Shown here piece after piece: positions 1-64,000 of a DNA stretch of 64,000 nucleotides (position 1 is its first letter; every line of letters begins with the position of its first letter). The position numbers and the translations under genes are program-made. The DNA is from Caulobacteraceae bacterium. Lineage in GTDB: Bacteria; Pseudomonadota; Alphaproteobacteria; Caulobacterales; Caulobacteraceae. The DNA lies in contig CANJLH010000006.1 in assembly GCA_947475415.1 (NCBI GenBank), positions 62,001 through 126,000 on the forward strand. The letters are read 5' to 3'. Below the pieces are notes generated by a model. The model ran no database searches. It was not told the origin of the DNA and was given only the letters and a program-made list of their open reading frames with translations.

Positions 1-787
1 ACTCTGCGGCGATGGCGTCCAGCGTCGCCATGACGCCTTCGCGCAGTTCGCCCTCCATGGCGCTGATCGTCGGTCCCGCGCCGTCGTCGAAGTCGTCATC
101 GTCATCGGCCTCGGCCTTGGCGATGGCCTCGCCGTCCTCGGTCTCCTCGGCGGAGACTTCCTCTTCTTCCTCTTCCTCGTCGGCGGCTGGCGCGGCCAGG
201 GCCTCGGCGGCGGCGGCGTTCTGGCCACCGTAGGTCTGCTCCAGATCGATCACTTCGCGCAGCAGGATACGGCCGGACGCCAGCTCCTCGCGCCAGACCA
301 TGATCGCTTCGAAGGTCAGCGCGCTTTCGCACAGCCCACGGATCATGGTGTCGCGGCCGGCCTCGATGCGCTTGGCGATGGCGATCTCGCCCTCGCGGGA
401 GAGCAGCTCCACCGAGCCCATCTCGCGAAGGTACATCCGCACCGGATCGTCGGTGCGGTCATAGGCCGAGGTGGTGGTGGTCTCCACCACGGTGGTTGAC
501 TCGCGCACGGCCACTTCACCCGCGTCGGCGTCCTCCTCGGCCTCCACCACATTGATGCCCATCTCGTTGAGCATCGCCATGGTGTCCTCGATGGCCTCGG
601 AGGTGACCTCCTCGGACGGAAGAACCTTGTTCAATTCCTCCTGGGTCACATAGCCGCGGGCCTTGGCCTGCTTGATGAACTTTTTGACCGCGGCATCGGT
701 CAAATCCAGCAGCGGACCGTCGCTGACGGGCGCCTCGACGACGACGGTTGCGGAGGTCGCGTCCGCTTCAGCGGTGGTGGTGCTCAT
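1..787 (-). CDS. rpoD: RNA polymerase primary sigma factor RpoD, N-terminal part
   Basis: Housekeeping sigma-70 factor that directs RNA polymerase to most promoters. About 262 codons are visible; the core-binding and DNA-binding regions lie beyond the left edge. The N-terminus has the region 1.1 fold (LTDAAVKKFIKQAKARGYVT) and then region 1.2 near residues 110-145 (DDPVRMYLREMGSVELLSRE), which is diagnostic for primary sigma factors. After that comes a very acidic non-conserved insert (EEEEEE and DDDDD runs). The start at 787 is supported by GGAG seven bases upstream. It lies 76 bp downstream of dnaG on the same strand, as in the classical macromolecular-synthesis operon. Identity is firm; only completeness is limited. 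Confidence 0.96.
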   Translation of the reverse strand, partial: MSTTTAEADATSATVVVEAPVSDGPLLDLTDAAVKKFIKQAKARGYVTQEELNKVLPSEEVTSEAIEDTMAMLNEMGINVVEAEEDADAGEVAVRESTTVVETTTTSAYDRTDDPVRMYLREMGSVELLSREGEIAIAKRIEAGRDTMIRGLCESALTFEAIMVWREELASGRILLREVIDLEQTYGGQNAAAAEALAAPAADEEEEEEEVSAEETEDGEAIAKAEADDDDDFDDGAGPTISAMEGELREGVMATLDAIAAE

Positions 788-863
788 CAATGTCTCCGGA
801 TTCGGCGTGAACCGTCCCATGCAAGGGTCGGGCCGAAGATGGTTAATGACCTGTCGGCGCGCC

Positions 864-2774
864 TTAGTCGGCTTCGCCGGTCCAGATCGAACGGGTTCTG
901 ATCGCTCGCTTCAATGCGTCGCGCTCACCTTTCGTGCGCATGAGGGCCGACGCGCCGGGGCCTGCGCCGGCCAACTCGCGTTTGGCGGCGTTCAGGGACT
1001 CCTCCAGCGCGGCGAGCCGCACGAGTGCGGAAAAGCCGACTGACCACTGTGATCTAGCCATCTCGAGGGAGACATCAGTTTCCAAAAAGGGCGCGCCCGA
1101 TTTCGCAGCGGCCCGGTCGATGTCTGTCATGAGTGCGCTAAATCCGCAGGATGCGAGATGGCGTGCAAGGGCGTCAGTGTCAAGATGCTCTGACTGCAGC
1201 CGCGCACGGATTATTTCCTGAGCGAGCCTGGCCAGCGCAGGATCACCAAACCCGCGGGCGGTGAAATCGTCTTCAAGAAAAGGGTCCAGCACAGGGGGAT
1301 CCGCCAAGACGTACTTGGCCAGCGCCGCGGAAATCGCGTCCGGGACGGATGACAGACGCTTCGCCGCAGCCATGCCTTGGGCGGTGGGCGGGCCGTCGTC
1401 AAAGACGGGAAAGCCCGAGTCGGGGCGCCAGCGGCCCGACCGGCGCGGTTCACGGGCGGTGCGCCGCTGCTGTGGCTCGGACTTTCGCGGAGACAACTGG
1501 TCGAACCGTTCCAGCAGAGCCTCCCGGTAGGCCTGGGCGAGGTCCTTGTCCTCGATGCGCTGGGCCGCCGCCCGCAGCCGCGCCTTCAGGCCCGCGCGCC
1601 GTTCCGGCGTGTCCAGGGGCTCGGCGGCATGTTCGCGGCGGAACAGGGCGTCGACGAATACGGTGGAGGCGGCCAGCTGGCCCTTCAGCGCCGCCGCGCC
1701 ATGTTCGCGCAGCACCTCGTCGGGGTCTTTACCGCCCTCCGCCACAGCGAAGCGGAAAGATTTGCCGGGTCGCAACAGGGGTAGCGCCCGGTCGATGACC
1801 CGACCCCCAGCCTGTTGACCCGCCCGATCGCCATCGAAACACAGGGTCGGTTCGGGATGCAGGCGCCAAAGCATCTCCATCTGCTCCTCGCCCAGCGCCG
1901 TGCCCATGGGCGCAACTGCGGCCAGCCCCGCCCGCTGGCAGGCGATGACGTCCATATAGCCTTCGACGACGACCAGCATCGGCCGCTCGTCGCCCCGCGC
2001 GGCGGCGAGAACCTTGCGCGCCTCAAAGAGGCCATAGAGGTTGCGGCCCTTGTGGAAGACTGAGGTCTCCGGACCATTCAGGTATTTCGCCCGGGCCTGG
2101 GGATCCATCGCACGACCGCCAAAGGAAACCACCCGGCCGCGGGCGTCGGCGATCGGAAAAATGATGCGGTCTCTGAAGCGGTCATAGGGTTGGCCGCCGT
2201 CTTCCGGGGCGATCAACAGGCCGGACTCCACCAGTTCAGTCGGTCGCGCGCCTTTGGCGATTAGGTAATCCTTGAGCGCAGTTCGGCCGGAGGGTGAAAA
2301 TCCCAGGCGAAAGCGGCTCCACTCGCCTTCGGGCAGGCCCCTGCGCTCCAGGTAGGCGCGCGCCTCGCGGCCCACCGGCCGGCGCAACTCCGCCTCGAAC
2401 CACTGGCAGGCGGTCTCCAGCCAGTCCGAGAGGCCCTGGCGCACCTTTTCCTCCGCCGCGCCACGGGGATCGACGGCGGGCAGCGGCACGCCGGCCTCCG
2501 CCGCCAGCCGCTCCACAGCCTCGACGAAGCTGAGGCGTTCGGTCTCCTGCAGGAAACTGATCAGGTCGCCGGTCTTGCCGGAGGAAAAGTCGAAGAACTG
2601 GCCCTTGTCGTCGTTCACATAGAAGGACGGGGTCTTTTCCTTGTTGAAGGGCGACAGGCCCACGAACTCACGGCCCTGCTTGCGCAGCTTCACAGTGCGG
2701 CCGATCACGTCGGAGGCACGCAGCCGCGACTTGATTTCATCCAGGAAGCGTTCGTCGAAGCGCACGACGCCCAT
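864..2774 (-). CDS. dnaG: DNA primase DnaG with a degenerate zinc site
   Basis: Synthesises RNA primers for replication. From the ATG at 2774 the protein has 636 residues; a GTG lies two codons upstream and another three codons downstream. Order: N-terminal CHC2-type domain (about 1-95), catalytic core with TOPRIM (EGYMDV near 270, DGDRAG near 311), and a C-terminal DnaB-interaction region. The four zinc ligands expected as C-x2-H and C-x2-C are replaced: the aligned stretch reads SPFN (S41, N44) and DFSS (D62, S65), although the surrounding KEKTPSF block is intact. The domain therefore probably folds without zinc. It is followed by rpoD 76 bp downstream. Function is certain; the metal-free reading comes from my own alignment. 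Confidence 0.96.
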   Translation of the reverse strand: MGVVRFDERFLDEIKSRLRASDVIGRTVKLRKQGREFVGLSPFNKEKTPSFYVNDDKGQFFDFSSGKTGDLISFLQETERLSFVEAVERLAAEAGVPLPAVDPRGAAEEKVRQGLSDWLETACQWFEAELRRPVGREARAYLERRGLPEGEWSRFRLGFSPSGRTALKDYLIAKGARPTELVESGLLIAPEDGGQPYDRFRDRIIFPIADARGRVVSFGGRAMDPQARAKYLNGPETSVFHKGRNLYGLFEARKVLAAARGDERPMLVVVEGYMDVIACQRAGLAAVAPMGTALGEEQMEMLWRLHPEPTLCFDGDRAGQQAGGRVIDRALPLLRPGKSFRFAVAEGGKDPDEVLREHGAAALKGQLAASTVFVDALFRREHAAEPLDTPERRAGLKARLRAAAQRIEDKDLAQAYREALLERFDQLSPRKSEPQQRRTAREPRRSGRWRPDSGFPVFDDGPPTAQGMAAAKRLSSVPDAISAALAKYVLADPPVLDPFLEDDFTARGFGDPALARLAQEIIRARLQSEHLDTDALARHLASCGFSALMTDIDRAAAKSGAPFLETDVSLEMARSQWSVGFSALVRLAALEESLNAAKRELAGAGPGASALMRTKGERDALKRAIRTRSIWTGEAD

Positions 2775-2952
2775 TAACACGTCCGCCAGCGCGGGGGCAG
2801 TCTCGACCTCGCGCGATTCATCCGCAGGCGCCCGGCCGCCGGGGCGCCTGAATTCCGGGCGTCGGCGAGCAATCCGACGGGACCGCGCACGACCCGGCGC
2901 GACAAGCGGGCCGGCGCCGGCATCCTAGGCTGTGAGTCGATCGGAACGAACT

Positions 2953-4080
2953 ATGGCCTTCGGGAATATCCGCCAGCGTATCAGCGCCTTCGCACACCAG
3001 TTTCGCGGCCGCGCGCTGGCCAGGGCGGAGACCGAGGCGCGAAATGCGCGGGACCGCCTGCGCGACGCCATCGAGGCGATACCAGAGGGTGTGGTCTTCC
3101 TCGACGCCGAGGGGCGCTATGTGCTCTGGAACCGGCGCTATGCGGAGATCTACCATCGCTCCGCGGACCTCTTCCGGCCGGGCGTGCGATTGGCGGATAC
3201 GCTGCGCACCGGCGTGATGCGCGGCGATTATCCGGATGCGGTGGGACGCGAGGCGGCCTGGCTCGATGAACGGCTCGCACGGCTGGCCGACCCAACCGGC
3301 GAGCGTCATGAGCAGCAACTCGCCGACGGCCGCTGGCTGATGATCGAGGAGCGACGCACAAGCGACGGCGGCGTAATCGGTCTTCGGGTCGATATCACCG
3401 ACATCAAAAACCAGGCCGAAGCGCTGCGAATGGCGCTAGGTCGCGCCGAGTCCGCCAGCCGCGCCAAGAGCGAGTTTCTCGCCGACATGAGTCACGAATT
3501 GCGCACGCCGTTGAACGGAGTGCTGGGCCTGGGACAGGCGCTGAGCGGCACGGTCCTTGACCCCCACCAGCGCAGCCTGCTGGAGGACATGCTGGCCGCA
3601 GGTTCGCAGCTTGATCGGCTCGTCACCCGGCTGTTGGCGTTCGACGGTCCGGTTCCGACGCCTGCCGCCTCGCCACCGGCGGTGCGCGAAATTGCGGCGA
3701 ACGAGTCCGTAAAGGTGCTCGTCGTCGACGACAATCCCACCAACATCAAGATCATTGAACTGATGCTCGGCGCCGCGGGCCTCGAGGTCGTGAGCGCCGA
3801 GAACGGGATGGAGGCGATTCGGCAATGGCGGCTGCAGCCCTTCGACGCGGTGCTGATGGATCTGCGAATGCCGGTGCTGGACGGGCTGGCGACCATACGC
3901 GCCATTCGCAAAGAGGAAGCCGAGCGGGCTCTGCCGCGATCGCCAATTCTCGTGCTGTCCGCCAACACTTCCCCCGAGGACATCACCAACAGCGCCGAGG
4001 CTGGCGCGGACGGCCACCTCGGCAAGCCCGTCTCCGCCGACGGGCTGATCGGTGCGATCGCCAGGGCGATAGCCGCCTGA
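2953..4080 (+). CDS. PAS - DHp - receiver protein without a kinase ATPase domain
   Basis: Two-component signalling protein of 375 residues from the ATG; an in-frame GTG at 2932 would add seven. Domains: a PAS-like sensor (about 20-155, with AIEAIPEGVVFLDAEGRYVL), a dimerisation/phosphoacceptor helix pair with His181 in DMSHELRTPLNG, a short proline-rich linker (about 232-252), then a receiver domain with VVDDNP and phospho-acceptor Asp303 (VLMDLRMPVLDG). The HATPase_c domain normally placed between DHp and REC is absent: no N box, no DTGxG, and only about 25 linker residues. It therefore cannot autophosphorylate and may be a phosphorelay intermediate or a partner for another kinase. No transmembrane segment is seen, so it is probably cytoplasmic. 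It stands alone. Confidence 0.85.
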   Translation: MAFGNIRQRISAFAHQFRGRALARAETEARNARDRLRDAIEAIPEGVVFLDAEGRYVLWNRRYAEIYHRSADLFRPGVRLADTLRTGVMRGDYPDAVGREAAWLDERLARLADPTGERHEQQLADGRWLMIEERRTSDGGVIGLRVDITDIKNQAEALRMALGRAESASRAKSEFLADMSHELRTPLNGVLGLGQALSGTVLDPHQRSLLEDMLAAGSQLDRLVTRLLAFDGPVPTPAASPPAVREIAANESVKVLVVDDNPTNIKIIELMLGAAGLEVVSAENGMEAIRQWRLQPFDAVLMDLRMPVLDGLATIRAIRKEEAERALPRSPILVLSANTSPEDITNSAEAGADGHLGKPVSADGLIGAIARAIAA

Positions 4081-4088
4081 CGCCGGGA

Positions 4089-4868
4089 TCAATGCCAAAA
4101 TCGGAAGGCTTCGTAGCCCATGACCACCCAGTCGCGCGGCACGCCGATGATGTCCGAGATGGAAATCGCCGTTTTGAAGAGCTCGTCGTTGGCGCCTGAG
4201 GATGTCAGCAGCAGGAGGACGAAGCCCATGAACAGCAGGTTCTCCCATCGGCGGATCCGCTTGGTCAACGCACCGGGGAGATACGGCCGCAGCGCGCCAT
4301 AACCGTCGAGACCGGGTACGGGCAGAAGGTTGATGACCAGGGCGGTCGCCTGAAGGAAGGCCAGGAACGCCAGGGCGGCGGGTAGCGCCGTGGACGGCGT
4401 GAACGCCCGGGCGAGCGCGATGCAGACGCTCAACACCACCAGCACCGCCGCCGTCGCCGCGGGACCGGCTAGGGACGAGGCCGAGCGCCAGGCGCGGCTG
4501 CGCATCAGGTCCTGTCGCAGGTAGACCGCACCGCCCGGCAGGCCGATGCCGCCGATGGCCACCACGATCAGCGGGATGACGAGACTGGTGGCCGAGTTGA
4601 TATATCGGGCAGGATCCAGGGTCAGGTAGCCCTTGGACGCCACCGTGTGGTCGCCGCCCAGGTAGCCCACATAGGCGTGGCCGAATTCATGGGCCATCAC
4701 CGACAGCAACCAGCCCAACAGCACGAATACGAAGGTAAGCAACCCTCGGAGCGGATCATAGACCGCGAGCGCGCCGCCGGCCGCCAGCCAGGCCGCAAGG
4801 ATCACCAGCGCCGTGGTGCTGATGCGGCGAGGGTTTGCGGCGCGGGCGGCATTGGCGGAGGCGGTCAT
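4089..4868 (-). CDS. Site-2-protease-type (M50) membrane metallopeptidase
   Basis: Predicted integral-membrane zinc peptidase of 259 residues with about six hydrophobic segments. The zinc-binding HExxH appears as MAHEFGHAYVG (His near 59 and 63) and the second M50 motif as NLLPVPGLDGYG near 183, which supplies the third ligand Asp. Such proteins cut substrates inside the membrane or are housekeeping rhomboid/S2P relatives; there is no PDZ domain, so it is the short type rather than RseP. The start at 4868 was chosen over an upstream frame extension of 22 low-complexity residues. It converges on the PAS-receiver gene with an 8-bp gap. Substrate unknown. Confidence 0.8.
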   Translation of the reverse strand: MTASANAARAANPRRISTTALVILAAWLAAGGALAVYDPLRGLLTFVFVLLGWLLSVMAHEFGHAYVGYLGGDHTVASKGYLTLDPARYINSATSLVIPLIVVAIGGIGLPGGAVYLRQDLMRSRAWRSASSLAGPAATAAVLVVLSVCIALARAFTPSTALPAALAFLAFLQATALVINLLPVPGLDGYGALRPYLPGALTKRIRRWENLLFMGFVLLLLTSSGANDELFKTAISISDIIGVPRDWVVMGYEAFRFWH

Positions 4869-5006
4869 CGGCCGCGATCCTAGCACGCCCGCACGACAGG
4901 GCGAGGTTCTGGTAGCGCCCACCCGCCCCCGCATTGACCCGAACCGCGCAACTGACTACCTACGCGGCCGTTTATCCGCCCGTCCCTCATTCCCTCGGAG
5001 CCTGCC

Positions 5007-6179
5007 ATGAGCCGCGACCTCCTGCCCGGCGTGACCGGGGTGCTGGCCCTGGCGGACGGCACGGTGCTGCAGGGCCTGGGCGTAGGCGCCGTGGGCAAGG
5101 CTGTTGGCGAGGTGTGTTTCAACACCGCCATGACCGGTTACCAGGAGATCCTCACCGATCCGTCCTACATGGCCCAGGTTGTGGCCTTCACTTTCCCTCA
5201 CGTTGGAAATGTCGGAACCAACGTGGAGGATCTGGAACAGATTTCCGGGTCGGCGGCGACCGCAGCCCGGGGCGCCATCTTCCGCGACCTGCCGACTCCG
5301 CCGGCCAACTGGCGTTCCAACGTCGACTTGCCCACCTGGATGAGCCGCCGCGGCGTTGTGGGGCTTGCCGGGGTCGACACCCGTGCGCTGACCCGCCGCA
5401 TTCGCGAAACCGGCATGCCGCATGCGGTGATCGCCCATGACCCTGACGGCCGTTTCGACCTGGACGCTCTATTGGCCGAGGCCGCGGGCTGGAGCGGCAT
5501 TGTCGGCCTGGACCTGGCCAAGGACGCCACCTGTTTGCAACCGTTCACCTGGGACGAAGCCCTGTGGGACTGGCCGGAGGGCTACGGCCGCTGCAAGGCT
5601 GGCAAATATGAGGTGGTGGTGCTGGACTATGGGGTCAAGCGCAACATCCTGCGCGCGCTCGCATCCATCGGCGCGAAGGTGACCGTACTACCGGCGAGCA
5701 CCAGCGCCGAAGACGTGTTGGCGCGCAAGCCGGATGGTGTGCTGCTGTCCAACGGACCGGGTGACCCGGCGGCCACCGGCGAATACGCCGTGCCGGAAAT
5801 CAAGAAGCTGGTTGCCAGTGGCACGCCGGTGTTCGGAATCTGCCTGGGCCACCAGATGCTGGCCCTGGCCCTGGGCGCGCGTACCGTGAAGATGGACCAG
5901 GGTCACCATGGGGCGAACCATCCGGTGAAGGACCTGACCACCGGCAAGGTGGAGATCGTCTCCATGAACCACGGCTTCACCGTGGACCGCGACAGCCTGC
6001 CCGAGGGGGTGAGCGAAACGCATGTGTCGCTGTTCGACGGCACCAATGCCGGTCTGGCGCTGAAGGACCGTCCGGTGTTTTCGGTGCAACACCACCCAGA
6101 GGCCTCACCGGGCCCGACGGATTCACTCTACATCTTCGATCGCTTCGCCGGCCTGATGGACCAGCGCAAGCAGGCCTGA
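5007..6179 (+). CDS. carA: Carbamoyl-phosphate synthase small (glutaminase) subunit CarA
   Basis: Hydrolyses glutamine and passes ammonia to CarB for carbamoyl phosphate, which feeds pyrimidines and arginine. It has 390 residues, the usual size. The N-terminal CPSase small-chain domain is followed by a class I glutamine amidotransferase with nucleophile Cys279 in GICLGHQM and the His363/Glu365 pair in [10 protein letters not shown] Shine-Dalgarno-like CTCGGAG precedes the ATG. The partner carB starts 4 kb downstream on the same strand, with six unrelated genes between them, so the two are not one simple operon here. Confidence 0.98.
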
Positions 6180-6187
6180 AGGCGGGT

Positions 6188-6217
6188 GGGGCCGGCCCCG
6201 GGGAGAAGACCGGCCCC
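6188..6217. terminator. GC-rich hairpin between carA and the fasciclin gene
   Basis: Inverted repeat GGGGCCGG...CCGGCCCC with a 14-base loop, lying between two convergent stop codons. There is no run of T on either side, so it is a weak or factor-assisted terminator at best. Confidence 0.4.
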
Positions 6218-6227
6218 GTTCACGGCG

Positions 6228-6812
6228 TTACGGCATCAACACCGTGTCGACCACATGGATCACGCCGTTGGACTGATTGACGTTGGCGATGGTCACCCTG
6301 GCCGATCCGCCCTTGGCGTCCCAGATCCACAAGGCGCCGCCCTTGGCCGCCACCGTGAGGGTCTCGCCCTGGGCGGTGGTCAGCGTCGCCTTGCCGCCAC
6401 CGGCCTTGACCTTGGCCATCAGGTCTGTCGACGACAGCCGGCCAGGCACCACGTGATAGGTGAGGATCTTGGTCAGGGTCGCCTTGTTTTCCGGCTTCAC
6501 CAGTGTTTCCACCGTCCCGGCCGGCAACTTTCCGAATGCGGCGTTAGTCGGGGCGAACACCGTGAACGGACCAGGCCCGGACAGGGTGTCCACCAGGTCA
6601 GCCGCCTTGACCGCGGCCACCAGGGTGGTGTGGTCCTTGGAGTTGACCGCATTCTGAATGATGTTTTTTGTCGGGTACATCGGCGCGCCGCCCACCATAA
6701 CGGCGTGCTGCATGGATGACTTCATCATTGCATCCGCAGCATTTGTAGTATTAGCGACGCCTGCAAAAATCATCACGCCCGCGATCGCGCAGGCCATAAC
6801 TTTATTTGACAT
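6228..6812 (-). CDS. Secreted fasciclin (FAS1) domain protein
   Basis: 194 residues from the ATG at 6812. A signal peptide is evident (positively charged start, hydrophobic core MACAIAGVMIFAGVA, then Ala-rich cleavage site TNAADA). The rest is one FAS1 domain of about 135 residues with the typical blocks TLVAAVKAADLVDTLSG, FTVFAPTNAAFGKLP and LTYHVVPG, ending in GVIHVVDTVLMP. FAS1 domains act in adhesion and cell-surface contacts. It lies 88 bp downstream of the anti-sigma gene on the same strand. Mycobacterium SigK/RskA controls the FAS1 proteins MPT70/MPT83, so control by the neighbouring sigma factor is a reasonable inference. Confidence 0.9.
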   Translation of the reverse strand: MSNKVMACAIAGVMIFAGVANTTNAADAMMKSSMQHAVMVGGAPMYPTKNIIQNAVNSKDHTTLVAAVKAADLVDTLSGPGPFTVFAPTNAAFGKLPAGTVETLVKPENKATLTKILTYHVVPGRLSSTDLMAKVKAGGGKATLTTAQGETLTVAAKGGALWIWDAKGGSARVTIANVNQSNGVIHVVDTVLMP

Positions 6813-6900
6813 ATTGCAAGTCCCTAGGTGATCCAAAACGTCTTGATCGACGCCAAAGGAGAAACGGGGACAGTTTCCGACTGGATGCAGGTTTCTGAAA

Positions 6901-7608
6901 TTATATTTTGGTCAGAATGCCCTTGGCGGCGACTGGACCCGATGGCCCGTCCTTGGTCGACCCGCCCGGCGGCTCGATGGACACCGCCAAGGCCGCGCCG
7001 GCCTCCACCATCGGCGCCAGGCTCTCGGCCATGGGCATGCGGTGGGATGCCCCGGGCTCGACCAATCCCAAAGATCGCGGCTTGCCGTCGGCGGGGATCA
7101 GCCACAGTTCATGCACATGCACCGGATCGGCGCCGGGCCTGGCCAGGGAGGTGATGATCAGCGCCTTGCGGTCGGGGTCATAGGCGGCCACGAACATCGG
7201 CGCGCCGTCGCCCTGCAGGCTGGCGTTGAGCAGTACGCCGGGCTGCGGCCGGATCACGGTCGGCGGCTGGTTCACCGCCAGAACGGCGATGGCGAGGCAG
7301 GCCGCCGCCAGGGCCATGGCGGCGCCCGACACCCCCTGCCAGAAACGCAGCCGGCGCGTTAGCATGGCGTTATCGTTGGCCGGCAAACCGCGCTCAATGC
7401 GGCCCCACAGACCCGCGGGCGCAGAAGCGGGCGCGATCTCGCCCGCCAGGGGGGCGAGCCGCACCCGCCAGGCCGCCACGAGCGCCGCAAAGGCGGGGTC
7501 GGCGGCCATCCGCGCCTCCGCCGCAGCGCGAGCCTGCATATCCAGCACGCCCAAGGCGTGCTCGGCCGCAACCGCTTCGGTCTCGGGGAGTTCGGGATCG
7601 CCGCTCAT
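6901..7608 (-). CDS. RskA-type transmembrane anti-sigma factor
   Basis: 235 residues. The N-terminal cytoplasmic part carries the anti-sigma signature ALGVLDMQARAAAEARMAAD. It is followed by a single transmembrane helix near residues 90-115 (VSGAAMALAAACLAIAVLAV) and a periplasmic RskA C-terminal domain (HVHELWLIPADGKPRSLG). It would hold the upstream ECF sigma factor inactive at the membrane until the periplasmic part is signalled or cut. The ATG at 7608 overlaps the sigma stop codon as ATGA, which indicates translational coupling and so an anti-sigma made in step with its sigma; a GTG four codons upstream is a less likely start. Confidence 0.9.
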   Translation of the reverse strand: MSGDPELPETEAVAAEHALGVLDMQARAAAEARMAADPAFAALVAAWRVRLAPLAGEIAPASAPAGLWGRIERGLPANDNAMLTRRLRFWQGVSGAAMALAAACLAIAVLAVNQPPTVIRPQPGVLLNASLQGDGAPMFVAAYDPDRKALIITSLARPGADPVHVHELWLIPADGKPRSLGLVEPGASHRMPMAESLAPMVEAGAALAVSIEPPGGSTKDGPSGPVAAKGILTKI

Positions 7609-8207
7609 GGCTCCAGACACCCTCGCAGTTTCAACAGGCCTCGCCGGATCCAGCTCTTGACCGTTCCTAGGGGCGTATTCAGGCGATCAGCCAGGGCCTC
7701 ATAGGTGACGCCTTCGAAGAAGGCCGTGCGGATCACGTCCGCCGTGCGCGCATCCAGTTCGTCTAGACACCTATGCAGCGCCGCGGTGTCCTGGCTCTGT
7801 TCCATCAGGGCCGAGGCCAGGGGCGCAGGATCCGGCGCGATGACGTCCTCCACCGGCGCGGCATAGGCCAGCGGCCCGCGCGCCCGAAGCCGGTCGATGG
7901 CGCGGTTGCGTGCGATGGTCGCCAACCAAGCCATCGGGCTCGCGCGAGCCGTCTCATAGCGGTCCGCCCGGCGCCAGATGGTAAGATAGACTTCCTGCAA
8001 CACGTCCTCGGCCTCGTCGCGACGGGAGAGGATACGCAGGCAGACGCCAAAAAGCTTCGCCGAGGTCGCGTCATAGAGCCGCTTCAATGCGCCGCGGTCA
8101 CCCGCGGCGATGCGGGTCAACATTTCGACCAGGGGGTCATCAGCGGCCAAGGGTCGCTCCGTTCCGACATCCACGGCGAAGCTGCCTCGCCCGGCGTCGG
8201 GGGACAA
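7605..8207 (-). CDS. ECF sigma factor (SigK/RskA-linked type)
   Basis: 200-residue extracytoplasmic-function sigma factor with region 2 ([20 protein letters not shown], and [15 protein letters not shown]) and region 4 ([14 protein letters not shown], then [17 protein letters not shown]). It redirects RNA polymerase when its partner anti-sigma releases it. The frame opens at a TTG (8207); an in-frame ATG at 8123 would remove 28 residues before region 2 and lacks a clear ribosome site. It lies 13 bp downstream of the cupin gene and overlaps the anti-sigma gene. Pairing with an RskA-type anti-sigma and a FAS1 gene matches the SigK family arrangement known in actinobacteria. Confidence 0.92.
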
Positions 8208-8220
8208 GCCCCCTCCCGCG

Positions 8221-8655
8221 TCAGGGCGCCTTGCGCACCATATTGCCCTGCCCGGGCGGGGTCTGGTCGATGACCAGCAGGCTGGCGGGCTTACCGTCCA
8301 TGGCCCAGGCCTTGTGCCACTGGTCGATGGGGTCGACAGTGAATTCGCCCGCCTTGAGCTCCGAGGTGAGTCCAGTGTCCAGGTTCACCGCCTTCAGGCG
8401 GCCGGAAATCACATAGGCATAGCGAGGATAGGGATGCTTGTGGATCGGCAACACGCCGCCCGCCGGCAGGTCAGTGCGCGTGACAGTAACCGTCACCGGC
8501 CCCTGGGGCAGCGTGATCGGTTGGCCCGACAACGTCGTCGTCGCGACCCCGACTGGCGTGGATACCGGCCCGGGGGGATCGGCGGCGCTGGCGGCGGATG
8601 CGCAGAACGCGAGAGCGGCGATGGCGGCGGCGAGGCGGATCGGTTCGGGCTTCAT
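8221..8655 (-). CDS. Exported cupin-fold protein
   Basis: 144 residues: a signal peptide ([20 protein letters not shown]) and one cupin barrel. Cupin motif 1 is seen in [20 protein letters not shown], with the His-x-His metal ligands, and motif 2 in [13 protein letters not shown]. The ligand and activity are unknown; it may be a periplasmic metal-binding or sensor cupin. It is the first gene of the minus-strand unit cupin - sigma - anti-sigma - fasciclin, with a 13-bp gap to the sigma gene. It could therefore feed into the sigma/anti-sigma signal, which is inference from position only. Confidence 0.82.
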
Positions 8656-8794
8656 CAGTCCAGAATGGCGCCGAACGGCTTCGTCTTGAACCCCCTTCGG
8701 CAGCTTTCAGGCCATCGTCGAAACCGGTCGGAAAAGGTAAATTATTCCTTTCAGACCAATCCGTTGCGGAACGCCATAAATTTTGCTCAGCGCA

Positions 8795-8823
8795 TTGCGC
8801 AGCCGCCAAATTCCAACTACGAT
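8795..8823 (+). promoter_or_regulatory. Candidate promoter for the cold-shock gene
   Basis: TTGCGC and TACGAT are separated by 17 bp and point toward the cold-shock gene. Transcription starting near 8830 would give a 5' leader of about 135 bases. A long structured leader is typical of cold-shock mRNAs. Not tested; the hexamers are common enough for chance matches. Confidence 0.4.
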
Positions 8824-8964
8824 GGCGGCATCGAACTCGTAAGGTTCGGGCGTCTTTCCTCGTCCCCACACCGGACGCCGGACCTGCCTTCCGTTCCTTC
8901 GCGATCTTTGGTCAGCCGTGTGAATGCTTGCGCGGTTGGAATCTATCGAAGGAAATATACCTCT

Positions 8965-9171
8965 ATGCCTACCGGCACTGTGAAGTGGTTCAACGGAACC
9001 AAGGGCTACGGCTTCATCCAACCTGATGAGGGCGGCGCCGACGTGTTCGTCCATATTTCAGCCGTCGAACGCGCGGGCTTGCGCTCGCTCAACGAAGGTC
9101 AAAAAATCACCTATGAACTGGAACGCGACTCCCGCAGCGGCAAGACCGCCGCCGGCCAGTTGCAGGCCTAG
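8965..9171 (+). CDS. Cold-shock domain protein (CspA family)
   Basis: 68-residue single-OB-fold nucleic-acid chaperone. RNP1 (KGYGFIQP) and RNP2 (VFVHIS) are both intact, and the protein opens with [12 protein letters not shown], typical of the family. It binds single-stranded RNA or DNA and melts mRNA structure in the cold or in stationary phase. The ATG at 8965 is preceded by GAAGGA. A strong intrinsic terminator follows 41 bp after the stop, so the gene is a single-gene unit. Length and motifs leave no real alternative. Confidence 0.97.
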
Positions 9172-9212
9172 TTTTTCGGGCCGGCGATTTCGCCGCCCGA
9201 GCCAATATTCGT

Positions 9213-9247
9213 CAGGCCGGTCCCTTGCGGGGCCGGCCTGTTTTTTT
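9213..9247 (+). terminator. Intrinsic terminator of the cold-shock gene
   Basis: A 12-bp stem, CAGGCCGGTCCC against GGGGCCGGCCTG with one G-U pair and a TTGC loop, is followed directly by seven T. This is the clearest rho-independent terminator in the window. Confidence 0.92.
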
Positions 9248-9301
9248 GATGTTGGGGAACGGCGCGGCGTCCCTGTCGCGCGCGCGCTTGCAGGAAACGC
9301 C

Positions 9302-10072
9302 ATGTCTCTTTTCGATCTTACCGGCCACACGGCCGTGGTGACCGGCTCCACCAAGGGGATCGGACTGGCCATCGTGCGCGAGATGGCCGCGGCCGGCGCC
9401 AACGTTGTGGTTTCAAGCCGCGATCAAGGCCTGTGCGAAAAGGTTGCTGCGGCGATCAATGATGAGTTCGGTGGCGGACGCACGATCGCCAAGGCCATCG
9501 CCTTCGACCTGGAGGAGCGCGACTCCATAAGGCCGTTCACCGACGCGGCGCAGAAGGCGTTTGGCGGCGTCGACACCTTGGTTTGCAACGCTGCTGTAAT
9601 GTCCCTGCGCGGCCCCGGCGCCTTTGACCGCACGCTCACCGGCAACATCCACCATAACTACCGCCTCTGCGAATCGTTCCGGCCGGCCATGGCCGCGCGC
9701 GGCGGCGGGTCGATGATTCTGATAGGTTCGGTGAGCGGTCACACCGCCCAGCCAAAGATCATGGCCTACTCCACGTCCAAGGCCGGCCTGGCGCATCTGG
9801 CCCGATGCCTGGCCGATGAGACAGCGGGCCAGAACATCCGCGTCAATTGCCTGGCGCCCGGTCTGATCCGATCTGAAGCCTCGGAAACCACCTTGGGTGA
9901 GGCGGGCCTCGCCGCCGCCGCCCCCGGGATTCCCTTGAGGCGTGTTGGCGAACCGGAGGAAATCGCCGGCGCCGTCATCTTCCTGGCCAGCAGAGCCGGC
10001 GCCTATGTGACCGGCACCACCCTGTGGGTGGACGGCGGGCGCACTTTCCTGCCGGCGGATCGACTGTTGTAG
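9302..10072 (+). CDS. Short-chain dehydrogenase/reductase (classical SDR)
   Basis: 256-residue NAD(P)-dependent oxidoreductase. The cofactor motif TGSTKGIG is near residue 14, NAAVM follows strand 4, and the catalytic pair is in AYSTSKAG (Tyr and Lys), with a Ser about 13 residues before. The end, VTGTTLWVDGGRTF, is typical of classical FabG-like SDRs. It may act in fatty-acid or secondary-alcohol metabolism; the substrate cannot be read. It sits alone between the cold-shock terminator and carB, 127 bp before carB. Confidence 0.9.
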   Translation: MSLFDLTGHTAVVTGSTKGIGLAIVREMAAAGANVVVSSRDQGLCEKVAAAINDEFGGGRTIAKAIAFDLEERDSIRPFTDAAQKAFGGVDTLVCNAAVMSLRGPGAFDRTLTGNIHHNYRLCESFRPAMAARGGGSMILIGSVSGHTAQPKIMAYSTSKAGLAHLARCLADETAGQNIRVNCLAPGLIRSEASETTLGEAGLAAAAPGIPLRRVGEPEEIAGAVIFLASRAGAYVTGTTLWVDGGRTFLPADRLL

Positions 10073-10199
10073 CGATACGCGAACACGCGCTTGCGTCGCC
10101 GCCGCCACCCCACTAAACGGACGGCTTAACCTGCATTGACGGTCGATGGAGGCGCGCGCTCCGGCGCGAGCCCCATTTTGCCGCGCGAGATGAGAGCCG

Positions 10200-13100
10200 A
10201 TGCCCAGACGCACCGACATCAAATCCATCCTGATAATCGGCGCCGGGCCCATCGTTATCGGCCAGGCCTGCGAATTCGACTATTCCGGCGTGCAGGCCTG
10301 CAAGGCGCTGCGGGCCGAGGGTTACAGGATCGTTCTGGTCAACTCCAATCCGGCGACGATCATGACTGATCCGAACATCGCCGACGCCACCTATATCGAG
10401 CCGATCACCCCTGAGATCGTCGAACAGATCATCGCCAAGGAGCGGCCGGACGCCCTGCTGCCGACCATGGGCGGCCAGACGGCGCTGAACACCGCCCTGG
10501 CTCTGGAACAGATGGGGGTTCTGGAAAAGTACGGCGTCGAGATGATCGGCGCCAAGGCCGCCGTGATCGACAAGGCCGAGGATCGTCAGAAGTTCCGCAA
10601 CGCCATGGACGCCATCGGCCTGGAGAGCCCCAAGTCCAAGGCCGCCCACACTTTGGACGAGGCCATGGAAGGCCTGGAGTTCGTGGGGCTGCCCGCGATC
10701 ATTCGCCCCTCTTTCACGCTCGCCGGCACCGGTGGCGGCATCGCCTACAACGTCGAGGAGTTCCGCGAGATCGTCGAGCGCGGTCTGGACATGTCTCCCA
10801 CCACCGAAGTGCTGATCGAGGAGAGCGTGCTGGGTTGGAAGGAGTATGAGATGGAGGTGGTCCGCGACAAGGCGGACAACTGCATCATCGTCTGCTCCAT
10901 CGAGAACGTGGACCCCATGGGCGTCCACACCGGAGATTCGATCACCGTCGCCCCGGCATTGACGCTCACCGACAAGGAATACCAACGCATGCGCGCCGCC
11001 TCGATCGCGGTGCTGCGCGAGATCGGCGTCGAAACCGGCGGCTCAAACGTCCAGTTCGCGGTCAATCCGGCCGATGGCCGGATGGTGGTGATCGAGATGA
11101 ATCCGAGGGTGTCGCGCTCATCGGCGTTGGCGTCCAAGGCCACGGGCTTTCCCATCGCCAAAGTCGCCGCCAGGCTGGCCGTGGGCTACACCCTCGATGA
11201 GTTGATGAACGACATCACCGGCGCAACGCCGGCGTCGTTCGAGCCTTCCATCGACTATGTGGTCACCAAGATCCCCCGCTTCGCCTTCGAGAAGTATCCG
11301 GGTGCGGAGCCGCATCTGACCACTTCGATGAAATCGGTGGGTGAGGTGATGGCCATCGGCCGAACCTTCGCCGAAAGCCTGCAGAAGGCCCTGCGCGGCC
11401 TGGAGACGGGACTCGACGGTCTCGATGAGGTCGAAATCGAAGGCGCCGACGACCCCGAGGTCGGTCGGGATTCGGTCCGGCGCGCGCTGGGAAAGCCGAC
11501 GCCGGACCGGCTGCGGGTCATCGCCCAGGCCTTTCGCCATGGGCTCAGCGTCGACGAGGTCAACGCCGCCTGCGCCTATGAGCCCTGGTTCCTGCGCCAG
11601 ATCGAGACCCTGGTGGCCGAGGAGGCCCGCGTCGCCCGTGATGGCTTGCCAAAAACCCCGACCGGGTTCCGTGCGCTGAAGGCCCAGGGATTCTCTGACG
11701 CGCGGCTGGCGACCCTGGCCGGATCCACAGAGAAGGAAGTTCGCCGACGGCGCCGCGCCCTGGGCGTGCGGCCGGTTTACAAGCGCATCGACACCTGCGC
11801 CGGCGAGTTCCGCGCCGAGACGCCCTACATGTACTCGACCTATGAGACTGGCGCCCTGGGCCAGGCGGCGGAGTGTGAAAGCGAGCCTACCGACCGCCGC
11901 AAGGCGATCATCCTGGGCGGCGGTCCCAATCGGATCGGCCAGGGGATCGAGTTCGACTATTGCTGCTGCCACGCGGCCTTCGCGCTGGACGACATCGGCA
12001 TCGAGTCGATCATGGTGAACTGCAATCCCGAGACGGTCTCCACCGACTATGACACCTCCGACCGGCTGTATTTCGAACCGCTGACCGCAGAAGACGTGCT
12101 GGAGCTGATCGACGTGGAGGCGTCCCGCGGCGAACTGCTGGGCGTGATCGTTCAGTTTGGCGGTCAGACGCCGCTGAAACTCGCCCAACCCCTCGAGGAC
12201 GCCGGGGTGCCGATCCTGGGCACTTCACCGGACGCCATTGACCTGGCCGAGGACCGCGAGCGGTTCCAGAAGCTGCTGCGCCGCCTGGAGATTCAGCAGC
12301 CGATCAACGCCATCGCCCGCTCCCGCGACGAAGCCTTCGCCGGCGCCAAGGAGGTGGGCTATCCGGTGGTGATCCGGCCGTCCTACGTGCTGGGTGGCCG
12401 CGCGATGGAGATCGTCCGCGACGACGAACAGCTCGACCGCTACATCCGCACCGCCGTGCAGGTGTCCGGAGACTCTCCGGTCCTGATCGATCAATACCTG
12501 TCCCGCGCCACAGAAGTGGACGTGGACGCCCTGTGCGACGGCGTGGATGTGTTCGTGGCCGGCGTCATGGAGCACATCGAGGAAGCCGGCGTGCACTCGG
12601 GCGATTCCGCCTGCTCCCTGCCGCCGTTCTCGCTGAAGCCCGAGACCATCGAGGAACTGAAGCGCCAGACTGAGGCGATGGCCAGAGCGCTGAACGTCAA
12701 GGGCCTGATGAACGTCCAGTTCGCGATCGAGGAACCGCAGAGCGCTGAACCGCGGATTTTCGTTCTGGAAGTCAACCCCCGCGCCAGCCGGACGGTGCCC
12801 TTTGTGGCCAAGACCATCGGCGAGCCCCTGGCCGCCATCGCCGCCAAGATCATGGCCGGCCGGCCGCTTTCCGAGTTCGGCCTGACCAACAAGACTTTCA
12901 ACCACATCGCGGTGAAGGAGGCGGTGTTCCCCTTCGCCCGCTTCGCTGGCGTCGATACGGTGCTGGGTCCGGAGATGCGTTCCACCGGCGAGGTGATGGG
13001 CCTGGACTGGGTGCGTCCGGGCGAGGCGCTTCCGGCCGCCTTCGCCCGCGCGTTTGCAAAGGCCCAATTGGGCGGCGGCACGCGGATGCCACAGGAAGGC

Positions 13101-13484
13101 GCGGTATTCGTCTCTGTCCGCGACGCCGACAAGGCCTGGATCGTCGAGCCGGTCAATATCCTGCTCAGCCTAGGCTTCCGGGTGTTGGCCACTAGCGGAA
13201 CCGAGCGCTACCTCGCCGATCAGGGGGTCGAGGTCGAGCGCGTGATGAAGGTTCTGGAGGGCCGTCCCCACATCGTCGACGCCATGAAGAACGGCGGCGT
13301 GCAGCTGGTCTTCAACACCACCGAAGGCCGCCAGTCGCTGGCGGATTCCTTCGAGATTCGCCGCACCGCCCTGATGATGAAGATCCCCTATTTCACCACC
13401 GCAGCCGGCGCGCTGGCCGCGTCCCAGGCGATCGCCGCCTTGGCGGCCGGGCCGCTGGAAGTGCGGCCGCTGCAGGACTACTGA
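10200..13484 (+). CDS. carB: Carbamoyl-phosphate synthase large subunit CarB
   Basis: 1094 residues, the normal length. Two homologous halves each carry an ATP-grasp domain: the first begins near [17 protein letters not shown], the second near [17 protein letters not shown]. The C-terminal MGS-like allosteric domain starts at about 950 ([16 protein letters not shown]). It makes carbamoyl phosphate from bicarbonate, ATP and the ammonia channelled from CarA. Between the halves lies the helical oligomerisation domain. The ATG at 10200 directly precedes [15 protein letters not shown]. Its CarA partner is encoded 4 kb upstream. Confidence 0.99.
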
Positions 13485-13490
13485 GCGGGA

Positions 13491-15032
13491 TCAATGTCCG
13501 GCGCCGCCGCGCGCCGGGCGGATCAACCAGACGCAGGGGATCAGAATGGCCGCTAGGATGGCGGAAATTCGGAAGATCTCCAGGGTGGAGAGCTGATAGG
13601 CTTGGTTCATGACCTCGCCGGTCACCACCCCGGCAGCCTGCCTTGCGCTGAAACCCGCGGCGCCCAGCTTGTCCATTGCGCCGGTGAAGCCCGGGTCGTT
13701 GGCGCCCATGGTCTCGACAATTCGGGTCTGACTGAGCGCCGCCTTGCGTTCCCACCAGGTGGCGGTGATCGAAGTGGCGAAGCTGGCCAGGGTCGTGCGG
13801 CTGAAATTCGACAGGCCCAGGGCTTGCGGCGCTTGATGGGCCGGGATGCCGCTGAGGATCACGCTGGTGAGCGCCAGGAAGAAGGTGCTCATCGCCACGC
13901 CCTGCAGGAACAGCGGAACCGTCAAGGTCCAGAAGTCAGCCTGCGGCGAATAGAATGAGCGCATATAGTAGGCCGCTGCGAACACAGCCAATGCGCCGCA
14001 GGCGGGCCAGCGAGGGTCCAGGCGCGCCAGGAGTCGGGCCGCAACGGGACTGAGCATCAACGCCATGACGCCGCTGGGCGCCATCACCAGGCCCGCCCAG
14101 GCTGCGCCATAGCCCATCTGGGTCTGCAGCCAGACCGGCATCAGGTAGTTGTTGGCGAAGAATATCGCGAAGCTCACGCAGTAGATGATCACCGCCACGG
14201 TGAAATCGCGGGATTTGAACAGCGACAGATCGACAATGGGATGCTTCTCACCCAGCTCCCAGATCAACCAGGCGACGAAGCCGATGGCGGCGGTGAGTGC
14301 GAGCACGACGACGGCGGGCGAAGCGAACCAGTCGGCCTCCTTGCCGAAGTCCAGCATGATCTGCAACGCGCCCACCCAGACCAGCAGCAGCATGAAGCCT
14401 GTTGTGTCGACCGGAAGTTTGCGGGTGTCAGTCTCTCGTCCGACCATGCCCTGGCGGCAGAACCAGGCGCAGGCCAGGCCGATCGGCACATTGATCAGGA
14501 ATATCCATCGCCAGCTGATGTTGTCCGAGATGGTTCCGCCCAGGATCGGTCCGAACACCGGCGCCACCATGGTCGTCGTCGACCAGATCGCCAGCGCCAG
14601 ACCGCGCCGGGAGGTCGGGAAGATCATCAGCAGCAGCGCCTGCGAGCCCGGGATCATTGGTCCCGACGCCGCGCCCTGCAGCATCCGGAAGACGATCAGC
14701 GAGGGCAGATTCCAGGCCAAGCCGCACAGCAGCGAGGCCGTGGTGAAGGCCAACACTGCGATAATGAAGGTGCGCACCACGCCATAACGTCCCATTAGCC
14801 AGCCGGTTAGCGGCACGGATACGCCATTGGCGACCGCGAAGGAGGTGACCACCCAGGTTCCCTGGCTGACGCTGGCGCCCAACGCCCCTGAGATCGCCGG
14901 CAGGGAGACATTGGCGATGGTGGCGTCAAGCACCTGCATGAAGGTGCCAAGCGCAAGCGCGATGGCGGTGACCCACAGGGTCACGCCGGACAACGGCTCC
15001 AGCGGGGCGGCCCTTGCGCCGGCCTCAGACAT
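13491..15032 (-). CDS. EmrB/QacA-type MFS multidrug exporter (DHA2 family)
   Basis: 513-residue inner-membrane drug:proton antiporter with about 14 transmembrane helices. Family motifs include the helix-1 motif D1 (LDATIANVSLPAISGALG) and the loop 2-3 motif A variant GWLMGRYGVVR, and motif C lies near GPILGGTISDNISWRWIF. It forms the pump of a tripartite system with the HlyD-type adaptor and outer-membrane channel encoded just upstream. Its ATG overlaps the adaptor stop as ATGA, so translation is probably coupled. Substrate unknown; the homologues export lipophilic toxins. Confidence 0.93.
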   Translation of the reverse strand: MSEAGARAAPLEPLSGVTLWVTAIALALGTFMQVLDATIANVSLPAISGALGASVSQGTWVVTSFAVANGVSVPLTGWLMGRYGVVRTFIIAVLAFTTASLLCGLAWNLPSLIVFRMLQGAASGPMIPGSQALLLMIFPTSRRGLALAIWSTTTMVAPVFGPILGGTISDNISWRWIFLINVPIGLACAWFCRQGMVGRETDTRKLPVDTTGFMLLLVWVGALQIMLDFGKEADWFASPAVVVLALTAAIGFVAWLIWELGEKHPIVDLSLFKSRDFTVAVIIYCVSFAIFFANNYLMPVWLQTQMGYGAAWAGLVMAPSGVMALMLSPVAARLLARLDPRWPACGALAVFAAAYYMRSFYSPQADFWTLTVPLFLQGVAMSTFFLALTSVILSGIPAHQAPQALGLSNFSRTTLASFATSITATWWERKAALSQTRIVETMGANDPGFTGAMDKLGAAGFSARQAAGVVTGEVMNQAYQLSTLEIFRISAILAAILIPCVWLIRPARGGAGH

Positions 15033-16177
15033 CAGTTCGACGCGGTGTCGATGTCGGCCTTCATGGAAAGGCCGACGCGCAGGGGGTGCTCCTTCAGCTC
15101 CACCGGGTCTAGATAGATCCGCACCGGTAACCGCTGGACCACCTTGATCCAGTTACCGGTGGCGTTCTGTGGTGGGATTAGCGAGAACGCCGCGCCAGTG
15201 CCGCCGGACAGGCCCCGCACGACACCGTGGAACTTCACTCCGCCACCGTAGAGGTCCGAGGTCAGCACTACCTTCTGCCCCGGCCGCACCTTGCGCAACT
15301 GCACCTCCTTGTAGTTGGCGTCCACGAAAGCGAAGACCGTGGGCACGATCGCCATGATCGGCGCCCCGACAGCCACCTGCTGGCCGATCACCACGGTGCG
15401 TTTGGTGACGATCCCGTCCTTAGGCGCGCGGATGATCGTGCGCGAGAGCGCGAGCTCCGCGGCCTCCAGCCGAGCCCGCGCCAGGGCCACATCGGGGTTC
15501 TGGTTGGGGATGACGCCGGTGATGTTGGCGGCGTTCGCGGCGCGCTCGCCGCTTGCTTCGGCGCGATCCGCGAGGGCCTGGGCGCGAGCGGCGCGGGCGG
15601 AGGCCAAGGCGGCGTTTGCGCTGGCGTAGCGGGAGATGGCCGCGGTCAGTTCCTCGCCGGAGACCGCGCCCGCCGGCGCGAGGGCTTTGCGACGCGACAG
15701 GTCGGTGCGCGCACGGTCGAACTCCGCCGCCGCAGCGGCGATGCCGGCGTCGGCCTGGGAGATATCGGCGCCCTTGGCCGAAACCCTTCCGGCGAGGGCC
15801 GCATCGCTGGCGTAGTAGCCATGCACCCGCCGCTCGGCCTGACCCAGTGCGGCGCGGGCGGCGGCCACGGCCAGCCGGGCGTCAGAATCATCCAGCAGCA
15901 CCAGGGGCTGACCCGTCTTCACCGCATCGGTCTCGGCGACCAACACCTTGGCGACCGGGCCGGCCACCAGTGGTGTCACCTGGGCCACTTCGGCGCCGAC
16001 ATAGGCGTTGTCGGTTTTGACGTGATGGCGGGCGACCACCAGATAATAGACCCCCCATAGCGCCACGCCGATCACCACGGCGGCGGCCAACAGCATCAGA
16101 CGGCCTCGGCGCAGCGCAACTCGCGCGGCCTGGGCCTGCTGGTCGGCCGCGGCCTGTCCAGGAGCGGCGTCATCCAT
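15032..16177 (-). CDS. EmrA/HlyD-type membrane-fusion adaptor
   Basis: 381-residue periplasmic adaptor of a tripartite exporter, anchored by one N-terminal helix (MLLAAAVVIGVALWGVYYLV, about 29-48). After it come the first lipoyl half (VKTDNAYVGAEVAQV), a long alpha-helical hairpin rich in Ala (about 95-220), the second lipoyl half with the IRAPKDGIVTKRTVVIGQQV block, and a beta-barrel. It links the MFS pump to the outer-membrane channel. GGAG lies about nine bases before the ATG. Middle gene of the operon: 29 bp after the channel gene, 4-bp overlap with the pump gene. Confidence 0.93.
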   Translation of the reverse strand: MDDAAPGQAAADQQAQAARVALRRGRLMLLAAAVVIGVALWGVYYLVVARHHVKTDNAYVGAEVAQVTPLVAGPVAKVLVAETDAVKTGQPLVLLDDSDARLAVAAARAALGQAERRVHGYYASDAALAGRVSAKGADISQADAGIAAAAAEFDRARTDLSRRKALAPAGAVSGEELTAAISRYASANAALASARAARAQALADRAEASGERAANAANITGVIPNQNPDVALARARLEAAELALSRTIIRAPKDGIVTKRTVVIGQQVAVGAPIMAIVPTVFAFVDANYKEVQLRKVRPGQKVVLTSDLYGGGVKFHGVVRGLSGGTGAAFSLIPPQNATGNWIKVVQRLPVRIYLDPVELKEHPLRVGLSMKADIDTASN

Positions 16178-16206
16178 GGTCGAAGTCTCCGGAAAGGGTC
16201 ATGCCG

Positions 16207-17637
16207 TCACGAACCCCGATAGCCGCCGCCCAGGGCGCGGATCAGAGCCACATCGAGGACGAAAGCGCGCGCCTCCAGATCGGCCACCGCCCGCCGCCGA
16301 TCCAGCACCGCTTCCTCGGCCAGAAGGGCTGACTGGTAGGTGGTCAGCGCGCCTTGATAGCGCAGGCGCGCAATCCGCAGAGCGTCCTCGCCGGCCGCAA
16401 GCGCCTGGCGAGACTGGGCGAGCCGAACGCTGAGCGACCTTTGACTGGCCACCGCGTCGGCGACGTCGCGCATGGCGTTGGTCAGCACATCGTCATAGGC
16501 CGCCACCGCCTCGTCGCGCTCGGCCTCGGCGCCGCGCAGCCCGGCGCGTAACCGCCCGCCCCGGAAGATCGGCAGGCTGACCGCCGGCCCCACCTGTCCG
16601 GCGTCCGAACCCGCGTCCAACAGGTGGTCCAGATGCAGCGCCTGAACCCCAAGCTCGCCGACGAGGTTGATATTTGGGTAGAAGGCCGCCTTGGCGCCCT
16701 TGACCCGGCGCTGCGCCGCCTCGGCCCGCCAGCGCGCTGCGGCCAGGTCCGGACGCCGGCCCAGCAGATTCGCAGCCAGGCTTTCCGGCAGTCCCAAGGG
16801 CCTCAGCGTCGCCGCCGACGGGCGCGCGATGGCGAGACCCCGGTCCGGCCCCTGCCCGGCCAAGGCCGCCAGTCGGTTCCGGACGATCGCGATGTCCTCG
16901 TCGATGGCGGCGATCGCAGCGCGCGCCGCCGATGGCCCAGACTCGGCCTGGCTGAGCTCGGCGCGGGTGTCGAGACCGTTGTCCACACGCATCTGCACCA
17001 ACCTGAGCGTCTCAGATCGTAAGGTCAGGGCCCGCTCAGCAACGTCGCGGCGTGCGAACAGGCCCGCAAGGTCGGCGTATGACGCCGCAATGCTGGTCGT
17101 CAGCATCAGCCTGGCCTGAGCGGCGTCAGCCTCGGCGGCCCGCGCCTCAGATGCCGCGGCGGCCACGGCCGCGCGATTGCGGCCCCAGAAATCGAGCTCC
17201 CAGCTGAAGTCGAAATTCGCCCGGCCGTAGTCATTATAGCCCTGCGGCAGAAATTGTCGAGGAAACCCATTGTTATAGCTTCGCTTTTCCTCGACCACCT
17301 CACCGGTGACCGCAAGATCTGGCAAGCCTTCGCCCCGCCGCCCGGCGAGAGCGGCGTCGGCTCGGCGCAGCCGCGCCTCGGCTTGCGCCAGACTGGGGGA
17401 TCCCGCCAGCGCCGTGTCGATCAGGCCGGTGAGTTGGGCGTCACCGTAGTCTTTCCACCAGCCGTCGCCGGGCCAGGGCGCGACGACGGCCGAAAACGAC
17501 TCCGCGCTGGCCAGGTCGTTCGGGGCGCGTGCGATCCGCGCCGGCTGACGCGGCGGCAGACTGGCGCAGGCCGCTGTGGCGCAAATTGCGCCCATAAGGG
17601 CAAGCTTCACACCCAGAGCGGTGACGGTTTCGGCCAT
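16207..17637 (-). CDS. Outer-membrane efflux lipoprotein (NodT/OprM family)
   Basis: 476 residues; outer-membrane channel of the exporter. It has a lipoprotein signal (LALMGAICATAAC, lipid Cys near residue 24) and two OEP repeats with long coiled helices (LTGLIDTALAGSPSLAQAEA, and the matching second half near 290 and after). The start at 17637 was chosen because it gives a compact signal peptide; a GTG three codons upstream is also possible. It is the first gene of the unit channel - adaptor - pump. No MarR or TetR regulator gene lies beside it, so control of the operon is not visible here. Confidence 0.92.
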   Translation of the reverse strand: MAETVTALGVKLALMGAICATAACASLPPRQPARIARAPNDLASAESFSAVVAPWPGDGWWKDYGDAQLTGLIDTALAGSPSLAQAEARLRRADAALAGRRGEGLPDLAVTGEVVEEKRSYNNGFPRQFLPQGYNDYGRANFDFSWELDFWGRNRAAVAAAASEARAAEADAAQARLMLTTSIAASYADLAGLFARRDVAERALTLRSETLRLVQMRVDNGLDTRAELSQAESGPSAARAAIAAIDEDIAIVRNRLAALAGQGPDRGLAIARPSAATLRPLGLPESLAANLLGRRPDLAAARWRAEAAQRRVKGAKAAFYPNINLVGELGVQALHLDHLLDAGSDAGQVGPAVSLPIFRGGRLRAGLRGAEAERDEAVAAYDDVLTNAMRDVADAVASQRSLSVRLAQSRQALAAGEDALRIARLRYQGALTTYQSALLAEEAVLDRRRAVADLEARAFVLDVALIRALGGGYRGS

Positions 17638-17910
17638 GCCTGACACGCCAGCCCCCCTTTTTCGTCCCGCGCGGCTCCACCTTTATGCCCGAGGCGCGCG
17701 CCGGTCGAGCCCGCGAGCCGATGAATTCCCGCGTCGGCCGAGGGAACCAGCAAGCTCTGCCGGCGTTGATGAAGGGTAAGGCGAGCGCAGCTCGTCACAT
17801 TCGCGCCGCCTGGGCGGAGGCGATCAGTCCCAGCCCGGGTCCATGCGTCCCGGGCGGGTGCTGGATGGCCCCCGCGGCCGTCGGCGCAAGCTGACAATGA
17901 AGGGTCTGTC
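17638..17910. other. Intergenic region upstream of the efflux operon
   Basis: 273 bp between the efflux operon and the small membrane-protein gene, with divergent flanks, so promoters for both must lie here. I see no convincing hexamer pair, dyad or RNA gene. Open frames within it lack coding character. Confidence 0.5.
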
Positions 17911-18078
17911 ATGGGCGTCGATTTGGGCCACGAACATCACTACAAAAACAAGCATCTGGCAGAGAAAGCGGAGAACTGGATCGGGATCGCCATGGTGGCG
18001 GTGATCGTCGTGCTGGGCGCCTTCCTGGTCTATGCCGTCATCACCACGGGCCAAGGCGCGCCGTCGTGGATGCGGTAG
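17911..18078 (+). CDS. Small single-span membrane protein, 55 residues
   Basis: Short gene easily missed by length cut-offs. The protein opens with a His/Lys-rich polar segment (GHEHHYKNKHLAEKAENW) and continues with one strong transmembrane helix (IGIAMVAVIVVLGAFLVYAV, about 24-43), ending in a short polar tail GQGAPSWMR. Layout suggests an inner-membrane peptide with its N-terminus in the cytoplasm, though orientation is uncertain. The stop is followed by 62 bp before the convergent phosphodiesterase gene. I do not recognise a family. Coding is supported by the clean hydrophobic segment and polar ends, but not proven. Confidence 0.65.
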   Translation: MGVDLGHEHHYKNKHLAEKAENWIGIAMVAVIVVLGAFLVYAVITTGQGAPSWMR

Positions 18079-18140
18079 CGGCTCAGCGCTGAGCCGCCAT
18101 CGGCGATAGATGGAACAACCGGTGACGCCATCGCGGGTCG

Positions 18141-19016
18141 TCAGGAGCGCTTGCGCATCACAAAGCGCCCGTCAGGGCGGGAGAGCACACTGACGGTGCG
18201 TTCCGACACTGGGGCGATGCATGGGAAGCGATCTACCAGTAGGCTATGTGTGACGAGTCGTTCGCCGTCCCAGGCGTGAAGGTGGAAGCCTGGCGGCTCC
18301 AGGGCGTATAGGCCTTCCGCCAGATGGGCCGGGTCCGGCGCACCTGGGGACAGGTCGAGGTTCAACTGCTGGGCGGTCGACGGACAGACGCTGGTCAGAT
18401 GGCCGCCGACCAAGGCCTGCATTGAACGGTGGATGTGACCGCAGACTACGCGCAAGATGTTCCGGCGCCCGGCCAGCGCGGCGATGAGACCGTCGGCCCA
18501 TTCCGGCCCCGGCCCGTCCATCAGCGCCATGCCGGAATCGAACGGCGGATGGTGCACGGCGACGATCGTCGGCCTGTCTTGCCCCTCTTCAAGGCGCGCC
18601 ACCAGCCAGTCCAGGCGTGCAGCGCAAAATTCGCCGTGGTGATGCGCCTCACTGGTGCTGTCGAGCACGATCAGGCGGACCGGGTGGTCGTCCACCACGT
18701 ACTGGACGAAGCCGTCACATGCCGCCAGATGCGGGTAGTCGAGCTCCGCCAGGAAGGCGCCGCGTTCGTCATGGTTGCCGATCGCCAGATAGAACGGCAG
18801 TTCGAGGCGCGCGAGCAGCGCCTTCAATTCGACATACGCCTCGTGGCTCCCGTGATTGGTCAGGTCACCGGTCACCAGCACGAGGTCCGGTCGGGGCCTC
18901 AGGGCGTTGAGCCGCTCGACGGCGCGCTCCAGCAAGGTGTTGGGGTCCACCTGGCCCCGCTGCAGGCTGCCTCCGGCGGCGACCACATGGGTGTCGGAAA
19001 TCTGGGCGATGAGCAT
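18141..19016 (-). CDS. CpdA-like class III metallophosphodiesterase
   Basis: 291-residue calcineurin-like phosphoesterase. All metal-binding blocks are present: SDTHVVAAG near residue 8, GDLTNHG near 55, GNHDERG near 85, VHHPPFDSGM near 157 and GHIHRSMQ near 198. The family includes cAMP phosphodiesterase CpdA and related glycerophosphodiesterases, so cyclic-nucleotide or phosphodiester hydrolysis is likely; the exact substrate is not readable. The start at 19016 is supported by GAGG six bases upstream; an ATG at 19049 would add eleven residues without a good ribosome site. It converges on the small membrane-protein gene. Confidence 0.87.
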   Translation of the reverse strand: MLIAQISDTHVVAAGGSLQRGQVDPNTLLERAVERLNALRPRPDLVLVTGDLTNHGSHEAYVELKALLARLELPFYLAIGNHDERGAFLAELDYPHLAACDGFVQYVVDDHPVRLIVLDSTSEAHHHGEFCAARLDWLVARLEEGQDRPTIVAVHHPPFDSGMALMDGPGPEWADGLIAALAGRRNILRVVCGHIHRSMQALVGGHLTSVCPSTAQQLNLDLSPGAPDPAHLAEGLYALEPPGFHLHAWDGERLVTHSLLVDRFPCIAPVSERTVSVLSRPDGRFVMRKRS

Positions 19017-19120
19017 CTGATCCTCGGTTGACCACTTGGGTGACGGCATGGCGAATATAACCCGCACCCCGCCCAAACGTCAGGCGCATCCAGCCCGGCC
19101 TGGATGCGGCAGGCCGCGGG

Positions 19121-19399
19121 TTGTCGCGCGGCGGTTTGATCCATACTCCGGCCCAGGCGCACGAAGACGAAGTTGCGCTCCCTCTCGCGCGCCTGGAAGC
19201 ATTGCCGAAGCCTGCCATTCTCACAGCCGACAGCCTCGGCGGCGGTCGGGGCGCCGACACCGTGGTCGATTTTGGCGGCGGCGATCAGTTCGTGTTGGCG
19301 GGCGTGCAGGTTTCATCCTTGACCGGGCCTGGATTTTCAACTCGTAGCGCCGGGCCGCCGACGGGACCGCAAGTCGCCAATTCATGGCGCGACAGCTGA
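19121..19399 (+). pseudogene. Possible remnant of an RTX/hemolysin-type calcium-binding protein
   Basis: A short open frame between the phosphodiesterase and greA contains GGGRGADTVVDFGGGDQFVL followed by AGVQVSSLTGPGF. This resembles the end of RTX-type secreted proteins (GxGxDTIxDF, then a hydrophobic -LxGV- segment). The part before it shows no family likeness, there is no upstream repeat array, and the only start is a TTG without a clear ribosome site. It may be a decayed tail or chance. The rest of the 496-bp gap before greA holds the candidate greA promoter and nothing else I can identify. Confidence 0.25.
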
Positions 19400-19413
19400 T
19401 TACCGATAGGCCC

Positions 19414-19440
19414 TTGAGTTTCCCTTCAGGATTTTCTAGT
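19414..19440 (+). promoter_or_regulatory. Candidate greA promoter
   Basis: TTGAGT and TCTAGT are 15 bp apart, ending 73 bp before the greA start. The spacing resembles the short-spaced housekeeping promoters of Caulobacter relatives, but the -10 match is poor. Confidence 0.35.
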
Positions 19441-19512
19441 TTCGCCGCCCCCGGACGCCTACGCCCGCGGCCGGAGTCGGATTTCAACTGGGCGAACCTG
19501 AGTCATCACCTG

Positions 19513-19986
19513 ATGGAAAAAGTTCCGATGACCGTCGAGGGCTATCAAGCCCTCGACGAGGAATTGAAGCGTTTGAAAACTGTGGAACGGCCGGCCGTTA
19601 TCGCCGCGATCGGCGAAGCGCGGGCGCACGGAGACTTGTCCGAAAACGCGGAGTATCACGCCGCCAAGGACCGCCAGGGTTGGATTGAAGGCCAGATCGC
19701 CGAGATCGAGGACCGCATGGCTCGCGCTCAGGTGATCGATGTCTCGAAGTTGTCCGGCGGGCAGATCAAGTTCGGCGCGACGGTGTCGCTTATCGACGAG
19801 GATACCGAACTGGCGGCCCGCTACCAGATCGTCGGCGAACATGAGGCCGACGTGAAGCAGGGCAAGATCTCCATCTCCTCGCCCATCGCCCGCGCGATGA
19901 TCGGCAAGGAAAATGGCGATGTGGTCGAGGTCAATACGCCCACCGGCGTCAAGGCCTATGAGATCACCAAGGTCGAGTGGGTGTAG
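19513..19986 (+). CDS. greA: Transcription elongation factor GreA
   Basis: 157 residues, the usual size. It rescues backtracked RNA polymerase by stimulating transcript cleavage through the secondary channel. The N-terminal coiled coil carries the acidic tip [16 protein letters not shown] (about 42-57). The C-terminal FKBP-like domain contains [13 protein letters not shown] and [14 protein letters not shown]. An open frame extends 43 codons upstream of the ATG at 19513, but that extension has no GreA likeness, so this start is chosen. It is followed 42 bp later by an ELM1-like gene. Confidence 0.98.
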
Positions 19987-20028
19987 GGCTCACCCGGGAT
20001 CAAGCTGGAACGGGGCGGAGCCACGCGA

Positions 20029-21012
20029 TTGACCGCAGACGCCGCCCCGCAACTTTCTATCTGGGCTGTCTCTGACGGCCGCGCAGGCATGCGCGACCAG
20101 GCGCTCGGTCTCGCCGAGGCCGTAGCCCGGTTGCGGCCATCCGCAATCACCGTCAAGACCATCGCCTGGCGGGCCGGCGTCGGCCGCCTGCCAACCGCGC
20201 TGAACTTCGCGCCGCGGCTGACCCTGAACCCCGCCAGCGCCATTGCGCCGCCCTGGCCTCAGTTGTGGATCGCCGCCGGGCGCGCCACCCTGGCGCTTTC
20301 GTCGCGCATGCGGCGGTGGTCGAGCGGGCGGACGTTCGTCGTGCAGACCCAGGACCCGCGGATGGACGCCGAGGCCTTCGACCTGGTGATCCCGCCCACT
20401 CACGATGGCCTGACCGGCGCCAATGTGTTCCCGATCCTGGGCGCGCCGCACAGGGTGACGGCGGCACGGCTTGCGGCGGATGTCGCCAGGTTCTGGCCGG
20501 CGATCGAGCCCCTGCCCCACCCCAGGATCGCGATGCTGGTGGGTGGCGCCTCCAAGGCCCATGATCTCAGCTCCAGCCGAGCCTGGACCTTGGCCGGCGA
20601 CCTGGAGAGATGCGTGCAGGAGACGGCGGGCTCCCTGATGCTGACATTTTCCCGGCGCACGCCCGCCCGGGCCCGCGCTCTAATCACCGAACGCCTGGCC
20701 CCGCTTCCGGGAATCATCTGGGACGAGACCGGCGACAATCCGTTCTTCGCCTTCCTGGGCGCTGCCGACGCCATCCTGGTCACCGAGGACTCGGTGGGCA
20801 TGGCGGTTCAGGCGGCGGCGACGGGAAAGCCGGTGATGATCGTTCCGATGGACGGCGGCTCGGAAAGATTTCGCCGGTTCCACGACGACCTTGCCGCTTG
20901 TGGCGCAGCACGGCCTTTCGCCGGGCGCCTGGAGACCTGGAGTTATCCGCCCTTGACCGAAACCGACCGCGCCGCCGCCGAAGTGGTGCGGCGACTGGAG
21001 GCGCGATCATGA
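20029..21012 (+). CDS. ELM1-family (mitochondrial-fission-protein-like) protein
   Basis: 327 residues from a TTG start with GGGGCGGAG about eight bases upstream; an ATG at 20089 is the alternative. The family (ELM1, former DUF1022) is named after a plant mitochondrial division protein, but bacterial members have a glycosyltransferase-B-like layout. Features: SIWAVSDGRAGMRDQALGLA at the N-terminus, GGASKAHDLSS near 185, and LVTEDSVGMAVQAAATGKPV plus VPMDGGSERFRRF near the C-terminus. The gene ends in an ATGA overlap with pseG, so the two are probably translated together, which suggests a job in surface-sugar or envelope assembly. Biochemical activity unknown. Confidence 0.83.
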   Translation: MTADAAPQLSIWAVSDGRAGMRDQALGLAEAVARLRPSAITVKTIAWRAGVGRLPTALNFAPRLTLNPASAIAPPWPQLWIAAGRATLALSSRMRRWSSGRTFVVQTQDPRMDAEAFDLVIPPTHDGLTGANVFPILGAPHRVTAARLAADVARFWPAIEPLPHPRIAMLVGGASKAHDLSSSRAWTLAGDLERCVQETAGSLMLTFSRRTPARARALITERLAPLPGIIWDETGDNPFFAFLGAADAILVTEDSVGMAVQAAATGKPVMIVPMDGGSERFRRFHDDLAACGAARPFAGRLETWSYPPLTETDRAAAEVVRRLEARS

Positions 21013-22037
21013 ACGGCCCGTCGATCCTGTTCGTTACCGACGCTGGACCGCAGGTGGGCGGCGGCCATGTGATGCGTTCGTTGACGCTGGCGAAAGCGCT
21101 TGCCGAGCGCGGTGCGGCGACCGCTTTTCTAGAGGCCCCCGGTGTCGGCGCCATCCTCGACGCCTTCGCCCCCGACATGCCGCGGCTGAACGCTGTCGCG
21201 GCGGCGGGATATGACGCCATGGTCTTTGACCACTACGGCATGGCGGCCGAGGCGCAGCGCGCACTGGCGCAGGGGCGTCCCGCGCTGGTCATCGACGACC
21301 TCGCCGACCGCCCCCTGTACGCAGACCTGGTGGTGGACGCAGGTCCGCAACGGGCGGCGGCGGACTATGACGGACTGATCCCCGCCGGCGCGCAGCTGTT
21401 GCTGGGCCCGACCTACGCGCCGGTGCGTCCGGAATTCGCCGTCCTGCGCGACCGCACGCTGGGTCAGAGATCCGGCGACGTGCGTCGCATCCTGGTTTCC
21501 CTGGGGCTCACCGATCTGGATGGAATCACCGGCCGCGTCCTTGACCGCATCCGGCCCCGCATCGGAGACATCGCGCTCGACATCGTCATGGGATCCGGCG
21601 CGCCCAGCCGCGCCGGCCTGGAGCGCCTGGCCCGGCGCGACCCGCGCCTGACCATTCATGTGGACACCCCCGACATGGCGGCGATCACTGCGGCGGCGGA
21701 CATAGCGGTAGGCGCCGGCGGTTCCAGCGCCTGGGAGCGCTGCACGCTGGCGTTGCCCAGCCTGATGCTGGTGCTGGCCGACAATCAGCGGCCCGCCGCA
21801 ATGGCCCTGGCCGAGGCCGGCGCAGCGCTGATCCTTGACGCCGCCGCGCCGGAATTCGATCGTGAGTTTGACCGCGCCTTCCTGCAGTTGTTGAACAACG
21901 GCTTGGTCCGGGCTCGGCTCGCCGCCAAGAGCGCCGAACTTTGTGACGGGCTGGGCGCAGCCCGCGTCGCCAAAGCCTTTCTGGATATCCTGGCCGAGCG
22001 CCTCCAATTACGCCGAAACCTGGATAATTCTCCTTAA
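21009..22037 (+). CDS. pseG: PseG-like UDP-sugar hydrolase
   Basis: 342 residues. PseG removes UDP from the altropyranose intermediate of pseudaminic-acid synthesis. The N-terminal half has the glycine loop GGGHVMRSLTLAKALAERG with the conserved His (about 18-36). The C-terminal half is MurG-like, with VGAGGSSAWERCTLALPSLM near 235-255. Its ATG overlaps the ELM1-like stop codon. In Caulobacter the homologue is called FlmD and acts in flagellin glycosylation. No pseB, pseC or pseH homologue lies in the window, so the early steps must be encoded elsewhere. Confidence 0.87.
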   Translation: MNGPSILFVTDAGPQVGGGHVMRSLTLAKALAERGAATAFLEAPGVGAILDAFAPDMPRLNAVAAAGYDAMVFDHYGMAAEAQRALAQGRPALVIDDLADRPLYADLVVDAGPQRAAADYDGLIPAGAQLLLGPTYAPVRPEFAVLRDRTLGQRSGDVRRILVSLGLTDLDGITGRVLDRIRPRIGDIALDIVMGSGAPSRAGLERLARRDPRLTIHVDTPDMAAITAAADIAVGAGGSSAWERCTLALPSLMLVLADNQRPAAMALAEAGAALILDAAAPEFDREFDRAFLQLLNNGLVRARLAAKSAELCDGLGAARVAKAFLDILAERLQLRRNLDNSP

Positions 22038-22106
22038 CCGACTTTTTGCACCCATGGGCGCAGGATGGGATGGAGCCGCATTGGGGCGGCGGGCTGAGCA
22101 AGCGTC

Positions 22107-23294
22107 ATGAACAGGGTCCGGATCGTCGGCGGCGGTCTCGCGGGAGTTCTGGCGGCGCTCGAGGCGCATCGCCTGGGCGCGCGACGCATTGAGCTGCATG
22201 AACATTTCGACCAGTTGGGCGGCGAGCTATGGCCCAGGGTTGAGCATGGCCTGGAACTGCGCCGGCGCTGCGTCTATTTCGGCGGCCGCGAGGATCCGGT
22301 GCGCAAGGCGTTGGAATGGCGCGGCGTGGCGTTCGAGGATGTCGCCGACCATTGCGGCTCGCTCAGTCCCAGCCCACGCGGCGAGGCCCTGGCCACCCGC
22401 GATTTCTCAGGCCCCGTGCTTTACGCCCGTGACAACGCCTACCAGCGGCTGGCCGGCGAGGCGCTGACCGACCGGATCCGCGCCTACCCGGCCGACCTTC
22501 ACGGCCCGCTCACCCGCTATTGCCAGTGGCGCCTCGGCGTCTGGCTGGACGAGGTGCACGCCAGCGCCGCCGGCGCAATCGGCCTGGAGAAGGTGCGCCT
22601 GACCAGCATGCCGCCGCCCGAAACTGTCCCGGAAGCGTCCCTGCCGCGCGACGGCTTCGCCGCCATGTTCCTCGGTCTGCGCCGGGCGCTGGAAGGCCTC
22701 GGCGTAGAGCTTCATTTCAACTCTCTCGTCTCGCCCCGTGAACTTATCGAAACGGACGACGGGGAGACAGTGAATGTCTGGACCGCCGCGCCGGGGCCGC
22801 TGTTCGACGCCATCGGCCGTCCGCAGCCGAAGTCGGTGGCCGATACCGTGGCCAGTTATGTGATCGCCGCACGCTGGGCGGGACCGACGCCATTCCAGTT
22901 GCGGAACTTCACCGCCAAGGGCTCGGTGTTCCGCCTGTCCTTCTACGAGAGCCGCGGCGAGACTCTGCTAAGCGCCGAATGCGTCAATGAAGTCTCCGAT
23001 AAGGCGCTGCGCCGCGAGATCCAAAGGCTGATGGCCGGATTCGGCGGCCAGACCCTGAAACTCGGCGAAACTCTGGCTTGCGATGTATCCACCCGCTCCG
23101 ATTGCCTCTCTACCGAGACCGCCCGCCGCCTGCTGGTGCTTCGCTCTGCGCTGGCGCGCAAGTGCGGTCCGAACTTCATCACCGGCGCCTGGGAAGCCTG
23201 GGACATGAACGAACGTTTCCGCCGCATTTCCCGCGCCCTGGCGCCGGCCCTGACCGTTGTTGAGGACATCACGCAATCGCGGGCCGCCGCTTGA
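22107..23294 (+). CDS. FAD/NAD(P)-binding oxidoreductase-like protein in the sugar cluster
   Basis: 395 residues. An N-terminal Rossmann fold for FAD is clear: VRIVGGGLAGVLAALEAHRL, then an acidic residue in LHEHFDQLGG (about 28-39). The remainder matches no activity I can name; overall layout is closer to UDP-galactopyranose-mutase or amine-oxidase-like flavoproteins than to simple reductases. It lies 69 bp after pseG and its stop overlaps the start of the SpsF-like gene (TTGA). It is therefore part of the same unit, and probably modifies a nucleotide sugar or handles a sugar-cluster intermediate. The function is inference from location. Confidence 0.7.
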   Translation: MNRVRIVGGGLAGVLAALEAHRLGARRIELHEHFDQLGGELWPRVEHGLELRRRCVYFGGREDPVRKALEWRGVAFEDVADHCGSLSPSPRGEALATRDFSGPVLYARDNAYQRLAGEALTDRIRAYPADLHGPLTRYCQWRLGVWLDEVHASAAGAIGLEKVRLTSMPPPETVPEASLPRDGFAAMFLGLRRALEGLGVELHFNSLVSPRELIETDDGETVNVWTAAPGPLFDAIGRPQPKSVADTVASYVIAARWAGPTPFQLRNFTAKGSVFRLSFYESRGETLLSAECVNEVSDKALRREIQRLMAGFGGQTLKLGETLACDVSTRSDCLSTETARRLLVLRSALARKCGPNFITGAWEAWDMNERFRRISRALAPALTVVEDITQSRAAA

Positions 23295-23980
23295 TCCTGG
23301 CGATCCTGCAGGCGCGGATGAGTTCATCTCGCCTGCCCGGCAAGGTGATGGCCGACGTCGCCGGCGCGCCAATGATTGCGCGACAGGTTGAGCGGCTGCG
23401 CCGCGCTCGACGTATCGACCGCCTTGTGGCGGCCACTAGCGACCAATCCTCTGATGACCCTTTGGCGGACTATTGTGCGACCTTGGACCTGCCGGTGTTC
23501 CGGGGTTCGCTGGATGATGTGCTGGGCAGATTCCAGGGCGCGGCCGCCGCCTTCGGGCCGCCTGAAACGATCGTGCGGCTCACCGCCGACTGCCCTCTGG
23601 CCGATTGGGCCGTCATCGATCAGGTGATCGAGACCCACCTGGCCGGCGGCTTCGACTACACCAACAATGTCGCGCCGGAGCGGACCTTCCCCCACGGCCT
23701 GGATGTCGAGGTGATGACCGCCGATGCCCTGGATACGGCTGGCCGAGAGGCCGAGGATCCCTATGAGCGCGAGCATGTGACGCCGTTTATCTATCGCCAC
23801 CCGGAGCGCTTCCGCCTGGGGAGCGTGACCAGCGATGCGCCGGCACCCGACCTGCGCTGGACCGTCGACACTCCCCAGGACCTGGACTTCGTGCGCTACG
23901 TCTATGGAGAGTTGTACGCCGCGGACCCGGCTTTCGGATCGGCCGCCATTCGGGCCTTGCCCCGCAACTCATCCCTCTGA
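23291..23980 (+). CDS. SpsF-type cytidylyltransferase (PseF/FlmC-like)
   Basis: 229 residues from a TTG overlapping the previous stop. The N-terminal LAILQARMSSSRLPGKVM is the nucleotide-binding signature of the CTP-transfer family (SpsF, NeuA, PseF). RLTADCPLAD (near 95) supplies the metal-binding Asp, and FPHGLDVEVMTADAL and DLRWTVDTPQDLDFVRYVY are typical SpsF blocks. It most likely makes a CMP-activated nonulosonate; in this setting CMP-pseudaminic acid is the natural product, but the substrate is not proven. It converges on pseI with a 13-bp gap. Confidence 0.82.
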   Translation: MILAILQARMSSSRLPGKVMADVAGAPMIARQVERLRRARRIDRLVAATSDQSSDDPLADYCATLDLPVFRGSLDDVLGRFQGAAAAFGPPETIVRLTADCPLADWAVIDQVIETHLAGGFDYTNNVAPERTFPHGLDVEVMTADALDTAGREAEDPYEREHVTPFIYRHPERFRLGSVTSDAPAPDLRWTVDTPQDLDFVRYVYGELYAADPAFGSAAIRALPRNSSL

Positions 23981-23993
23981 GCGGCCGTTCGCC

Positions 23994-25043
23994 TCAGGCC
24001 AGCATGTCCCAGGTCAGCGGTTCCCCCCGGTGCAGGGCGCGCTTGGCCGTGCGGCCGATAACGGCGTCGAGATGCTCTGGCGAAAGCCCCAGCCCCGGGC
24101 GCACCGAGCGCACACTGGCGCGGCTGAGCGGGGCTCCGGCCGGCACGTCGGCGGTGACATATAGCGAGCGGCGGAACTGTATGTTGCCGCGCTCGGAGCC
24201 CAGCAGGTCGTAGTTGACCCGGCCAAGCGCGCGCCAGGCGGCCTTGCAGTCGGCCACAAGGGCGGTGAACTCCGCAGGCTCCAGGCTGAAGGCGGCATCG
24301 GGCCCGCCATCCGCGCGGGCCAGGGTGAAGTGCTTTTCAATCACACAGGCGCCCAGGGCGATCGCCGCCACCGAGGCCGCCGATCCGTGCGTATGGTCCG
24401 AGAGCCCGATCGGACAGCCGAACCGCGCCGCCATGTCCGGCACGGTGCGGACATTGGCGTCGGTGATGTCGGCCGGATAGCTGGACACGCAGTGCAACAG
24501 GATCACGCCGGCTGCCCCGGCCCCGAGCGCCGCGTCGCGGGCCGCCTCGATCTCCACCAGATTGGCCATGCCGGTGGAGATGATCAGCGGCTTGCCCTGG
24601 GCCGCTGCGTAGCGGATCAACGGCAGGTCCACAGCCTCGAAAGAGGCGATCTTGTAGGCCGGCGCCCCGAGGCCGGCGAGCAGGTCCACCGCCGTCTCGT
24701 CGAACGGGCTCGAGAACAGGATCACCCCGGCCGCCCGGGCGCGCTCGAACAAGGCCGCGTGCCATTCAAACGGCGTCTGGGCCTCGCGATAAAGCTCGTG
24801 CAGCGTGCGGCCGTCCCACAGGCCGCCGTGGATGCGGAACTCCGGCCTGTCCACGTCCAACGTGATGGTGTCGGCGGTATAGGTCTGGATCTTCACCGCG
24901 TCGCAGCCGGTGGCCGCCGCAGCATCGATCATCTGAAGCGCGCGGCCCAGATCGCCGTTGTGGTTGGCCGACAGTTCACAGATCACGAAGGGTTCGTGGT
25001 CGGGTCCGATACGGCGGCCGGCGATCTCGATCTCGGGTGACAT
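23994..25043 (-). CDS. pseI: Pseudaminic acid synthase PseI (NeuB family)
   Basis: 349 residues. It condenses phosphoenolpyruvate with a 2,4-diacetamido hexose to give pseudaminic acid. The NeuB barrel (1-about 285) has ICELSANHNGDLGRALQMID, CDAVKIQTYTADTIT and IGLSDHTHGSAASVAAIALG. The C-terminal SAF antifreeze-like domain (about 290-349) includes RSLYVTADVPAGAPLSRASV and VRPGLGLSP. The wording NGDL and AVKIQTYT fits PseI better than sialic-acid synthase. It is encoded opposite to pseG and the cytidylyltransferase and converges with them. Together they support flagellin or surface glycan synthesis. Confidence 0.88.
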   Translation of the reverse strand: MSPEIEIAGRRIGPDHEPFVICELSANHNGDLGRALQMIDAAAATGCDAVKIQTYTADTITLDVDRPEFRIHGGLWDGRTLHELYREAQTPFEWHAALFERARAAGVILFSSPFDETAVDLLAGLGAPAYKIASFEAVDLPLIRYAAAQGKPLIISTGMANLVEIEAARDAALGAGAAGVILLHCVSSYPADITDANVRTVPDMAARFGCPIGLSDHTHGSAASVAAIALGACVIEKHFTLARADGGPDAAFSLEPAEFTALVADCKAAWRALGRVNYDLLGSERGNIQFRRSLYVTADVPAGAPLSRASVRSVRPGLGLSPEHLDAVIGRTAKRALHRGEPLTWDMLA

Positions 25044-25157
25044 TGTGGGATCTGTTGCGGCGGCCTGTTGCGACGGAAGGGCAGTCTAACCCTCCGCGCT
25101 GAAATCCGCGTTAACCAGCCGGTCGCAACCGCGCGGAATCTCGCCTAAATAGCCGCC

Positions 25158-26141
25158 ATGACCAGCCAAGCTCCCCGCGCCGTCCGCTGCCTGATCGTGG
25201 GATCAGGACCGGCCGGCTACACCGCCGCCGTCTATGCCGCCCGCGCGCTGCTCAAGCCCGTGCTGATCGAGGGCATCCAGCCCGGCGGCCAGCTCACCAT
25301 CACCACCGACGTGGAGAACTATCCCGGCTTCGCCGAAGTGATCCAGGGCCCCTGGCTGATGGAGCAGATGAAGGCGCAGGCCGAGCACGTGGGGACCGAG
25401 ATCATCAGCGACATCGTGGTGCGCGCCGACCTGTCGTCGCGGCCCTTCCGACTGGAATGCGACTCCGGCGCGGTGTGGCTGGCGGAGACCCTGATCATCG
25501 CCACCGGCGCCCAGGCCAAGTGGCTGGGCCTGGACTCCGAGCAGAAGTTCCAGGGCTTCGGCGTCTCCGCCTGCGCCACCTGCGACGGATTTTTCTATCG
25601 CGGCAAACAGGTGGCGGTGCTGGGCGGCGGCAATACCGCGGTGGAGGAGGCGCTCTATCTCACCAACTTCGCATCCAAGGTCACCCTGGTCCACCGCCGC
25701 GACGAACTGCGCGCCGAACGTATTCTCCAGGAGCGGTTGTTCGCCCACCCCAAGGTCGAGGTGGTCTGGGATCACGCCCTGGACGAGGTGCTGGGAACCG
25801 AGAATCCCCTGGGGGTCACCGGGGCGCGGCTAAAGAACGTCAAGTCCGGCGAGACCCGCGAAATCGCCGTTGACGGCGTGTTCGTGGCCATCGGCCACGC
25901 CCCGGCCTCGGAGTTGTTCAAGGGCCAGCTGGCCATGGACGCCGCCGGCTATCTGGACGTGAAGCCGGGGACCGCCTCTACGGCCATCGCCGGAGTCTAC
26001 GCCGCCGGCGACGTCACCGACGACGTCTACCGCCAGGCGGTCACCGCGGCGGGCATGGGCTGCATGGCGGCGCTGGAGGCGGTGCGTTACCTGGCCGAGG
26101 CGGATCACCACGCCAACCGCCGCGAACCGGCCAGCGCCTGA
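25158..26141 (+). CDS. trxB: Thioredoxin reductase TrxB
   Basis: 327-residue FAD- and NADPH-dependent enzyme that keeps thioredoxin reduced. The FAD motif GSGPAGYTAAVYAARA is near residue 16 and the redox-active pair lies in CATCDGFFYRG (near 141-144). The NADPH motif GGGNTAVEEALYL follows near 160, and the C-terminal FAD motif GVYAAGDVTDDVYRQAV near 290. Length is typical. It converges on the TadG-like gene with a 10-bp gap. Confidence 0.97.
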   Translation: MTSQAPRAVRCLIVGSGPAGYTAAVYAARALLKPVLIEGIQPGGQLTITTDVENYPGFAEVIQGPWLMEQMKAQAEHVGTEIISDIVVRADLSSRPFRLECDSGAVWLAETLIIATGAQAKWLGLDSEQKFQGFGVSACATCDGFFYRGKQVAVLGGGNTAVEEALYLTNFASKVTLVHRRDELRAERILQERLFAHPKVEVVWDHALDEVLGTENPLGVTGARLKNVKSGETREIAVDGVFVAIGHAPASELFKGQLAMDAAGYLDVKPGTASTAIAGVYAAGDVTDDVYRQAVTAAGMGCMAALEAVRYLAEADHHANRREPASA

Positions 26142-26151
26142 GAGGGCGGCC

Positions 26152-27579
26152 CTAATTACGAAGGACGGCGTCCACGCCGTTGACGGGGCCGACTCCAGCC
26201 GGCACCGGAACACTTGAAGCGGCGTAATTGGAGTTGATCACCAGGTTGGGCGAACCGACCATGTGGATCGCTCGGGCTACGATCACGGTCCAGGCCGACT
26301 GATCACCGATGGAGTTACTGGCGCCGCTGATCTCCAGGATCGCGTTGGGGATGTAGATCGTCCCCAAGAGTAAGCGGGCGTTACTTGAGGAAATCTGGAA
26401 AGTCTCGCGGTTTTCCCGTGTGGTGGCGAGCACGAACCCGGCCAGCTTGCCCGTCTTGCGACCTTCCAACTTGACCTGGCTGGAGTCCTTGAATGTGAAC
26501 TTGGAATCCTTGTCGAACACCAACACCACGTCGCTGCCCTGGATGATCGAATTGTCCGCCAGTTGCAGATGCGAGCCGACAAAATAGTGTTCGCCGGGCA
26601 CGAGATAGATTGTCGAGCCTGCAGCGGCGGTCAAATTCCCACAGTGAACGCCCGGCGCCAGCACATAGATTCCGACGCTGAACAGCTGATCCGTTGGCGC
26701 GCACTGCACCACCGTGCCGTTGTCCAGGGTGACGGTCGAGATCTTGCTGGTGACTTGCGTCACCGCATTAGTAAGCGTGTTCGTCGCGCTCACCGTGGAT
26801 GTGGCCATGACCTTGCCAGCCCCGCTTACCTTCGTCGTAGGCGCGATAGTGAGCGTAGTCGTCGGCGTGCTCACGAGCTGAGTTGTCAGCGAGGTGTACC
26901 ACTGGGTAGCCGATGGCAGCAGATCAACGCTGGTGAAGGGATCCATGATGGCCGGCGCACTGGTCTGAGCCGTTGGAAGGATGGTCCCGGTGGCCGTGCC
27001 GGCCGTCTGCACACGGGCCGCGCGCATCACCGCGGCGTTCGCGACCGATATGTCGGCGTTGGCGTGCAACATGCATTCGCCAGCTGTGATCTGGGCCTGA
27101 TCCTGCATTGAAAGGGTATCGTCCTTGACGGCGCCCGAGGTCAGCACGCACAGGGGCGCGCGCGCCATGGTGCCCGCGGTAGCCTGGACGTCTATCTTCC
27201 AGCCGCCGGGGGGAAGCAGGTTGCCGAAGAATGAGGCCCTGCGTCCGTCGATGCTGACCGTCACACCATGACCGCTGTCGATCGACGTCGTAGTCACCGA
27301 ATAGGTGAGCCGATCGGAAAGCCCTGAAAGCTGATAATCGGCAAAGGCCTTGGCGCGCGCCGCGACGCCTTGCGTGTCGGACACTGTGAGCTGCCTGGCC
27401 GCGGCCAGGGCGGCGGCGTCGGCGACATCCTGGGCCCGGCTGCGATCGGCGCGGACAGAGGCCAGGTCGATGGAGCCAGCCACCAACACGGCGAGCACCG
27501 GCAGGGCCATGGCGAATATGATCGCGGTACCGCCCGCGGTGTCGCCGAGAAGCCGGCTGAAAATTCTCGGGCGGCGCAT
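26152..27579 (-). CDS. TadE/TadG-like pilus-type surface protein
   Basis: 475 residues. The N-terminus is a TadG-like anchor: an arginine-rich start, then AGGTAIIFAMALPVLAVLVA as the membrane segment, followed by the family block DLASVRADRSRAQDVADAAALAAARQL. The C-terminal two-thirds is Thr/Ser-rich and looks beta-structured (about 300-470, with repeated short strands such as DNSIIQGSDVVLVF). It probably sits on the periplasmic face and assists a Flp/Tad-type pilus or another surface structure. The main tad operon is not in the window. The gene starts 3 bp after the response-regulator gene, so they likely form one unit. Confidence 0.78.
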   Translation of the reverse strand: MRRPRIFSRLLGDTAGGTAIIFAMALPVLAVLVAGSIDLASVRADRSRAQDVADAAALAAARQLTVSDTQGVAARAKAFADYQLSGLSDRLTYSVTTTSIDSGHGVTVSIDGRRASFFGNLLPPGGWKIDVQATAGTMARAPLCVLTSGAVKDDTLSMQDQAQITAGECMLHANADISVANAAVMRAARVQTAGTATGTILPTAQTSAPAIMDPFTSVDLLPSATQWYTSLTTQLVSTPTTTLTIAPTTKVSGAGKVMATSTVSATNTLTNAVTQVTSKISTVTLDNGTVVQCAPTDQLFSVGIYVLAPGVHCGNLTAAAGSTIYLVPGEHYFVGSHLQLADNSIIQGSDVVLVFDKDSKFTFKDSSQVKLEGRKTGKLAGFVLATTRENRETFQISSSNARLLLGTIYIPNAILEISGASNSIGDQSAWTVIVARAIHMVGSPNLVINSNYAASSVPVPAGVGPVNGVDAVLRN

Positions 27580-27582
27580 CGA

Positions 27583-28083
27583 TCAAGCCACGCGCTGATG
27601 ACTCAGGGCGGCCTCTAAGGTGCTAGCCGCACGCGCCAATTCCTCGCGAAGCGTGGCTTCGGTGCGGTGCGCCCGATAGGCGTAGCGGATCTGATAGCTG
27701 ATCAGCCGCCAGTTGAGCGGCTTGGTGACGAAAGAGGTCGCGCCCGCCTCAAAGGCCCGGTCGATGGCGGCCACATCCTCGCGGCCAGTGGCGACGATGA
27801 TCGGGGTATGGGCGAAATCCGCATTGGCCCGCGCGCGTACCAACACCTCAAAGCCGTCCAGGCGCGGCATTTCCAGATCGAGGATGACGATGTCCGGCTT
27901 GACCTGCGCCATGGCGGCCAGGGCCGCCTCACCATCCTCTGCGAGGTACACCGCGGCGGTCTCGGTGGTCAGATGCACCTCGGCGAATGCGCGAAGAATC
28001 GGATCGTCGTCCACGAACAGGATTCGTAGTGAATCCTGCAGGACATAGAAGAATTCGCGATCTGAGGTGGTGTTTGTCGACAA
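27583..28083 (-). CDS. Single-domain response regulator with C-terminal helix
   Basis: 166 residues. A full receiver domain (about 18-140) with the acidic pair in ILFVDDDPILRAFAEVHL, phospho-acceptor Asp in IVILDLEMPRLDGFEVLV, switch Thr/Ser in IIVATGRED and Lys in FVTKPLNW. The last 25 residues form a predicted helix (EATLREELARAASTLEAALS). There is no DNA-binding output, so it acts by protein contact or as a phosphate carrier. The only usable start is a TTG at 28083, with a weak ribosome site. It is divergent from the hybrid kinase-EAL gene and precedes the TadG-like gene by 3 bp, so it may receive phosphate from that kinase. Confidence 0.88.
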   Translation of the reverse strand: MSTNTTSDREFFYVLQDSLRILFVDDDPILRAFAEVHLTTETAAVYLAEDGEAALAAMAQVKPDIVILDLEMPRLDGFEVLVRARANADFAHTPIIVATGREDVAAIDRAFEAGATSFVTKPLNWRLISYQIRYAYRAHRTEATLREELARAASTLEAALSHQRVA

Positions 28084-28163
28084 TTTACAATCATAACCCG
28101 CACATTCACCATCAATATAGGCTCTACCAATTAACCCCTGGTAACGGTTGATGGTTTACGCCG

Positions 28164-31100
28164 GTGACCATGCCGCCTCAGAAACCGAAACCGGCAACGA
28201 CACCGGCGCGCCGCTCGATCCGCGGCAAGCTGACCGCGCTGGTGCTGGCCAGCGTGGGAGTTTCGGTGACCCTGGTGACCGGGGTGTCGACCTGGCGCGA
28301 CGGCCGGCGCGAAACCGCTCTGCAGACGGAGCGGTTGACAGCGACAGCCCAGGTCATCGCGTCCCTGTCCGGCGAGGCCGCGGCCCGGCTTGATGTGGAG
28401 GGCGCCTATCGCGCCGTCCGCGCCATCGGCCAGATGCGCGATGTGGCCTATGCGCGGGTCGAGACCACCGATGGCCGGCTGCTGGCGGAAACCGGGACCG
28501 GCGCGCGCCTCACCACCGATGCGGAGGTCCGCGGCGGCGAGCGCGTCTCGCTGCTTCAAACTCTGCGGTCCCACACGATCGAAATCCGGCAGCCGGTGAT
28601 CTACGCCCGCCGTGAGGTTGGACGAGTCGTGTTGCTGGGCGAGCTTCAGGGCGCGGCGGGCCGGCTGTTCGCCAGCCTGGTGGCGAGCCTGTTGGCGGGC
28701 GCCGTGGCGACCGCCTTCGGCCTGATGGTGGCCTGGCGGCTGCAGCGGCGCATCGCAGAGCCGATCCTGGCCCTCAGGCGCTCCATGGACGAGGTGCGCG
28801 CCAGCCACGACTACGGCCGTCAGGTCGACGTGGCCGCCGACGACGAGGTGGGCGAACTGGTCGACGGTTTCAACGCCATGCTGGGCCAGATCCGACGGCG
28901 CGACCGCACCATCGCCGCCCAGGTCGCGGGGCTGGAGCGCACCGTGGCGGAGCGCACCGCCGATCTCGTCGCCGCCAAGGACGAGGCCGACTTGGCCAAT
29001 AGCGCCAAGTCCGACTTCCTGGCCGCCATGAGCCATGAGATCCGCACGCCGATGAACGGCATCATGGTGATGGCCGAGATGCTGGCCGCCGGCGACCTGC
29101 CGACGCGCCAGCGCCGCTTCGCCGAGGTGATCGCCAAGTCGGGCTCCAGCCTGCTGGCGATCATCAATGACATCCTCGACTTCTCCAAGATCGAAGCCGG
29201 CAAGATGGAGCTGGAGGTCGCGCCGGTGGATCCGGACGACGTCGCCGACGATGTCGCCAGCCTGTTCTGGGAAAAGGCCCGTTCCAAGGGGCTGGACCTG
29301 GCGGTGTTCGTCGATCCTCAGGTCCCGCGCATGATCGCGGCCGATTCCGTGCGCCTGCGCCAGGTGATCGGCAACCTGGTCAACAACGCCATCAAGTTCA
29401 CCGAGGCCGGCGGCGTAATGATCGAGGTCACCGCGCCAGGCCCGGAGCGCCTGCGGGTGGCGGTCCACGACACCGGCATCGGCATTCCGGCGGACAAGAT
29501 TCCCGACCTGTTCACCGCTTTCAGTCAGGCCGACCAGTCCACCACCCGCAAGTTCGGCGGCACAGGCCTGGGCCTGACCATCTGCAAGCGTCTGGTGGAG
29601 GCCATGGGCGGGGGGCTGTCGGTGGAGAGCGAGATCGGCGCAGGCTCGATCTTCGCCTTCGAGGTCCCGATGTCGCCCCTGGAGCCCGCGCGGCCTCTAT
29701 CCGCGCCAGCCGGCCGCATCGCGGCGCTCAGGGTTGAGCGGCCATACGCCCGCCTCATACTTCAAGGCTACGCCGAGCGCGCCGGACTTGGACTGGCCGA
29801 AACGGGCGGCGACCTGGTGATCTGCGAGGCTGCCGATGTCGGCGAGCGCGCCGGCGAGGCGCCGGTGATCTGCCTTGGCGAATATGGCGACGACACACCC
29901 GCCCGGCTGCTGCGCGAAGGACGTGTGGAGGCCGTGCTGACCTTGCCCGTCCGTCGCCGCGACCTGGAGGCGGTGCTGACCGCCTGGCGCGAGGGCCGGA
30001 CCATCGCCGATGCGGTCGCCAGCGCCGCCCAGGCCGAGCGGCAGGAGATCCCCAGTTACGCCGGCCGCCGGGTGCTGGTGGCGGACGACAGCGCCGTGAA
30101 CCGCGAGGTGGCTATGGAAGCGCTTTCGCGCCTCGACGCAGCGGCCACCTTGGTCAGCGACGGTCGTGAAGCGGTGGACGCCGCCTTGGCCGAGCGGTTC
30201 GACATGGTGCTGATGGACGGGTCCATGCCCGAAATGGACGGCTTCGACGCCACCCTTGAGATCCGCCGCCGCGAAGCGGAGCTGGGGCGCGCGCCAACCC
30301 CGATCGTGGCCCTCACCGCCCACGTCGTCGGCGCTTCGGCGGACGCTTGGCGGCGCGCCGGCATGAACGGCGTGCTGCACAAGCCATTTACACTGGCCGC
30401 GCTGGCCCGCACGCTTGGCCAGTTCATGCCAGCCTCCGAACGCCCGCCGGAAATCGAGCCCGCGGCGCAGCCGATCGTGATCGTCTCCGACCTACTCGAC
30501 CCGGAAGTGACCGCCGATCTCGCCGCCATGGCGGCCGGCGGGCGCGGCGACTTCGTGGAACGGATCCGCAAGCTCTACCGTGACAACGCACCCGACGCGG
30601 CGCTCAAGGTGGTGGACGCCGCCGAAGCCTGCGACGCCGAGGCCGCAGCCCGTGCGGCCCATGCGCTGAAATCCATGAGCCTCAACATCGGCGCCCGAGC
30701 CGTCGCCGACCTGTCGCAGAAAATCGAGCACGCAGCCCGCGAGCACGGCGTGGTGGAAAGCAGCGCGGCGCAGGAACTCTATCGAAAACTCCTGGCCACC
30801 ATCGATGTCCTGGGCGGGCCCACCCGGCCGATGGACCCAGACCTGGCGCTGATGGCGGACCTGGACCTTGCGGCCGAACGCGGCGAGCTTCGCATGGTCT
30901 ACCAGATGCAGGTGGACCGCGACGGGGTCGGGATCTCCGGAATGGAGAGCCTGGTGCGCTGGCGCCATCCCGTCCATGGCGAGGTGAGCCCGGCCCGCTT
31001 CATTCCCCTGGCCGAGCGCCACGGCCGCATCCGCGGCCTCACCCGTTGGGTGCTCGACCGGGTGATGACGGAAACCGCCGACCTTGCGATCCAGGTGGGG

Positions 31101-31604
31101 GTCAACGCCTCTGCCCTGGAGTTCGCCGACCCGGCCTTCGTCGATGACGTGGCCATGCAGCTCGCCGAACGCCGCTTCGACCCTGCTCGCCTGGAGATCG
31201 AGATCACCGAGACAGCGATCCTCACCGACGCCGAGGAGGTCAAGCGCAACATCGACCGTCTGCACGATATGGGCGTACGCATCGCCCTGGATGACTTCGG
31301 CGTCGGCTATTCCAGCCTCAATCACCTGCGGCTCTACGACTTCGACAAGTTGAAAATCGACCGCGCCTTCGTGATCGAATGCGCCCGCAGCATGGAGTCC
31401 GCCGCCCTGGTTCACGGCGTTGTCGCTATGGGCCGCGCCCTGGGCATGAAGGTGGTGGCCGAAGGGGTGGAAACCGAGGCGCAGCACAAGTTCCTCAAGC
31501 TCGCCGGCGTTCACGGCCTGCAGGGCTACCTGTTCGCCAGGCCCGAGCCTATCGAAGCTGTACGCGAGCGGCTGGGCGTCGAAGCACGGCGGGCTGCGGG
31601 GTAG
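28164..31604 (+). CDS. Hybrid histidine kinase with receiver, Hpt and EAL domains
   Basis: 1146 residues from the GTG at 28164 (ATG two codons later is also possible). Order: transmembrane helix near 22-40, periplasmic sensor, second helix near 168-190, HAMP (about 191-245), DHp with His291 ([10 protein letters not shown]), HATPase_c with the N box ([14 protein letters not shown]) and DTGIGIP, a degenerate receiver-like segment (about 512-615), an intact receiver with Asp685 ([12 protein letters not shown]), an Hpt domain with His833 ([13 protein letters not shown]), and a C-terminal EAL domain from about 900. The EAL signature reads ESL (Glu928), with [19 protein letters not shown] and AEGVET kept, so c-di-GMP hydrolysis is plausible. 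A whole phosphorelay is thus fused to a second-messenger enzyme. Confidence 0.93.
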
Positions 31605-31672
31605 CGCCTTTACCGCCGGCCCGGACACCCTTAGGACAACCCCGGCTCACAGCCCCATGAAAGGGAGAATCC

Positions 31673-32602
31673 ATGGCCTCAGGCCTGGTGGCGCTGCTGG
31701 ACGATGTGGCCGGCATCGCCAAGATCGCCGCGGCGTCCTTGGACGACATGGCCGGCGCGGCCGGCAAGGCCTCCTCCAAGGCGGTGGGCGTGGTTGTGGA
31801 CGACGCGGCGGTGACGCCCGGCTACGCCATGGGCTTCACCCCGGACCGCGAACTGCCGATCGTCTGGAAGATCGCGCTGGGGTCGCTGCGCAACAAGTTC
31901 CTGTTGCTGCTGCCCGGCGCGCTGGCGCTGAGCGCCTTCGCTCCCTGGGGCGTGACGCCGCTGTTGATGATCGGCGGCGCCTATCTCTGCTATGAGGCGG
32001 CCGAGAAGGTCGTCGAGGTGTTCGTCGAGCACGACCCCGGCGACGACGTCGACGAACTGGCCCTGAACTCCGAACAGCTTGAAGACGAGAAGGTCGCCGG
32101 CGCCATCCGCACTGACCTGATCCTGTCGGCGGAGATCATGGCCATCGCGCTCGCCAATGTCGCCGACCAGACTCTCTGGGTGCAGGCTGGCGCCTTGGCG
32201 GTGGTGGCTCTGGCGATCACCGCAGGCGTCTACGGAGTGGTGGGCCTGATCGTGAAAATGGACGACATCGGACTGCACCTGGCCGGGCGCAAGACCGCTG
32301 CGATTCGGGTTCTGGGGCGCGGACTGGTGCAGGCGATGCCGGTGGTGCTGCACGCGCTGAGCGGCATCGGGACAGCGGCGATGCTTTGGGTCGGCGGCGG
32401 CATCATCGTCCACGGCCTGGAACATTTCGGTGTGGAGACTGTGCCCCACTGGGTCGAGGCGGCGCGGATCTTCGCGGGTAAGGCGCCCCTGGTCGGTCCA
32501 ATAACCGCGTGGGCCGCGGGCGCGATGGCCTCAGCCGTGGTGGGGGGCGTCGTGGGCGCGGCTCTGGTTCCATTCGGACGGCTGCTGCACAAGAAGCACT
32601 GA
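31673..32602 (+). CDS. DUF808 (YedI) family inner-membrane protein
   Basis: 309 residues. The N-terminal segment SGLVALLDDVAGIAKIAAAS and the following DDMAGAAGKASSKAVGVVVD are the DUF808 signature. Several hydrophobic segments follow (for example FLLLLPGALALSAFAPWGV and LWVQAGALAVVALAITAGVY), so it is an integral membrane protein. AAAGGGAGA precedes the ATG. No function is known for the family. It stands alone after the kinase-EAL gene and converges on the MAPEG gene. Confidence 0.88.
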   Translation: MASGLVALLDDVAGIAKIAAASLDDMAGAAGKASSKAVGVVVDDAAVTPGYAMGFTPDRELPIVWKIALGSLRNKFLLLLPGALALSAFAPWGVTPLLMIGGAYLCYEAAEKVVEVFVEHDPGDDVDELALNSEQLEDEKVAGAIRTDLILSAEIMAIALANVADQTLWVQAGALAVVALAITAGVYGVVGLIVKMDDIGLHLAGRKTAAIRVLGRGLVQAMPVVLHALSGIGTAAMLWVGGGIIVHGLEHFGVETVPHWVEAARIFAGKAPLVGPITAWAAGAMASAVVGGVVGAALVPFGRLLHKKH

Positions 32603-32612
32603 TTTGCGGTGT

Positions 32613-33032
32613 TCAGAACACCGCCATCGCCGCCCTCACGGTCAGAGCCAGCAACACCAGCGACCCAACCATGAAGATCGAGAACCGCAGCAGGATGATG
32701 TTGAGGTTCGCCTGCACCAGGCTGTGGACGACCCGCACCGCGACATAATTCCAGGCGAGCCACCCGTTGAGGCCTCCCCCCTGCCCGATCAGCGCCAGCG
32801 TCAGGGCCACCGCGTAGAACAGCGTCGGCTGTTCCATCAGGTGGTTGTAATTGTCGGCCTTCCAACGGACCTGCGGCGGCAGGCTGTCGGTGAACGCCGA
32901 ATTGGGTTTGCGCGGATCGGCAGGAATTTTGAGGCGGATCATCGCCGGAATGCGGGTGGCGTAGAGCCAGGCCCACATCACGAAACTCCACAACACCAGG
33001 GCGATCACGGGTTGCAGGATCGGGCTGGGCAT
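32613..33032 (-). CDS. MAPEG-family membrane protein
   Basis: 139 residues with four hydrophobic segments, the layout of the MAPEG family (microsomal glutathione-transferase-like; many bacterial members are uncharacterised). Evidence: RWKADNYNHLMEQPTLFYAV with the conserved E-x-P-x-x-F/Y, and LNGWLAWNYVAVRVVHSLVQ with the R-x-x-H-S block. It may detoxify lipid peroxides. It is downstream of a VOC-family gene on the same strand, 21 bp apart, so the two plus SleB could share a transcript. Confidence 0.85.
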   Translation of the reverse strand: MPSPILQPVIALVLWSFVMWAWLYATRIPAMIRLKIPADPRKPNSAFTDSLPPQVRWKADNYNHLMEQPTLFYAVALTLALIGQGGGLNGWLAWNYVAVRVVHSLVQANLNIILLRFSIFMVGSLVLLALTVRAAMAVF

Positions 33033-33053
33033 GGATCAGGGTCTCCTCGGTTC

Positions 33054-33458
33054 CTACGGCGCGAACCCCTTGGGCCCTTCCATCATCAGCGCCAGTCGGT
33101 GGCCTTCGGGGTCGGTGAACTCGGTTATCCATAGGTCATGGCCGCCAAAGGACGCAACCATCTGGATCGGCTCGTGGAATATGGCGCCGCGCGCCTCAAG
33201 CTCCGTGCGGGCGCGGCGGATATCATAGACACGGAAGTGGATCGGCGATCCGGGCCGCACCGTCTCATGGTCCGCTCGCACCTGCAGCACGATGCGGATC
33301 TCGCCGGCGTCATAGCCCGCCTGGCCCTCGTCCCCGAACAGGCGGCGCAGTCCCAGAACACCGCCATAGAACGCCTCGGAACGGGCGAGGTCGGCCACCC
33401 CAAGGACGATCTGGCCCACCGGGCCCAGTCGGAATCCCGACTCATCGGCGCCGATCAA
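33054..33458 (-). CDS. VOC-superfamily (glyoxalase-like) protein
   Basis: 134 residues with the paired beta-alpha-beta-beta-beta units of the vicinal-oxygen-chelate fold: VGQIVLGVADLARSEAFYGG and LGLRRLFGD in the first half, ARTELEARGAIFH and WITEFTDPEGHRLALM in the second. Members include glyoxalases, dioxygenases and resistance proteins; metal-ligand positions are not clear enough to choose. The start is a TTG overlapping the stop of the SleB-type gene (TTGA), so translation may be coupled. Confidence 0.85.
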   Translation of the reverse strand: MIGADESGFRLGPVGQIVLGVADLARSEAFYGGVLGLRRLFGDEGQAGYDAGEIRIVLQVRADHETVRPGSPIHFRVYDIRRARTELEARGAIFHEPIQMVASFGGHDLWITEFTDPEGHRLALMMEGPKGFAP

Positions 33459-34555
33459 GGCTGACCTTCGGCGGCGCCGGCGGGCTTCGGCGTCGCCACT
33501 TCACGGTCGCCCAACCCCGCCTCCATCATCGCCATATTGTTGTTGATGGAGCGCACCTCGTCGGCGGTCGGCTGCCGGCGCGCGGAATAGATGGTGCCGA
33601 ACACCCGGGTCTTCGCCGACCGGGCGTCCCGAGGATCAACGACGGTGTAGGTGCGCACTTCGCCAGCCACGGCCAGGGTGAAGGTCCGCCCGGCGGCGAT
33701 CCCGGTCGCCTGGGGCGCAACGGTGAAGTTATCGCCGCCCTGGAGAATGGCCGATGACAAAATGGCCTCGCCGCCTGCGTAGCGGCCTCGGAAAGCGCCG
33801 GGCTCTCCCGATGGTCCGGTCCAGCGGTAGAAGATATGCGCGCCCACCTGCTTCAGCTTGATCAGCGACGCCGCCCAGTAGGGGGCGACATAGTCGGCGT
33901 GATAGTGGGTGGCGGTGCCAACGTCCTTCAGTACGAACCCGGCCAAAGCCTTGCGGGCCACGCCCTGTGCGCGGCCCCAGAGCGCCGGCTGCGGCGCCCG
34001 GGTCAGCGACCCGTCGCAGGTGAAGGTGAACTGGCAGCCGGTGGCCCGCTGCGATCCCTGGTAGACCACCCCGCAGACCGATTTCGGATATGCCGGATGC
34101 CGCATCCGATTCAAAATCACCTGGGCCACGGCCTGTTGGCCCTCAAGGGGTTCGCGCGCGGCCTCATAATAGACCGCCTGGGTCAGGCACTGGAGCGCGC
34201 GTGCGCCGTCGTCGCCCATCGCCGGCAGCACGAAGGGTCTCACCGGTTTGATCGCCGCCGTCGAGAAGGGCCGCAGAGAATTGATCTCGTGGGCCGTTTC
34301 CTCGGACACCGCATCCAGGCCCAGATCCGGAATCGCCGAGACATCCAGGCTGGCCCAGCCGGCCGGACGGTCCCAGATATCCGCGGCCCGACGCCCCGGA
34401 TCGTGCCGTCGCGCGAGGGCGCGCATCGCCGGGTCCATGCCGGAGGCCATGCGTCTCAGGCCGGATTCCGACAGGCCGCGGGCGTGCAGGTCCGAGCCGG
34501 CGGCGCCCGGCGCCTTCCTCGGCGCAGCGCAGCCGACCAGCGCCAGGACCAGCAT
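33455..34555 (-). CDS. SleB-type cell-wall hydrolase, predicted lipoprotein
   Basis: 366 residues. The hydrolase_2 domain (about 120-235) holds the catalytic Glu in LTQAVYYEAAREPLEGQQAV, then ILNRMRHPAYP and CQFTFTCDGSL. It probably cuts peptidoglycan during growth or division. A lipobox is seen as LVLALVGC. With the ATG at 34555 the signal has almost no positively charged n-region, although upstream codons in the same frame include arginines and no stop for at least 30 bases. The true start may be an upstream non-standard codon. It is the first gene of the SleB - VOC - MAPEG unit. Confidence 0.88.
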   Translation of the reverse strand: MLVLALVGCAAPRKAPGAAGSDLHARGLSESGLRRMASGMDPAMRALARRHDPGRRAADIWDRPAGWASLDVSAIPDLGLDAVSEETAHEINSLRPFSTAAIKPVRPFVLPAMGDDGARALQCLTQAVYYEAAREPLEGQQAVAQVILNRMRHPAYPKSVCGVVYQGSQRATGCQFTFTCDGSLTRAPQPALWGRAQGVARKALAGFVLKDVGTATHYHADYVAPYWAASLIKLKQVGAHIFYRWTGPSGEPGAFRGRYAGGEAILSSAILQGGDNFTVAPQATGIAAGRTFTLAVAGEVRTYTVVDPRDARSAKTRVFGTIYSARRQPTADEVRSINNNMAMMEAGLGDREVATPKPAGAAEGQP

Positions 34556-34776
34556 CGCGGCAATCGCGGCCCGCAGCCTGATTTCAGGTTTACTGGTCAG
34601 AATGGTCCGAACTCTTCAGCTGACGACGCGCCCTTATCTAGGGCTTTCCGACGTCGGATGCGAGGCTGCGTCTCACCGGAACCCTCGCGGCGGCTCGTTC
34701 ACGCCCACTTGCCGAATTATTCGCAAAAAATTCTTGGCGCCTGCCTGATCGGGGTCTATATAGCGGATCGGATGTT

Positions 34777-34795
34777 TTGCTCGGATTGAGCATAA
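34777..34795. promoter_or_regulatory. Upstream nad operator-like dyad (copy 1)
   Basis: TTGCTC-GGATT-GAGCATAA: arms TGCTC and GAGCA around five bases. It recurs 72 bp downstream (centre to centre) with a better palindrome. Both copies end in GAGCATAA. The pair lies just before nadABC, which fits a repressor such as NadQ, known from other alphaproteobacteria as a regulator of NAD synthesis; assignment is inference. Confidence 0.6.
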
Positions 34796-34848
34796 CAGCT
34801 GGCGCCGAGGGATCCCTAGTCCACCGGCGCTTTTTGAAGGCCCATGAA

Positions 34849-34865
34849 ATGCTCACTTTGAGCAT
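34849..34865. promoter_or_regulatory. Proximal nad operator-like dyad (copy 2)
   Basis: ATGCTC-ACTTT-GAGCAT is a perfect 6-bp inverted repeat around five bases, ending 14 bp before the nadA start and immediately before the ribosome site. A bound repressor here would block transcription or ribosome loading. Second copy of the element at 34777. Confidence 0.65.
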
Positions 34866-34879
34866 AATGGAGGCTCGCA

Positions 34880-35962
34880 ATGGCCGACGGGTTCCAGTTC
34901 GCGTTTACGCCAGAGATCGAGCGTGTCACCGCACCGGCCTGGGAAAAGGTCAAGGCGCATGTCACTCCAATGGAGTGGCGGCTTCACGCCCCGCTGATCG
35001 CAGAGATCAACCGCCTAAAGCGGCAGAAGAACGCGGTCATCCTGGCCCACAACTACATGACGCCGGAAATCTTCCATGGGGTTGGCGACTATGTGGGCGA
35101 CAGCCTGGGCCTGGCCAAGGAAGCCGCCCGGTCGGACGCCGCGGTGATTATCCAGGCGGGCGTGCACTTCATGGCCGAGACGTCCAAGATCCTGTCGCCG
35201 GACAAGCGGGTGTTGATCCCGGACCTGCGGGCGGGCTGCAGCCTGGCGTCTTCGATCACTGGCGCCGACGTGCGTCTGATCAAGCAGCGCTACCCGGGCC
35301 TGCCCGTGGTGACCTACGTCAACACCACCGCCGACGTGAAGGCCGAGACTGACATCTGCTGCACCAGCGCCAACGCCGTGCAGGTGGTGGAGGAAGCCGC
35401 CCGTCAGTGGGGTGTCGACCGGGTGATCCTGATCCCTGACGAGTTCCTTGCCCGCAATGTGGCGCGGCAGACCGAGGTCAAGATCATCGCCTGGCAGGGC
35501 CGTTGCGAGGTGCATGAACGCTTTAATCGCGACGATATCCTCGAACTGCGGGCCGCCTATCCCAACGCCGAGATCCTGGCGCACCCGGAATGCCCCACCG
35601 AAGTGATCGAGCTGTCGGATTTCACCGGGTCGACGGCGGCGATGAACGACTATGTGCTAACCCGCAAGCCCAAGCAGGTCGTGCTGATCACCGAGTGCTC
35701 CATGGCCGACAACGTCGCCGGCGATGCGCCGGAAACCGAGTTTGTGCGGCCCTGCAACCTTTGCCCGCACATGAAGCGCATCAGCCTGGAAAACATCTAC
35801 GAGGCGCTGCTGCACGACCGCTACGAGGTGACCGTCGACCCGGCGATCGCGGCGCGCGCGCGGCTTGCCGTTCAGCGGATGATCGACCTGCCGCCCCCGG
35901 CCGCGCCGGCGCGCTATGACTTGGTCAAGGCGCGCCATCATGTGGCCGTAGAGCTGATCTGA
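34880..35962 (+). CDS. nadA: Quinolinate synthase NadA
   Basis: 360 residues. It condenses iminoaspartate with dihydroxyacetone phosphate to quinolinate, using a [4Fe-4S] cluster. Probable cluster ligands are Cys120 (LRAGCSLASS), Cys238 (HPECPTEV) and Cys295 (CNLCPHM). AVILAHNYMTPEIFHGVGDY and GDSLGLAKEAA are family blocks. GGAGG precedes the ATG at 34880. It is the first gene of nadABC, with 36 bp to nadB. Two dyads upstream suggest repression of the whole operon when NAD is plentiful. Confidence 0.98.
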   Translation: MADGFQFAFTPEIERVTAPAWEKVKAHVTPMEWRLHAPLIAEINRLKRQKNAVILAHNYMTPEIFHGVGDYVGDSLGLAKEAARSDAAVIIQAGVHFMAETSKILSPDKRVLIPDLRAGCSLASSITGADVRLIKQRYPGLPVVTYVNTTADVKAETDICCTSANAVQVVEEAARQWGVDRVILIPDEFLARNVARQTEVKIIAWQGRCEVHERFNRDDILELRAAYPNAEILAHPECPTEVIELSDFTGSTAAMNDYVLTRKPKQVVLITECSMADNVAGDAPETEFVRPCNLCPHMKRISLENIYEALLHDRYEVTVDPAIAARARLAVQRMIDLPPPAAPARYDLVKARHHVAVELI

Positions 35963-35998
35963 ACCTTCCCTGCCAACGCGGGGGCCGAGGAGACGACG

Positions 35999-37521
35999 AT
36001 GGTGGAACGCATTCGGCACGACGGGATCCTGGTGGTGGGCGCAGGCCTTGCCGGCCTGTCCGCGGCCCTGGCCGCATCCCCTCGCAAGGTGATGGTTCTG
36101 AGCGGGGCCGCACTCAACCATGGCTGCTCCTCCGCTTGGGCGCAGGGCGGCATGGCCGCGGCCCTCACCGGGGACGACGCCCCGGCGCTGCACGCCGCGG
36201 ACACCGTGGCCGCCGGAGCCGGGCTGGTGGATCCGGCCATGGCCGGCCTGCTGGCCGCCGAGGGTCCTGAAGCCGTGCGGCGGCTGGCGGCGCTCGGCGC
36301 CCCGTTCGACCGCGATAGCGCCGGTGGCTTCGCCCAGAGCCTGGAGGCCGCCCATAGCCGAGCTCGGGTCGCCCGGGTCAAGGGCGACCAGGCCGGTCGC
36401 GCGATCATGGATGCGGTGGCCCGCGCCGCCCTGGGCGCGCGTCATATTGAAATCCGCTCGGGCCTCAAGTTGCGCGGCTTGCTGCAGGACCGCAACGGCC
36501 GCGTGCGCGGCGTGGTCGCCGAACGCGTTACCGGCGAACTTGTCGAGATCACCGCCGCGGCAGTGATCCTGGCCACGGGCGGCGTCGGCGGCCTCTACGC
36601 CGTCACCACCACCCCCGCGGAACTGAAGGGCGAAGGCTTGGGCGCCGCCGCCCTGGCCGGAGCGCTGATCGCCGATCCCGAGTTCGTCCAGTTTCACCCC
36701 ACCGCCATCGACATCGGCCGCGATCCCGCACCCCTGGCCACCGAGGCCCTGCGCGGCGAGGGCGCGAAGCTGGTGAACCGCGACGGAACCGCCTTCATGG
36801 CCCGCTATCACCCGGACGCAGAGCTCGCGCCGCGAGACGTCGTAGCCCGGGCGATCCACGCCGAGCGCGATGCGGGCCGCGGCGCATTCCTCGACGCTCG
36901 TGACGCGGTGGGCGAACACTTCCCGGACGAGTTTCCAGCCGTCTTCGCCGCCTGCCTGTCCGGCGGCATCGACCCGCGCACGCAGCCGGTTCCCGTGGCC
37001 CCCGCCTGCCACTATCACATGGGCGGGATTGTCGCCGATGCCGACGGCCGCACCAACCTGCCGGGCCTTTTCGCCGCCGGGGAATGCGCATCCACCGGGG
37101 TGCATGGCGCCAACCGCCTGGCCTCCAACTCGCTGCTGGAAGCCGCCGTGTTCGGGGCTCGCGCTGGCCTGGCCGCGGCCGGTGAGGCCGATCCGGGCAC
37201 GGCGCCATTGCGTGCGCCAGTTCCTCCCGCCTTGCCGCCTGAGGCCCTGACCGAGCTCCGCCAAGCCATGAGCCGCGACGCCGGGGTGGTTCGTGACGCC
37301 GCCGGCCTCGCCCGCCTGGCGGGCCTGATTGACCGCCTGGAGGCCAGCCATGGCCGTTGCCCGGCGTTGGTCGCGGCCCGCCTGATCGCCGCCAGCGCGA
37401 TGATCCGCAAGGAGAGCCGCGGCGCACATTTCCGCAGCGACGCCATTCCCCAGATTCGTGAGGCGCGTCGCACTTTCGTGACCCTGGCTGACATCGAAGC
37501 GCCCGCCCGCCTGGCCGCCGA

Positions 37522-37525
<4 letters not shown>
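35999..37525 (+). CDS. nadB: L-aspartate oxidase NadB
   Basis: 508-residue flavoprotein that oxidises aspartate to iminoaspartate for NadA. FAD motif [16 protein letters not shown] at residue 10; [13 protein letters not shown] near 44; ATGGVGGLY near 190; the active region [16 protein letters not shown] near 338 and the final FAD block [17 protein letters not shown] near 370. Length is normal for NadB and lower than succinate dehydrogenase A. Its TGA overlaps the nadC ATG. It could reoxidise with oxygen or fumarate. Confidence 0.96.
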
Positions 37526-38367
<842 letters not shown>

Positions 38368-38382
38368 CCATTGTGAAGTCCC

Positions 38383-38401
38383 TCTCCCGCATTGCGGGAG
38401 A
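38383..38401. terminator. Hairpin between convergent nadC and RcnB-like genes
   Basis: TCTCCCGC-ATT-GCGGGAGA, a perfect 8-bp stem with a 3-base loop, lies between the two stop codons. No T tract follows on either strand. It resembles a short interspersed hairpin as much as a terminator. Confidence 0.5.
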
Positions 38402-38410
38402 AGGATTCAG

Positions 38411-39196
38411 TCACCAGAACAAATCGTAGACCACCTGCACGACGCGGCCGGTGAAGCTGTCGATCAGCACCGCGTCGTCGCCGATCCGTACCCAATCGTA
38501 GCCAACCGGCGGAATCGGAAGATCGTAAACCCACCAGTCGAGGATGCGGTAATCCTGCCCGTACCACCCCCTCGGCAGCACATCGCCGAAGCCCCAGTTT
38601 CGCGCGTAGTACCCATAGGGCGGCCTGTAGAATGGAGCGTGAAAACGTTGGGGCGTGCGGTAGACGGGCGGGTAATAACGCCGGTCATATCGGGGACGCT
38701 CCCGCGACCAGGCCTGGCTGTCCGACCAGCGGCGTGCGCCTTCGACCCGGCGGTCGTCGTCGCGGTGGCCCTCCCAGGATCGCCGGCCTTCCCATTGCCG
38801 GCGCTCGCCCCCGTCGCCGCTGGGGCCACGGCGTTCGCCGCTCCATTGTGGCGCCGGCGCGGGTTGCTGTATCTGCGGATCGGCTGGTCGACCCTCGCGA
38901 GCGCGCCAGTCTTGACCGACACGCCCGGCGTCGGATCCGCGGCGCTGTCCGTCCCACTGCGGCTGGACCTGAGGCGCAGGCTGCTCCGGCTGAACTGGCG
39001 GGGCCTGGCCGCCATCACCGCCGCGCCTGCCCTGCCAGTCGCCGCGGGATTGCCCTTCTCCGCCCTGACCGCGCCAAATGCCCCCGGCGCCGCCGGGGCC
39101 CCATCGTCTATGCTCGCCCGCGTCCTGCGCCAACACCGCGCCAGAGGCGCTCGCCATCAGCGCCAGCGCCAAAGTTCCTTTGAGGAACGTCTTCAT
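38411..39196 (-). CDS. RcnB-family exported protein with a Gly/Arg/Pro-rich middle
   Basis: 261 residues from the ATG at 39196. A signal peptide (LKGTLALALMASASGAVLAQ) is followed by a low-complexity region (about 25-165) rich in Gly, Arg, Pro and Gln, and a C-terminal RcnB-like domain of about 65 residues (LPRGWYGQDYRILDWWVYDL, then PPVGYDWVRIGDDAVLID). RcnB of enterobacteria modulates nickel/cobalt efflux in the periplasm; whether this protein does is unknown. An open frame extends 44 codons upstream without signal-peptide character and was not used. It converges on nadC. Confidence 0.85.
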   Translation of the reverse strand: MKTFLKGTLALALMASASGAVLAQDAGEHRRWGPGGAGGIWRGQGGEGQSRGDWQGRRGGDGGQAPPVQPEQPAPQVQPQWDGQRRGSDAGRVGQDWRAREGRPADPQIQQPAPAPQWSGERRGPSGDGGERRQWEGRRSWEGHRDDDRRVEGARRWSDSQAWSRERPRYDRRYYPPVYRTPQRFHAPFYRPPYGYYARNWGFGDVLPRGWYGQDYRILDWWVYDLPIPPVGYDWVRIGDDAVLIDSFTGRVVQVVYDLFW

Positions 39197-39330
39197 GGTT
39201 TCTATCTCCGACCGGGAATACGCCCGGCCGCGTCCGACCCTTGGCGAACTGTTGCGCGTTTTCGGCTGAACCGGTGTTGAACGGCGCGGACGGGTCCGCG
39301 ACAGTGGCGCCGGATAGGAAAGGAGCAAAC

Positions 39331-39885
39331 TTGCCCGCCACGCCCCAGGACGTCATCGGTTATTGGCGCAATGCCGGACCCGCACGCTGGTTTTCCGCCA
39401 AGCCCGCTTTCGATGAAGCGCTGCGCCTGCGCTTCGAACCCACCCACCACGCCGCCGCGCGGGGGAACTATGACGCCTGGGCGAACGAGGCCGAGGGCGC
39501 TCTGGGCCTCATCCTGCTGCTCGACCAGATCCCGCGAAACCTCTACCGCGGCTCGGCCCATGCCTTCGCCACCGACCCCAAGGCCCGCGCCCTCGCCCGC
39601 GCAGCGATCGCCAGGGGCTTCGACCAGGCGACCGAGCCCCTGCTGCGGCCGTTCTTCTACCTGCCCTTCGAGCATTCCGAGGACCTCGCCGACCAGGACG
39701 AGAGCGTCGCGCTTTGCCAGCGTCTGGCGGACGAGACCGGCGACGCCGAGACCCTGAAGTGGGCCAAAATCCACCGCGACATCATCGCCCGCTTCGGCCG
39801 GTTCCCGCACCGCAACGCCGCCCTTGGCCGCGAGACCACGCCGCAGGAACAGGCCTTCCTGGACGACGGCGGCTTCGCCGGATGA
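39331..39885 (+). CDS. DUF924 family protein
   Basis: 184 residues from a TTG at 39331, chosen because AGGAG lies five bases before it; upstream in-frame codons lack family likeness. The DUF924 blocks are present: VIGYWRNAGPARWFS, LILLLDQIPRNLYRGSAHAF, FFYLPFEHSEDLADQ and IIARFGRFPHRNAALGRETT. No biochemical function is established for the family. It overlaps the methyltransferase start by four bases (ATGA), so the two are co-translated. Confidence 0.9.
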   Translation: MPATPQDVIGYWRNAGPARWFSAKPAFDEALRLRFEPTHHAAARGNYDAWANEAEGALGLILLLDQIPRNLYRGSAHAFATDPKARALARAAIARGFDQATEPLLRPFFYLPFEHSEDLADQDESVALCQRLADETGDAETLKWAKIHRDIIARFGRFPHRNAALGRETTPQEQAFLDDGGFAG

Positions 39886-40610
39886 ACCCGATGCGGGCGC
39901 TGCGCCGCGCCGCCCTGGCCCTGGCCGCCCTCCCCGGCCGCTGGACGGACCGATTCTACCTGGCTTCGGACGTCCCTGCGCCTGAGCTCACCGACCACAC
40001 CCGCCTGGCCGACCGCCTGATCGAATACGCCGATAGGCCCGGCGCCCGCGTCCTGGAGATCGGGGCGCGCGAAGTCACCGGCCCCAGCGCCCTGCGCGGA
40101 CGATTCGCGCACGCCGCCTATACGGGATTCGACTACTATCCAGGCCCCAATGTCGACGTGGCCGGCGACGCCCATCGATTGAGCGATCACTTCGAAGCGC
40201 CCTTCGATGCGGTGTTTTCCTCCGCCGTGTTCGAGCACCTGGCCATGCCCTGGATCGTCGCTGAGGAGATCGCCAAGCTGCTGAAAGTCGGCGGATACGT
40301 CTTCATCGAGAGCCACTTCGCCTTTTCGTCGCATGAGCGGCCGTGGCACTTCTTCCACTTCACGGACATGGGGCTGCGGGCGCTGTTCTCGCCGGCGCTG
40401 GGTTTTGAATGCGTCGAAGCCAGCCTGCAGAACCCCATCGTCGGCCGTTTTTCCCATCTGGCCGCCCGCTACCTGCGCGGCCAGCCGGTCAAGGGCCTCT
40501 ACGCCCACGCGACCCTGATCGCGCGCAAAGTCCGCGACGTTCCCGACTTCGACTGGCGCCGGGCGGATTTTGAGGCGATCGTTGGCGGGACGCGGTATCC
40601 AGCGGCGTAA
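39882..40610 (+). CDS. SAM-dependent methyltransferase (class I)
   Basis: 242 residues. The Rossmann-type SAM site starts at VLEIGAREVTGPSALRGRF (near residue 57) with the acidic residue after strand 2 in YTGFDYYPGPNVD. AVFSSAVFEHLAMPW corresponds to motif II and post-II, and LLKVGGYVFIESHFAF to motif III. The N-terminus has a short Arg/Ala-rich stretch. Such proteins often methylate sugars or small molecules; the substrate is not visible. It is coupled to the DUF924 gene by a 4-bp overlap and converges on a small Hpt gene. Confidence 0.83.
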   Translation: MNPMRALRRAALALAALPGRWTDRFYLASDVPAPELTDHTRLADRLIEYADRPGARVLEIGAREVTGPSALRGRFAHAAYTGFDYYPGPNVDVAGDAHRLSDHFEAPFDAVFSSAVFEHLAMPWIVAEEIAKLLKVGGYVFIESHFAFSSHERPWHFFHFTDMGLRALFSPALGFECVEASLQNPIVGRFSHLAARYLRGQPVKGLYAHATLIARKVRDVPDFDWRRADFEAIVGGTRYPAA

Positions 40611-40617
40611 GCCGCCT

Positions 40618-40968
40618 TCAATTCACCAATATCGCGAGCCGCCTGGCGATACTCGCCATCGCAGCGCGGGCGGCGTGCTCGATTTCTTCCGTCAGCGGCA
40701 GGTGGGAGCCCCCATTCCCATGTCGGACGGAACTCTCCAGGGCCTGCGCCAGCGTGCACAGCCGGGTTGCGCCGAAATTGCCTGCGGCTCCGCGGAGTTC
40801 ATGGGCGATGCGCGCAACCTCATCATCCACATTGTCTTGCGCGGCGCGCTTCAACCGGTTGAGAAGCCCTGGCATTGAAGCCGCGAAATTGAGCACAAGC
40901 TCTTTGAAAACGCTCAACGAAAGTCGCTCGGCAAGGTTGTCGAACTGACTTTCATCGAGATGTTCCAT
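40618..40968 (-). CDS. Stand-alone Hpt phosphotransfer protein
   Basis: 116 residues, one helical bundle. The phospho-acceptor His56 is in ARIAHELRGAAGNFGA, the H-x-L-[KR]-G signature of Hpt domains. It shuttles phosphate between a hybrid kinase receiver and a response regulator. No kinase or receiver gene lies beside it; the nearest candidates in the window are the kinase-EAL protein and the lone receivers. A perfect 16-bp palindrome lies 34 bp upstream of its start. Confidence 0.88.
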   Translation of the reverse strand: MEHLDESQFDNLAERLSLSVFKELVLNFAASMPGLLNRLKRAAQDNVDDEVARIAHELRGAAGNFGATRLCTLAQALESSVRHGNGGSHLPLTEEIEHAARAAMASIARRLAILVN

Positions 40969-41001
40969 TTAGGAATTCTCGAAAATACTAGTTAAAATTG
41001 A

Positions 41002-41017
41002 GTTGAACATGTTCAAC
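41002..41017. promoter_or_regulatory. Perfect 16-bp palindrome upstream of the Hpt gene
   Basis: GTTGAACATGTTCAAC is fully self-complementary and lies in the 127-bp gap between the Hpt gene (minus, starting at 40968) and the fumC stop. Position suits an operator or a dimeric regulator site for the Hpt gene. I do not recognise the binding protein. Confidence 0.5.
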
Positions 41018-41095
41018 GGTCGCGATCGACCAAATCCAGATGACAGACTGCGGTGGCGACGAACCTGGGCGAACCCTGCGACGTCAATAATCAAC

Positions 41096-42487
41096 TCAGC
41101 CCGGCGAGATCATCTTCTCCGGCCGCACCAGTTCGTCGAACTCGGCGTTGGTCACATAGCCGCCGCCCACCGCCTCGTCGCGCAGGGTGGTGCCGTTCTT
41201 GTGGGCGGTCTTGGCGATCTTGGCGGCATTGTCATAGCCGATCTTGGGAGCCAGCGCGGTGACCAGCATCAGCGAGCGCTCCATGGCCGCCTTGATGTTG
41301 TCCTCGCGAGCCTCAATGCCCACCACGCAGTTGTCGGTGAATGACACCGCCGCGTCTGCGATCAGCCGGCAGGATTGCAGGAAGTTATAGGCCATCACCG
41401 GATTGAACACATTGAGTTCGAAGTGGCCGGAGGCGCCGGCGAAGGTCATGGCGGCCTGGTTTCCCATCACGTGAACGCAGACCATGGTCAGGGCTTCGCA
41501 CTGGGTGGGATTGACCTTGCCCGGCATGATCGATGAACCCGGCTCATTCTCCGGTAGCGACAGTTCTCCCAGGCCCGAACGCGGCCCACTGCCCAAAAAG
41601 CGGATGTCATTTGCGATCTTGAACAGCGCCGCAGCGGTAGTGTTGAGCGCCCCGTGACTGAACACCATGGCGTCATGGGCCGCCAGGGCCTCGAACTTGT
41701 TGGGGGCGGTGACGAAGGGCAGATGGGTGATGGCGGCGATCCGCTCGGCCACCATCTCGGCGAAACCCACCGGCGCGTTGAGGCCGGTGCCCACCGCCGT
41801 GCCCCCCTGGGCCAGTTCATACAGGCCGGACAAGGTGTCCTTGATGCGCCGGACATTGTTGGCGATCTGCTGGCGGTATCCGGAAAATTCCTGGCCCAGC
41901 GTCAGGGGCGTGGCGTCCTGGGTGTGGGTGCGGCCGATCTTGATGATGTGGGCGAAGGCCTTTTCCTTGGCCTTCAGCGCCGCGTGCAGGTGCTCCAGTC
42001 CCGGCATCACATGGCGGGCCACCTGCTCGGCCGCGGCGATGTGCATGGCGGTCGGATAGGTGTCGTTGGACGACTGGCTCATGTTGACGTGGTCGTTGGG
42101 GTGCACCGGCGACTTGGAACCCTGGACCCCGCCCATCATCTCGATAGCCCGGTTGGAGATCACCTCATTGGCGTTCATGTTCGACTGAGTGCCCGAACCG
42201 GTCTGCCAGACCACGAGCGGGAAATGATCGTCGAGCTTGCCGTCGATCACCTCCTGAGCGGCCGCGACGATCGCCTCGCCAATCGTCTTGTCCAGGCGGC
42301 CCAACGCCATGTTGGTCTCGGCCGCTGCGCGCTTGACCACCCCCAGCGCCTTGATCACCGGCTGCGGCTGCTTTTCCCAGCCAATCTTGAAGTTGCCCAG
42401 CGACCGCTGGGTCTGAGCGCCCCAATAGCGGTCGGCGGCGACCTCGATGGGGCCGAAGGTGTCTGTTTCGGTGCGGGTCGCGGTCAT
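41096..42487 (-). CDS. fumC: Class II fumarate hydratase FumC
   Basis: 463 residues. Interconverts fumarate and malate in the citric-acid cycle; the class II form is iron-independent and heat-stable. Signature [20 protein letters not shown] (about 318-337) is the lyase-family loop, with [19 protein letters not shown] and the histidine-containing [19 protein letters not shown] also clear. The start at 42487 was chosen because [12 protein letters not shown] matches FumC starts; an upstream extension has none of that likeness. It is transcribed opposite to the UPF0145 gene, with 113 bp between. Confidence 0.97.
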
Positions 42488-42600
42488 CAGGGGCCTCCAC
42501 TTCGATTGTGAGGGTCTAAACGCCGGAAAGGCCGCCCGCAACGCCGTGGCGCGTGCTTTGAGCCGGGGCTATACAAAACCCGCCAATCAAAGGGACCCAG

Positions 42601-42921
42601 ATGCTCGTCACCACCACCAACGATCTGCCCGGCTATCGGATCACCGCCCACATCGGCCTGGTGCGCGGCGTCATCGTGCGTTCGCGCAGCGTGCTGGGCA
42701 ATTTCGGCGCGTCGATCCAATCGTTCTTCGGCGGCAACATCACCGTCTACACCCGCCTGGCCGAGCAGGCGCGACAACATGCCTACGACCTGCTGGTCGA
42801 CCACGCTCGGGAGGTCGGCGCCGACGCGGTGGTGGCCATGCGCTACGACGCCAACGAGATCATGGACGGCATCACCGAGGTGCTGGCCTATGGCACGGCG
42901 GTGAAGGTGGAGCGGCTCTGA
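42601..42921 (+). CDS. UPF0145 (YbjQ) family protein
   Basis: 106 residues. The family signature is clear: TTNDLPGYRITAHIGLVRG, then YTRLAEQARQHAYDLLVDHA and GADAVVAMRYDANEIMDGI, ending LAYGTAVKVERL. Members form ring-like pentamers; cellular role unknown, earlier described as heavy-metal-binding by homology only. It starts a short plus-strand pair with the RusA-like gene, 8 bp apart. Confidence 0.93.
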   Translation: MLVTTTNDLPGYRITAHIGLVRGVIVRSRSVLGNFGASIQSFFGGNITVYTRLAEQARQHAYDLLVDHAREVGADAVVAMRYDANEIMDGITEVLAYGTAVKVERL

Positions 42922-42929
42922 ATTCGGCC

Positions 42930-43298
42930 ATGGACGACGGCTGGATATCGCATGGCAAGGTTCGGGCCCGCGAGGCGGACGGCGTCCTCGTCGTGGAGGT
43001 CGAAGGCCTGACGTCTCAGGCCAAATACTACAAGCCGCTGATCTACGAGTTCTTCCGCAAGGCCTGGCGCGGCGCGCGGCCGGCGTGGGGGGAATATGCG
43101 GTGGAAATCCGGATGGAATATGTAGGCGACCCGCCCTGGCTTGACCTCGATAACCTTGCGAAGGCGATTCTCGACGCCATCAAGGGCTACGCCTTCCATG
43201 ACGACGCCCAGGTGGCCCGCCTCCTGGTGGAGCGCCACCCCGGCCAACGCGAGCGGATCGCAGTGAGCGTCACCCGGACAGGCGACCTCTCCCGCTGA
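42930..43298 (+). CDS. RusA-like Holliday-junction endonuclease
   Basis: 122 residues. The RusA core is DLDNLAKAILDAIKGYAF followed by HDDAQVARLLVERH: conserved Asp residues there bind metal. Also seen is PPWL just before the core. RusA resolves four-way DNA junctions and is usually found in prophages; here no other phage genes are near. It may be a domesticated copy or a housekeeping junction-processing enzyme. The start is the ATG 8 bp after the UPF0145 stop. Confidence 0.85.
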   Translation: MDDGWISHGKVRAREADGVLVVEVEGLTSQAKYYKPLIYEFFRKAWRGARPAWGEYAVEIRMEYVGDPPWLDLDNLAKAILDAIKGYAFHDDAQVARLLVERHPGQRERIAVSVTRTGDLSR

Positions 43299-43301
43299 CC
43301 T

Positions 43302-43343
43302 GAAACGAAAAGCGGCCGCGCCAGAGGGGTCAGGCGCGGCCGC
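43302..43343 (-). terminator. Intrinsic terminator of sciP
   Basis: Read on the minus strand, an 11-bp stem GCGGCCGCGCC / GGCGCGGCCGC with a 10-base loop is followed by TTTTCGTTT. It lies 33 bp past the sciP stop. On the plus strand no T run follows, so it serves sciP mainly. Confidence 0.8.
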
Positions 43344-43375
43344 GGATCGCGAACCGGATCAGGAGGGAAACCGGT

Positions 43376-43666
43376 TCAGCGGTATTGTTGCAAACGCGTG
43401 GTGCGAAGCCCCGCCAACCCATGGCGGTCGATCGACTTCTGCCAGGTCAGGAACTCTTCGGCCGTCAGGCAGTAGCGCTCCAGGGCGTCGTCCAGACTGA
43501 GCAGTCCCCCGCGCACGGCGGCGACCACCTCCGCCTTTCTGCGGATCACCCACCGGCCGGTGTTCGGCGGTGGAAGATCCCCTATCGTCAACGGCGCGCC
43601 GGTCGGCCCTATCACATAGGCCTCCCCGCGGCTGTTCCTGCGCGTTTGCTGTTGTTGCTGCAACAT
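43376..43666 (-). CDS. sciP: SciP, DUF1153 inhibitor of CtrA-activated transcription
   Basis: 96 residues. In Caulobacter SciP holds down CtrA-activated promoters in swarmer cells. The conserved core (YVIGPTGAPLTIGDLPPPNT, RWVIRRKAEVVAAVRGGLLS, then DRHGLAGLRTTRLQQYR to the end) is a helix-turn-helix-like fold and is closely kept. The N-terminus has a short poly-Gln stretch (MLQQQQQTRRN) not essential to the fold. AAAGGCG precedes the ATG. It is next to the hook gene on the same strand but has its own 166-bp upstream region, containing a GAATC methylation site at 43732, and its own terminator. Confidence 0.95.
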   Translation of the reverse strand: MLQQQQQTRRNSRGEAYVIGPTGAPLTIGDLPPPNTGRWVIRRKAEVVAAVRGGLLSLDDALERYCLTAEEFLTWQKSIDRHGLAGLRTTRLQQYR

Positions 43667-43832
43667 GGATTTACGCCTTTCCGACCATCACTCTTCGGAA
43701 GCACCATAAGTCGCAGGAACTAACATCCGCTGAATCGCAATAGTAAAGAAACCACTAACCATTTACTCCCCCGTGTACGATTATGATACAGATGCGAATT
43801 TGAGCCCTGTTAAGCTTCGTTAAGATCGAGAG
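43667..43832 (-). promoter_or_regulatory. AT-rich upstream region of sciP
   Basis: 166 bp, much richer in A/T than the flanking genes. It includes GATTATGATACAG near 43780, a GANTC methylation site at 43732-43736, and TTAA-N6-TTAA at 43810-43823. The last resembles a CtrA box but has a six- rather than seven-base spacer. Control by CtrA is expected from Caulobacter, but the site is not exact. Confidence 0.4.
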
Positions 43833-45242
43833 TTATCTGATGATATTCAGAAGCTCATCCAGCATTTGATCTGCGGTTGTTATAATCTTCGAGGAAGCCG
43901 AGTAGGCTTTCTGCGTCGTAATCAACCCAGTGAACTCAGAAGACAGGTCGACGGTGGAAGCTTCCAGCGACGACGGAGAGATCTGGCCGCCCCCGCCCAC
44001 CCCTGGCGACTTCAGTACGAACGTGCCGGAGCCAATGGTTGCGCGGTAGGTGTTGCCGCTTAGCCCCTGCAGCCCGTCAGGGTTTGGAAACACCGCCAGG
44101 CCGATGCGGGCGATCTTGCGAACCTGACTGTTGTCGAACAGGGCAGTGACGTTGCCGTCCTGATCCACCTGCACGCCGACGATATTGCCGACGCTGGCGC
44201 CGTTGGCGTTGACCTGATTGACCGTCGAGGGACTGGCGTACTGGGTGATGCTGTCCATATCCAGGGTCAGGGTCTGGCCTGCGATGCCCAGGTTGGTTCC
44301 CCACTTGGGCGCGGCGCCGCCGGAGTCCGCCAGGGTGATCACCGGCGCGGCGCCGGCCGCCCCGAACAGGGTGGAGTTGGCCATGTCGATGGAGCCGTCT
44401 TGGTTGAACTTGACCAATCCGCGGGCCAGCTGTCCGGGTTGGCTGAGCGCGCTGACGTCCGTAGCCGGCACGGCGTAGATCTCGGCGTTCCAGGTATTGG
44501 CGGGCGGCGGCACCACCGGCGGCCCGGCGCTGCCGGCGGGCTTTATGAAGGCCAAGACGATCTTGTGCTGGCCGCCCTGGGAGTCGACCACGCTCATCTC
44601 GGCGGTGAAGTCGGGCTTCGTGCCGGTCGTCGGATCGGCGGCGTAATTGGCCATGCTGGCGGCGGAGCTGTTCGAATAGGTCGCCGCTCCGGTCGACGGA
44701 ACCTGGTTTCGATCCAGGTTGGCGCTGATCGAGATATCGGTCGTCGCCTGCACGGCGGCGCCCAGATCCTTCACATTGATCGGCGTCAGGCTGTTGATGT
44801 CCGACGCATTGGTGGAGATGTCGCCGTTGGCCGCATATTGCCAGCCCAGCAGGTAGTTGTTGGAGTTGTTCACCAGGTAGCCGTCAGCGTCGACGGTGAA
44901 TTGCCCGGCCCGGGTGAAACTGCGGGCGTCGCCCGGTGTCAGGTCGCCGCCGCGGTCGGCCACCACGAAGAAGCCGTCGCCGACGATCGCCAGGTCGGTG
45001 GGCGAGCCGGCCGCCTGCACAAGGCCTTGCTGGCTGACGTATTGCCGAGCGGAGCCCTGCACGCCGCCGGCGCTATATCGACCCGGGACGGAAAGCGCCG
45101 TGACGATATTGGAGAAGTTCACCTGGTTTCGCTTGTAGCCGACCGTATTGACGTTCGCGATGTTGTCGGAAATCGCCGCGAGCGCCGAGGAATTCGCCAC
45201 CAATCCCGAAACGCCGGCGAGCATTGCGCTGTTGATGCTCAT
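43833..45242 (-). CDS. flgE: Flagellar hook protein FlgE
   Basis: 469 residues; polymerises into the flexible hook. The rod/hook N-terminal motif (LAGVSGLVANSSALAAISDN, then IANVNTVGYKRNQVNF) and the C-terminal helix (LSSEFTGLITTQKAYSASSK) form the coiled core. FTRAGQFTVDADGYLVN near 100 is typical. It is exported without a cleaved signal by the flagellar type III system. Third gene of fliK-flgD-flgE: 58 bp after flgD, no separate promoter seen, so it is probably read from the sigma-54 promoter before fliK. Confidence 0.97.
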   Translation of the reverse strand: MSINSAMLAGVSGLVANSSALAAISDNIANVNTVGYKRNQVNFSNIVTALSVPGRYSAGGVQGSARQYVSQQGLVQAAGSPTDLAIVGDGFFVVADRGGDLTPGDARSFTRAGQFTVDADGYLVNNSNNYLLGWQYAANGDISTNASDINSLTPINVKDLGAAVQATTDISISANLDRNQVPSTGAATYSNSSAASMANYAADPTTGTKPDFTAEMSVVDSQGGQHKIVLAFIKPAGSAGPPVVPPPANTWNAEIYAVPATDVSALSQPGQLARGLVKFNQDGSIDMANSTLFGAAGAAPVITLADSGGAAPKWGTNLGIAGQTLTLDMDSITQYASPSTVNQVNANGASVGNIVGVQVDQDGNVTALFDNSQVRKIARIGLAVFPNPDGLQGLSGNTYRATIGSGTFVLKSPGVGGGGQISPSSLEASTVDLSSEFTGLITTQKAYSASSKIITTADQMLDELLNIIR

Positions 45243-45300
45243 GGGTTTGTCGCCTTTTCTATTGTGTTTGGATGTTGCGTGTTCTGCGTTGGCCGCCCGG

Positions 45301-46020
45301 TCAGACCGGAGCCGGAACCGGCGTTTGGCCGGCCGTGTTGGTTGGCGGCGCCGCCGAAGGCAGACGCACAGTGTTGACAGTTTCCCAGGGAACCTTGCCG
45401 CCGTTGATGGTCAGCAGGGTCTTTCCGTCCAGCTGCTCGACGGCGGTCACCAGGCCGTCGACGAAGATCGACCCGCCGACCGCAGCGTCGGAGCCATCCT
45501 TGGCCGCGATCCGCAGGGTGTAGGTTCCGTCGGGCAGAGCGTGGCCAGTCCCGTCCTTGCCGTCCCATCGATAGGTGTGGTCGCCGGTCCCCGCGTTAGT
45601 CGCCACCTCGGCGCTCACGACGCGGCCATTCTTGTCGAGGACCTCGAGTTTCACTTCGGCTGCGGGCGATGCGAGCTTATAAACCCACTCGGCCTTGCCG
45701 CCGGAAAGGGCGGCGTCCGAGGTGACAGCGCGCACTTCCTTGCCGATCAGGCCGACAGCGGTGGAGACGCCGTTTGAGGAGTTGGCGACCAACTTTTGCA
45801 GCAGGTCGTTGGAGAGCAGTTGCTGCTCCACCCCGGTCATCTGAACGATCTGCTGGGTGAACTGATTGGCGTCCAGCGGTGAAAGCGGGTCCTGGTTCTT
45901 CAACTGGGTGGTGAGAAGCGACAGGAAGGTGTCGAAGTTTTCGGCAAGCCGCGCCTTTCCGGCGGCGGTTCCCGATCCTGTTGCTGTGGCCGCGAGCGCG
46001 GCGGTGGGGTCGATGGCCAT
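45301..46020 (-). CDS. flgD: Flagellar hook assembly protein FlgD
   Basis: 239 residues. FlgD caps the growing hook and is later replaced. The N-terminal export and scaffold part includes NFDTFLSLLTTQLKNQDPLS... as the family signature (LLTTQLKNQDPLSPLDANQF) with FTQQIVQMTGVEQQLLSN. The C-terminal half has the Ig-like/tudor part (DHTYRWDGKDGTGHALPDGT). It follows fliK by 11 bp and precedes flgE by 58 bp. Confidence 0.96.
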   Translation of the reverse strand: MAIDPTAALAATATGSGTAAGKARLAENFDTFLSLLTTQLKNQDPLSPLDANQFTQQIVQMTGVEQQLLSNDLLQKLVANSSNGVSTAVGLIGKEVRAVTSDAALSGGKAEWVYKLASPAAEVKLEVLDKNGRVVSAEVATNAGTGDHTYRWDGKDGTGHALPDGTYTLRIAAKDGSDAAVGGSIFVDGLVTAVEQLDGKTLLTINGGKVPWETVNTVRLPSAAPPTNTAGQTPVPAPV

Positions 46021-46031
46021 AATCTGTTTCC

Positions 46032-47354
46032 TCAGATCGTGATGTCGACGCCGGCGGGCCCGCGTCGCTGCAGCCGCATGCCGGCGCCAGGCGCCGTATC
46101 ATTGTCGACCACCCCTTCGAGGGCGGCCTGGAAGGCGCGGCTGGCCTGTGTCGACCCGCCGCCCTGGTCCTGTGCGCCACCCTTGGGCTGGCCCTGGTCG
46201 CCGGCGACGTCAAAGGAGAGGCCGCCAGACACGTCGAACCCCGCCTGCTCCAGCGCCCGCGTGAGTTCGCCGGCCCGGCCGCGGAGATCCGCCGCCGACT
46301 GAGCGTTGTCGAACGACATGGAGGCCGCCAGCCGTCCGTGGGCGGCCACCTCAAGGCGCACATCCACCTTGCCCAGGCCCGCGGGTTCCAGTTCGATCTG
46401 GAAGCGCGTTGAGCGCTCATCGAGCTTTTTCAGGATCTGTGCGGCGAGACTGGCCACTGTATCCAGACCCGCGCGCGGCGCATGTGCGGCCGCCAGCGAT
46501 CCGGGCGAAAGCTGCGGTGTCGAACCTTGGGCGCTCGGGGCCGGACCGGCTGGCGCATTGTCGGGTGAAGGCGCGGCCGCGTCGACGCGCGCCACATTCG
46601 AATCCGGGGTCCCATCGGCCTGGGCCTGGGCGGCCACCAGCAGACCGGGGGCGGGAGATGGTGTCGGCGGCGGGGCGACCGGCGCCGCATGGGTGACGGC
46701 GACGCCCAGGCCGGGGGGCTGCGACGCGACGGCGTTCGAGCGCCGTGTGGGTTCATTCCGGCGCGACGAACCCGCCTCCGTCACGGGCGGCGGCGCGAGC
46801 TCTGTCTGCACGTCGGCCGCAACCGCCTCGGCGACTGCGACTGGCGCCGGGACGGTCGGTGGCGGAGCGGTGGGCGGTGTCGGAGCGGCGGGCGGCGGCG
46901 GGCCTTCGACCGGCGCAGCAAGGGCGACCGACTTTCCAATGCCCGGATCAAGTTGTGCGACCGCGGCCTTTGCCGGTTCGGGAATCTGAAGCGCCGCGAT
47001 CTGGAAGGGGGACTGCGCCGGGATCGGACCTGCGGCTGGCGCAATATCGGCGTCGGGCGCCGCTTCGTCCGTTACTGGCGCTGGAACGTCGACGATCGGT
47101 TGCGCCGGCGCCCCGAACAGCGCGGCAAGTACAGCCTGGGCCTGGGCGGTGACTGTGTCCGCCGCAGGAGTCGAAGCATCTTCGACGGCATCAGTCTCTG
47201 CGGGCGCGCCCGCAAGGCCGACCGCCGCCGGGAACAGACCCGCCAGCAGAGCCTCGAACCCGCTTGCCTGGCCAGCGGGCGCCGCTGCGCCGGCCGTAGG
47301 CGCGACGACGCCGGGAGCGGCGGCGGGGAGGCTGAAGGACATCTGTGCGGTCAT
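46032..47354 (-). CDS. fliK: Flagellar hook-length control protein FliK
   Basis: 440 residues. FliK measures hook length and switches the export apparatus to filament substrates. The long N-terminal part (about 1-300) is low-complexity, rich in Pro and Ala, as is usual. The conserved C-terminal hook-length domain (about 315-400) holds FQIELEPAGLGKVDVRLEVA and ADLRGRAGELTRALEQAGFD. First gene of fliK-flgD-flgE. A sigma-54-type promoter lies 63 bp upstream. Assignment rests on the C-terminal domain and location. Confidence 0.92.
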   Translation of the reverse strand: MTAQMSFSLPAAAPGVVAPTAGAAAPAGQASGFEALLAGLFPAAVGLAGAPAETDAVEDASTPAADTVTAQAQAVLAALFGAPAQPIVDVPAPVTDEAAPDADIAPAAGPIPAQSPFQIAALQIPEPAKAAVAQLDPGIGKSVALAAPVEGPPPPAAPTPPTAPPPTVPAPVAVAEAVAADVQTELAPPPVTEAGSSRRNEPTRRSNAVASQPPGLGVAVTHAAPVAPPPTPSPAPGLLVAAQAQADGTPDSNVARVDAAAPSPDNAPAGPAPSAQGSTPQLSPGSLAAAHAPRAGLDTVASLAAQILKKLDERSTRFQIELEPAGLGKVDVRLEVAAHGRLAASMSFDNAQSAADLRGRAGELTRALEQAGFDVSGGLSFDVAGDQGQPKGGAQDQGGGSTQASRAFQAALEGVVDNDTAPGAGMRLQRRGPAGVDITI

Positions 47355-47416
47355 GAGGTCGGTTGTGGTTCCGGATGCGGACCGCGTGCTGCGTCCGCTT
47401 CATCAGGCCAACTGGA

Positions 47417-47432
47417 GCAACGATTGCGCCAA
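47417..47432 (-). promoter_or_regulatory. Sigma-54 promoter for fliK-flgD-flgE
   Basis: On the minus strand TTGGCGC-AATCG-TTGC has GG and GC ten bases apart, as sigma-54 (RpoN) requires, and lies 63 bp before fliK. Hook genes in Caulobacter are sigma-54/FlbD controlled, which agrees. Confidence 0.75.
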
Positions 47433-47570
47433 ACGCCTGGAAACTCTTCAACTTATTGTTTTAATTTCTATTTTTCTCTTGCGTCACCCGATGCGAACTC
47501 GGGACCGCGGCGGATTTTGCCGGGCGCCTTGTGGCCGGTGGGTCGTCCCTGCCGGGGTGAGGCCGAGCAT

Positions 47571-47586
47571 TTGGCGCCGCTCTTGC
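47571..47586 (+). promoter_or_regulatory. Sigma-54 promoter for flgK-flgL
   Basis: TTGGCGC-CGCTC-TTGC, with GG-N10-GC spacing, reads toward flgK, which starts 147 bp further on. It is the mirror partner of the minus-strand site 140 bp away, so one activator region could serve both units. Confidence 0.7.
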
Positions 47587-47677
47587 GCATCAATTCGCAC
47601 AGACCAACGGCTCCGCACGGGACCACTTTGAAAATGAACGGTTTTTTTGAACACCTTGCGCGCGTGTTCACCTTGTT

Positions 47678-47696
47678 CCCGGCAGAATTCGCCGGG
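47678..47696. promoter_or_regulatory. Dyad in the flgK leader
   Basis: CCCGGCAGAATTCGCCGGG: 6-bp arms around seven bases. Related TTGCCGGG-type half sites occur near 47517, 47550 and 47711. Such elements may be FlbD/ftr-type sites, which in Caulobacter can lie downstream of flagellar promoters. Assignment not certain. Confidence 0.4.
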
Positions 47697-47732
47697 GCGG
47701 CAGGCGCACCTTGCCGGGTGGGAGGCTAAATC

Positions 47733-49835
47733 ATGTCTCTATCGGTCGCACTGAGCTCCGCCACGTCGGGCCTGATGGCCGCCCAGGCTGGGCTGCGGAC
47801 GGTCTCGGACAACATCGCCAACGTCAACACACCCGGCTATGTGCGCAAGATCCTGGATCAGAGCCACCTGGCTCTGGCCGGCGCAGGGGCCGGGGTCACA
47901 GTCAATGGTGTCAAGCGGGTCACCGATCAATACCTGCAGTTCGCCAGCCTCACAGCCTCCGGCGAGGCGTCGCGGTGGAACGCGATGTCGCAATATCTCG
48001 ACAACGCCCAGGGTCTTTTCGGTGATCCGTCCAGCGAGAACTTCTTTTTCAGCCGCCTGGACAATGTCTGGTCGTCCTTCGCCGCCGCCGCCAACGACCC
48101 CTCCTCCAACCTCGCGCGCACGCAGGCGATCTTCAATCTGCAGGACTTCTTCGGCGAGGCCACGCGGATCAATGACCAGCTCAACGACATCGGCAAGAAC
48201 CTGGACACGCAGATCAGCGCCGATGTGAACAGCGCCAATGACCTGTTGTCGCAGATTGACAAGCTGAACATCGATATCAGCCGCGCCTCCCTTTCCGGCG
48301 CGGACGCTTCCGGATCTCAGAACATCCAGAGCGGCCTGATCGAACAGCTCTCCAAGCTGGTCAATGTGCGGGTCCTCAACCGCACGGACGGCGGCGTCAC
48401 CCTACGTTCCGCCGAAGGGGTGCTGCTCGCAGGCGGCGGCGCGGCGAAGCTGGTGTACAATCGCACCGACTCCACCCGCGGTTATATTTCCGCCGAACCA
48501 GCGGACGGCGTGGGGTCCGCCCAGCCGATAACCGTCAACTCCGGCGAACTGCGCGGACTTCTCGACCTGCGGGACAATGAGCTGCCCAAGATGTCGGATC
48601 AGCTCGGTGAATTCGTCACCCGTGCGGCCGATCAGGTCAACGCCGCCCATAACGCCTCGGCGGCCTATCCGGCGCCGGCCTCGCTCACCGGCCGCGACAT
48701 CGGTCAGACCTCGGCGACAGCGTTCAGCAACTTCACCGGTCAGGCCAGCGTGGCGATCGTCAACCCCGCCGGGGTCGTTCAGCGCAAGGTGGCCATCGAC
48801 TTCACCGCCGGAACCCTCAGCATAGACGGCGGCGCAGCGGCGAGCTTCCTGCCGGCCTCCAATCTGGCGACGGCCCTCAACACCGCTCTGGGCGCATTCG
48901 GCGCAGCTTCCTTCAACAACGGCGTGTTTTCGCTGACTGCGGCGGGCGGCGCGGGCGTGGCCATCGACGAAGGCACGTCAAGCAAGGCTGGCAAGGGGTT
49001 CTCGCACTTCTTCGGCCTCAATGACCTGATCAATTCCGACGGCATCACCAACTACGACACCGGCCTCACCGCCGCCGATCCGCACGGGTTCGTGGCGGGC
49101 GATGTGATTAAGTTGAGCCTCGCCTACCCAGATGGGCGGCCAATCAACACATTATCCATCCCGGTTCCGGCTGCGCCCAATATGAGCGACCTGCTGGCGT
49201 CCCTGAACAGCACGACCACGGGGGTCGGTCTCTACGGCCAGTTTGCGTTGGACGCCCGCGGCGCCCTGGCGTTCACGGCCTTCTCGCCCACCAACGCCTC
49301 CGTGTCAGTGCTGGAAGACAACACCCAGCATGGCGTGGGCGGGCCCTCGATCAGCCAGCTGTTTGGCCTGGGCGTCACCGAGCGTTCGGCGCGGGCCGGA
49401 CGGTTCAGTGTCGAAACCGCGATCACCTCCGACCCCATGCGGCTGGCGCTGGCCAAGCTGGATCTCAGCGTCCCGTCCGGTCAGCCGTCCCTGCGCGCCG
49501 GCGACGGACGCGGCGCCCTGGCTATGGCCGGGGCAGGCGACAGGCCGATGCAGTTCTCTCCGGCGGGGTCGCTGGGCGTGGTGACCATGAGCTTGACCCG
49601 CTACGCGGCCGAGTTCGGCGGCGCCGTCGGCCGCGGCGCGGCCACCGCGGATGGCCGCATGAACAGCGCCCAGGCCGTGCAGGACGAAGCCAACAACCGG
49701 CTGCAGTCCGTCGAGGGCGTCAACCTCGACGAAGAGCTGGTGCGCCTGACCACCTATCAACAGGCGTTCGGCGCCTCGGCGCGCATGATCCAGGCGGCGA
49801 AGGACATGTTCGACGTCCTCGCCCAAATCGTCTGA
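47733..49835 (+). CDS. flgK: Flagellar hook-associated protein FlgK (HAP1)
   Basis: 700 residues. Joins the hook to the filament. N-terminal rod/hook motif (ALSSATSGLMAAQAGLRTVS, then DNIANVNTPGYVRKIL) and C-terminal motif (GVNLDEELVRLTTYQQAFGA, then SARMIQAAKDMFDVLAQIV) form the coiled core. The variable middle (about 120-600) is surface-exposed. Length is in the upper part of the usual range. GGGAGG is seven bases before the ATG. It is followed by flgL 14 bp later; both are driven from the sigma-54 promoter at 47571. Confidence 0.97.
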   Translation: MSLSVALSSATSGLMAAQAGLRTVSDNIANVNTPGYVRKILDQSHLALAGAGAGVTVNGVKRVTDQYLQFASLTASGEASRWNAMSQYLDNAQGLFGDPSSENFFFSRLDNVWSSFAAAANDPSSNLARTQAIFNLQDFFGEATRINDQLNDIGKNLDTQISADVNSANDLLSQIDKLNIDISRASLSGADASGSQNIQSGLIEQLSKLVNVRVLNRTDGGVTLRSAEGVLLAGGGAAKLVYNRTDSTRGYISAEPADGVGSAQPITVNSGELRGLLDLRDNELPKMSDQLGEFVTRAADQVNAAHNASAAYPAPASLTGRDIGQTSATAFSNFTGQASVAIVNPAGVVQRKVAIDFTAGTLSIDGGAAASFLPASNLATALNTALGAFGAASFNNGVFSLTAAGGAGVAIDEGTSSKAGKGFSHFFGLNDLINSDGITNYDTGLTAADPHGFVAGDVIKLSLAYPDGRPINTLSIPVPAAPNMSDLLASLNSTTTGVGLYGQFALDARGALAFTAFSPTNASVSVLEDNTQHGVGGPSISQLFGLGVTERSARAGRFSVETAITSDPMRLALAKLDLSVPSGQPSLRAGDGRGALAMAGAGDRPMQFSPAGSLGVVTMSLTRYAAEFGGAVGRGAATADGRMNSAQAVQDEANNRLQSVEGVNLDEELVRLTTYQQAFGASARMIQAAKDMFDVLAQIV

Positions 49836-49849
49836 GGGAGCAGAAGCTC

Positions 49850-50782
49850 ATGAATCGCATCTCAACCACCGGAACCTACGCCTCCCTCCTGGCGAACCTC
49901 AGATCCGCTCAGCAACGGCAGTTCGCCGCCAGCGCGCAGGTGGCGACGCAGAAGAATGGTCATGACCTCAAGGGCTTCGCCAAGAACGCCGAGATGCTGA
50001 CCGCCATGCGTTCGGTGCAGGTGCGCGGGGCGGCGTTCCTTGAGCAGAACAAACTGGTGGTCGACAAGCTCACCACCCAGGACACTGCGTTGCGTCAGGT
50101 CGCCGACGCCGCGCAGGGCGCCCGCCAGGCGATCGCCGACGCCCTGGCCAGCGGGCGGGTGGACACCCTGGTGGAAGACATGCAGGCCCAGATGCGCAAT
50201 GCGGTCGATGGGTTGAACGCGCGTTATGGCGGCAAGTACCTTTTCGCTGGCGGCCAGGTGGACACGGCGCCCGTAACGGCGACGTCGCTCTCCGACTTGA
50301 CCGCTCCGGCGACGGTGATCTCCGACTTCTTCAAGAACGACGACTTCCTCGCCCAGAACAAGGTTGATGACGCCACCACGCTCAACACCGGCGTACTGGC
50401 CGACGATGTGGGGACCGGCCTGTTGACGTCTTTCAAGGCCTTCCAGGCGTTCGAAGAGGGCGCGAGCGGTCCTTTCACCGGCGAATTGACCGCCGCCCAA
50501 CGCACATTCCTGGAAGGCCAGCTGGCCAACTGGGATCAGTCGCATCGTGACGTGACCAATATCGCCGGCCGAAATGGCCTGACGCAAAAGCGGCTGGACT
50601 CGGTGAACACCGACCTGGATGCGCGCCAGTCCACGTTGAAGGAGATGATGGGCGGCATCACGGATGTCGACATGGCCACCGCCGTCACCAACCTGCAGTC
50701 GGCGAAAATTTCGGTGGAGGCGTCGGCCCAGGCGCTGGTGGCCATGCAGGACAGCTCCCTGCTCAAACTGCTGCGCGGGTAG
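49850..50782 (+). CDS. flgL: Flagellar hook-associated protein FlgL (HAP3)
   Basis: 310 residues, flagellin-like. The N-terminal coiled-coil (STTGTYASLLANLRSAQQRQ) and the C-terminal coil (TAVTNLQSAKISVEASAQAL, then VAMQDSSLLKLLRG) match FlgL/flagellin ends. NARYGGKYLFAGGQVDTAPV near 120 is a typical FlgL block. It connects FlgK to the filament. GGGAG precedes the ATG. Last gene of the flgK-flgL unit; mnmA starts 33 bp later. Confidence 0.95.
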   Translation: MNRISTTGTYASLLANLRSAQQRQFAASAQVATQKNGHDLKGFAKNAEMLTAMRSVQVRGAAFLEQNKLVVDKLTTQDTALRQVADAAQGARQAIADALASGRVDTLVEDMQAQMRNAVDGLNARYGGKYLFAGGQVDTAPVTATSLSDLTAPATVISDFFKNDDFLAQNKVDDATTLNTGVLADDVGTGLLTSFKAFQAFEEGASGPFTGELTAAQRTFLEGQLANWDQSHRDVTNIAGRNGLTQKRLDSVNTDLDARQSTLKEMMGGITDVDMATAVTNLQSAKISVEASAQALVAMQDSSLLKLLRG

Positions 50783-50815
50783 CTACCGCGGCCAGCCGGG
50801 GCTACATAGTCTCCC

Positions 50816-51958
50816 ATGAGCCAGGCCCTTGGTCTTGATGAAGTGATCCGCGACGCCGTGCGCCTGCCTGTGGGTGCGCGCGTGGTGGCCGCCATGTCCG
50901 GCGGGGTGGATTCCACAGTCACCGCCGCGCTCCTGAAGGGCGCCGGCTACGACGTGGTGGGCGTGACGCTGCAACTCTACGACCACGGGGTCGCCGTTCA
51001 GAAAAAGGGCGCCTGCTGCGCGGGTCAGGACATCCTCGACGCCCGCCAGGCGGCGGCGGCCCTGGGGATCGCCCACTACGTCCTCGACTATGAGAGCCGG
51101 TTCCGCGCCGAGGTGATGGAAGACTTCGCTGACGCCTATCTGCGTGGCGAAACGCCAGTGCCCTGCATCCGCTGTAATCAGACTGTGAAGTTCCGCGATC
51201 TCCTCGACCTCGCCGGCGAACTGGGCGCGGGCGCGATGGCCACCGGCCACTACGTCCGCCGGGCTGAGGGGGCATCGGGACCGCAGCTCCTGCGCGCCGT
51301 CGACCCGGCCCGCGACCAGAGTTATTTCCTGTTCGCAACCACCCGCGCCCAGCTCCAGGGCCTGCGGTTTCCCTTGGGTGGACTGCCGAAGCCGCAAGTG
51401 CGCCGGATCGCCGCGGACCTGGGCCTGAAGGCGGCCGACAAGCCCGACAGCCAGGATATCTGCTTTGTGCCTGAAGGGCGCTACACCACTGTCATTGACC
51501 GTCTGCGCCCGCAGGGTGCGGAGCCCGGTGACATCGTCCATCTCGACGGCCGCGTGCTTGGCCGCCACGAAGGCGTCACCCGCTACACCATCGGCCAGAG
51601 GCGGGGCCTGAACGTCGCCGTTGGCGATCCGCTGTTCGTTGTGCGCATCGATGCTGCGGCGCGCCAGGTGATCGTGGGCCCCCGTGACGCGCTCGCCATG
51701 CGGCGCATCAGCCTGAAGGAAACCAACTGGCTGGGAGACGAGCCGACCATCGTGGATGCCGCTGATGCCGGCAGGCCGGTCCTGGCGCGGGTTCGCTCAA
51801 CCCGCGAGCCGGTTGCGGGACGACTCGCGGCCGGTGGTGACGTCGTGCTGGACGCGCCTGAGGAGGGGGTCGCCCCTGGCCAGGCCTGCGTGCTCTATGC
51901 GCCGGAGCGGCCGGAACGGGTGCTTGGCGGCGGGTTCATCACCGCGGCATCGGCCTGA
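50816..51958 (+). CDS. mnmA: tRNA-uridine 2-sulfurtransferase MnmA
   Basis: 380 residues. Makes the 2-thiouridine at position 34 of Lys, Glu and Gln tRNAs, using ATP and sulfur relayed from IscS. The PP-loop [20 protein letters not shown] binds ATP near residue 23; catalytic cysteines are Cys117 (PVPCIRCN) and Cys216 ([11 protein letters not shown]). The C-terminal beta-barrel (about 285-375) binds tRNA. It lies 33 bp after flgL but is functionally unrelated. Confidence 0.98.
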
Positions 51959-51961
51959 ACC

Positions 51962-52555
51962 CTATTTCTTGGCGCCGCCGCCTGACGCGGCCGCCATGTC
52001 CATCATGTTGATCTTCATGCCGTTGCCGAGGTCAATGTCGCCCGGCTTGGCGCCCGCCGGACAGGGACCCTGCCAGGTCGCCTGCAGGGTCATCTTGTGG
52101 ACGCCATTCATATGCGCCGCCCCCGCTCCGACGGTCGAGGACTCCATAGTCATTGAATAGGCGGTGTTGAAGTCGCCGCGAGCGACTCCCTTGGTGGTGG
52201 TGACGCCGCCTGAACCCATGTCGCACTGGGATTCAACCGTCCACGATCCGTCCGCGTTGCGCGTGATCGAGGAGCGGGCGCAGCGGTCCCGGGTCATTTG
52301 TTGGCCCCAGAATCCCACGGCGTCTTCCACCGCCGCGTCCGTGCAGATGCTGCTCTTCTGGGTCATGCCCGGAATGGTCATCGTCTGGACCCACAGACCG
52401 GGCTTGCGCTTGGGCGGCGTTGCAGGCGCGACCACCGCGCTCGCGGACGCCTGGGCGGCAGGTTGGTCGGCCGAAGCGGCGCCCTCCTGTTTCCGACTGC
52501 AGCCGGCAAGGGCGGTTGCGGCGCAAAGGGCGAGACATACGGCGCGGCGGATCAT
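51962..52555 (-). CDS. DUF3617 lipoprotein
   Basis: 197 residues from the ATG at 52555. Lipoprotein signal with lipobox LAGC near residue 18, a short Ala-rich spacer, then a DUF3617 domain beginning RKPGLWVQTMTIPGM, with paired cysteines (SSICTDAAVEDAV and MTRDRCARSS). The Cys pair probably forms a disulfide in the periplasm. Function unknown. It ends 3 bp from the mnmA stop (convergent). Confidence 0.85.
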   Translation of the reverse strand: MIRRAVCLALCAATALAGCSRKQEGAASADQPAAQASASAVVAPATPPKRKPGLWVQTMTIPGMTQKSSICTDAAVEDAVGFWGQQMTRDRCARSSITRNADGSWTVESQCDMGSGGVTTTKGVARGDFNTAYSMTMESSTVGAGAAHMNGVHKMTLQATWQGPCPAGAKPGDIDLGNGMKINMMDMAAASGGGAKK

Positions 52556-52635
52556 GGTCGTGACCTTTCCTGTTGACGCTGAAAGCCTAACCGGGATCAA
52601 ACCGCCGGGCGAGACCACTTCGCCGGGAGACGCCC

Positions 52636-52905
52636 ATGAGCGTGCTGCGCAACAAAACGTCGGACTGACGCTACGAGATGGACGAGGCGGGCCACACGTC
52701 CTTCGTGCGCTACCGCCTGGCTGGAAAGCAGCTCTACATTGATCATGTGGAGAGCCCGCCTGCCCTGCGCGGCTCCGGCGCCGCCGGGCGTCTGATGTCC
52801 GCCGTGGCTCAGGACGCCCGGGCGCAGGGATTCAAGGTCACTCCGGTCTGCGGATATGCCGCGCGGTGGTTCCGCCGTAACCCGCACCCGGACTTGACGC
52901 CATAG
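52636..52905 (+). pseudogene. YidJ/COG2388-type small GNAT N-acetyltransferase interrupted by in-frame TGA
   Basis: The full frame would be 89 codons starting at the ATG 52636 (MSVLRNKTSD), but codon 11 is TGA at 52666-52668. Translation could restart at the ATG 52678, three codons after the TGA, giving 75 residues. The rest is a GNAT core: AGHTSFVRYRLAGKQLYIDH, then VESPPALRGSGAAGRLMSAV (acetyl-CoA loop R-G-S-G-A-A) and PVCGYAARWFRRNP near the end. The ten residues before TGA fit the usual family start (N at position 6, then RYE before the GHT motif), so the stop replaces a coding position rather than lying in a leader. Either a nonsense change with restart or a sequencing error. Confidence 0.7.
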
Positions 52906-53190
52906 CTACGCCCGCTTGGTGATGGCTTCCAGGGTCAGGGCCCGGGCCCCGCAATCATCGGCCAGCCGTCGGGCCACGTCACGGACGCCGGCAGGATAGG
53001 CTTCGCCGCCCTGCGCGATGTCTGAAGCCAAATTCTCCAGCGAGATCAGGGCCCCCTGCAGGGCAAGGATATGCTCCCGCGCCAGGGTGCGAGCTTCGGT
53101 CTGCAGCCGGCAACCACGTTCCGAGAGAGATTCGGCGCGTCCGTCGGCTGTGAGGGTGTTGTTTGCGACGATGGCGAGCGTGGGCGACAT
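52906..53190 (-). CDS. Hypothetical helical protein
   Basis: 94 residues from the ATG at 53190, preceded by GGAGAAAGC; an earlier ATG at 53268 with GGGAG upstream would add 26 residues of different composition. The sequence is almost all predicted helix (ESLSERGCRLQTEARTLARE, then ILALQGALISLENLASDIAQ) with one Cys in each half. No signal peptide or membrane segment. No family recognised; it may be a small regulatory or scaffold protein. Convergent with the interrupted acetyltransferase: their stop codons directly adjoin. Confidence 0.6.
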   Translation of the reverse strand: MSPTLAIVANNTLTADGRAESLSERGCRLQTEARTLAREHILALQGALISLENLASDIAQGGEAYPAGVRDVARRLADDCGARALTLEAITKRA

Positions 53191-53663
53191 GGAGCTTTCT
53201 CCAGCTTCCGACTTTCCGACCGGCGCCCGGGCCCCCGATGGGCCCTTGTACAGCGGCGTTCGTTCCATTTTCTCAGACTCCCGATTTGGGGCAGAGTTCC
53301 CTGGACGCTTCATTTTTTGGGCCAACTTCAAGTGGCGCCATCAGAAGCCCAGGTTGTACCGCCAGCACGGGCCTTATTTCCGCAACGCACCTAGAGCGTG
53401 TTAGTTTCAGATGGGTCCCCTTCACCGGTCATCCCGGCAATGGCCAAAGACATCAAACTGGCCGTAATTGAGACCGTCTCCCGTAAGGGGCGAAGGCGCG
53501 TGTAAGCCTAATGCTGGGTTGAATGGATGTTGAACGCACGATCCCACCAAGTCTAACCCGCACCTAACGGCTTGCATTCCAGGCCGAGCCGTCCCACCCA
53601 TGCCGCAGCGGGCCAAGGAGACGGAAACTGGCGCAGGAATCGAGACGCCACCAGGCGAGGCCG
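53191..53663. other. Intergenic region, no gene recognised
   Basis: 473 bp between divergent genes. Contains the possible N-terminal extension of the hypothetical protein on the minus strand (to 53268), and near 53392-53420 a stretch AGAGCGTGTTAGTTTCAGAT resembling intergenic AGAGC-type repeats common in alphaproteobacteria. A 21-codon frame at 53440 (MAKDIKLAVIE...) has no support. No terminator or RNA gene seen. Confidence 0.4.
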
Positions 53664-54395
53664 TTGGCCACGAAGGCGGTGGTGGATACGGCGGTGGGGT
53701 TGATCCGCGCCGCAGGCGCCGTTGCGCGCCCCGCATATCTGGCGGTCGCGGTTCTGTGGCCAGTGAGTGTCGCGCTGACCGTGCGCTTTGCTCCCATGGA
53801 AAAGGTGGCCAAGGGTGACCCGACGTCGATCGCCGTGATGATCCTTGCGGCGATCCTTCCGGCAATCGCCGGCGCCCTGGCGACACGCACCCTCTTGGGC
53901 GCGGCGAAGCCCTGGCGGCTGGACAGCGGCCTGGCGGCCTATGTGGCGATCGAGGCCGGCATGGCGCTCGCCTGGGACCGATTGTTCGCCCTCGGCGGCC
54001 TGGAAGAGGGGGCCAAGGCGGTGCAGTTGCCGCCCTTGACCGCCATCACCCTGTTCGTTGGCGCGCTGGGCCTGGTGCTCGCCACGCTCTACTGGCAGCT
54101 CTGGCCCGTGGGCCGCGTCATGGGTGACCGCACCATGACGCCCATGCGCTCGGTGCAACAGATGGTGGGCGCGGTGGGCGCCTCGATCCTTGCCAGTCTG
54201 CTGCTGGCCGGCGCGGCCGGCTTCCTGATGGCCGCCTTCGCGGCCGCCGTCGCTCAGACGCTCGGCGCCAGCGATGAGACCGCCGTGATCATCCTTTCCG
54301 TCGCCCTGACGCCGGCCCAGATCCTCGGCCTGGCGGTGACGGCGGCGGTCTGGCGGTTGCGGAACGGCGCGCAGGTGGATCAGGTTTTCGACTGA
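53664..54395 (+). CDS. Hypothetical multi-span membrane protein
   Basis: 243 residues from a TTG with GCGAGG nearby. About six hydrophobic segments ([95 protein letters not shown]). No family recognised; resembles small transporters or permease-like proteins only in hydrophobicity. It precedes the sugar-dehydrogenase gene on the same strand with a 22-bp gap, so the two are likely co-transcribed. Confidence 0.7.
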
Positions 54396-54417
54396 ATTGG
54401 GCGAAAGGCGCGGTGAC

Positions 54418-55755
54418 ATGCGGCTGACGACGAAAGTACTGCTCGGCGTGCTGGTGATCGTCGCGGCGGTGAAAGCCTATGTGATTCTGGCGCCGAAGGA
54501 GGCCGCCAAGGTCCCGATCGCCGCGGGTTATGGACCTGAACCAAGACTGCCGCCGCCGCGCCGGTCGCTGCTTCCCACCGTCAATCCCGCGCAGGCCGTA
54601 GGCTGGCCCAAGGGCGCCGCGCCCACCCCCGCGGCGGGCCTGGCGGTAGCGCAGTTCGCCGGCGGTCTGGATCACCCGCGCCGGATCTACCGGCTGCCGA
54701 ACGGCGACGTGCTGGTCGCCGAGACCAACAGCCAGCCACCGCCCAAGGCGGCGAAGAAAAGCTTCACCCAGATCGTCGCACGGCTGGTGATGGGCCGGGC
54801 CGGCGCGGCCGCAGCCAGCCCCGACCGGATCACGCGCCTGGTGGACGCGGACGGTGACGGTGTCGCCGAAAACCGCAGCCTGTTCCTCGGGGGCCTGCGT
54901 TCGCCCTTCGGCATGGCCCTGGTCGGCGAGCGACTTTATGTGGCGAATACCGACGCGGTGCTGGCCTTTCCCTATGTGCCGGGCGCGACCAGGATCGACG
55001 GGCCGGGGGAGAAGATCGCCGACCTGCCCGCGGGGCCGCTCAACCGCCATTGGACCAAGGACCTGGTCGCCTCGCCGGACGGAACCCGGCTCTACGTCTC
55101 CGTGGGCTCCACCAGCAACGTCGGCGAGAACGGCCCGGCGGCGGAGGTCAACCGCGCCGCCGTGCTGGAGATCGACCTGAAGACCCGCAAGGTCCGGCCC
55201 TTCGCCACCGGCCTGCGCAATCCCAACGGCCTGGCTTGGAACCCTGAGAGCGGCGCCCTGTGGGCGGTGGTCAATGAGCGCGACCTGCTGGGCTCCGACC
55301 TCGTGCCCGACTACATGACCTCGCTCAGAGACGGCGGCTTTTACGGATGGCCCTACAGCTACTTCGGCGGCCATGTGGATACGCGGGTCAGGCCGCCGCG
55401 CCCCGACCTGGTCGCCCGGGCGATCCGGCCCGACTATGCTTTGGGGCCGCACACCGCATCGCTGGGGCTGGTGTTCGACACCGGCGGCCTGTTCGGTCCG
55501 GCCTTCGCCAACGGCGCCTTCATCGGCCAGCACGGCTCATGGAACCGCCGACCGCACAGCGGCTACAAGGTGGTGTTCGTCCCGTTTCACGACGGCCATC
55601 CGGCCGGGCCGACCCGCAATGTGCTGTCCGGTTTCCTCAACGCCCAGGGCCAGGCCCAGGGCCGGCCGGTGGGCGTGACCCTGGACCGCGCCGGCGCCCT
55701 GCTGGTGGCCGACGACGTGGGTGGCAGGATCTGGCGTGTGACCCCGGCGCGCTGA
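54418..55755 (+). CDS. PQQ-dependent sugar (sorbosone-type) dehydrogenase
   Basis: 445 residues with an N-terminal membrane anchor ([20 protein letters not shown]). The remainder is a six-bladed propeller of the glucose/sorbosone dehydrogenase family: [60 protein letters not shown] and [20 protein letters not shown]. It likely oxidises aldoses in the periplasm using PQQ; no PQQ-synthesis gene lies nearby. The ATG at 54418 is preferred to a TTG seven codons upstream. It follows the hypothetical membrane protein. Confidence 0.86.
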
Positions 55756-55764
55756 CCCTCGAAC

Positions 55765-56994
55765 TCAGGCCTTGTCCCAGACCAGGTCCAGCCGGCTAAC
55801 CCCGAACACCCCGATCCCGTGGGTCACCGGCGTCGTCCCCGGCTTCACCCGGAACGGCGGCACGCGGTTGAGCCAGGTCTCCAGGGCGATGCGCAGTTCG
55901 CGCCTGGCCAGGTGCGAACCCACGCAGCGGTGCGGGCCGGCGGCGAAGGTGATGTGGCTGACCTTCTCACGGCGCAGGTCGATCTTGTCAGGGTTCGCGA
56001 ACTCCGCGCCGTCGCGGCCCGCCAGCATGGTCCCCAGCGTAACCAGGTCGCCGGCCTTCATCTGCACGCCGTGGAATTCTACGTCCCGGGTGACCTTGCG
56101 GCCGCTGACCACGATCGGATAGGCGCGCATCAGTTCCTCGATGGCGTTGGGGATCAGGTCCGGCTCGTCGCGCAGCATCTGCTGGTCGGCGGGATGCTCG
56201 GCCAGGTGCTTGAACATGAAGCCCAGCATGGAGGCCACGGTGTCCAGGCCCGCCGCATAGAGCAGGATGGCGATCCCCAGCGCCTCATCGTCGTTCACCG
56301 CCCGCCCGTCGATCTGGGCGGTGGCCACATAGCTGATCACGTCGTCAGCGGGATTGGCCCGGCGTTCGATGATCTTGGCCCGCAGATAATCGATGATGTT
56401 GCGGGCGCCCCGCTGGCGACCTTCCATGGTCAGGCTGTGCAAGAGGTCGTTTTCCCAATCGACGAAGTTCGCCGTCTGGTCGAGGGGCAGGCCGAACATC
56501 TGCAGGAAGATCTGGATCGGGTAGACCCCGGCGAAATCCTCGGAGAATTCCACCTCGCCTTTGGCCAGCGCCTTGTCCACCAGCTGGTTGGCCAGCACCT
56601 CGATCTGCTCCTCCAGGACCTTCATCCGCGCCGGCGCGAAGATCGGATTGAGCAGCATGCGCCAGCCGGCGTGGTGCGGCGGATCGGCCTCCAGGGGCAA
56701 CAGCGCCCAGGTCTCGCCCACCAGGGCGGAGAAGTTGGCGTTCTCATGGCTCGAGAACAGCACGGCGTCCTGATAGACCTCGCGGATCAGGTCATGGGTG
56801 GTGACGACCCAGGCGCCCACATCGCGCCGAACCCCGAGCGCATAGAATATCTCTGGCCCGCCGCGCACGGCGTCGGCCGCGGCCTGGACCGCATCCACCT
56901 CGACCCCCGGCAGGGCCTCGAACTGAAAGTCGCGCACCAGATAGGCGGGTACGTGGGGGGGAATTTCAAAGGCGGCGGGGGCCGATCCGTCCAT
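55765..56994 (-). CDS. Cytochrome P450 monooxygenase
   Basis: 409 residues, soluble bacterial type. Heme-binding Cys357 in FAAGPHRCVGSHLARREL; I-helix oxygen-activation motif AAGLDTVASML near 240; ExxR in EELMRAYP near 290; and the aromatic PDKIDLRREKV before the heme. AAGGAG sits seven bases before the ATG. No ferredoxin or reductase gene is adjacent, so electron partners are elsewhere. Substrate unknown. Convergent with the sugar-dehydrogenase gene (9 bp). Confidence 0.96.
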   Translation of the reverse strand: MDGSAPAAFEIPPHVPAYLVRDFQFEALPGVEVDAVQAAADAVRGGPEIFYALGVRRDVGAWVVTTHDLIREVYQDAVLFSSHENANFSALVGETWALLPLEADPPHHAGWRMLLNPIFAPARMKVLEEQIEVLANQLVDKALAKGEVEFSEDFAGVYPIQIFLQMFGLPLDQTANFVDWENDLLHSLTMEGRQRGARNIIDYLRAKIIERRANPADDVISYVATAQIDGRAVNDDEALGIAILLYAAGLDTVASMLGFMFKHLAEHPADQQMLRDEPDLIPNAIEELMRAYPIVVSGRKVTRDVEFHGVQMKAGDLVTLGTMLAGRDGAEFANPDKIDLRREKVSHITFAAGPHRCVGSHLARRELRIALETWLNRVPPFRVKPGTTPVTHGIGVFGVSRLDLVWDKA

Positions 56995-57342
56995 GGCTGT
57001 CTCCTTAGGCGTTTCGCGCGGAGATTAACACAGGCCGCCCCGCCCGTCGCCAGATTCAGGAGTCCGCTTATCACTGGCCGGGCGGCGGACAATGGCGGTC
57101 GCAGCCAATTCCCGCTCACGCCCGCACGTCAATTCCGGTCGCATCCAAGGTGCATGGCATTGATCCTCGAAAAATCGAAACCCGGGGCCGATTTTCACCC
57201 CAACCACGGATTTCACCGCGTCGCCGCCTGACCCCGCAAATGCGCAAGGCCGCCGGCGCGGAATCGTGCAACATGCGCCCTTGTCGGGGCCGCGGAAGTC
57301 GCGGTATCGCCGATCCCGCCGCAAACTCCTGGCCGCCCGCCG
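56995..57342. other. Intergenic region before thyA
   Basis: 348 bp between divergent P450 and thyA. It should hold both promoters, but I see no clear hexamer pair, dyad or RNA gene. An open frame from 57150 reads through into thyA in another frame and is not convincing as a gene. Confidence 0.45.
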
Positions 57343-58182
57343 ATGACCGCCACCCTCGCCGCCCTGCCGACCGACGCCGCCGAGCATCCGGAGCGGCAGT
57401 ATCTCGACCTGCTGGACGACATCCTCGCCAACGGCGTGCGCCGGGGCGACCGCACCGGTGTGGGCACCCTGGGGGTGTTCGGCCGTCAGCTGCGCTTCGA
57501 CCTCGCCGCGGGCTTTCCGCTCATCACCACCAAGAAGTTGCACCGCAAGTCGATCGTCGTCGAATTGCTGTGGTTCCTGCGCGGCGACACCAATGTGCGC
57601 TGGCTGCAGGAGCGTGGGGTCAGCATCTGGGACGAATGGGCCGACGCCGAGGGCGAGTTGGGCCCGGTCTACGGCCGCCAGTGGCGCTCCTGGGCCGCGC
57701 CGGACGGCCGGGTGATCGACCAGATCGCCGCGGTGGTGGCCTCCATCCGCGCCAATCCCGACAGCCGCCGCCATATCGTCACCGCCTGGAACCCGGCCGA
57801 CGTGGACGACATGGCCTTGCCCCCCTGCCACTGCCTGTTCCAGTTCCACGTGGCCGAGGGTCGCCTCTCCTGCCAGCTCTACCAGCGCTCGGCGGACGTG
57901 TTCCTGGGCGTGCCGTTCAACATCGCCAGCTACGCCCTGCTCACCGCCATGGTGGCTCGCGCCACAGGCCTGGAGCCCGGCGAGTTCATCCACACCTTCG
58001 GCGACGCCCACCTCTATCTGAACCACCTGGACCAGGCCCGGCTGCAGCTTTCCAGGCAGCCCCTGCCCCTGCCGCGCCTGAAGCTGGCCGACAAGCGCGA
58101 CCTGTTCGCCTTCACCTATGAGGACATCGCCATCGAGGGCTACAAGGCCCACCCGCGCATCGAGGCGCCGATCGCGGTGTGA
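57343..58182 (+). CDS. thyA: Thymidylate synthase ThyA
   Basis: 279 residues. Methylates dUMP to dTMP with methylene-tetrahydrofolate. Nucleophile Cys162 in [10 protein letters not shown], with the folate- and dUMP-binding [20 protein letters not shown] and [14 protein letters not shown], and the N-terminal [19 protein letters not shown]. The stop overlaps the folA GTG (GTGTGA), so thyA and folA are coupled; this makes sense because ThyA uses up folate as dihydrofolate and FolA restores it. Confidence 0.98.
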
Positions 58183-58697
58183 CCGGCCCCATCCTCACCG
58201 CCGGCCCGATCGCGCGGGCCCGCAACGGCGTCATCGGCCGGGGCGGGACCCTGCCCTGGCGGCTGAAGACCGACCTGGCCATCTTCCGGGCCGAAACCAT
58301 GGGCAAGCCGATCATCATGGGCCGCAAGACCTGGGAAAGCCTGCCCAAGCGGCCGCTGCCAGGCCGGACCAACATCGTGCTCTCCCGCGACGGCTCCTTC
58401 GAACCGAGGACCTGCGTGGTCTGTGAGGACTTCAAAGAGGCCGTCGCCATCGCCCGCGAACAGGCCGAGGAAGACGGCCAAGGGGAGTTCTGTGTGATCG
58501 GCGGCGCATCGCTGTTCGCCCTGGCCCTGCCGCGGGCCGGGCGCATCTACCTCACTGAGATCGACGCCGAGGTCGAGGGCGACGTGGTGCTGGACGCCTT
58601 CGACATGGATCGCTGGAAGGTGGTGCGCGAGCAATCCTACCCCGCTGGCGAGGACGACGAATTCGCCTTCACCCACAAGGTTCTGGAACGGCGCTGA
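58179..58697 (+). CDS. folA: Dihydrofolate reductase FolA
   Basis: 172 residues from a GTG overlapping the thyA stop. Restores tetrahydrofolate using NADPH. Signature [20 protein letters not shown] with the Pro-Trp pair and the substrate-binding Asp, [24 protein letters not shown] and [11 protein letters not shown]. It is co-translated with thyA. It follows with 5 bp to a convergent monooxygenase-like gene. Confidence 0.97.
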
Positions 58698-58702
58698 ACG
58701 GC

Positions 58703-58993
58703 TTAGCCGACCGTATCGAGGTATTCGATCTCCGGCCGACCGGCCAGGCAGGCGCCGAGCAGCGGGCCGCCGGCCTTGAAGTGATCGCTCGACCGGTGGG
58801 CGTCCTGCGCCGCCACGTCGCGATAGAGCTCCATCACCTTGTAGGTGTTGGCCTCTGTGCGGCTCTTGGTCAGTTGGTAGAGGGAGTTGCCCGGTTCATT
58901 GGCCCGGACCTTGGCCGCCAGATCGGCGAACACCGCCTCAAGCTCGGAGCCCTTGCCTTCCTGCACGCGCAGGGTCGCGATGACGGCGATCAT
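58703..58993 (-). CDS. Antibiotic-biosynthesis-monooxygenase (ABM) domain protein
   Basis: 96 residues from the ATG at 58993. The dimeric alpha-beta barrel of the ABM family: MIAVIATLRVQEGKGSELEA, LAAKVRANEPGNSLYQLTKS and VMELYRDVAAQDAHRSSDHF. Members are cofactor-free quinol monooxygenases or have unknown small-molecule roles. An upstream extension of 28 codons lacks likeness and overlaps the next gene. It is downstream of a small membrane-protein gene on the same strand. Confidence 0.87.
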   Translation of the reverse strand: MIAVIATLRVQEGKGSELEAVFADLAAKVRANEPGNSLYQLTKSRTEANTYKVMELYRDVAAQDAHRSSDHFKAGGPLLGACLAGRPEIEYLDTVG

Positions 58994-59058
58994 GTCTCTT
59001 CCTCCCATGGGTTCGGGCGGACCGTAGGGGGACTGGCCGGAGCGGGCAAGCGCCTGGG

Positions 59059-59349
59059 TTAGGCGCGGTCGTTCCATCCGTAGGCCACCCAGTGGTGGCC
59101 GCCCACGCGGCGGGCCTCGATCAGGCCGTCCTCACGCAGGTTGGCCCGCGCCGTGCGCCTCGCCCGGGCGCCCAGGCCGGCCAGGTAGAGCAGGGCGGAG
59201 GACATCGCCGCGATCACCAGCACGGTCGCTGCGAAAAACACCGCCAGCACCGCGCCCACGGCCACCGCCGCCAAGGTCGCCAGCGTTCCGCCAATGGCGG
59301 CGACACCGCGAAGGGCGGGTCCATGTCGACGTGCGAATTCTCTAACCAT
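59059..59349 (-). CDS. Small hypothetical membrane protein
   Basis: 96 residues from the ATG at 59349. Basic N-terminus (REFARRHGPALRG), then a long hydrophobic stretch able to form two helices (ATLAAVAVGAVLAVFFAAT and VLVIAAMSSALLYLAGLG), then an arginine-rich segment and GHHWVAYGWNDRA. No family recognised. It lies between the TerB/DnaJ and ABM genes, all minus strand. Confidence 0.6.
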   Translation of the reverse strand: MVREFARRHGPALRGVAAIGGTLATLAAVAVGAVLAVFFAATVLVIAAMSSALLYLAGLGARARRTARANLREDGLIEARRVGGHHWVAYGWNDRA

Positions 59350-59446
59350 CGTCGTCCTCACCGAGCAAAGTGACGGGCGTGACTGATATGTCGCCCCGCC
59401 GCCCGGCTACGTCAACCTCACGTACGCTCACAGGCGAGCATTTCGG

Positions 59447-60142
59447 TTAATTTGCTTCGGAAACCGCCAGGGCCCGCCTTTCGCGGCGCGCCTGGTCGTA
59501 GGCCGAATTGATCGCCTGGGCCTTGGCCTCGGCCACTTCCACATATTCCGCGGGCAGGCCCCGGGCGCGGGCGCGGTCAGGATGCGCCTCCGCCACCGCC
59601 GTCCGCCAGACGCGGCGAAGTTCATCGTCGCTCACGTCGGCCGCCACGCCCAGAATCACATAGGGATCGTCCGCGCCGGCTCCCAGATGCATGGCCTTGA
59701 TTCGCCGGAAGGTCAGCGGCGGCAATCCGAACAGCACCCCGACCCGCGCCAGGTAATCCAGCTCCTCGCCGGTCACCGCCCCGTCGGCGGCGGCGATATG
59801 GAACAGCCCGTCGAGCACATCCTCCAGCAACTGCGGGCAACCCCGGTAGCGTTTGGCGAGCCGGCGGGCGTAGCTTTCGAAACCCCGCGTGGTCTGACGC
59901 GCCAGCTGATAGAGCCGCCGGATATTATTCTGGGAGCCTTCCTCGGCCTGGAAGATTTCCGCGAAGGCCGAGTACTCCTGGAGGTTGGCGTTGCCATCCG
60001 CCTTGGCCAGCTTCGCGCCGAGCGCCGTCACCGCCGTAGTGAACGCGGGATCCGCGCCCGGCAGGCCTGGGGGGCAATCGTCGCAGTCCGCCTCATCCAC
60101 GCCGCGGACCGCGAGCCCAGCAATTTTGCGCCAGAAGCTCAT
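59447..60142 (-). CDS. TerB-like and DnaJ-domain co-chaperone (DjlA-like)
   Basis: 231 residues. N-terminal TerB-like helical domain (about 25-150, including FTTAVTALGAKLAKADGNAN) and a C-terminal J domain (about 165-225) with the HPD tripeptide at His187 (EAHPDRARARG). The J domain stimulates an Hsp70 ATPase. E. coli DjlA also has a membrane helix; here the N-terminus has only a weakly hydrophobic start. It is divergent from the hydantoinase gene by 70 bp. Confidence 0.86.
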   Translation of the reverse strand: MSFWRKIAGLAVRGVDEADCDDCPPGLPGADPAFTTAVTALGAKLAKADGNANLQEYSAFAEIFQAEEGSQNNIRRLYQLARQTTRGFESYARRLAKRYRGCPQLLEDVLDGLFHIAAADGAVTGEELDYLARVGVLFGLPPLTFRRIKAMHLGAGADDPYVILGVAADVSDDELRRVWRTAVAEAHPDRARARGLPAEYVEVAEAKAQAINSAYDQARRERRALAVSEAN

Positions 60143-60212
60143 GGGAGTAGGGAAGCCATAGAGCCGTGCGGCCCCTTAGACAACGCGCAACCGCGCATCG
60201 GAAGGTTAAGGT

Positions 60213-63200
60213 TTGGACAGGCGCTGGAGCTTCTGGATCGATCGTGGAGGCACCTTCACCGACGTGATCGGGACCGATCCCGACGGCCGCGAAGTCACCG
60301 TCAAGCTGTTGTCCGCGGCCCCCGCTTACGAGGACGCTGCGGTTGAGGCCATGCGTCGGCTGATGGGCGTGGGGCCGGGAACACCCTTCCCGGCCGAACG
60401 GGTCGCGGCGATCAAGCTGGGCACGACAGTCGCCACCAACGCCCTGCTCGAGCGGAGCGGAGCCCGGACATTGTTCGTGACCACCGAAGGCTTCGCCGAC
60501 GCCCTCGTCATCGGCGATCAGTCCAGGCCGGACCTGTTCGCGTTGAACGTAACGCGTACCGCCCCGCTCTACGCCGGGGTGGTGGAAGCCAGCGAGCGGC
60601 TGGCCGCCGACGGCGCCATCGTCCGCCCCCTCGACCGGTCGGCCTTGCGCGCTCACCTCACCGAAGCCCGCGCAGCAGCCTTCACCTCCGTCGCCATCGC
60701 CTTCCTGCACGCCGACCTGAACCCCGTCCATGAGGCGCTGGCGGCCGAGATCGCCGGTGAGATCGGGTTTGAGTTCGTCGCCGTCAGTTCCGAAGTCTCC
60801 CCTTTGCCTCGGTTCCTGCCGCGGGCGGAAACCACGGTGGTCGACGCCTATCTGACCCCTGTCCTGCAGGCCTATGTAGGCCGGCTCGCCGCGGCCGTGG
60901 GCGGCGCGCCGCTATTTTTCATGACCTCGGCGGGCGGCCTCGTGCGGGCTGAGGCCTTCCGGGGATGCAACGCGGTGCTGTCCGGCCCCGCCGGCGGGGT
61001 GGTGGGCGTAGCCGACACCGCCCTGGCCGCGGGCTGTGCCTTCGTCCTCGGTTTTGACATGGGCGGCACGTCCACCGACGTCTGTCGTTACGCAGGCGCG
61101 CTTGAGCGCCGCCCGATCGCCACCGTCGCTGGCGTGAAGCTGCGCAGTCCAATGCTCGATGTGGAGACAGTGGCCGCCGGCGGTGGATCGATCCTCACCT
61201 TCGACGGCTTTCGCGCCCGGGTGGGTCCGCAGAGCGCCGGCGCCGACCCGGGACCAGCGGCGTATGGGCGCGGCGGCCCCGCCACCCTCACGGATGCGAG
61301 CCTGGTGCTGGGCCGGCTTGATCCGGCCCATTTCCCCGCCCTGTTTGGGCCGAATGGCGACGCGCCCCTGGATATGGCTGCGTCCCGCGCGAGGCTGGCG
61401 GACCTGGCGGCCGCCATGGGCGCCCCTAGTCCCGAGGCCGCCGCACACGGGTTCCTCGGAGTCGCCGTCGAACAAATGGCTCTGGCGATCGGACGCATCT
61501 CCACGGCCCGGGGGTTCGACCCACGTGAACATGCATTGGTGGCGTTTGGCGGCGCGGCTGGCCAGGTCGCCTGCCAGGTGGCCGACGCGCTTGGCGTCCA
61601 CGAGGTGCTCTGCCCGCGTCACGCCAGTGTTCTGTCCGCCTATGGAATCGGCCAGGCTCGCCTGGCGAGCCTGCGACAGGCGGGGCTCGACGCCCCCCTC
61701 GATGAAACGGGACTGGCCCGTGCGGCCGCGGCTCTGGACGTTGTGAGCGCCGAAGCTGAGGCCGCACTATCCGCCCAGGGCGCGGCGGTCGGTGAGATTC
61801 GCCGAAACCTGCGTCTGCGATACGACGGGGCCGACGCAGAGGTAGCCGCCACCTTCGCGATCCTGGCTGATCTGCGCGTGACCTTCGAAGCCGCACATCA
61901 ACGCCTGTTCGGTTTCATCGAACCGGACCGCCCGATCCGCATCGCCGCCGTCGAGGCCGAAGCCCTGGCCCCCTTCGACCCCGCGCAGTCACCTACGCCA
62001 GTGTCCTCGAACGTCGGCCCGCCTGTGTCTGACAACGCACGTGTCATCCCCGCAGATCAGCTCACCACCGCCGACGGCCCAATCCTGATCGTTCGCCCCG
62101 ACACCCAGATCGCCGTTACGGCGGGCTGGCGAGCGAAGGCATGCCCAGATGGATTGATCCGGCTGACCCGTCATGGCGTCCCGGCGTGCCCCGCAGAGGC
62201 TTCGGACCGGCCCGATCCGGTATCCCTGGAGCTGTTCAACCGCCGCTTCATGGGCGTGGCCGAGGCCATGGGGGCCGCGCTGGAGCGCACAGCGCACTCG
62301 GTGAACATCAAGGAACGGCTCGATTTTTCCTGCGCCCTCTTCGACGCCGACGGCGGACTGGTGGCCAACGCGCCGCATATGCCCGTGCACCTGGGCTCGA
62401 TGGGCGCCAGCGTGCGGGCGGTGCGCGACCGACATTCACGCGTGTCGCCCGGCGACGCTTTCGCCCTCAATAACCCATACGCCGGCGGCACCCATCTGCC
62501 CGATATCACTGTCGTCATGCCGGTGTTCTCAATCGGCGATTCACGACCGGATTTCTGGGTCGCTGCACGGGGTCACCACGCGGATGTGGGCGGGATCCAA
62601 CCCGGATCCATGCCGCCGACTTCCACCACCATCGCCGAGGAGGGTGTCCTGTTCGACGCCATGCCGATCCTTCGCGGCGGACAATTCCTGGAAACCGACG
62701 TTCTCGCAGCGCTCACCGCCGGACCATGGCCGTCCCGCGCGCCCAGCCGAAACCTCGCCGACCTGAAAGCGCAGATCGCCGCCTGCCAGGCCGGCGCCGC
62801 CGCCGTGAGCGCCATGATCGCCCGCCATGGCGGCGCTTTGGTCGCCCGCTACATGGGATTTGTCCAGGACAACGCCGCCGCCGCCGTACGCCGCGCTATT
62901 GGCCGCCTCACCAATGGCGTGGCGATCATTCCGATGGACGGCGGCGCCACGATCGGCGTGACGATTCGCGTGGACGCCGCCGCCGGAGAAGTTCAGCTCG
63001 ACTTCACCGCCTCGTCTGACCAACTGGCCAGCAACTTCAATGCCCCCTCCGCCATCGTCGACGCCGCCGCCCTCTATGTGTTCCGCACCCTGATCGACGA
63101 CGACATCCCGTTGAACGCCGGTTGCCTCAAACCGCTTCGGATCATCACGCGCCCGGGCTCCATGCTCGACCCGCGCCCCGGCGCCGCCGTGGTCGCCGGC

Positions 63201-63740
63201 AATGTGGAGACCAGCCAGCATATTGTGGATGCCCTCTACGCCGCCCTGGGCGTGGCCGCGAACGCGCAGGGAAGCATGAACAACTTCACCTTCGGCGACG
63301 CCGTGCGCCAATACTACGAGACCATCTGCGGCGGCGGCGGCGCGACGGCGACCGCTGAAGGCGCCAGCGTCGTTCAAAGTCACATGACCAATTCGCGCCT
63401 AACCGACCCCGAAATCCTGGAGCGGCGCATGCCTGTGCGGGTGGAGGCTTTCAACGTCAGGCGCGGCTCCGGTGGCGAGGGCGCACGTCGCGGCGGCGAC
63501 GGGGCGGTACGCCGCCTGCGGTTCCTGACAACCATGTCCGCGGCGCTGCTGTCGACCCGTCGAATCCATGCGCCACAGGGGCTGGCCGGAGGTGGGCCGG
63601 GTGCGGCGGGCCGCCAGCGACTTATCTGCGCCAGCGGTGAGGAAGTCCCCTTGCCTGGGTGCTTTTCACTCACCGTTCAGCCTGGGGACGTCATTGAGAT
63701 CGAAACGCCGGGGGGCGGAGGTTTTGGCGCGCCCGTTTGA
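60213..63740 (+). CDS. Fused hydantoinase A/B (5-oxoprolinase-type)
   Basis: 1175 residues from a TTG with GGAAGG upstream. N-terminal half (about 1-690) is the HyuA part with the actin-like ATP-binding block DRGGTFTDVIGTDPDG at the start and FDMGGTSTDVCRYAGALERR near 285. The C-terminal half (about 695-1170) is HyuB, with DPVSLELFNRRFMGVAEAMG and MNNFTFGDAVRQYYETICGG. The family opens 5-oxoproline or hydantoin-type rings with ATP. One-gene fusions are typical for 5-oxoprolinase (OPLAH). Substrate not readable. It is a single gene on this strand. Confidence 0.93.
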   Translation: MDRRWSFWIDRGGTFTDVIGTDPDGREVTVKLLSAAPAYEDAAVEAMRRLMGVGPGTPFPAERVAAIKLGTTVATNALLERSGARTLFVTTEGFADALVIGDQSRPDLFALNVTRTAPLYAGVVEASERLAADGAIVRPLDRSALRAHLTEARAAAFTSVAIAFLHADLNPVHEALAAEIAGEIGFEFVAVSSEVSPLPRFLPRAETTVVDAYLTPVLQAYVGRLAAAVGGAPLFFMTSAGGLVRAEAFRGCNAVLSGPAGGVVGVADTALAAGCAFVLGFDMGGTSTDVCRYAGALERRPIATVAGVKLRSPMLDVETVAAGGGSILTFDGFRARVGPQSAGADPGPAAYGRGGPATLTDASLVLGRLDPAHFPALFGPNGDAPLDMAASRARLADLAAAMGAPSPEAAAHGFLGVAVEQMALAIGRISTARGFDPREHALVAFGGAAGQVACQVADALGVHEVLCPRHASVLSAYGIGQARLASLRQAGLDAPLDETGLARAAAALDVVSAEAEAALSAQGAAVGEIRRNLRLRYDGADAEVAATFAILADLRVTFEAAHQRLFGFIEPDRPIRIAAVEAEALAPFDPAQSPTPVSSNVGPPVSDNARVIPADQLTTADGPILIVRPDTQIAVTAGWRAKACPDGLIRLTRHGVPACPAEASDRPDPVSLELFNRRFMGVAEAMGAALERTAHSVNIKERLDFSCALFDADGGLVANAPHMPVHLGSMGASVRAVRDRHSRVSPGDAFALNNPYAGGTHLPDITVVMPVFSIGDSRPDFWVAARGHHADVGGIQPGSMPPTSTTIAEEGVLFDAMPILRGGQFLETDVLAALTAGPWPSRAPSRNLADLKAQIAACQAGAAAVSAMIARHGGALVARYMGFVQDNAAAAVRRAIGRLTNGVAIIPMDGGATIGVTIRVDAAAGEVQLDFTASSDQLASNFNAPSAIVDAAALYVFRTLIDDDIPLNAGCLKPLRIITRPGSMLDPRPGAAVVAGNVETSQHIVDALYAALGVAANAQGSMNNFTFGDAVRQYYETICGGGGATATAEGASVVQSHMTNSRLTDPEILERRMPVRVEAFNVRRGSGGEGARRGGDGAVRRLRFLTTMSAALLSTRRIHAPQGLAGGGPGAAGRQRLICASGEEVPLPGCFSLTVQPGDVIEIETPGGGGFGAPV

Positions 63741-63788
63741 TCCCGACGCTCCAGGCCTCTAAAGGGGGCTGAAACGAGGTGACTTTAC

Positions 63789-64000
63789 ATGTCCGCCCTG
63801 CTGTTCGCCCTGGCGCTCTTCACCGCCGACGATCCTGCCTCCGGCGCCTCAGCTGCGCCGCCGGCAAAGCCCGAAAACGCGCGTCCTGTCAGCGCGTCGG
63901 CTGAAGATTATCAGTACGTCGCCTGGTGCTACGGCGCCTTGCAAGGATACGTCGACTTGCATGATCAGGTTATGCCGGAGGTCATAAGAATCGAGTCTGC
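63789..64000 (+). CDS. Secreted hypothetical protein, N-terminal part
   Basis: Begins at the ATG 63789 and runs off the right edge (about 70 codons visible). It opens with a hydrophobic signal-like segment (SALLFALALFTAD), then an Ala/Pro-rich linker and a block EDYQYVAWCYGALQGYVDLH that looks structured, with Met/Val-rich continuation. I do not recognise the family; it may be periplasmic. Lies 48 bp after the hydantoinase stop, so possibly co-transcribed. Confidence 0.65.
   Translation, partial: MSALLFALALFTADDPASGASAAPPAKPENARPVSASAEDYQYVAWCYGALQGYVDLHDQVMPEVIRIES

Follow-up and report, generated by a model that had tools for sequence, protein, structure and literature searches.

The explanation that we favour for a pseudaminic acid locus in a Caulobacteraceae bacterium, with somewhat better than even confidence, combines a dispersed pseudaminic acid (Pse) pathway with a flavoprotein that would act as a redox tailoring enzyme and would descend from a gene module that seems to replace PseH. 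Judged by its sequence and its gene neighbourhood, this flavoprotein (the FAD protein) probably is a redox enzyme that tailors the sugar, giving a modified pseudaminic acid. The locus lies within a stretch of 64,000 nucleotides (the window) and has the following features.

19528..19986, + strand: greA, with PF03449 and PF01272 above cut-off; left border, adjoins ELM1 in many Alphaproteobacteria
20029..21012, + strand: ELM1-family protein, TTG start; PF06258 336 bits (cut-off 27)
21009..22037, + strand: pseG (UDP-sugar hydrolase, FlmD-like); TIGR03590 224 bits (cut-off 154)
22107..23294, + strand: orphan flavoprotein (FAD) with predicted GR2 (PPOX / amine oxidase / UGM) fold; assigned from predicted fold, context, tree and residue loss
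23291..23980, + strand: SpsF-type cytidylyltransferase (CTP_transf_3), TTG start; PF02348 105 bits
23994..25043, − strand: pseI (pseudaminic acid synthase; Caulobacter neuB); TIGR03586 489 bits (cut-off 340)
25158..26141, + strand: trxB, PF07992 172 bits; right border, adjoins ELM1 in many Alphaproteobacteria

The order ELM1, pseG, FAD and SpsF on the plus strand, proposed by a sequence-only reading of this DNA, was confirmed together with all coordinates. That reading had also described start/stop overlaps throughout the unit, which we found at two of the three junctions, ATGA between ELM1 and pseG (21009-21012) and TTGA between FAD and SpsF (23291-23294); at the third, a 69-nt gap separates the end of pseG (22037) from the start of the FAD gene (22107). 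Convergence of pseI on the unit was seen as described, with SpsF and pseI facing each other 13 nt apart.

The synthase was assigned to PseI rather than NeuB, as TIGR03586 scored over its cut-off and the NeuB_NnaB model reached 284, under its cut-off of 400. The locus had been called a partial cluster lacking pseB, pseC and pseH. All three are indeed absent from it and encoded at other places in this genome, PseB and PseC next to each other (C16:62124-64263; 508 and 476 bits, both above cut-off) and PseH at C22:28418-28885 (130 bits, cut-off 93). Their absence from the locus is thus true but misleading: by profile matches, the pathway is dispersed over three pieces, and the Phenylobacterium-like host carries an ordinary pseudaminic acid pathway in the dispersed layout of the Caulobacteraceae. 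The window cytidylyltransferase scored 23 bits with the PseF model (cut-off 206) and probably is a CMP-sugar synthetase in place of PseF, with a role that we infer by analogy to be FlmC-like; an SpsF homologue lies immediately upstream of pseG in four Caulobacter-type loci (L085, L090, L093 and L098). The predicted product is CMP-Pse5Ac7Ac or a derivative, and by analogy the sugar would be placed onto flagellin in this organism. Many bacteria carry nonulosonic acids on their flagellins and surface glycans, and the N-acyl groups of these sugars vary, according to the available text of PMC6388019.

Among the closest known counterparts is the flm system of Caulobacter crescentus with its transferase FlmG, from the same family Caulobacteraceae. 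Going by the available parts of PMC7591256, the pathway steps are identical and the layout is dispersed there too, with FlmC co-encoded with FlmD and without similarity to PseF; both systems have pseG near a cytidylyltransferase lacking PseF-level similarity, and pseI nearby. The window differs in its extra FAD gene, in the contiguity of pseG, FAD, CMP-transferase and pseI, and in the position of the transferase after FAD. No FlmG-sized gene was found beside PseH (L192), where Caulobacter has FlmG; by eye, the frame beside PseH resembles a secreted repeat-type protein. Compared with the PseB-C-H-G-I-F pathway of Campylobacter and Helicobacter, the window genome has PseB, PseC, PseH, PseG and PseI above curated cut-offs, whereas its cytidylyltransferase is of the SpsF type and far under the PseF cut-off.

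We then consider where relatives of the FAD gene occur. They were not found mostly in unrelated contexts, an outcome that would have spoken against the earlier assignment of the FAD gene to the nonulosonate genes: PseG, PseI or SpsF was present at 47 of the 48 named FAD loci, and the lone exception (L092) is a 5.4-kb contig. L044, L045 and L098 were removed before counting because their FAD frames are truncated or broken, and the tree omits 13 duplicate loci. L091 (= L038) repeats the order PseG-FAD-SpsF-PseI, and L094 has the same order on a contig that ends before pseG. Because of this recurrence and the near-constant context, the arrangement is not due to chance. A modified sugar, as proposed earlier, is the interpretation that fits best. 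Conservation of ELM1-pseG-FAD-SpsF as a set, in contrast, was not upheld, since PseG accompanies FAD at 40, ELM1 at 35 and SpsF at 29 of the 48 loci, making ELM1 and SpsF variable companions. The FAD gene is present in 12 of 36 congeneric genomes and in none of 24 genomes from other families of the order. Cultured Phenylobacterium such as P. aquaticum (locus L058) have the orphan FAD gene too.

The FAD gene could also be a passenger that recombined next to pseG in a variable slot and has no role in the sugar. The slot between pseG and pseI does vary in the genus, with PseH, PhyH, FdtA or GT61 in some of 14 FAD-less pseI loci (18 comparison loci minus L111, L112 and L115, which carry FAD, and L110, a second pseI locus of a FAD genome; at L113, L114 and L116 FAD absence was judged at the locus only). 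The most distant homologue, L178 in G214, likewise belongs to another nucleotide-sugar cluster and not to a pse locus. However, the nonulosonate context holds in Caulobacteraceae as well as in Erythrobacteraceae, and even G513, related at the level of the phylum only, has FAD in a pse operon, leaving the passenger explanation with a very slim chance.

ELM1 had been taken as a member of the unit. It might be a working part of the pathway, for example a glycosyltransferase using the sugar; the four nucleotides (ATGA) that it shares with pseG in the window would then have a functional meaning, and the presence of ELM1 at 35 FAD loci would fit such a role. Against this, ELM1 is widespread (159 of 192 genomes of the class) and has a neighbourhood of its own: among 20 hand-picked alphaproteobacterial loci from other genera (19 of them from other families), greA and/or trxB lay within ~8 kb of ELM1 in 15, both in 11, and a PseG, PseI, SpsF or FAD match in none. 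It is missing at all seven Erythrobacteraceae FAD loci, in many relatives genes such as FBPase, GNAT or RTX intervene between it and pseG, and relatedness to PseG at the profile level was rejected (probability 1.5%). We therefore regard a working role as quite unlikely; on gene neighbourhood, ELM1 is a positional neighbour of the pse genes and not a pathway member. The best explanation of the layout is that the pseG / CMP-transferase / pseI set lies between ELM1 and trxB, themselves neighbours of long standing. A sequence search of the PDB yielded no relative of ELM1 (best E 0.14), and a literature search tying 'mitochondrial fission ELM1' to bacteria and glycosyltransferase found nothing.

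More telling companions of the FAD gene are a methyltransferase and WbqC (PF08889), which together flank it at 25 of the 48 loci and of which neither occurs there alone ('methyltransferase' being a class label that implies no orthology between Erythrobacteraceae and Caulobacteraceae). Seven Erythrobacteraceae loci and L190 of the distant proteobacterium G513 have the operon pseBCFG-MT-FAD-WbqC-pseI, with a flagellin gene near it in G513; no pseH match was found in these eight operons. The PseH table covered 53 genomes, 26 with the module, 26 with FAD but no adjacent module, and G214, whose L178 was left out as it is not a pse locus; presence and absence mean the cut-off of a single model. Outside Caulobacter, PseH was above cut-off in none of the 15 module genomes, which sets these relatives apart from Campylobacter and Helicobacter, and in 24 of the 25 genomes with FAD alone, the single miss being G017 (83% complete). 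Hits under the cut-off (up to 56 bits vs 93) occurred in 8 of the 15. Caulobacter-type genomes, two of which are MAGs not labelled Caulobacter, have both module and PseH (11/11). For the 39 tree rows that are not from Caulobacter, Fisher's test of module versus PseH gave 6e-10, uncorrected for kinship; the independent contrasts number only three, two or three of them in the expected direction and none opposite (sign test p 0.25-0.5). Hence, outside Caulobacter the module goes together with a lack of PseH, and Caulobacter is the exception. Methyltransferase and WbqC genes are not beside the window FAD gene. They appear to be its older partners, both absent from the window locus, and by sequence the window protein is a relative of the module FADs rather than part of a working module.

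The structure model of a module WbqC (pLDDT 91) had BshC (4wbd) as its best VIA match, with a Z of 15.4 over 223 of 235 residues and an rmsd of 3.0; the next match had a Z of 8.6. With Foldseek, no WbqC match reached E <= 0.001, the top one being a tRNA synthetase (0.013), and a sequence search of the PDB for a WbqC relative gave nothing convincing. The model thus predicts that WbqC folds like BshC. In the bacillithiol route, BshC is the presumed cysteine ligase acting on GlcN-malate, an activity described as undemonstrated in vitro in the available text of the review PMC4360819, and NmbA is the N-methyltransferase (PMC4360819, PMC12719100, as far as their available parts go). The module resembles this pair in that a WbqC with a BshC-like predicted fold accompanies a SAM-methyltransferase in an amino-sugar pathway. 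It differs in that WbqC has under half the length of BshC and 11% identity to it, and the window locus itself has neither gene. A further likeness is the fliA-fliC insert of Dickeya zeae WH1, with a SAM-methyltransferase, WbqC and a DegT-family aminotransferase beside flagellin; the available portion of PMC9650423 does not name a FAD gene there. Literature searches for WbqC with pseudaminic acid and methyltransferase, or with flagellin and FAD, found nothing, and the matches listed for WbqC function gave none, the word having another sense in several of those partly available texts.

The BshC-like predicted fold of WbqC and the lack of PseH in module genomes outside Caulobacter together suggest that the module may replace PseH by way of an amino-acyl group. 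In the ancestral arrangement, a SAM-methyltransferase, the FAD protein and WbqC, encoded between pseG and pseI, would stand in for PseH. WbqC would attach an amino-acid-like acyl group at the 4-amino group that PseC leaves behind, the methyltransferase would methylate this group, and the flavoenzyme would oxidise it. In the window lineage, methyltransferase and WbqC would have gone from the locus, PseH encoded elsewhere would carry out the ordinary acetylation, and the flavoprotein, kept in the operon in altered form, would most likely oxidise either an intermediate of the pseudaminate pathway or the completed sugar. The ancestral state and each chemical step of the three proteins are inferred from sequence comparisons. 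The full chemical version, with WbqC as a BshC-like PseH replacement, a methylated and oxidised amino-acyl group at position 7, and a window FAD protein thereby freed and now modifying ordinary pseudaminic acid, is tentative, and we would give it rather less than even weight.

The tree agrees with descent from the module. The window row falls inside a clade of 23 orphan rows (100/99) whose sister is the module row L054 (100/96), so that the FAD family most likely arose in the module, with its ancestral setting between pseG and pseI. The window protein keeps 98 of the 137 columns that module FADs conserve; 64 of the 137 are kept in 90% of the 23 orphans and 73 are not. W362/E363 and the N-terminal dinucleotide motif are retained in the window. 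Several module columns are lost from all 23 (H143, Y290, Y357, Y389, K391 and K394 in L081 numbering). With so many columns lost, the activity may have altered or disappeared.

The window protein may accordingly be no longer a catalyst at all, either decaying after the loss of its partners or assisting PseG/SpsF in a structural or regulatory capacity. The 73 columns would fit this, as would the long orphan branches (window 0.51, L088 0.70, L115 0.71, stem of L038/L094 1.09) and the loss of the GG part of the dinucleotide motif in orphan L038. Yet the orphan rows in the tree have open frames of 391-428 aa, the window retains the motif and W362/E363, and its FAD frame overlaps SpsF by four nucleotides. 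Nine close orphan pairs have a dN/dS of 0.09-0.31, and the other orphans of the clade are thus under purifying selection; the window protein, which has no close enough relative, is excepted, and dS was saturated in two module pairs (L079/L080 and L069/L079). Loss of catalysis is therefore unlikely, while carrying more weight than a passenger or a functional ELM1, and we retain the redox tailoring enzyme.

Pfam matches of the FAD protein cover the N-terminal Rossmann part only, each under cut-off. Its predicted GR2-type fold spans residues 1-387 (VIA Z up to 21.4 over residues 1-385), and the GxGxxG dinucleotide motif (G8-G13) is kept. These traits are common to GR2 flavoproteins (protoporphyrinogen oxidase, amine/amino-acid oxidases, UGM), whereas sequence similarity to them is N-terminal only and no known subfamily scores above cut-off. 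The prediction places the protein in the GR2 flavoprotein superfamily, within which fold did not separate PPOX, UGM and amine/amino-acid oxidases.

A structural comparison with UDP-sugar mutases, which had been proposed earlier, thus supported the superfamily fold and not UGM identity. A UGM-like enzyme would catalyse a redox-neutral ring contraction, pyranose to furanose, of a UDP-amino-sugar intermediate; UGM structures do rank with the best matches by fold (3hdq, TMt 0.56; 4dsg, Z 20.3), and the context is UDP-sugar chemistry. Protoporphyrinogen oxidase (3lov, Z 21.4), however, scores as high, GLF (PF03275) gave no match at E <= 0.01, and hhalign with E. coli Glf covered columns 6-85 only, the FAD-binding N-terminus (probability 27%). 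UGM requires two Arg for the diphosphate; the 21-row FAD alignment has no invariant Arg and, beyond position 52, one nearly invariant Arg, R330. A furanose would also not be a normal PseI substrate. UGM identity was rejected on the unseparated fold and the failed sequence tests, and a UGM-like activity seems highly improbable. For the redox enzyme that we prefer, the matches listed in a literature search on flavin/oxidoreductase with nonulosonic acid in flagellins held nothing to the point.

We know of no enzymes for many of the nonulosonic N-acyl variants. If true, a PseH-replacing module would offer a testable route to a new sugar class and a first function for WbqC. In the window, the seemingly missing pseB, pseC and pseH are explained, ELM1 leaves the story, and the unexplained FAD gene becomes a candidate tailoring enzyme that can be deleted. 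Elsewhere in the same genome (C1, L049), a second aminotransferase pair consists of DegT twice with Gfo/Idh and is therefore probably part of another amino-sugar route.

The locus is ordinary in its pathway and in its ELM1 gene and unusual in its flavoprotein. The sequence-only reading had listed five genes, all of which are present:

20029-21012, plus strand, ELM1-like gene
21009-22037, plus strand, pseG
22107-23294, plus strand, gene for the FAD-type flavoprotein (FAD gene)
23291-23980, plus strand, gene for the SpsF-type cytidylyltransferase
23994-25043, minus strand, pseI

Start and stop codons overlap between ELM1 and pseG (ATGA) and between the FAD gene and SpsF (TTGA), but not, as had been claimed, between pseG and the FAD gene, which lie 69 nt apart. 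SpsF and pseI converge as described, with 13 nt between them. PseG and PseI scored above the NCBIfam cut-offs, the cytidylyltransferase is a CTP_transf_3 protein scoring far under the PseF cut-off, and profile matches of the FAD protein are limited to its N-terminal Rossmann region.

The reported absence of pseB, pseC and pseH holds for the locus but not for the genome (3.92 Mb, 40 contigs, 98% complete; the window is contig 6, 62001-126000). PseB adjoins PseC on contig 16 and PseH is encoded on contig 22, all above cut-off, and PseG is present as a single copy. Judged by homology, all six pathway steps are covered in this genome if the SpsF-type enzyme is the cytidylyltransferase. In Caulobacter crescentus, the cytidylyltransferase FlmC lacks similarity to PseF and is co-encoded with FlmD (PseG); the flm layout resembles that of our genome in the dispersal of the pathway and in having a non-PseF cytidylyltransferase near pseG (PMC7591256). 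Because PseG is immediately preceded by an SpsF homologue in the Caulobacter-type loci L085, L090, L093 and L098, the window SpsF is, by gene position, probably the equivalent of FlmC. PseI matches occur in 90 of 100 congeneric genomes, in 87 of them above cut-off. Two DegT-type aminotransferase genes and a Gfo/Idh gene on contig 1 (166053-170000, locus L049) are likely to form a second amino-sugar route, and in a relative lacking the FAD gene an FdtA domain fused to a short DegT-type aminotransferase stretch lies between pseG and pseI (L104, 6738-7517).

Of 36 congeneric genomes, 12 carry an FAD homologue; none of 24 genomes from other families of the order does. Among 192 genomes sampled from the class, nine had some FAD match, extending beyond the N-terminus only in our genome and in genome G214; at E ≤ 1e-12, a phylum sample of 397 genomes gave four (ours, G080, G214 and G513). 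The homologue of G214, the most distant, neighbours sugar genes other than pse genes (three epimerase-type, one SIS-domain and one carbamoyltransferase gene). A scan of named genomes yielded 48 FAD loci from Phenylobacterium, Caulobacter, Erythrobacter, Pontixanthobacter and unlabelled relatives. PseG, PseI or SpsF is present in 47 of them, PseG in 40 (39 upstream on the same strand) and PseI in 42; the sole exception is a 5.4-kb contig carrying a SAM-methyltransferase (MT), the FAD gene and WbqC. Judged by its neighbours, the FAD gene is at home in nonulosonate loci and does not occur mostly in unrelated contexts, the outcome named as refuting.

More than its pathway partners accompany the gene: in 25 of the 48 loci it lies between an upstream MT gene and a downstream WbqC-family gene (PF08889), and no locus has just one of the two. 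Seven Erythrobacteraceae loci and G513, which shares only its phylum with the window organism, have the order pseB-pseC-pseF-pseG-MT-FAD-WbqC-pseI. All five scanned pse proteins exceed the cut-off in locus L190 of G513, where pseI and a flagellin gene are separated by about 2.3 kb that include an integrase-core gene; in L080 all do except PseG (129 vs 154 bits). In L098, from a Caulobacterales MAG, the FAD homologue between MT and WbqC (7998-9237) is split by tblastn into segments 7998-8822 and 8824-9237, which read in different frames, and is a broken or mis-sequenced copy.

No PseH match lies inside a locus with this MT-FAD-WbqC module. Genome-wide, PseH exceeds the cut-off in none of 15 module genomes outside Caulobacter, eight of which have weaker matches (22-56 bits), and in 25 of 26 genomes with the FAD gene lacking the adjacent module (24 of 25 leaving out C. 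segnis, whose match is barely above cut-off); the one failure is a MAG of 83% completeness. Fisher tests of module versus PseH gave 6e-10 (39 tree rows outside Caulobacter) and 3e-5 (all 50 rows), with kinship left in; of three independent contrasts on the tree, too few for significance, two or three were as expected and none against. Caulobacter is a real exception, as all 11 module genomes of this group, two of them related MAGs, have PseH above cut-off; two separate nonulosonate routes could operate there.

In a tree of 51 FAD rows, the window protein falls inside a 23-row clade without the module (100/99), which the module-bearing L054 adjoins. A second orphan, L115 (genome G070), sits among module rows; PseH is present in its genome but not in those of the module-bearing neighbours L046, L047 and L072. 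Orphans form long branches. We read the tree and the G513 operon as pointing to the module as the ancestral state, with long branches meeting near the root. The window FAD seems to descend from this module, a more interesting object than the window locus. In the 25 module rows, 137 columns are conserved at ≥ 92%. Across 23 orphans (L088, L115 and L178 left out), 64 of these still reach ≥ 90%, including the dinucleotide motif and a WE pair near the C-terminus, while no orphan in this set retains any of H143, Y290, Y357, Y389, K391 and K394 (L081 numbering). dN/dS was 0.09-0.31 in nine close orphan pairs and 0.07-0.26 in seven module pairs. Together, these values indicate that orphans keep the scaffold under purifying selection and that their contacts have probably changed.

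In the suggested comparison with UDP-sugar mutases, UGM (4dsg, Z 20.3) is among the best structural matches of the FAD model (pLDDT 77, pTM 0.72), but is poorly separated from protoporphyrinogen oxidases (3lov, Z 21.4), desaturases and L-amino-acid oxidases. The WbqC model (L082 protein, pLDDT 91) matched BshC (4wbd) with Z 15.4 over 223 of 235 residues (rmsd 3.0), followed by tRNA synthetases (Z ≤ 8.6); Foldseek returned no match at E ≤ 0.001. BshC presumably adds cysteine to glucosaminyl-malate, an in vitro demonstration being lacking according to a review (PMC4360819), and in N-methyl-bacillithiol a SAM-methyltransferase is described as methylating the nitrogen of that cysteine (PMC12719100). 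The module likewise pairs a SAM-methyltransferase with a protein of BshC-like predicted fold. By this analogy, MT-FAD-WbqC would attach and modify an amino-acyl group in place of the PseH acetylation; pseudaminic and legionaminic acids are known to carry a variety of N-acyl groups at both C5 and C7 (PMC6388019). For the window FAD protein, the best-supported prediction is a role in redox tailoring of a sugar from the pseudaminate pathway.

ELM1, by contrast with its claimed membership of the unit, keeps other company. PF06258 occurs in 159 of 192 alphaproteobacterial genomes. Among 20 hand-chosen loci with sufficiently long contigs, all from other genera and 19 of them from other families, greA or trxB lies within about 8 kb in 15 and both in 11; none has a PseG, PseI, SpsF or FAD match nearby (tblastn E ≤ 1e-6 with Caulobacteraceae queries, which a distant PseG could escape). 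ELM1 is also absent from the Erythrobacteraceae FAD loci. The window locus has the same borders, greA left and trxB right, and the simplest account is that pse genes inserted between ELM1 and trxB in Caulobacteraceae. In one Phenylobacterium group (L059-L064, L068, L097), FBPase, PhyH-type dioxygenase and TylF-type O-methyltransferase genes, at about 3.4-6.1 kb in most of these loci, separate ELM1 from SpsF-pseG-FAD-pseH, an arrangement suggesting that the sugar is decorated further. In L070, the slot between ELM1 and the pse genes is occupied by a large gene for an RTX-repeat protein with 15 HemolysinCabind stretches (2829-5453), as it is by RTX-repeat genes in L065, L072, L074 and L076. Immediately past trxB, the window encodes a Tad/TadE-G-like pilus-assembly protein (26152-27579, minus strand), and 28164-31604 encodes a 1146-aa protein combining HAMP, histidine kinase, receiver, Hpt and EAL domains.
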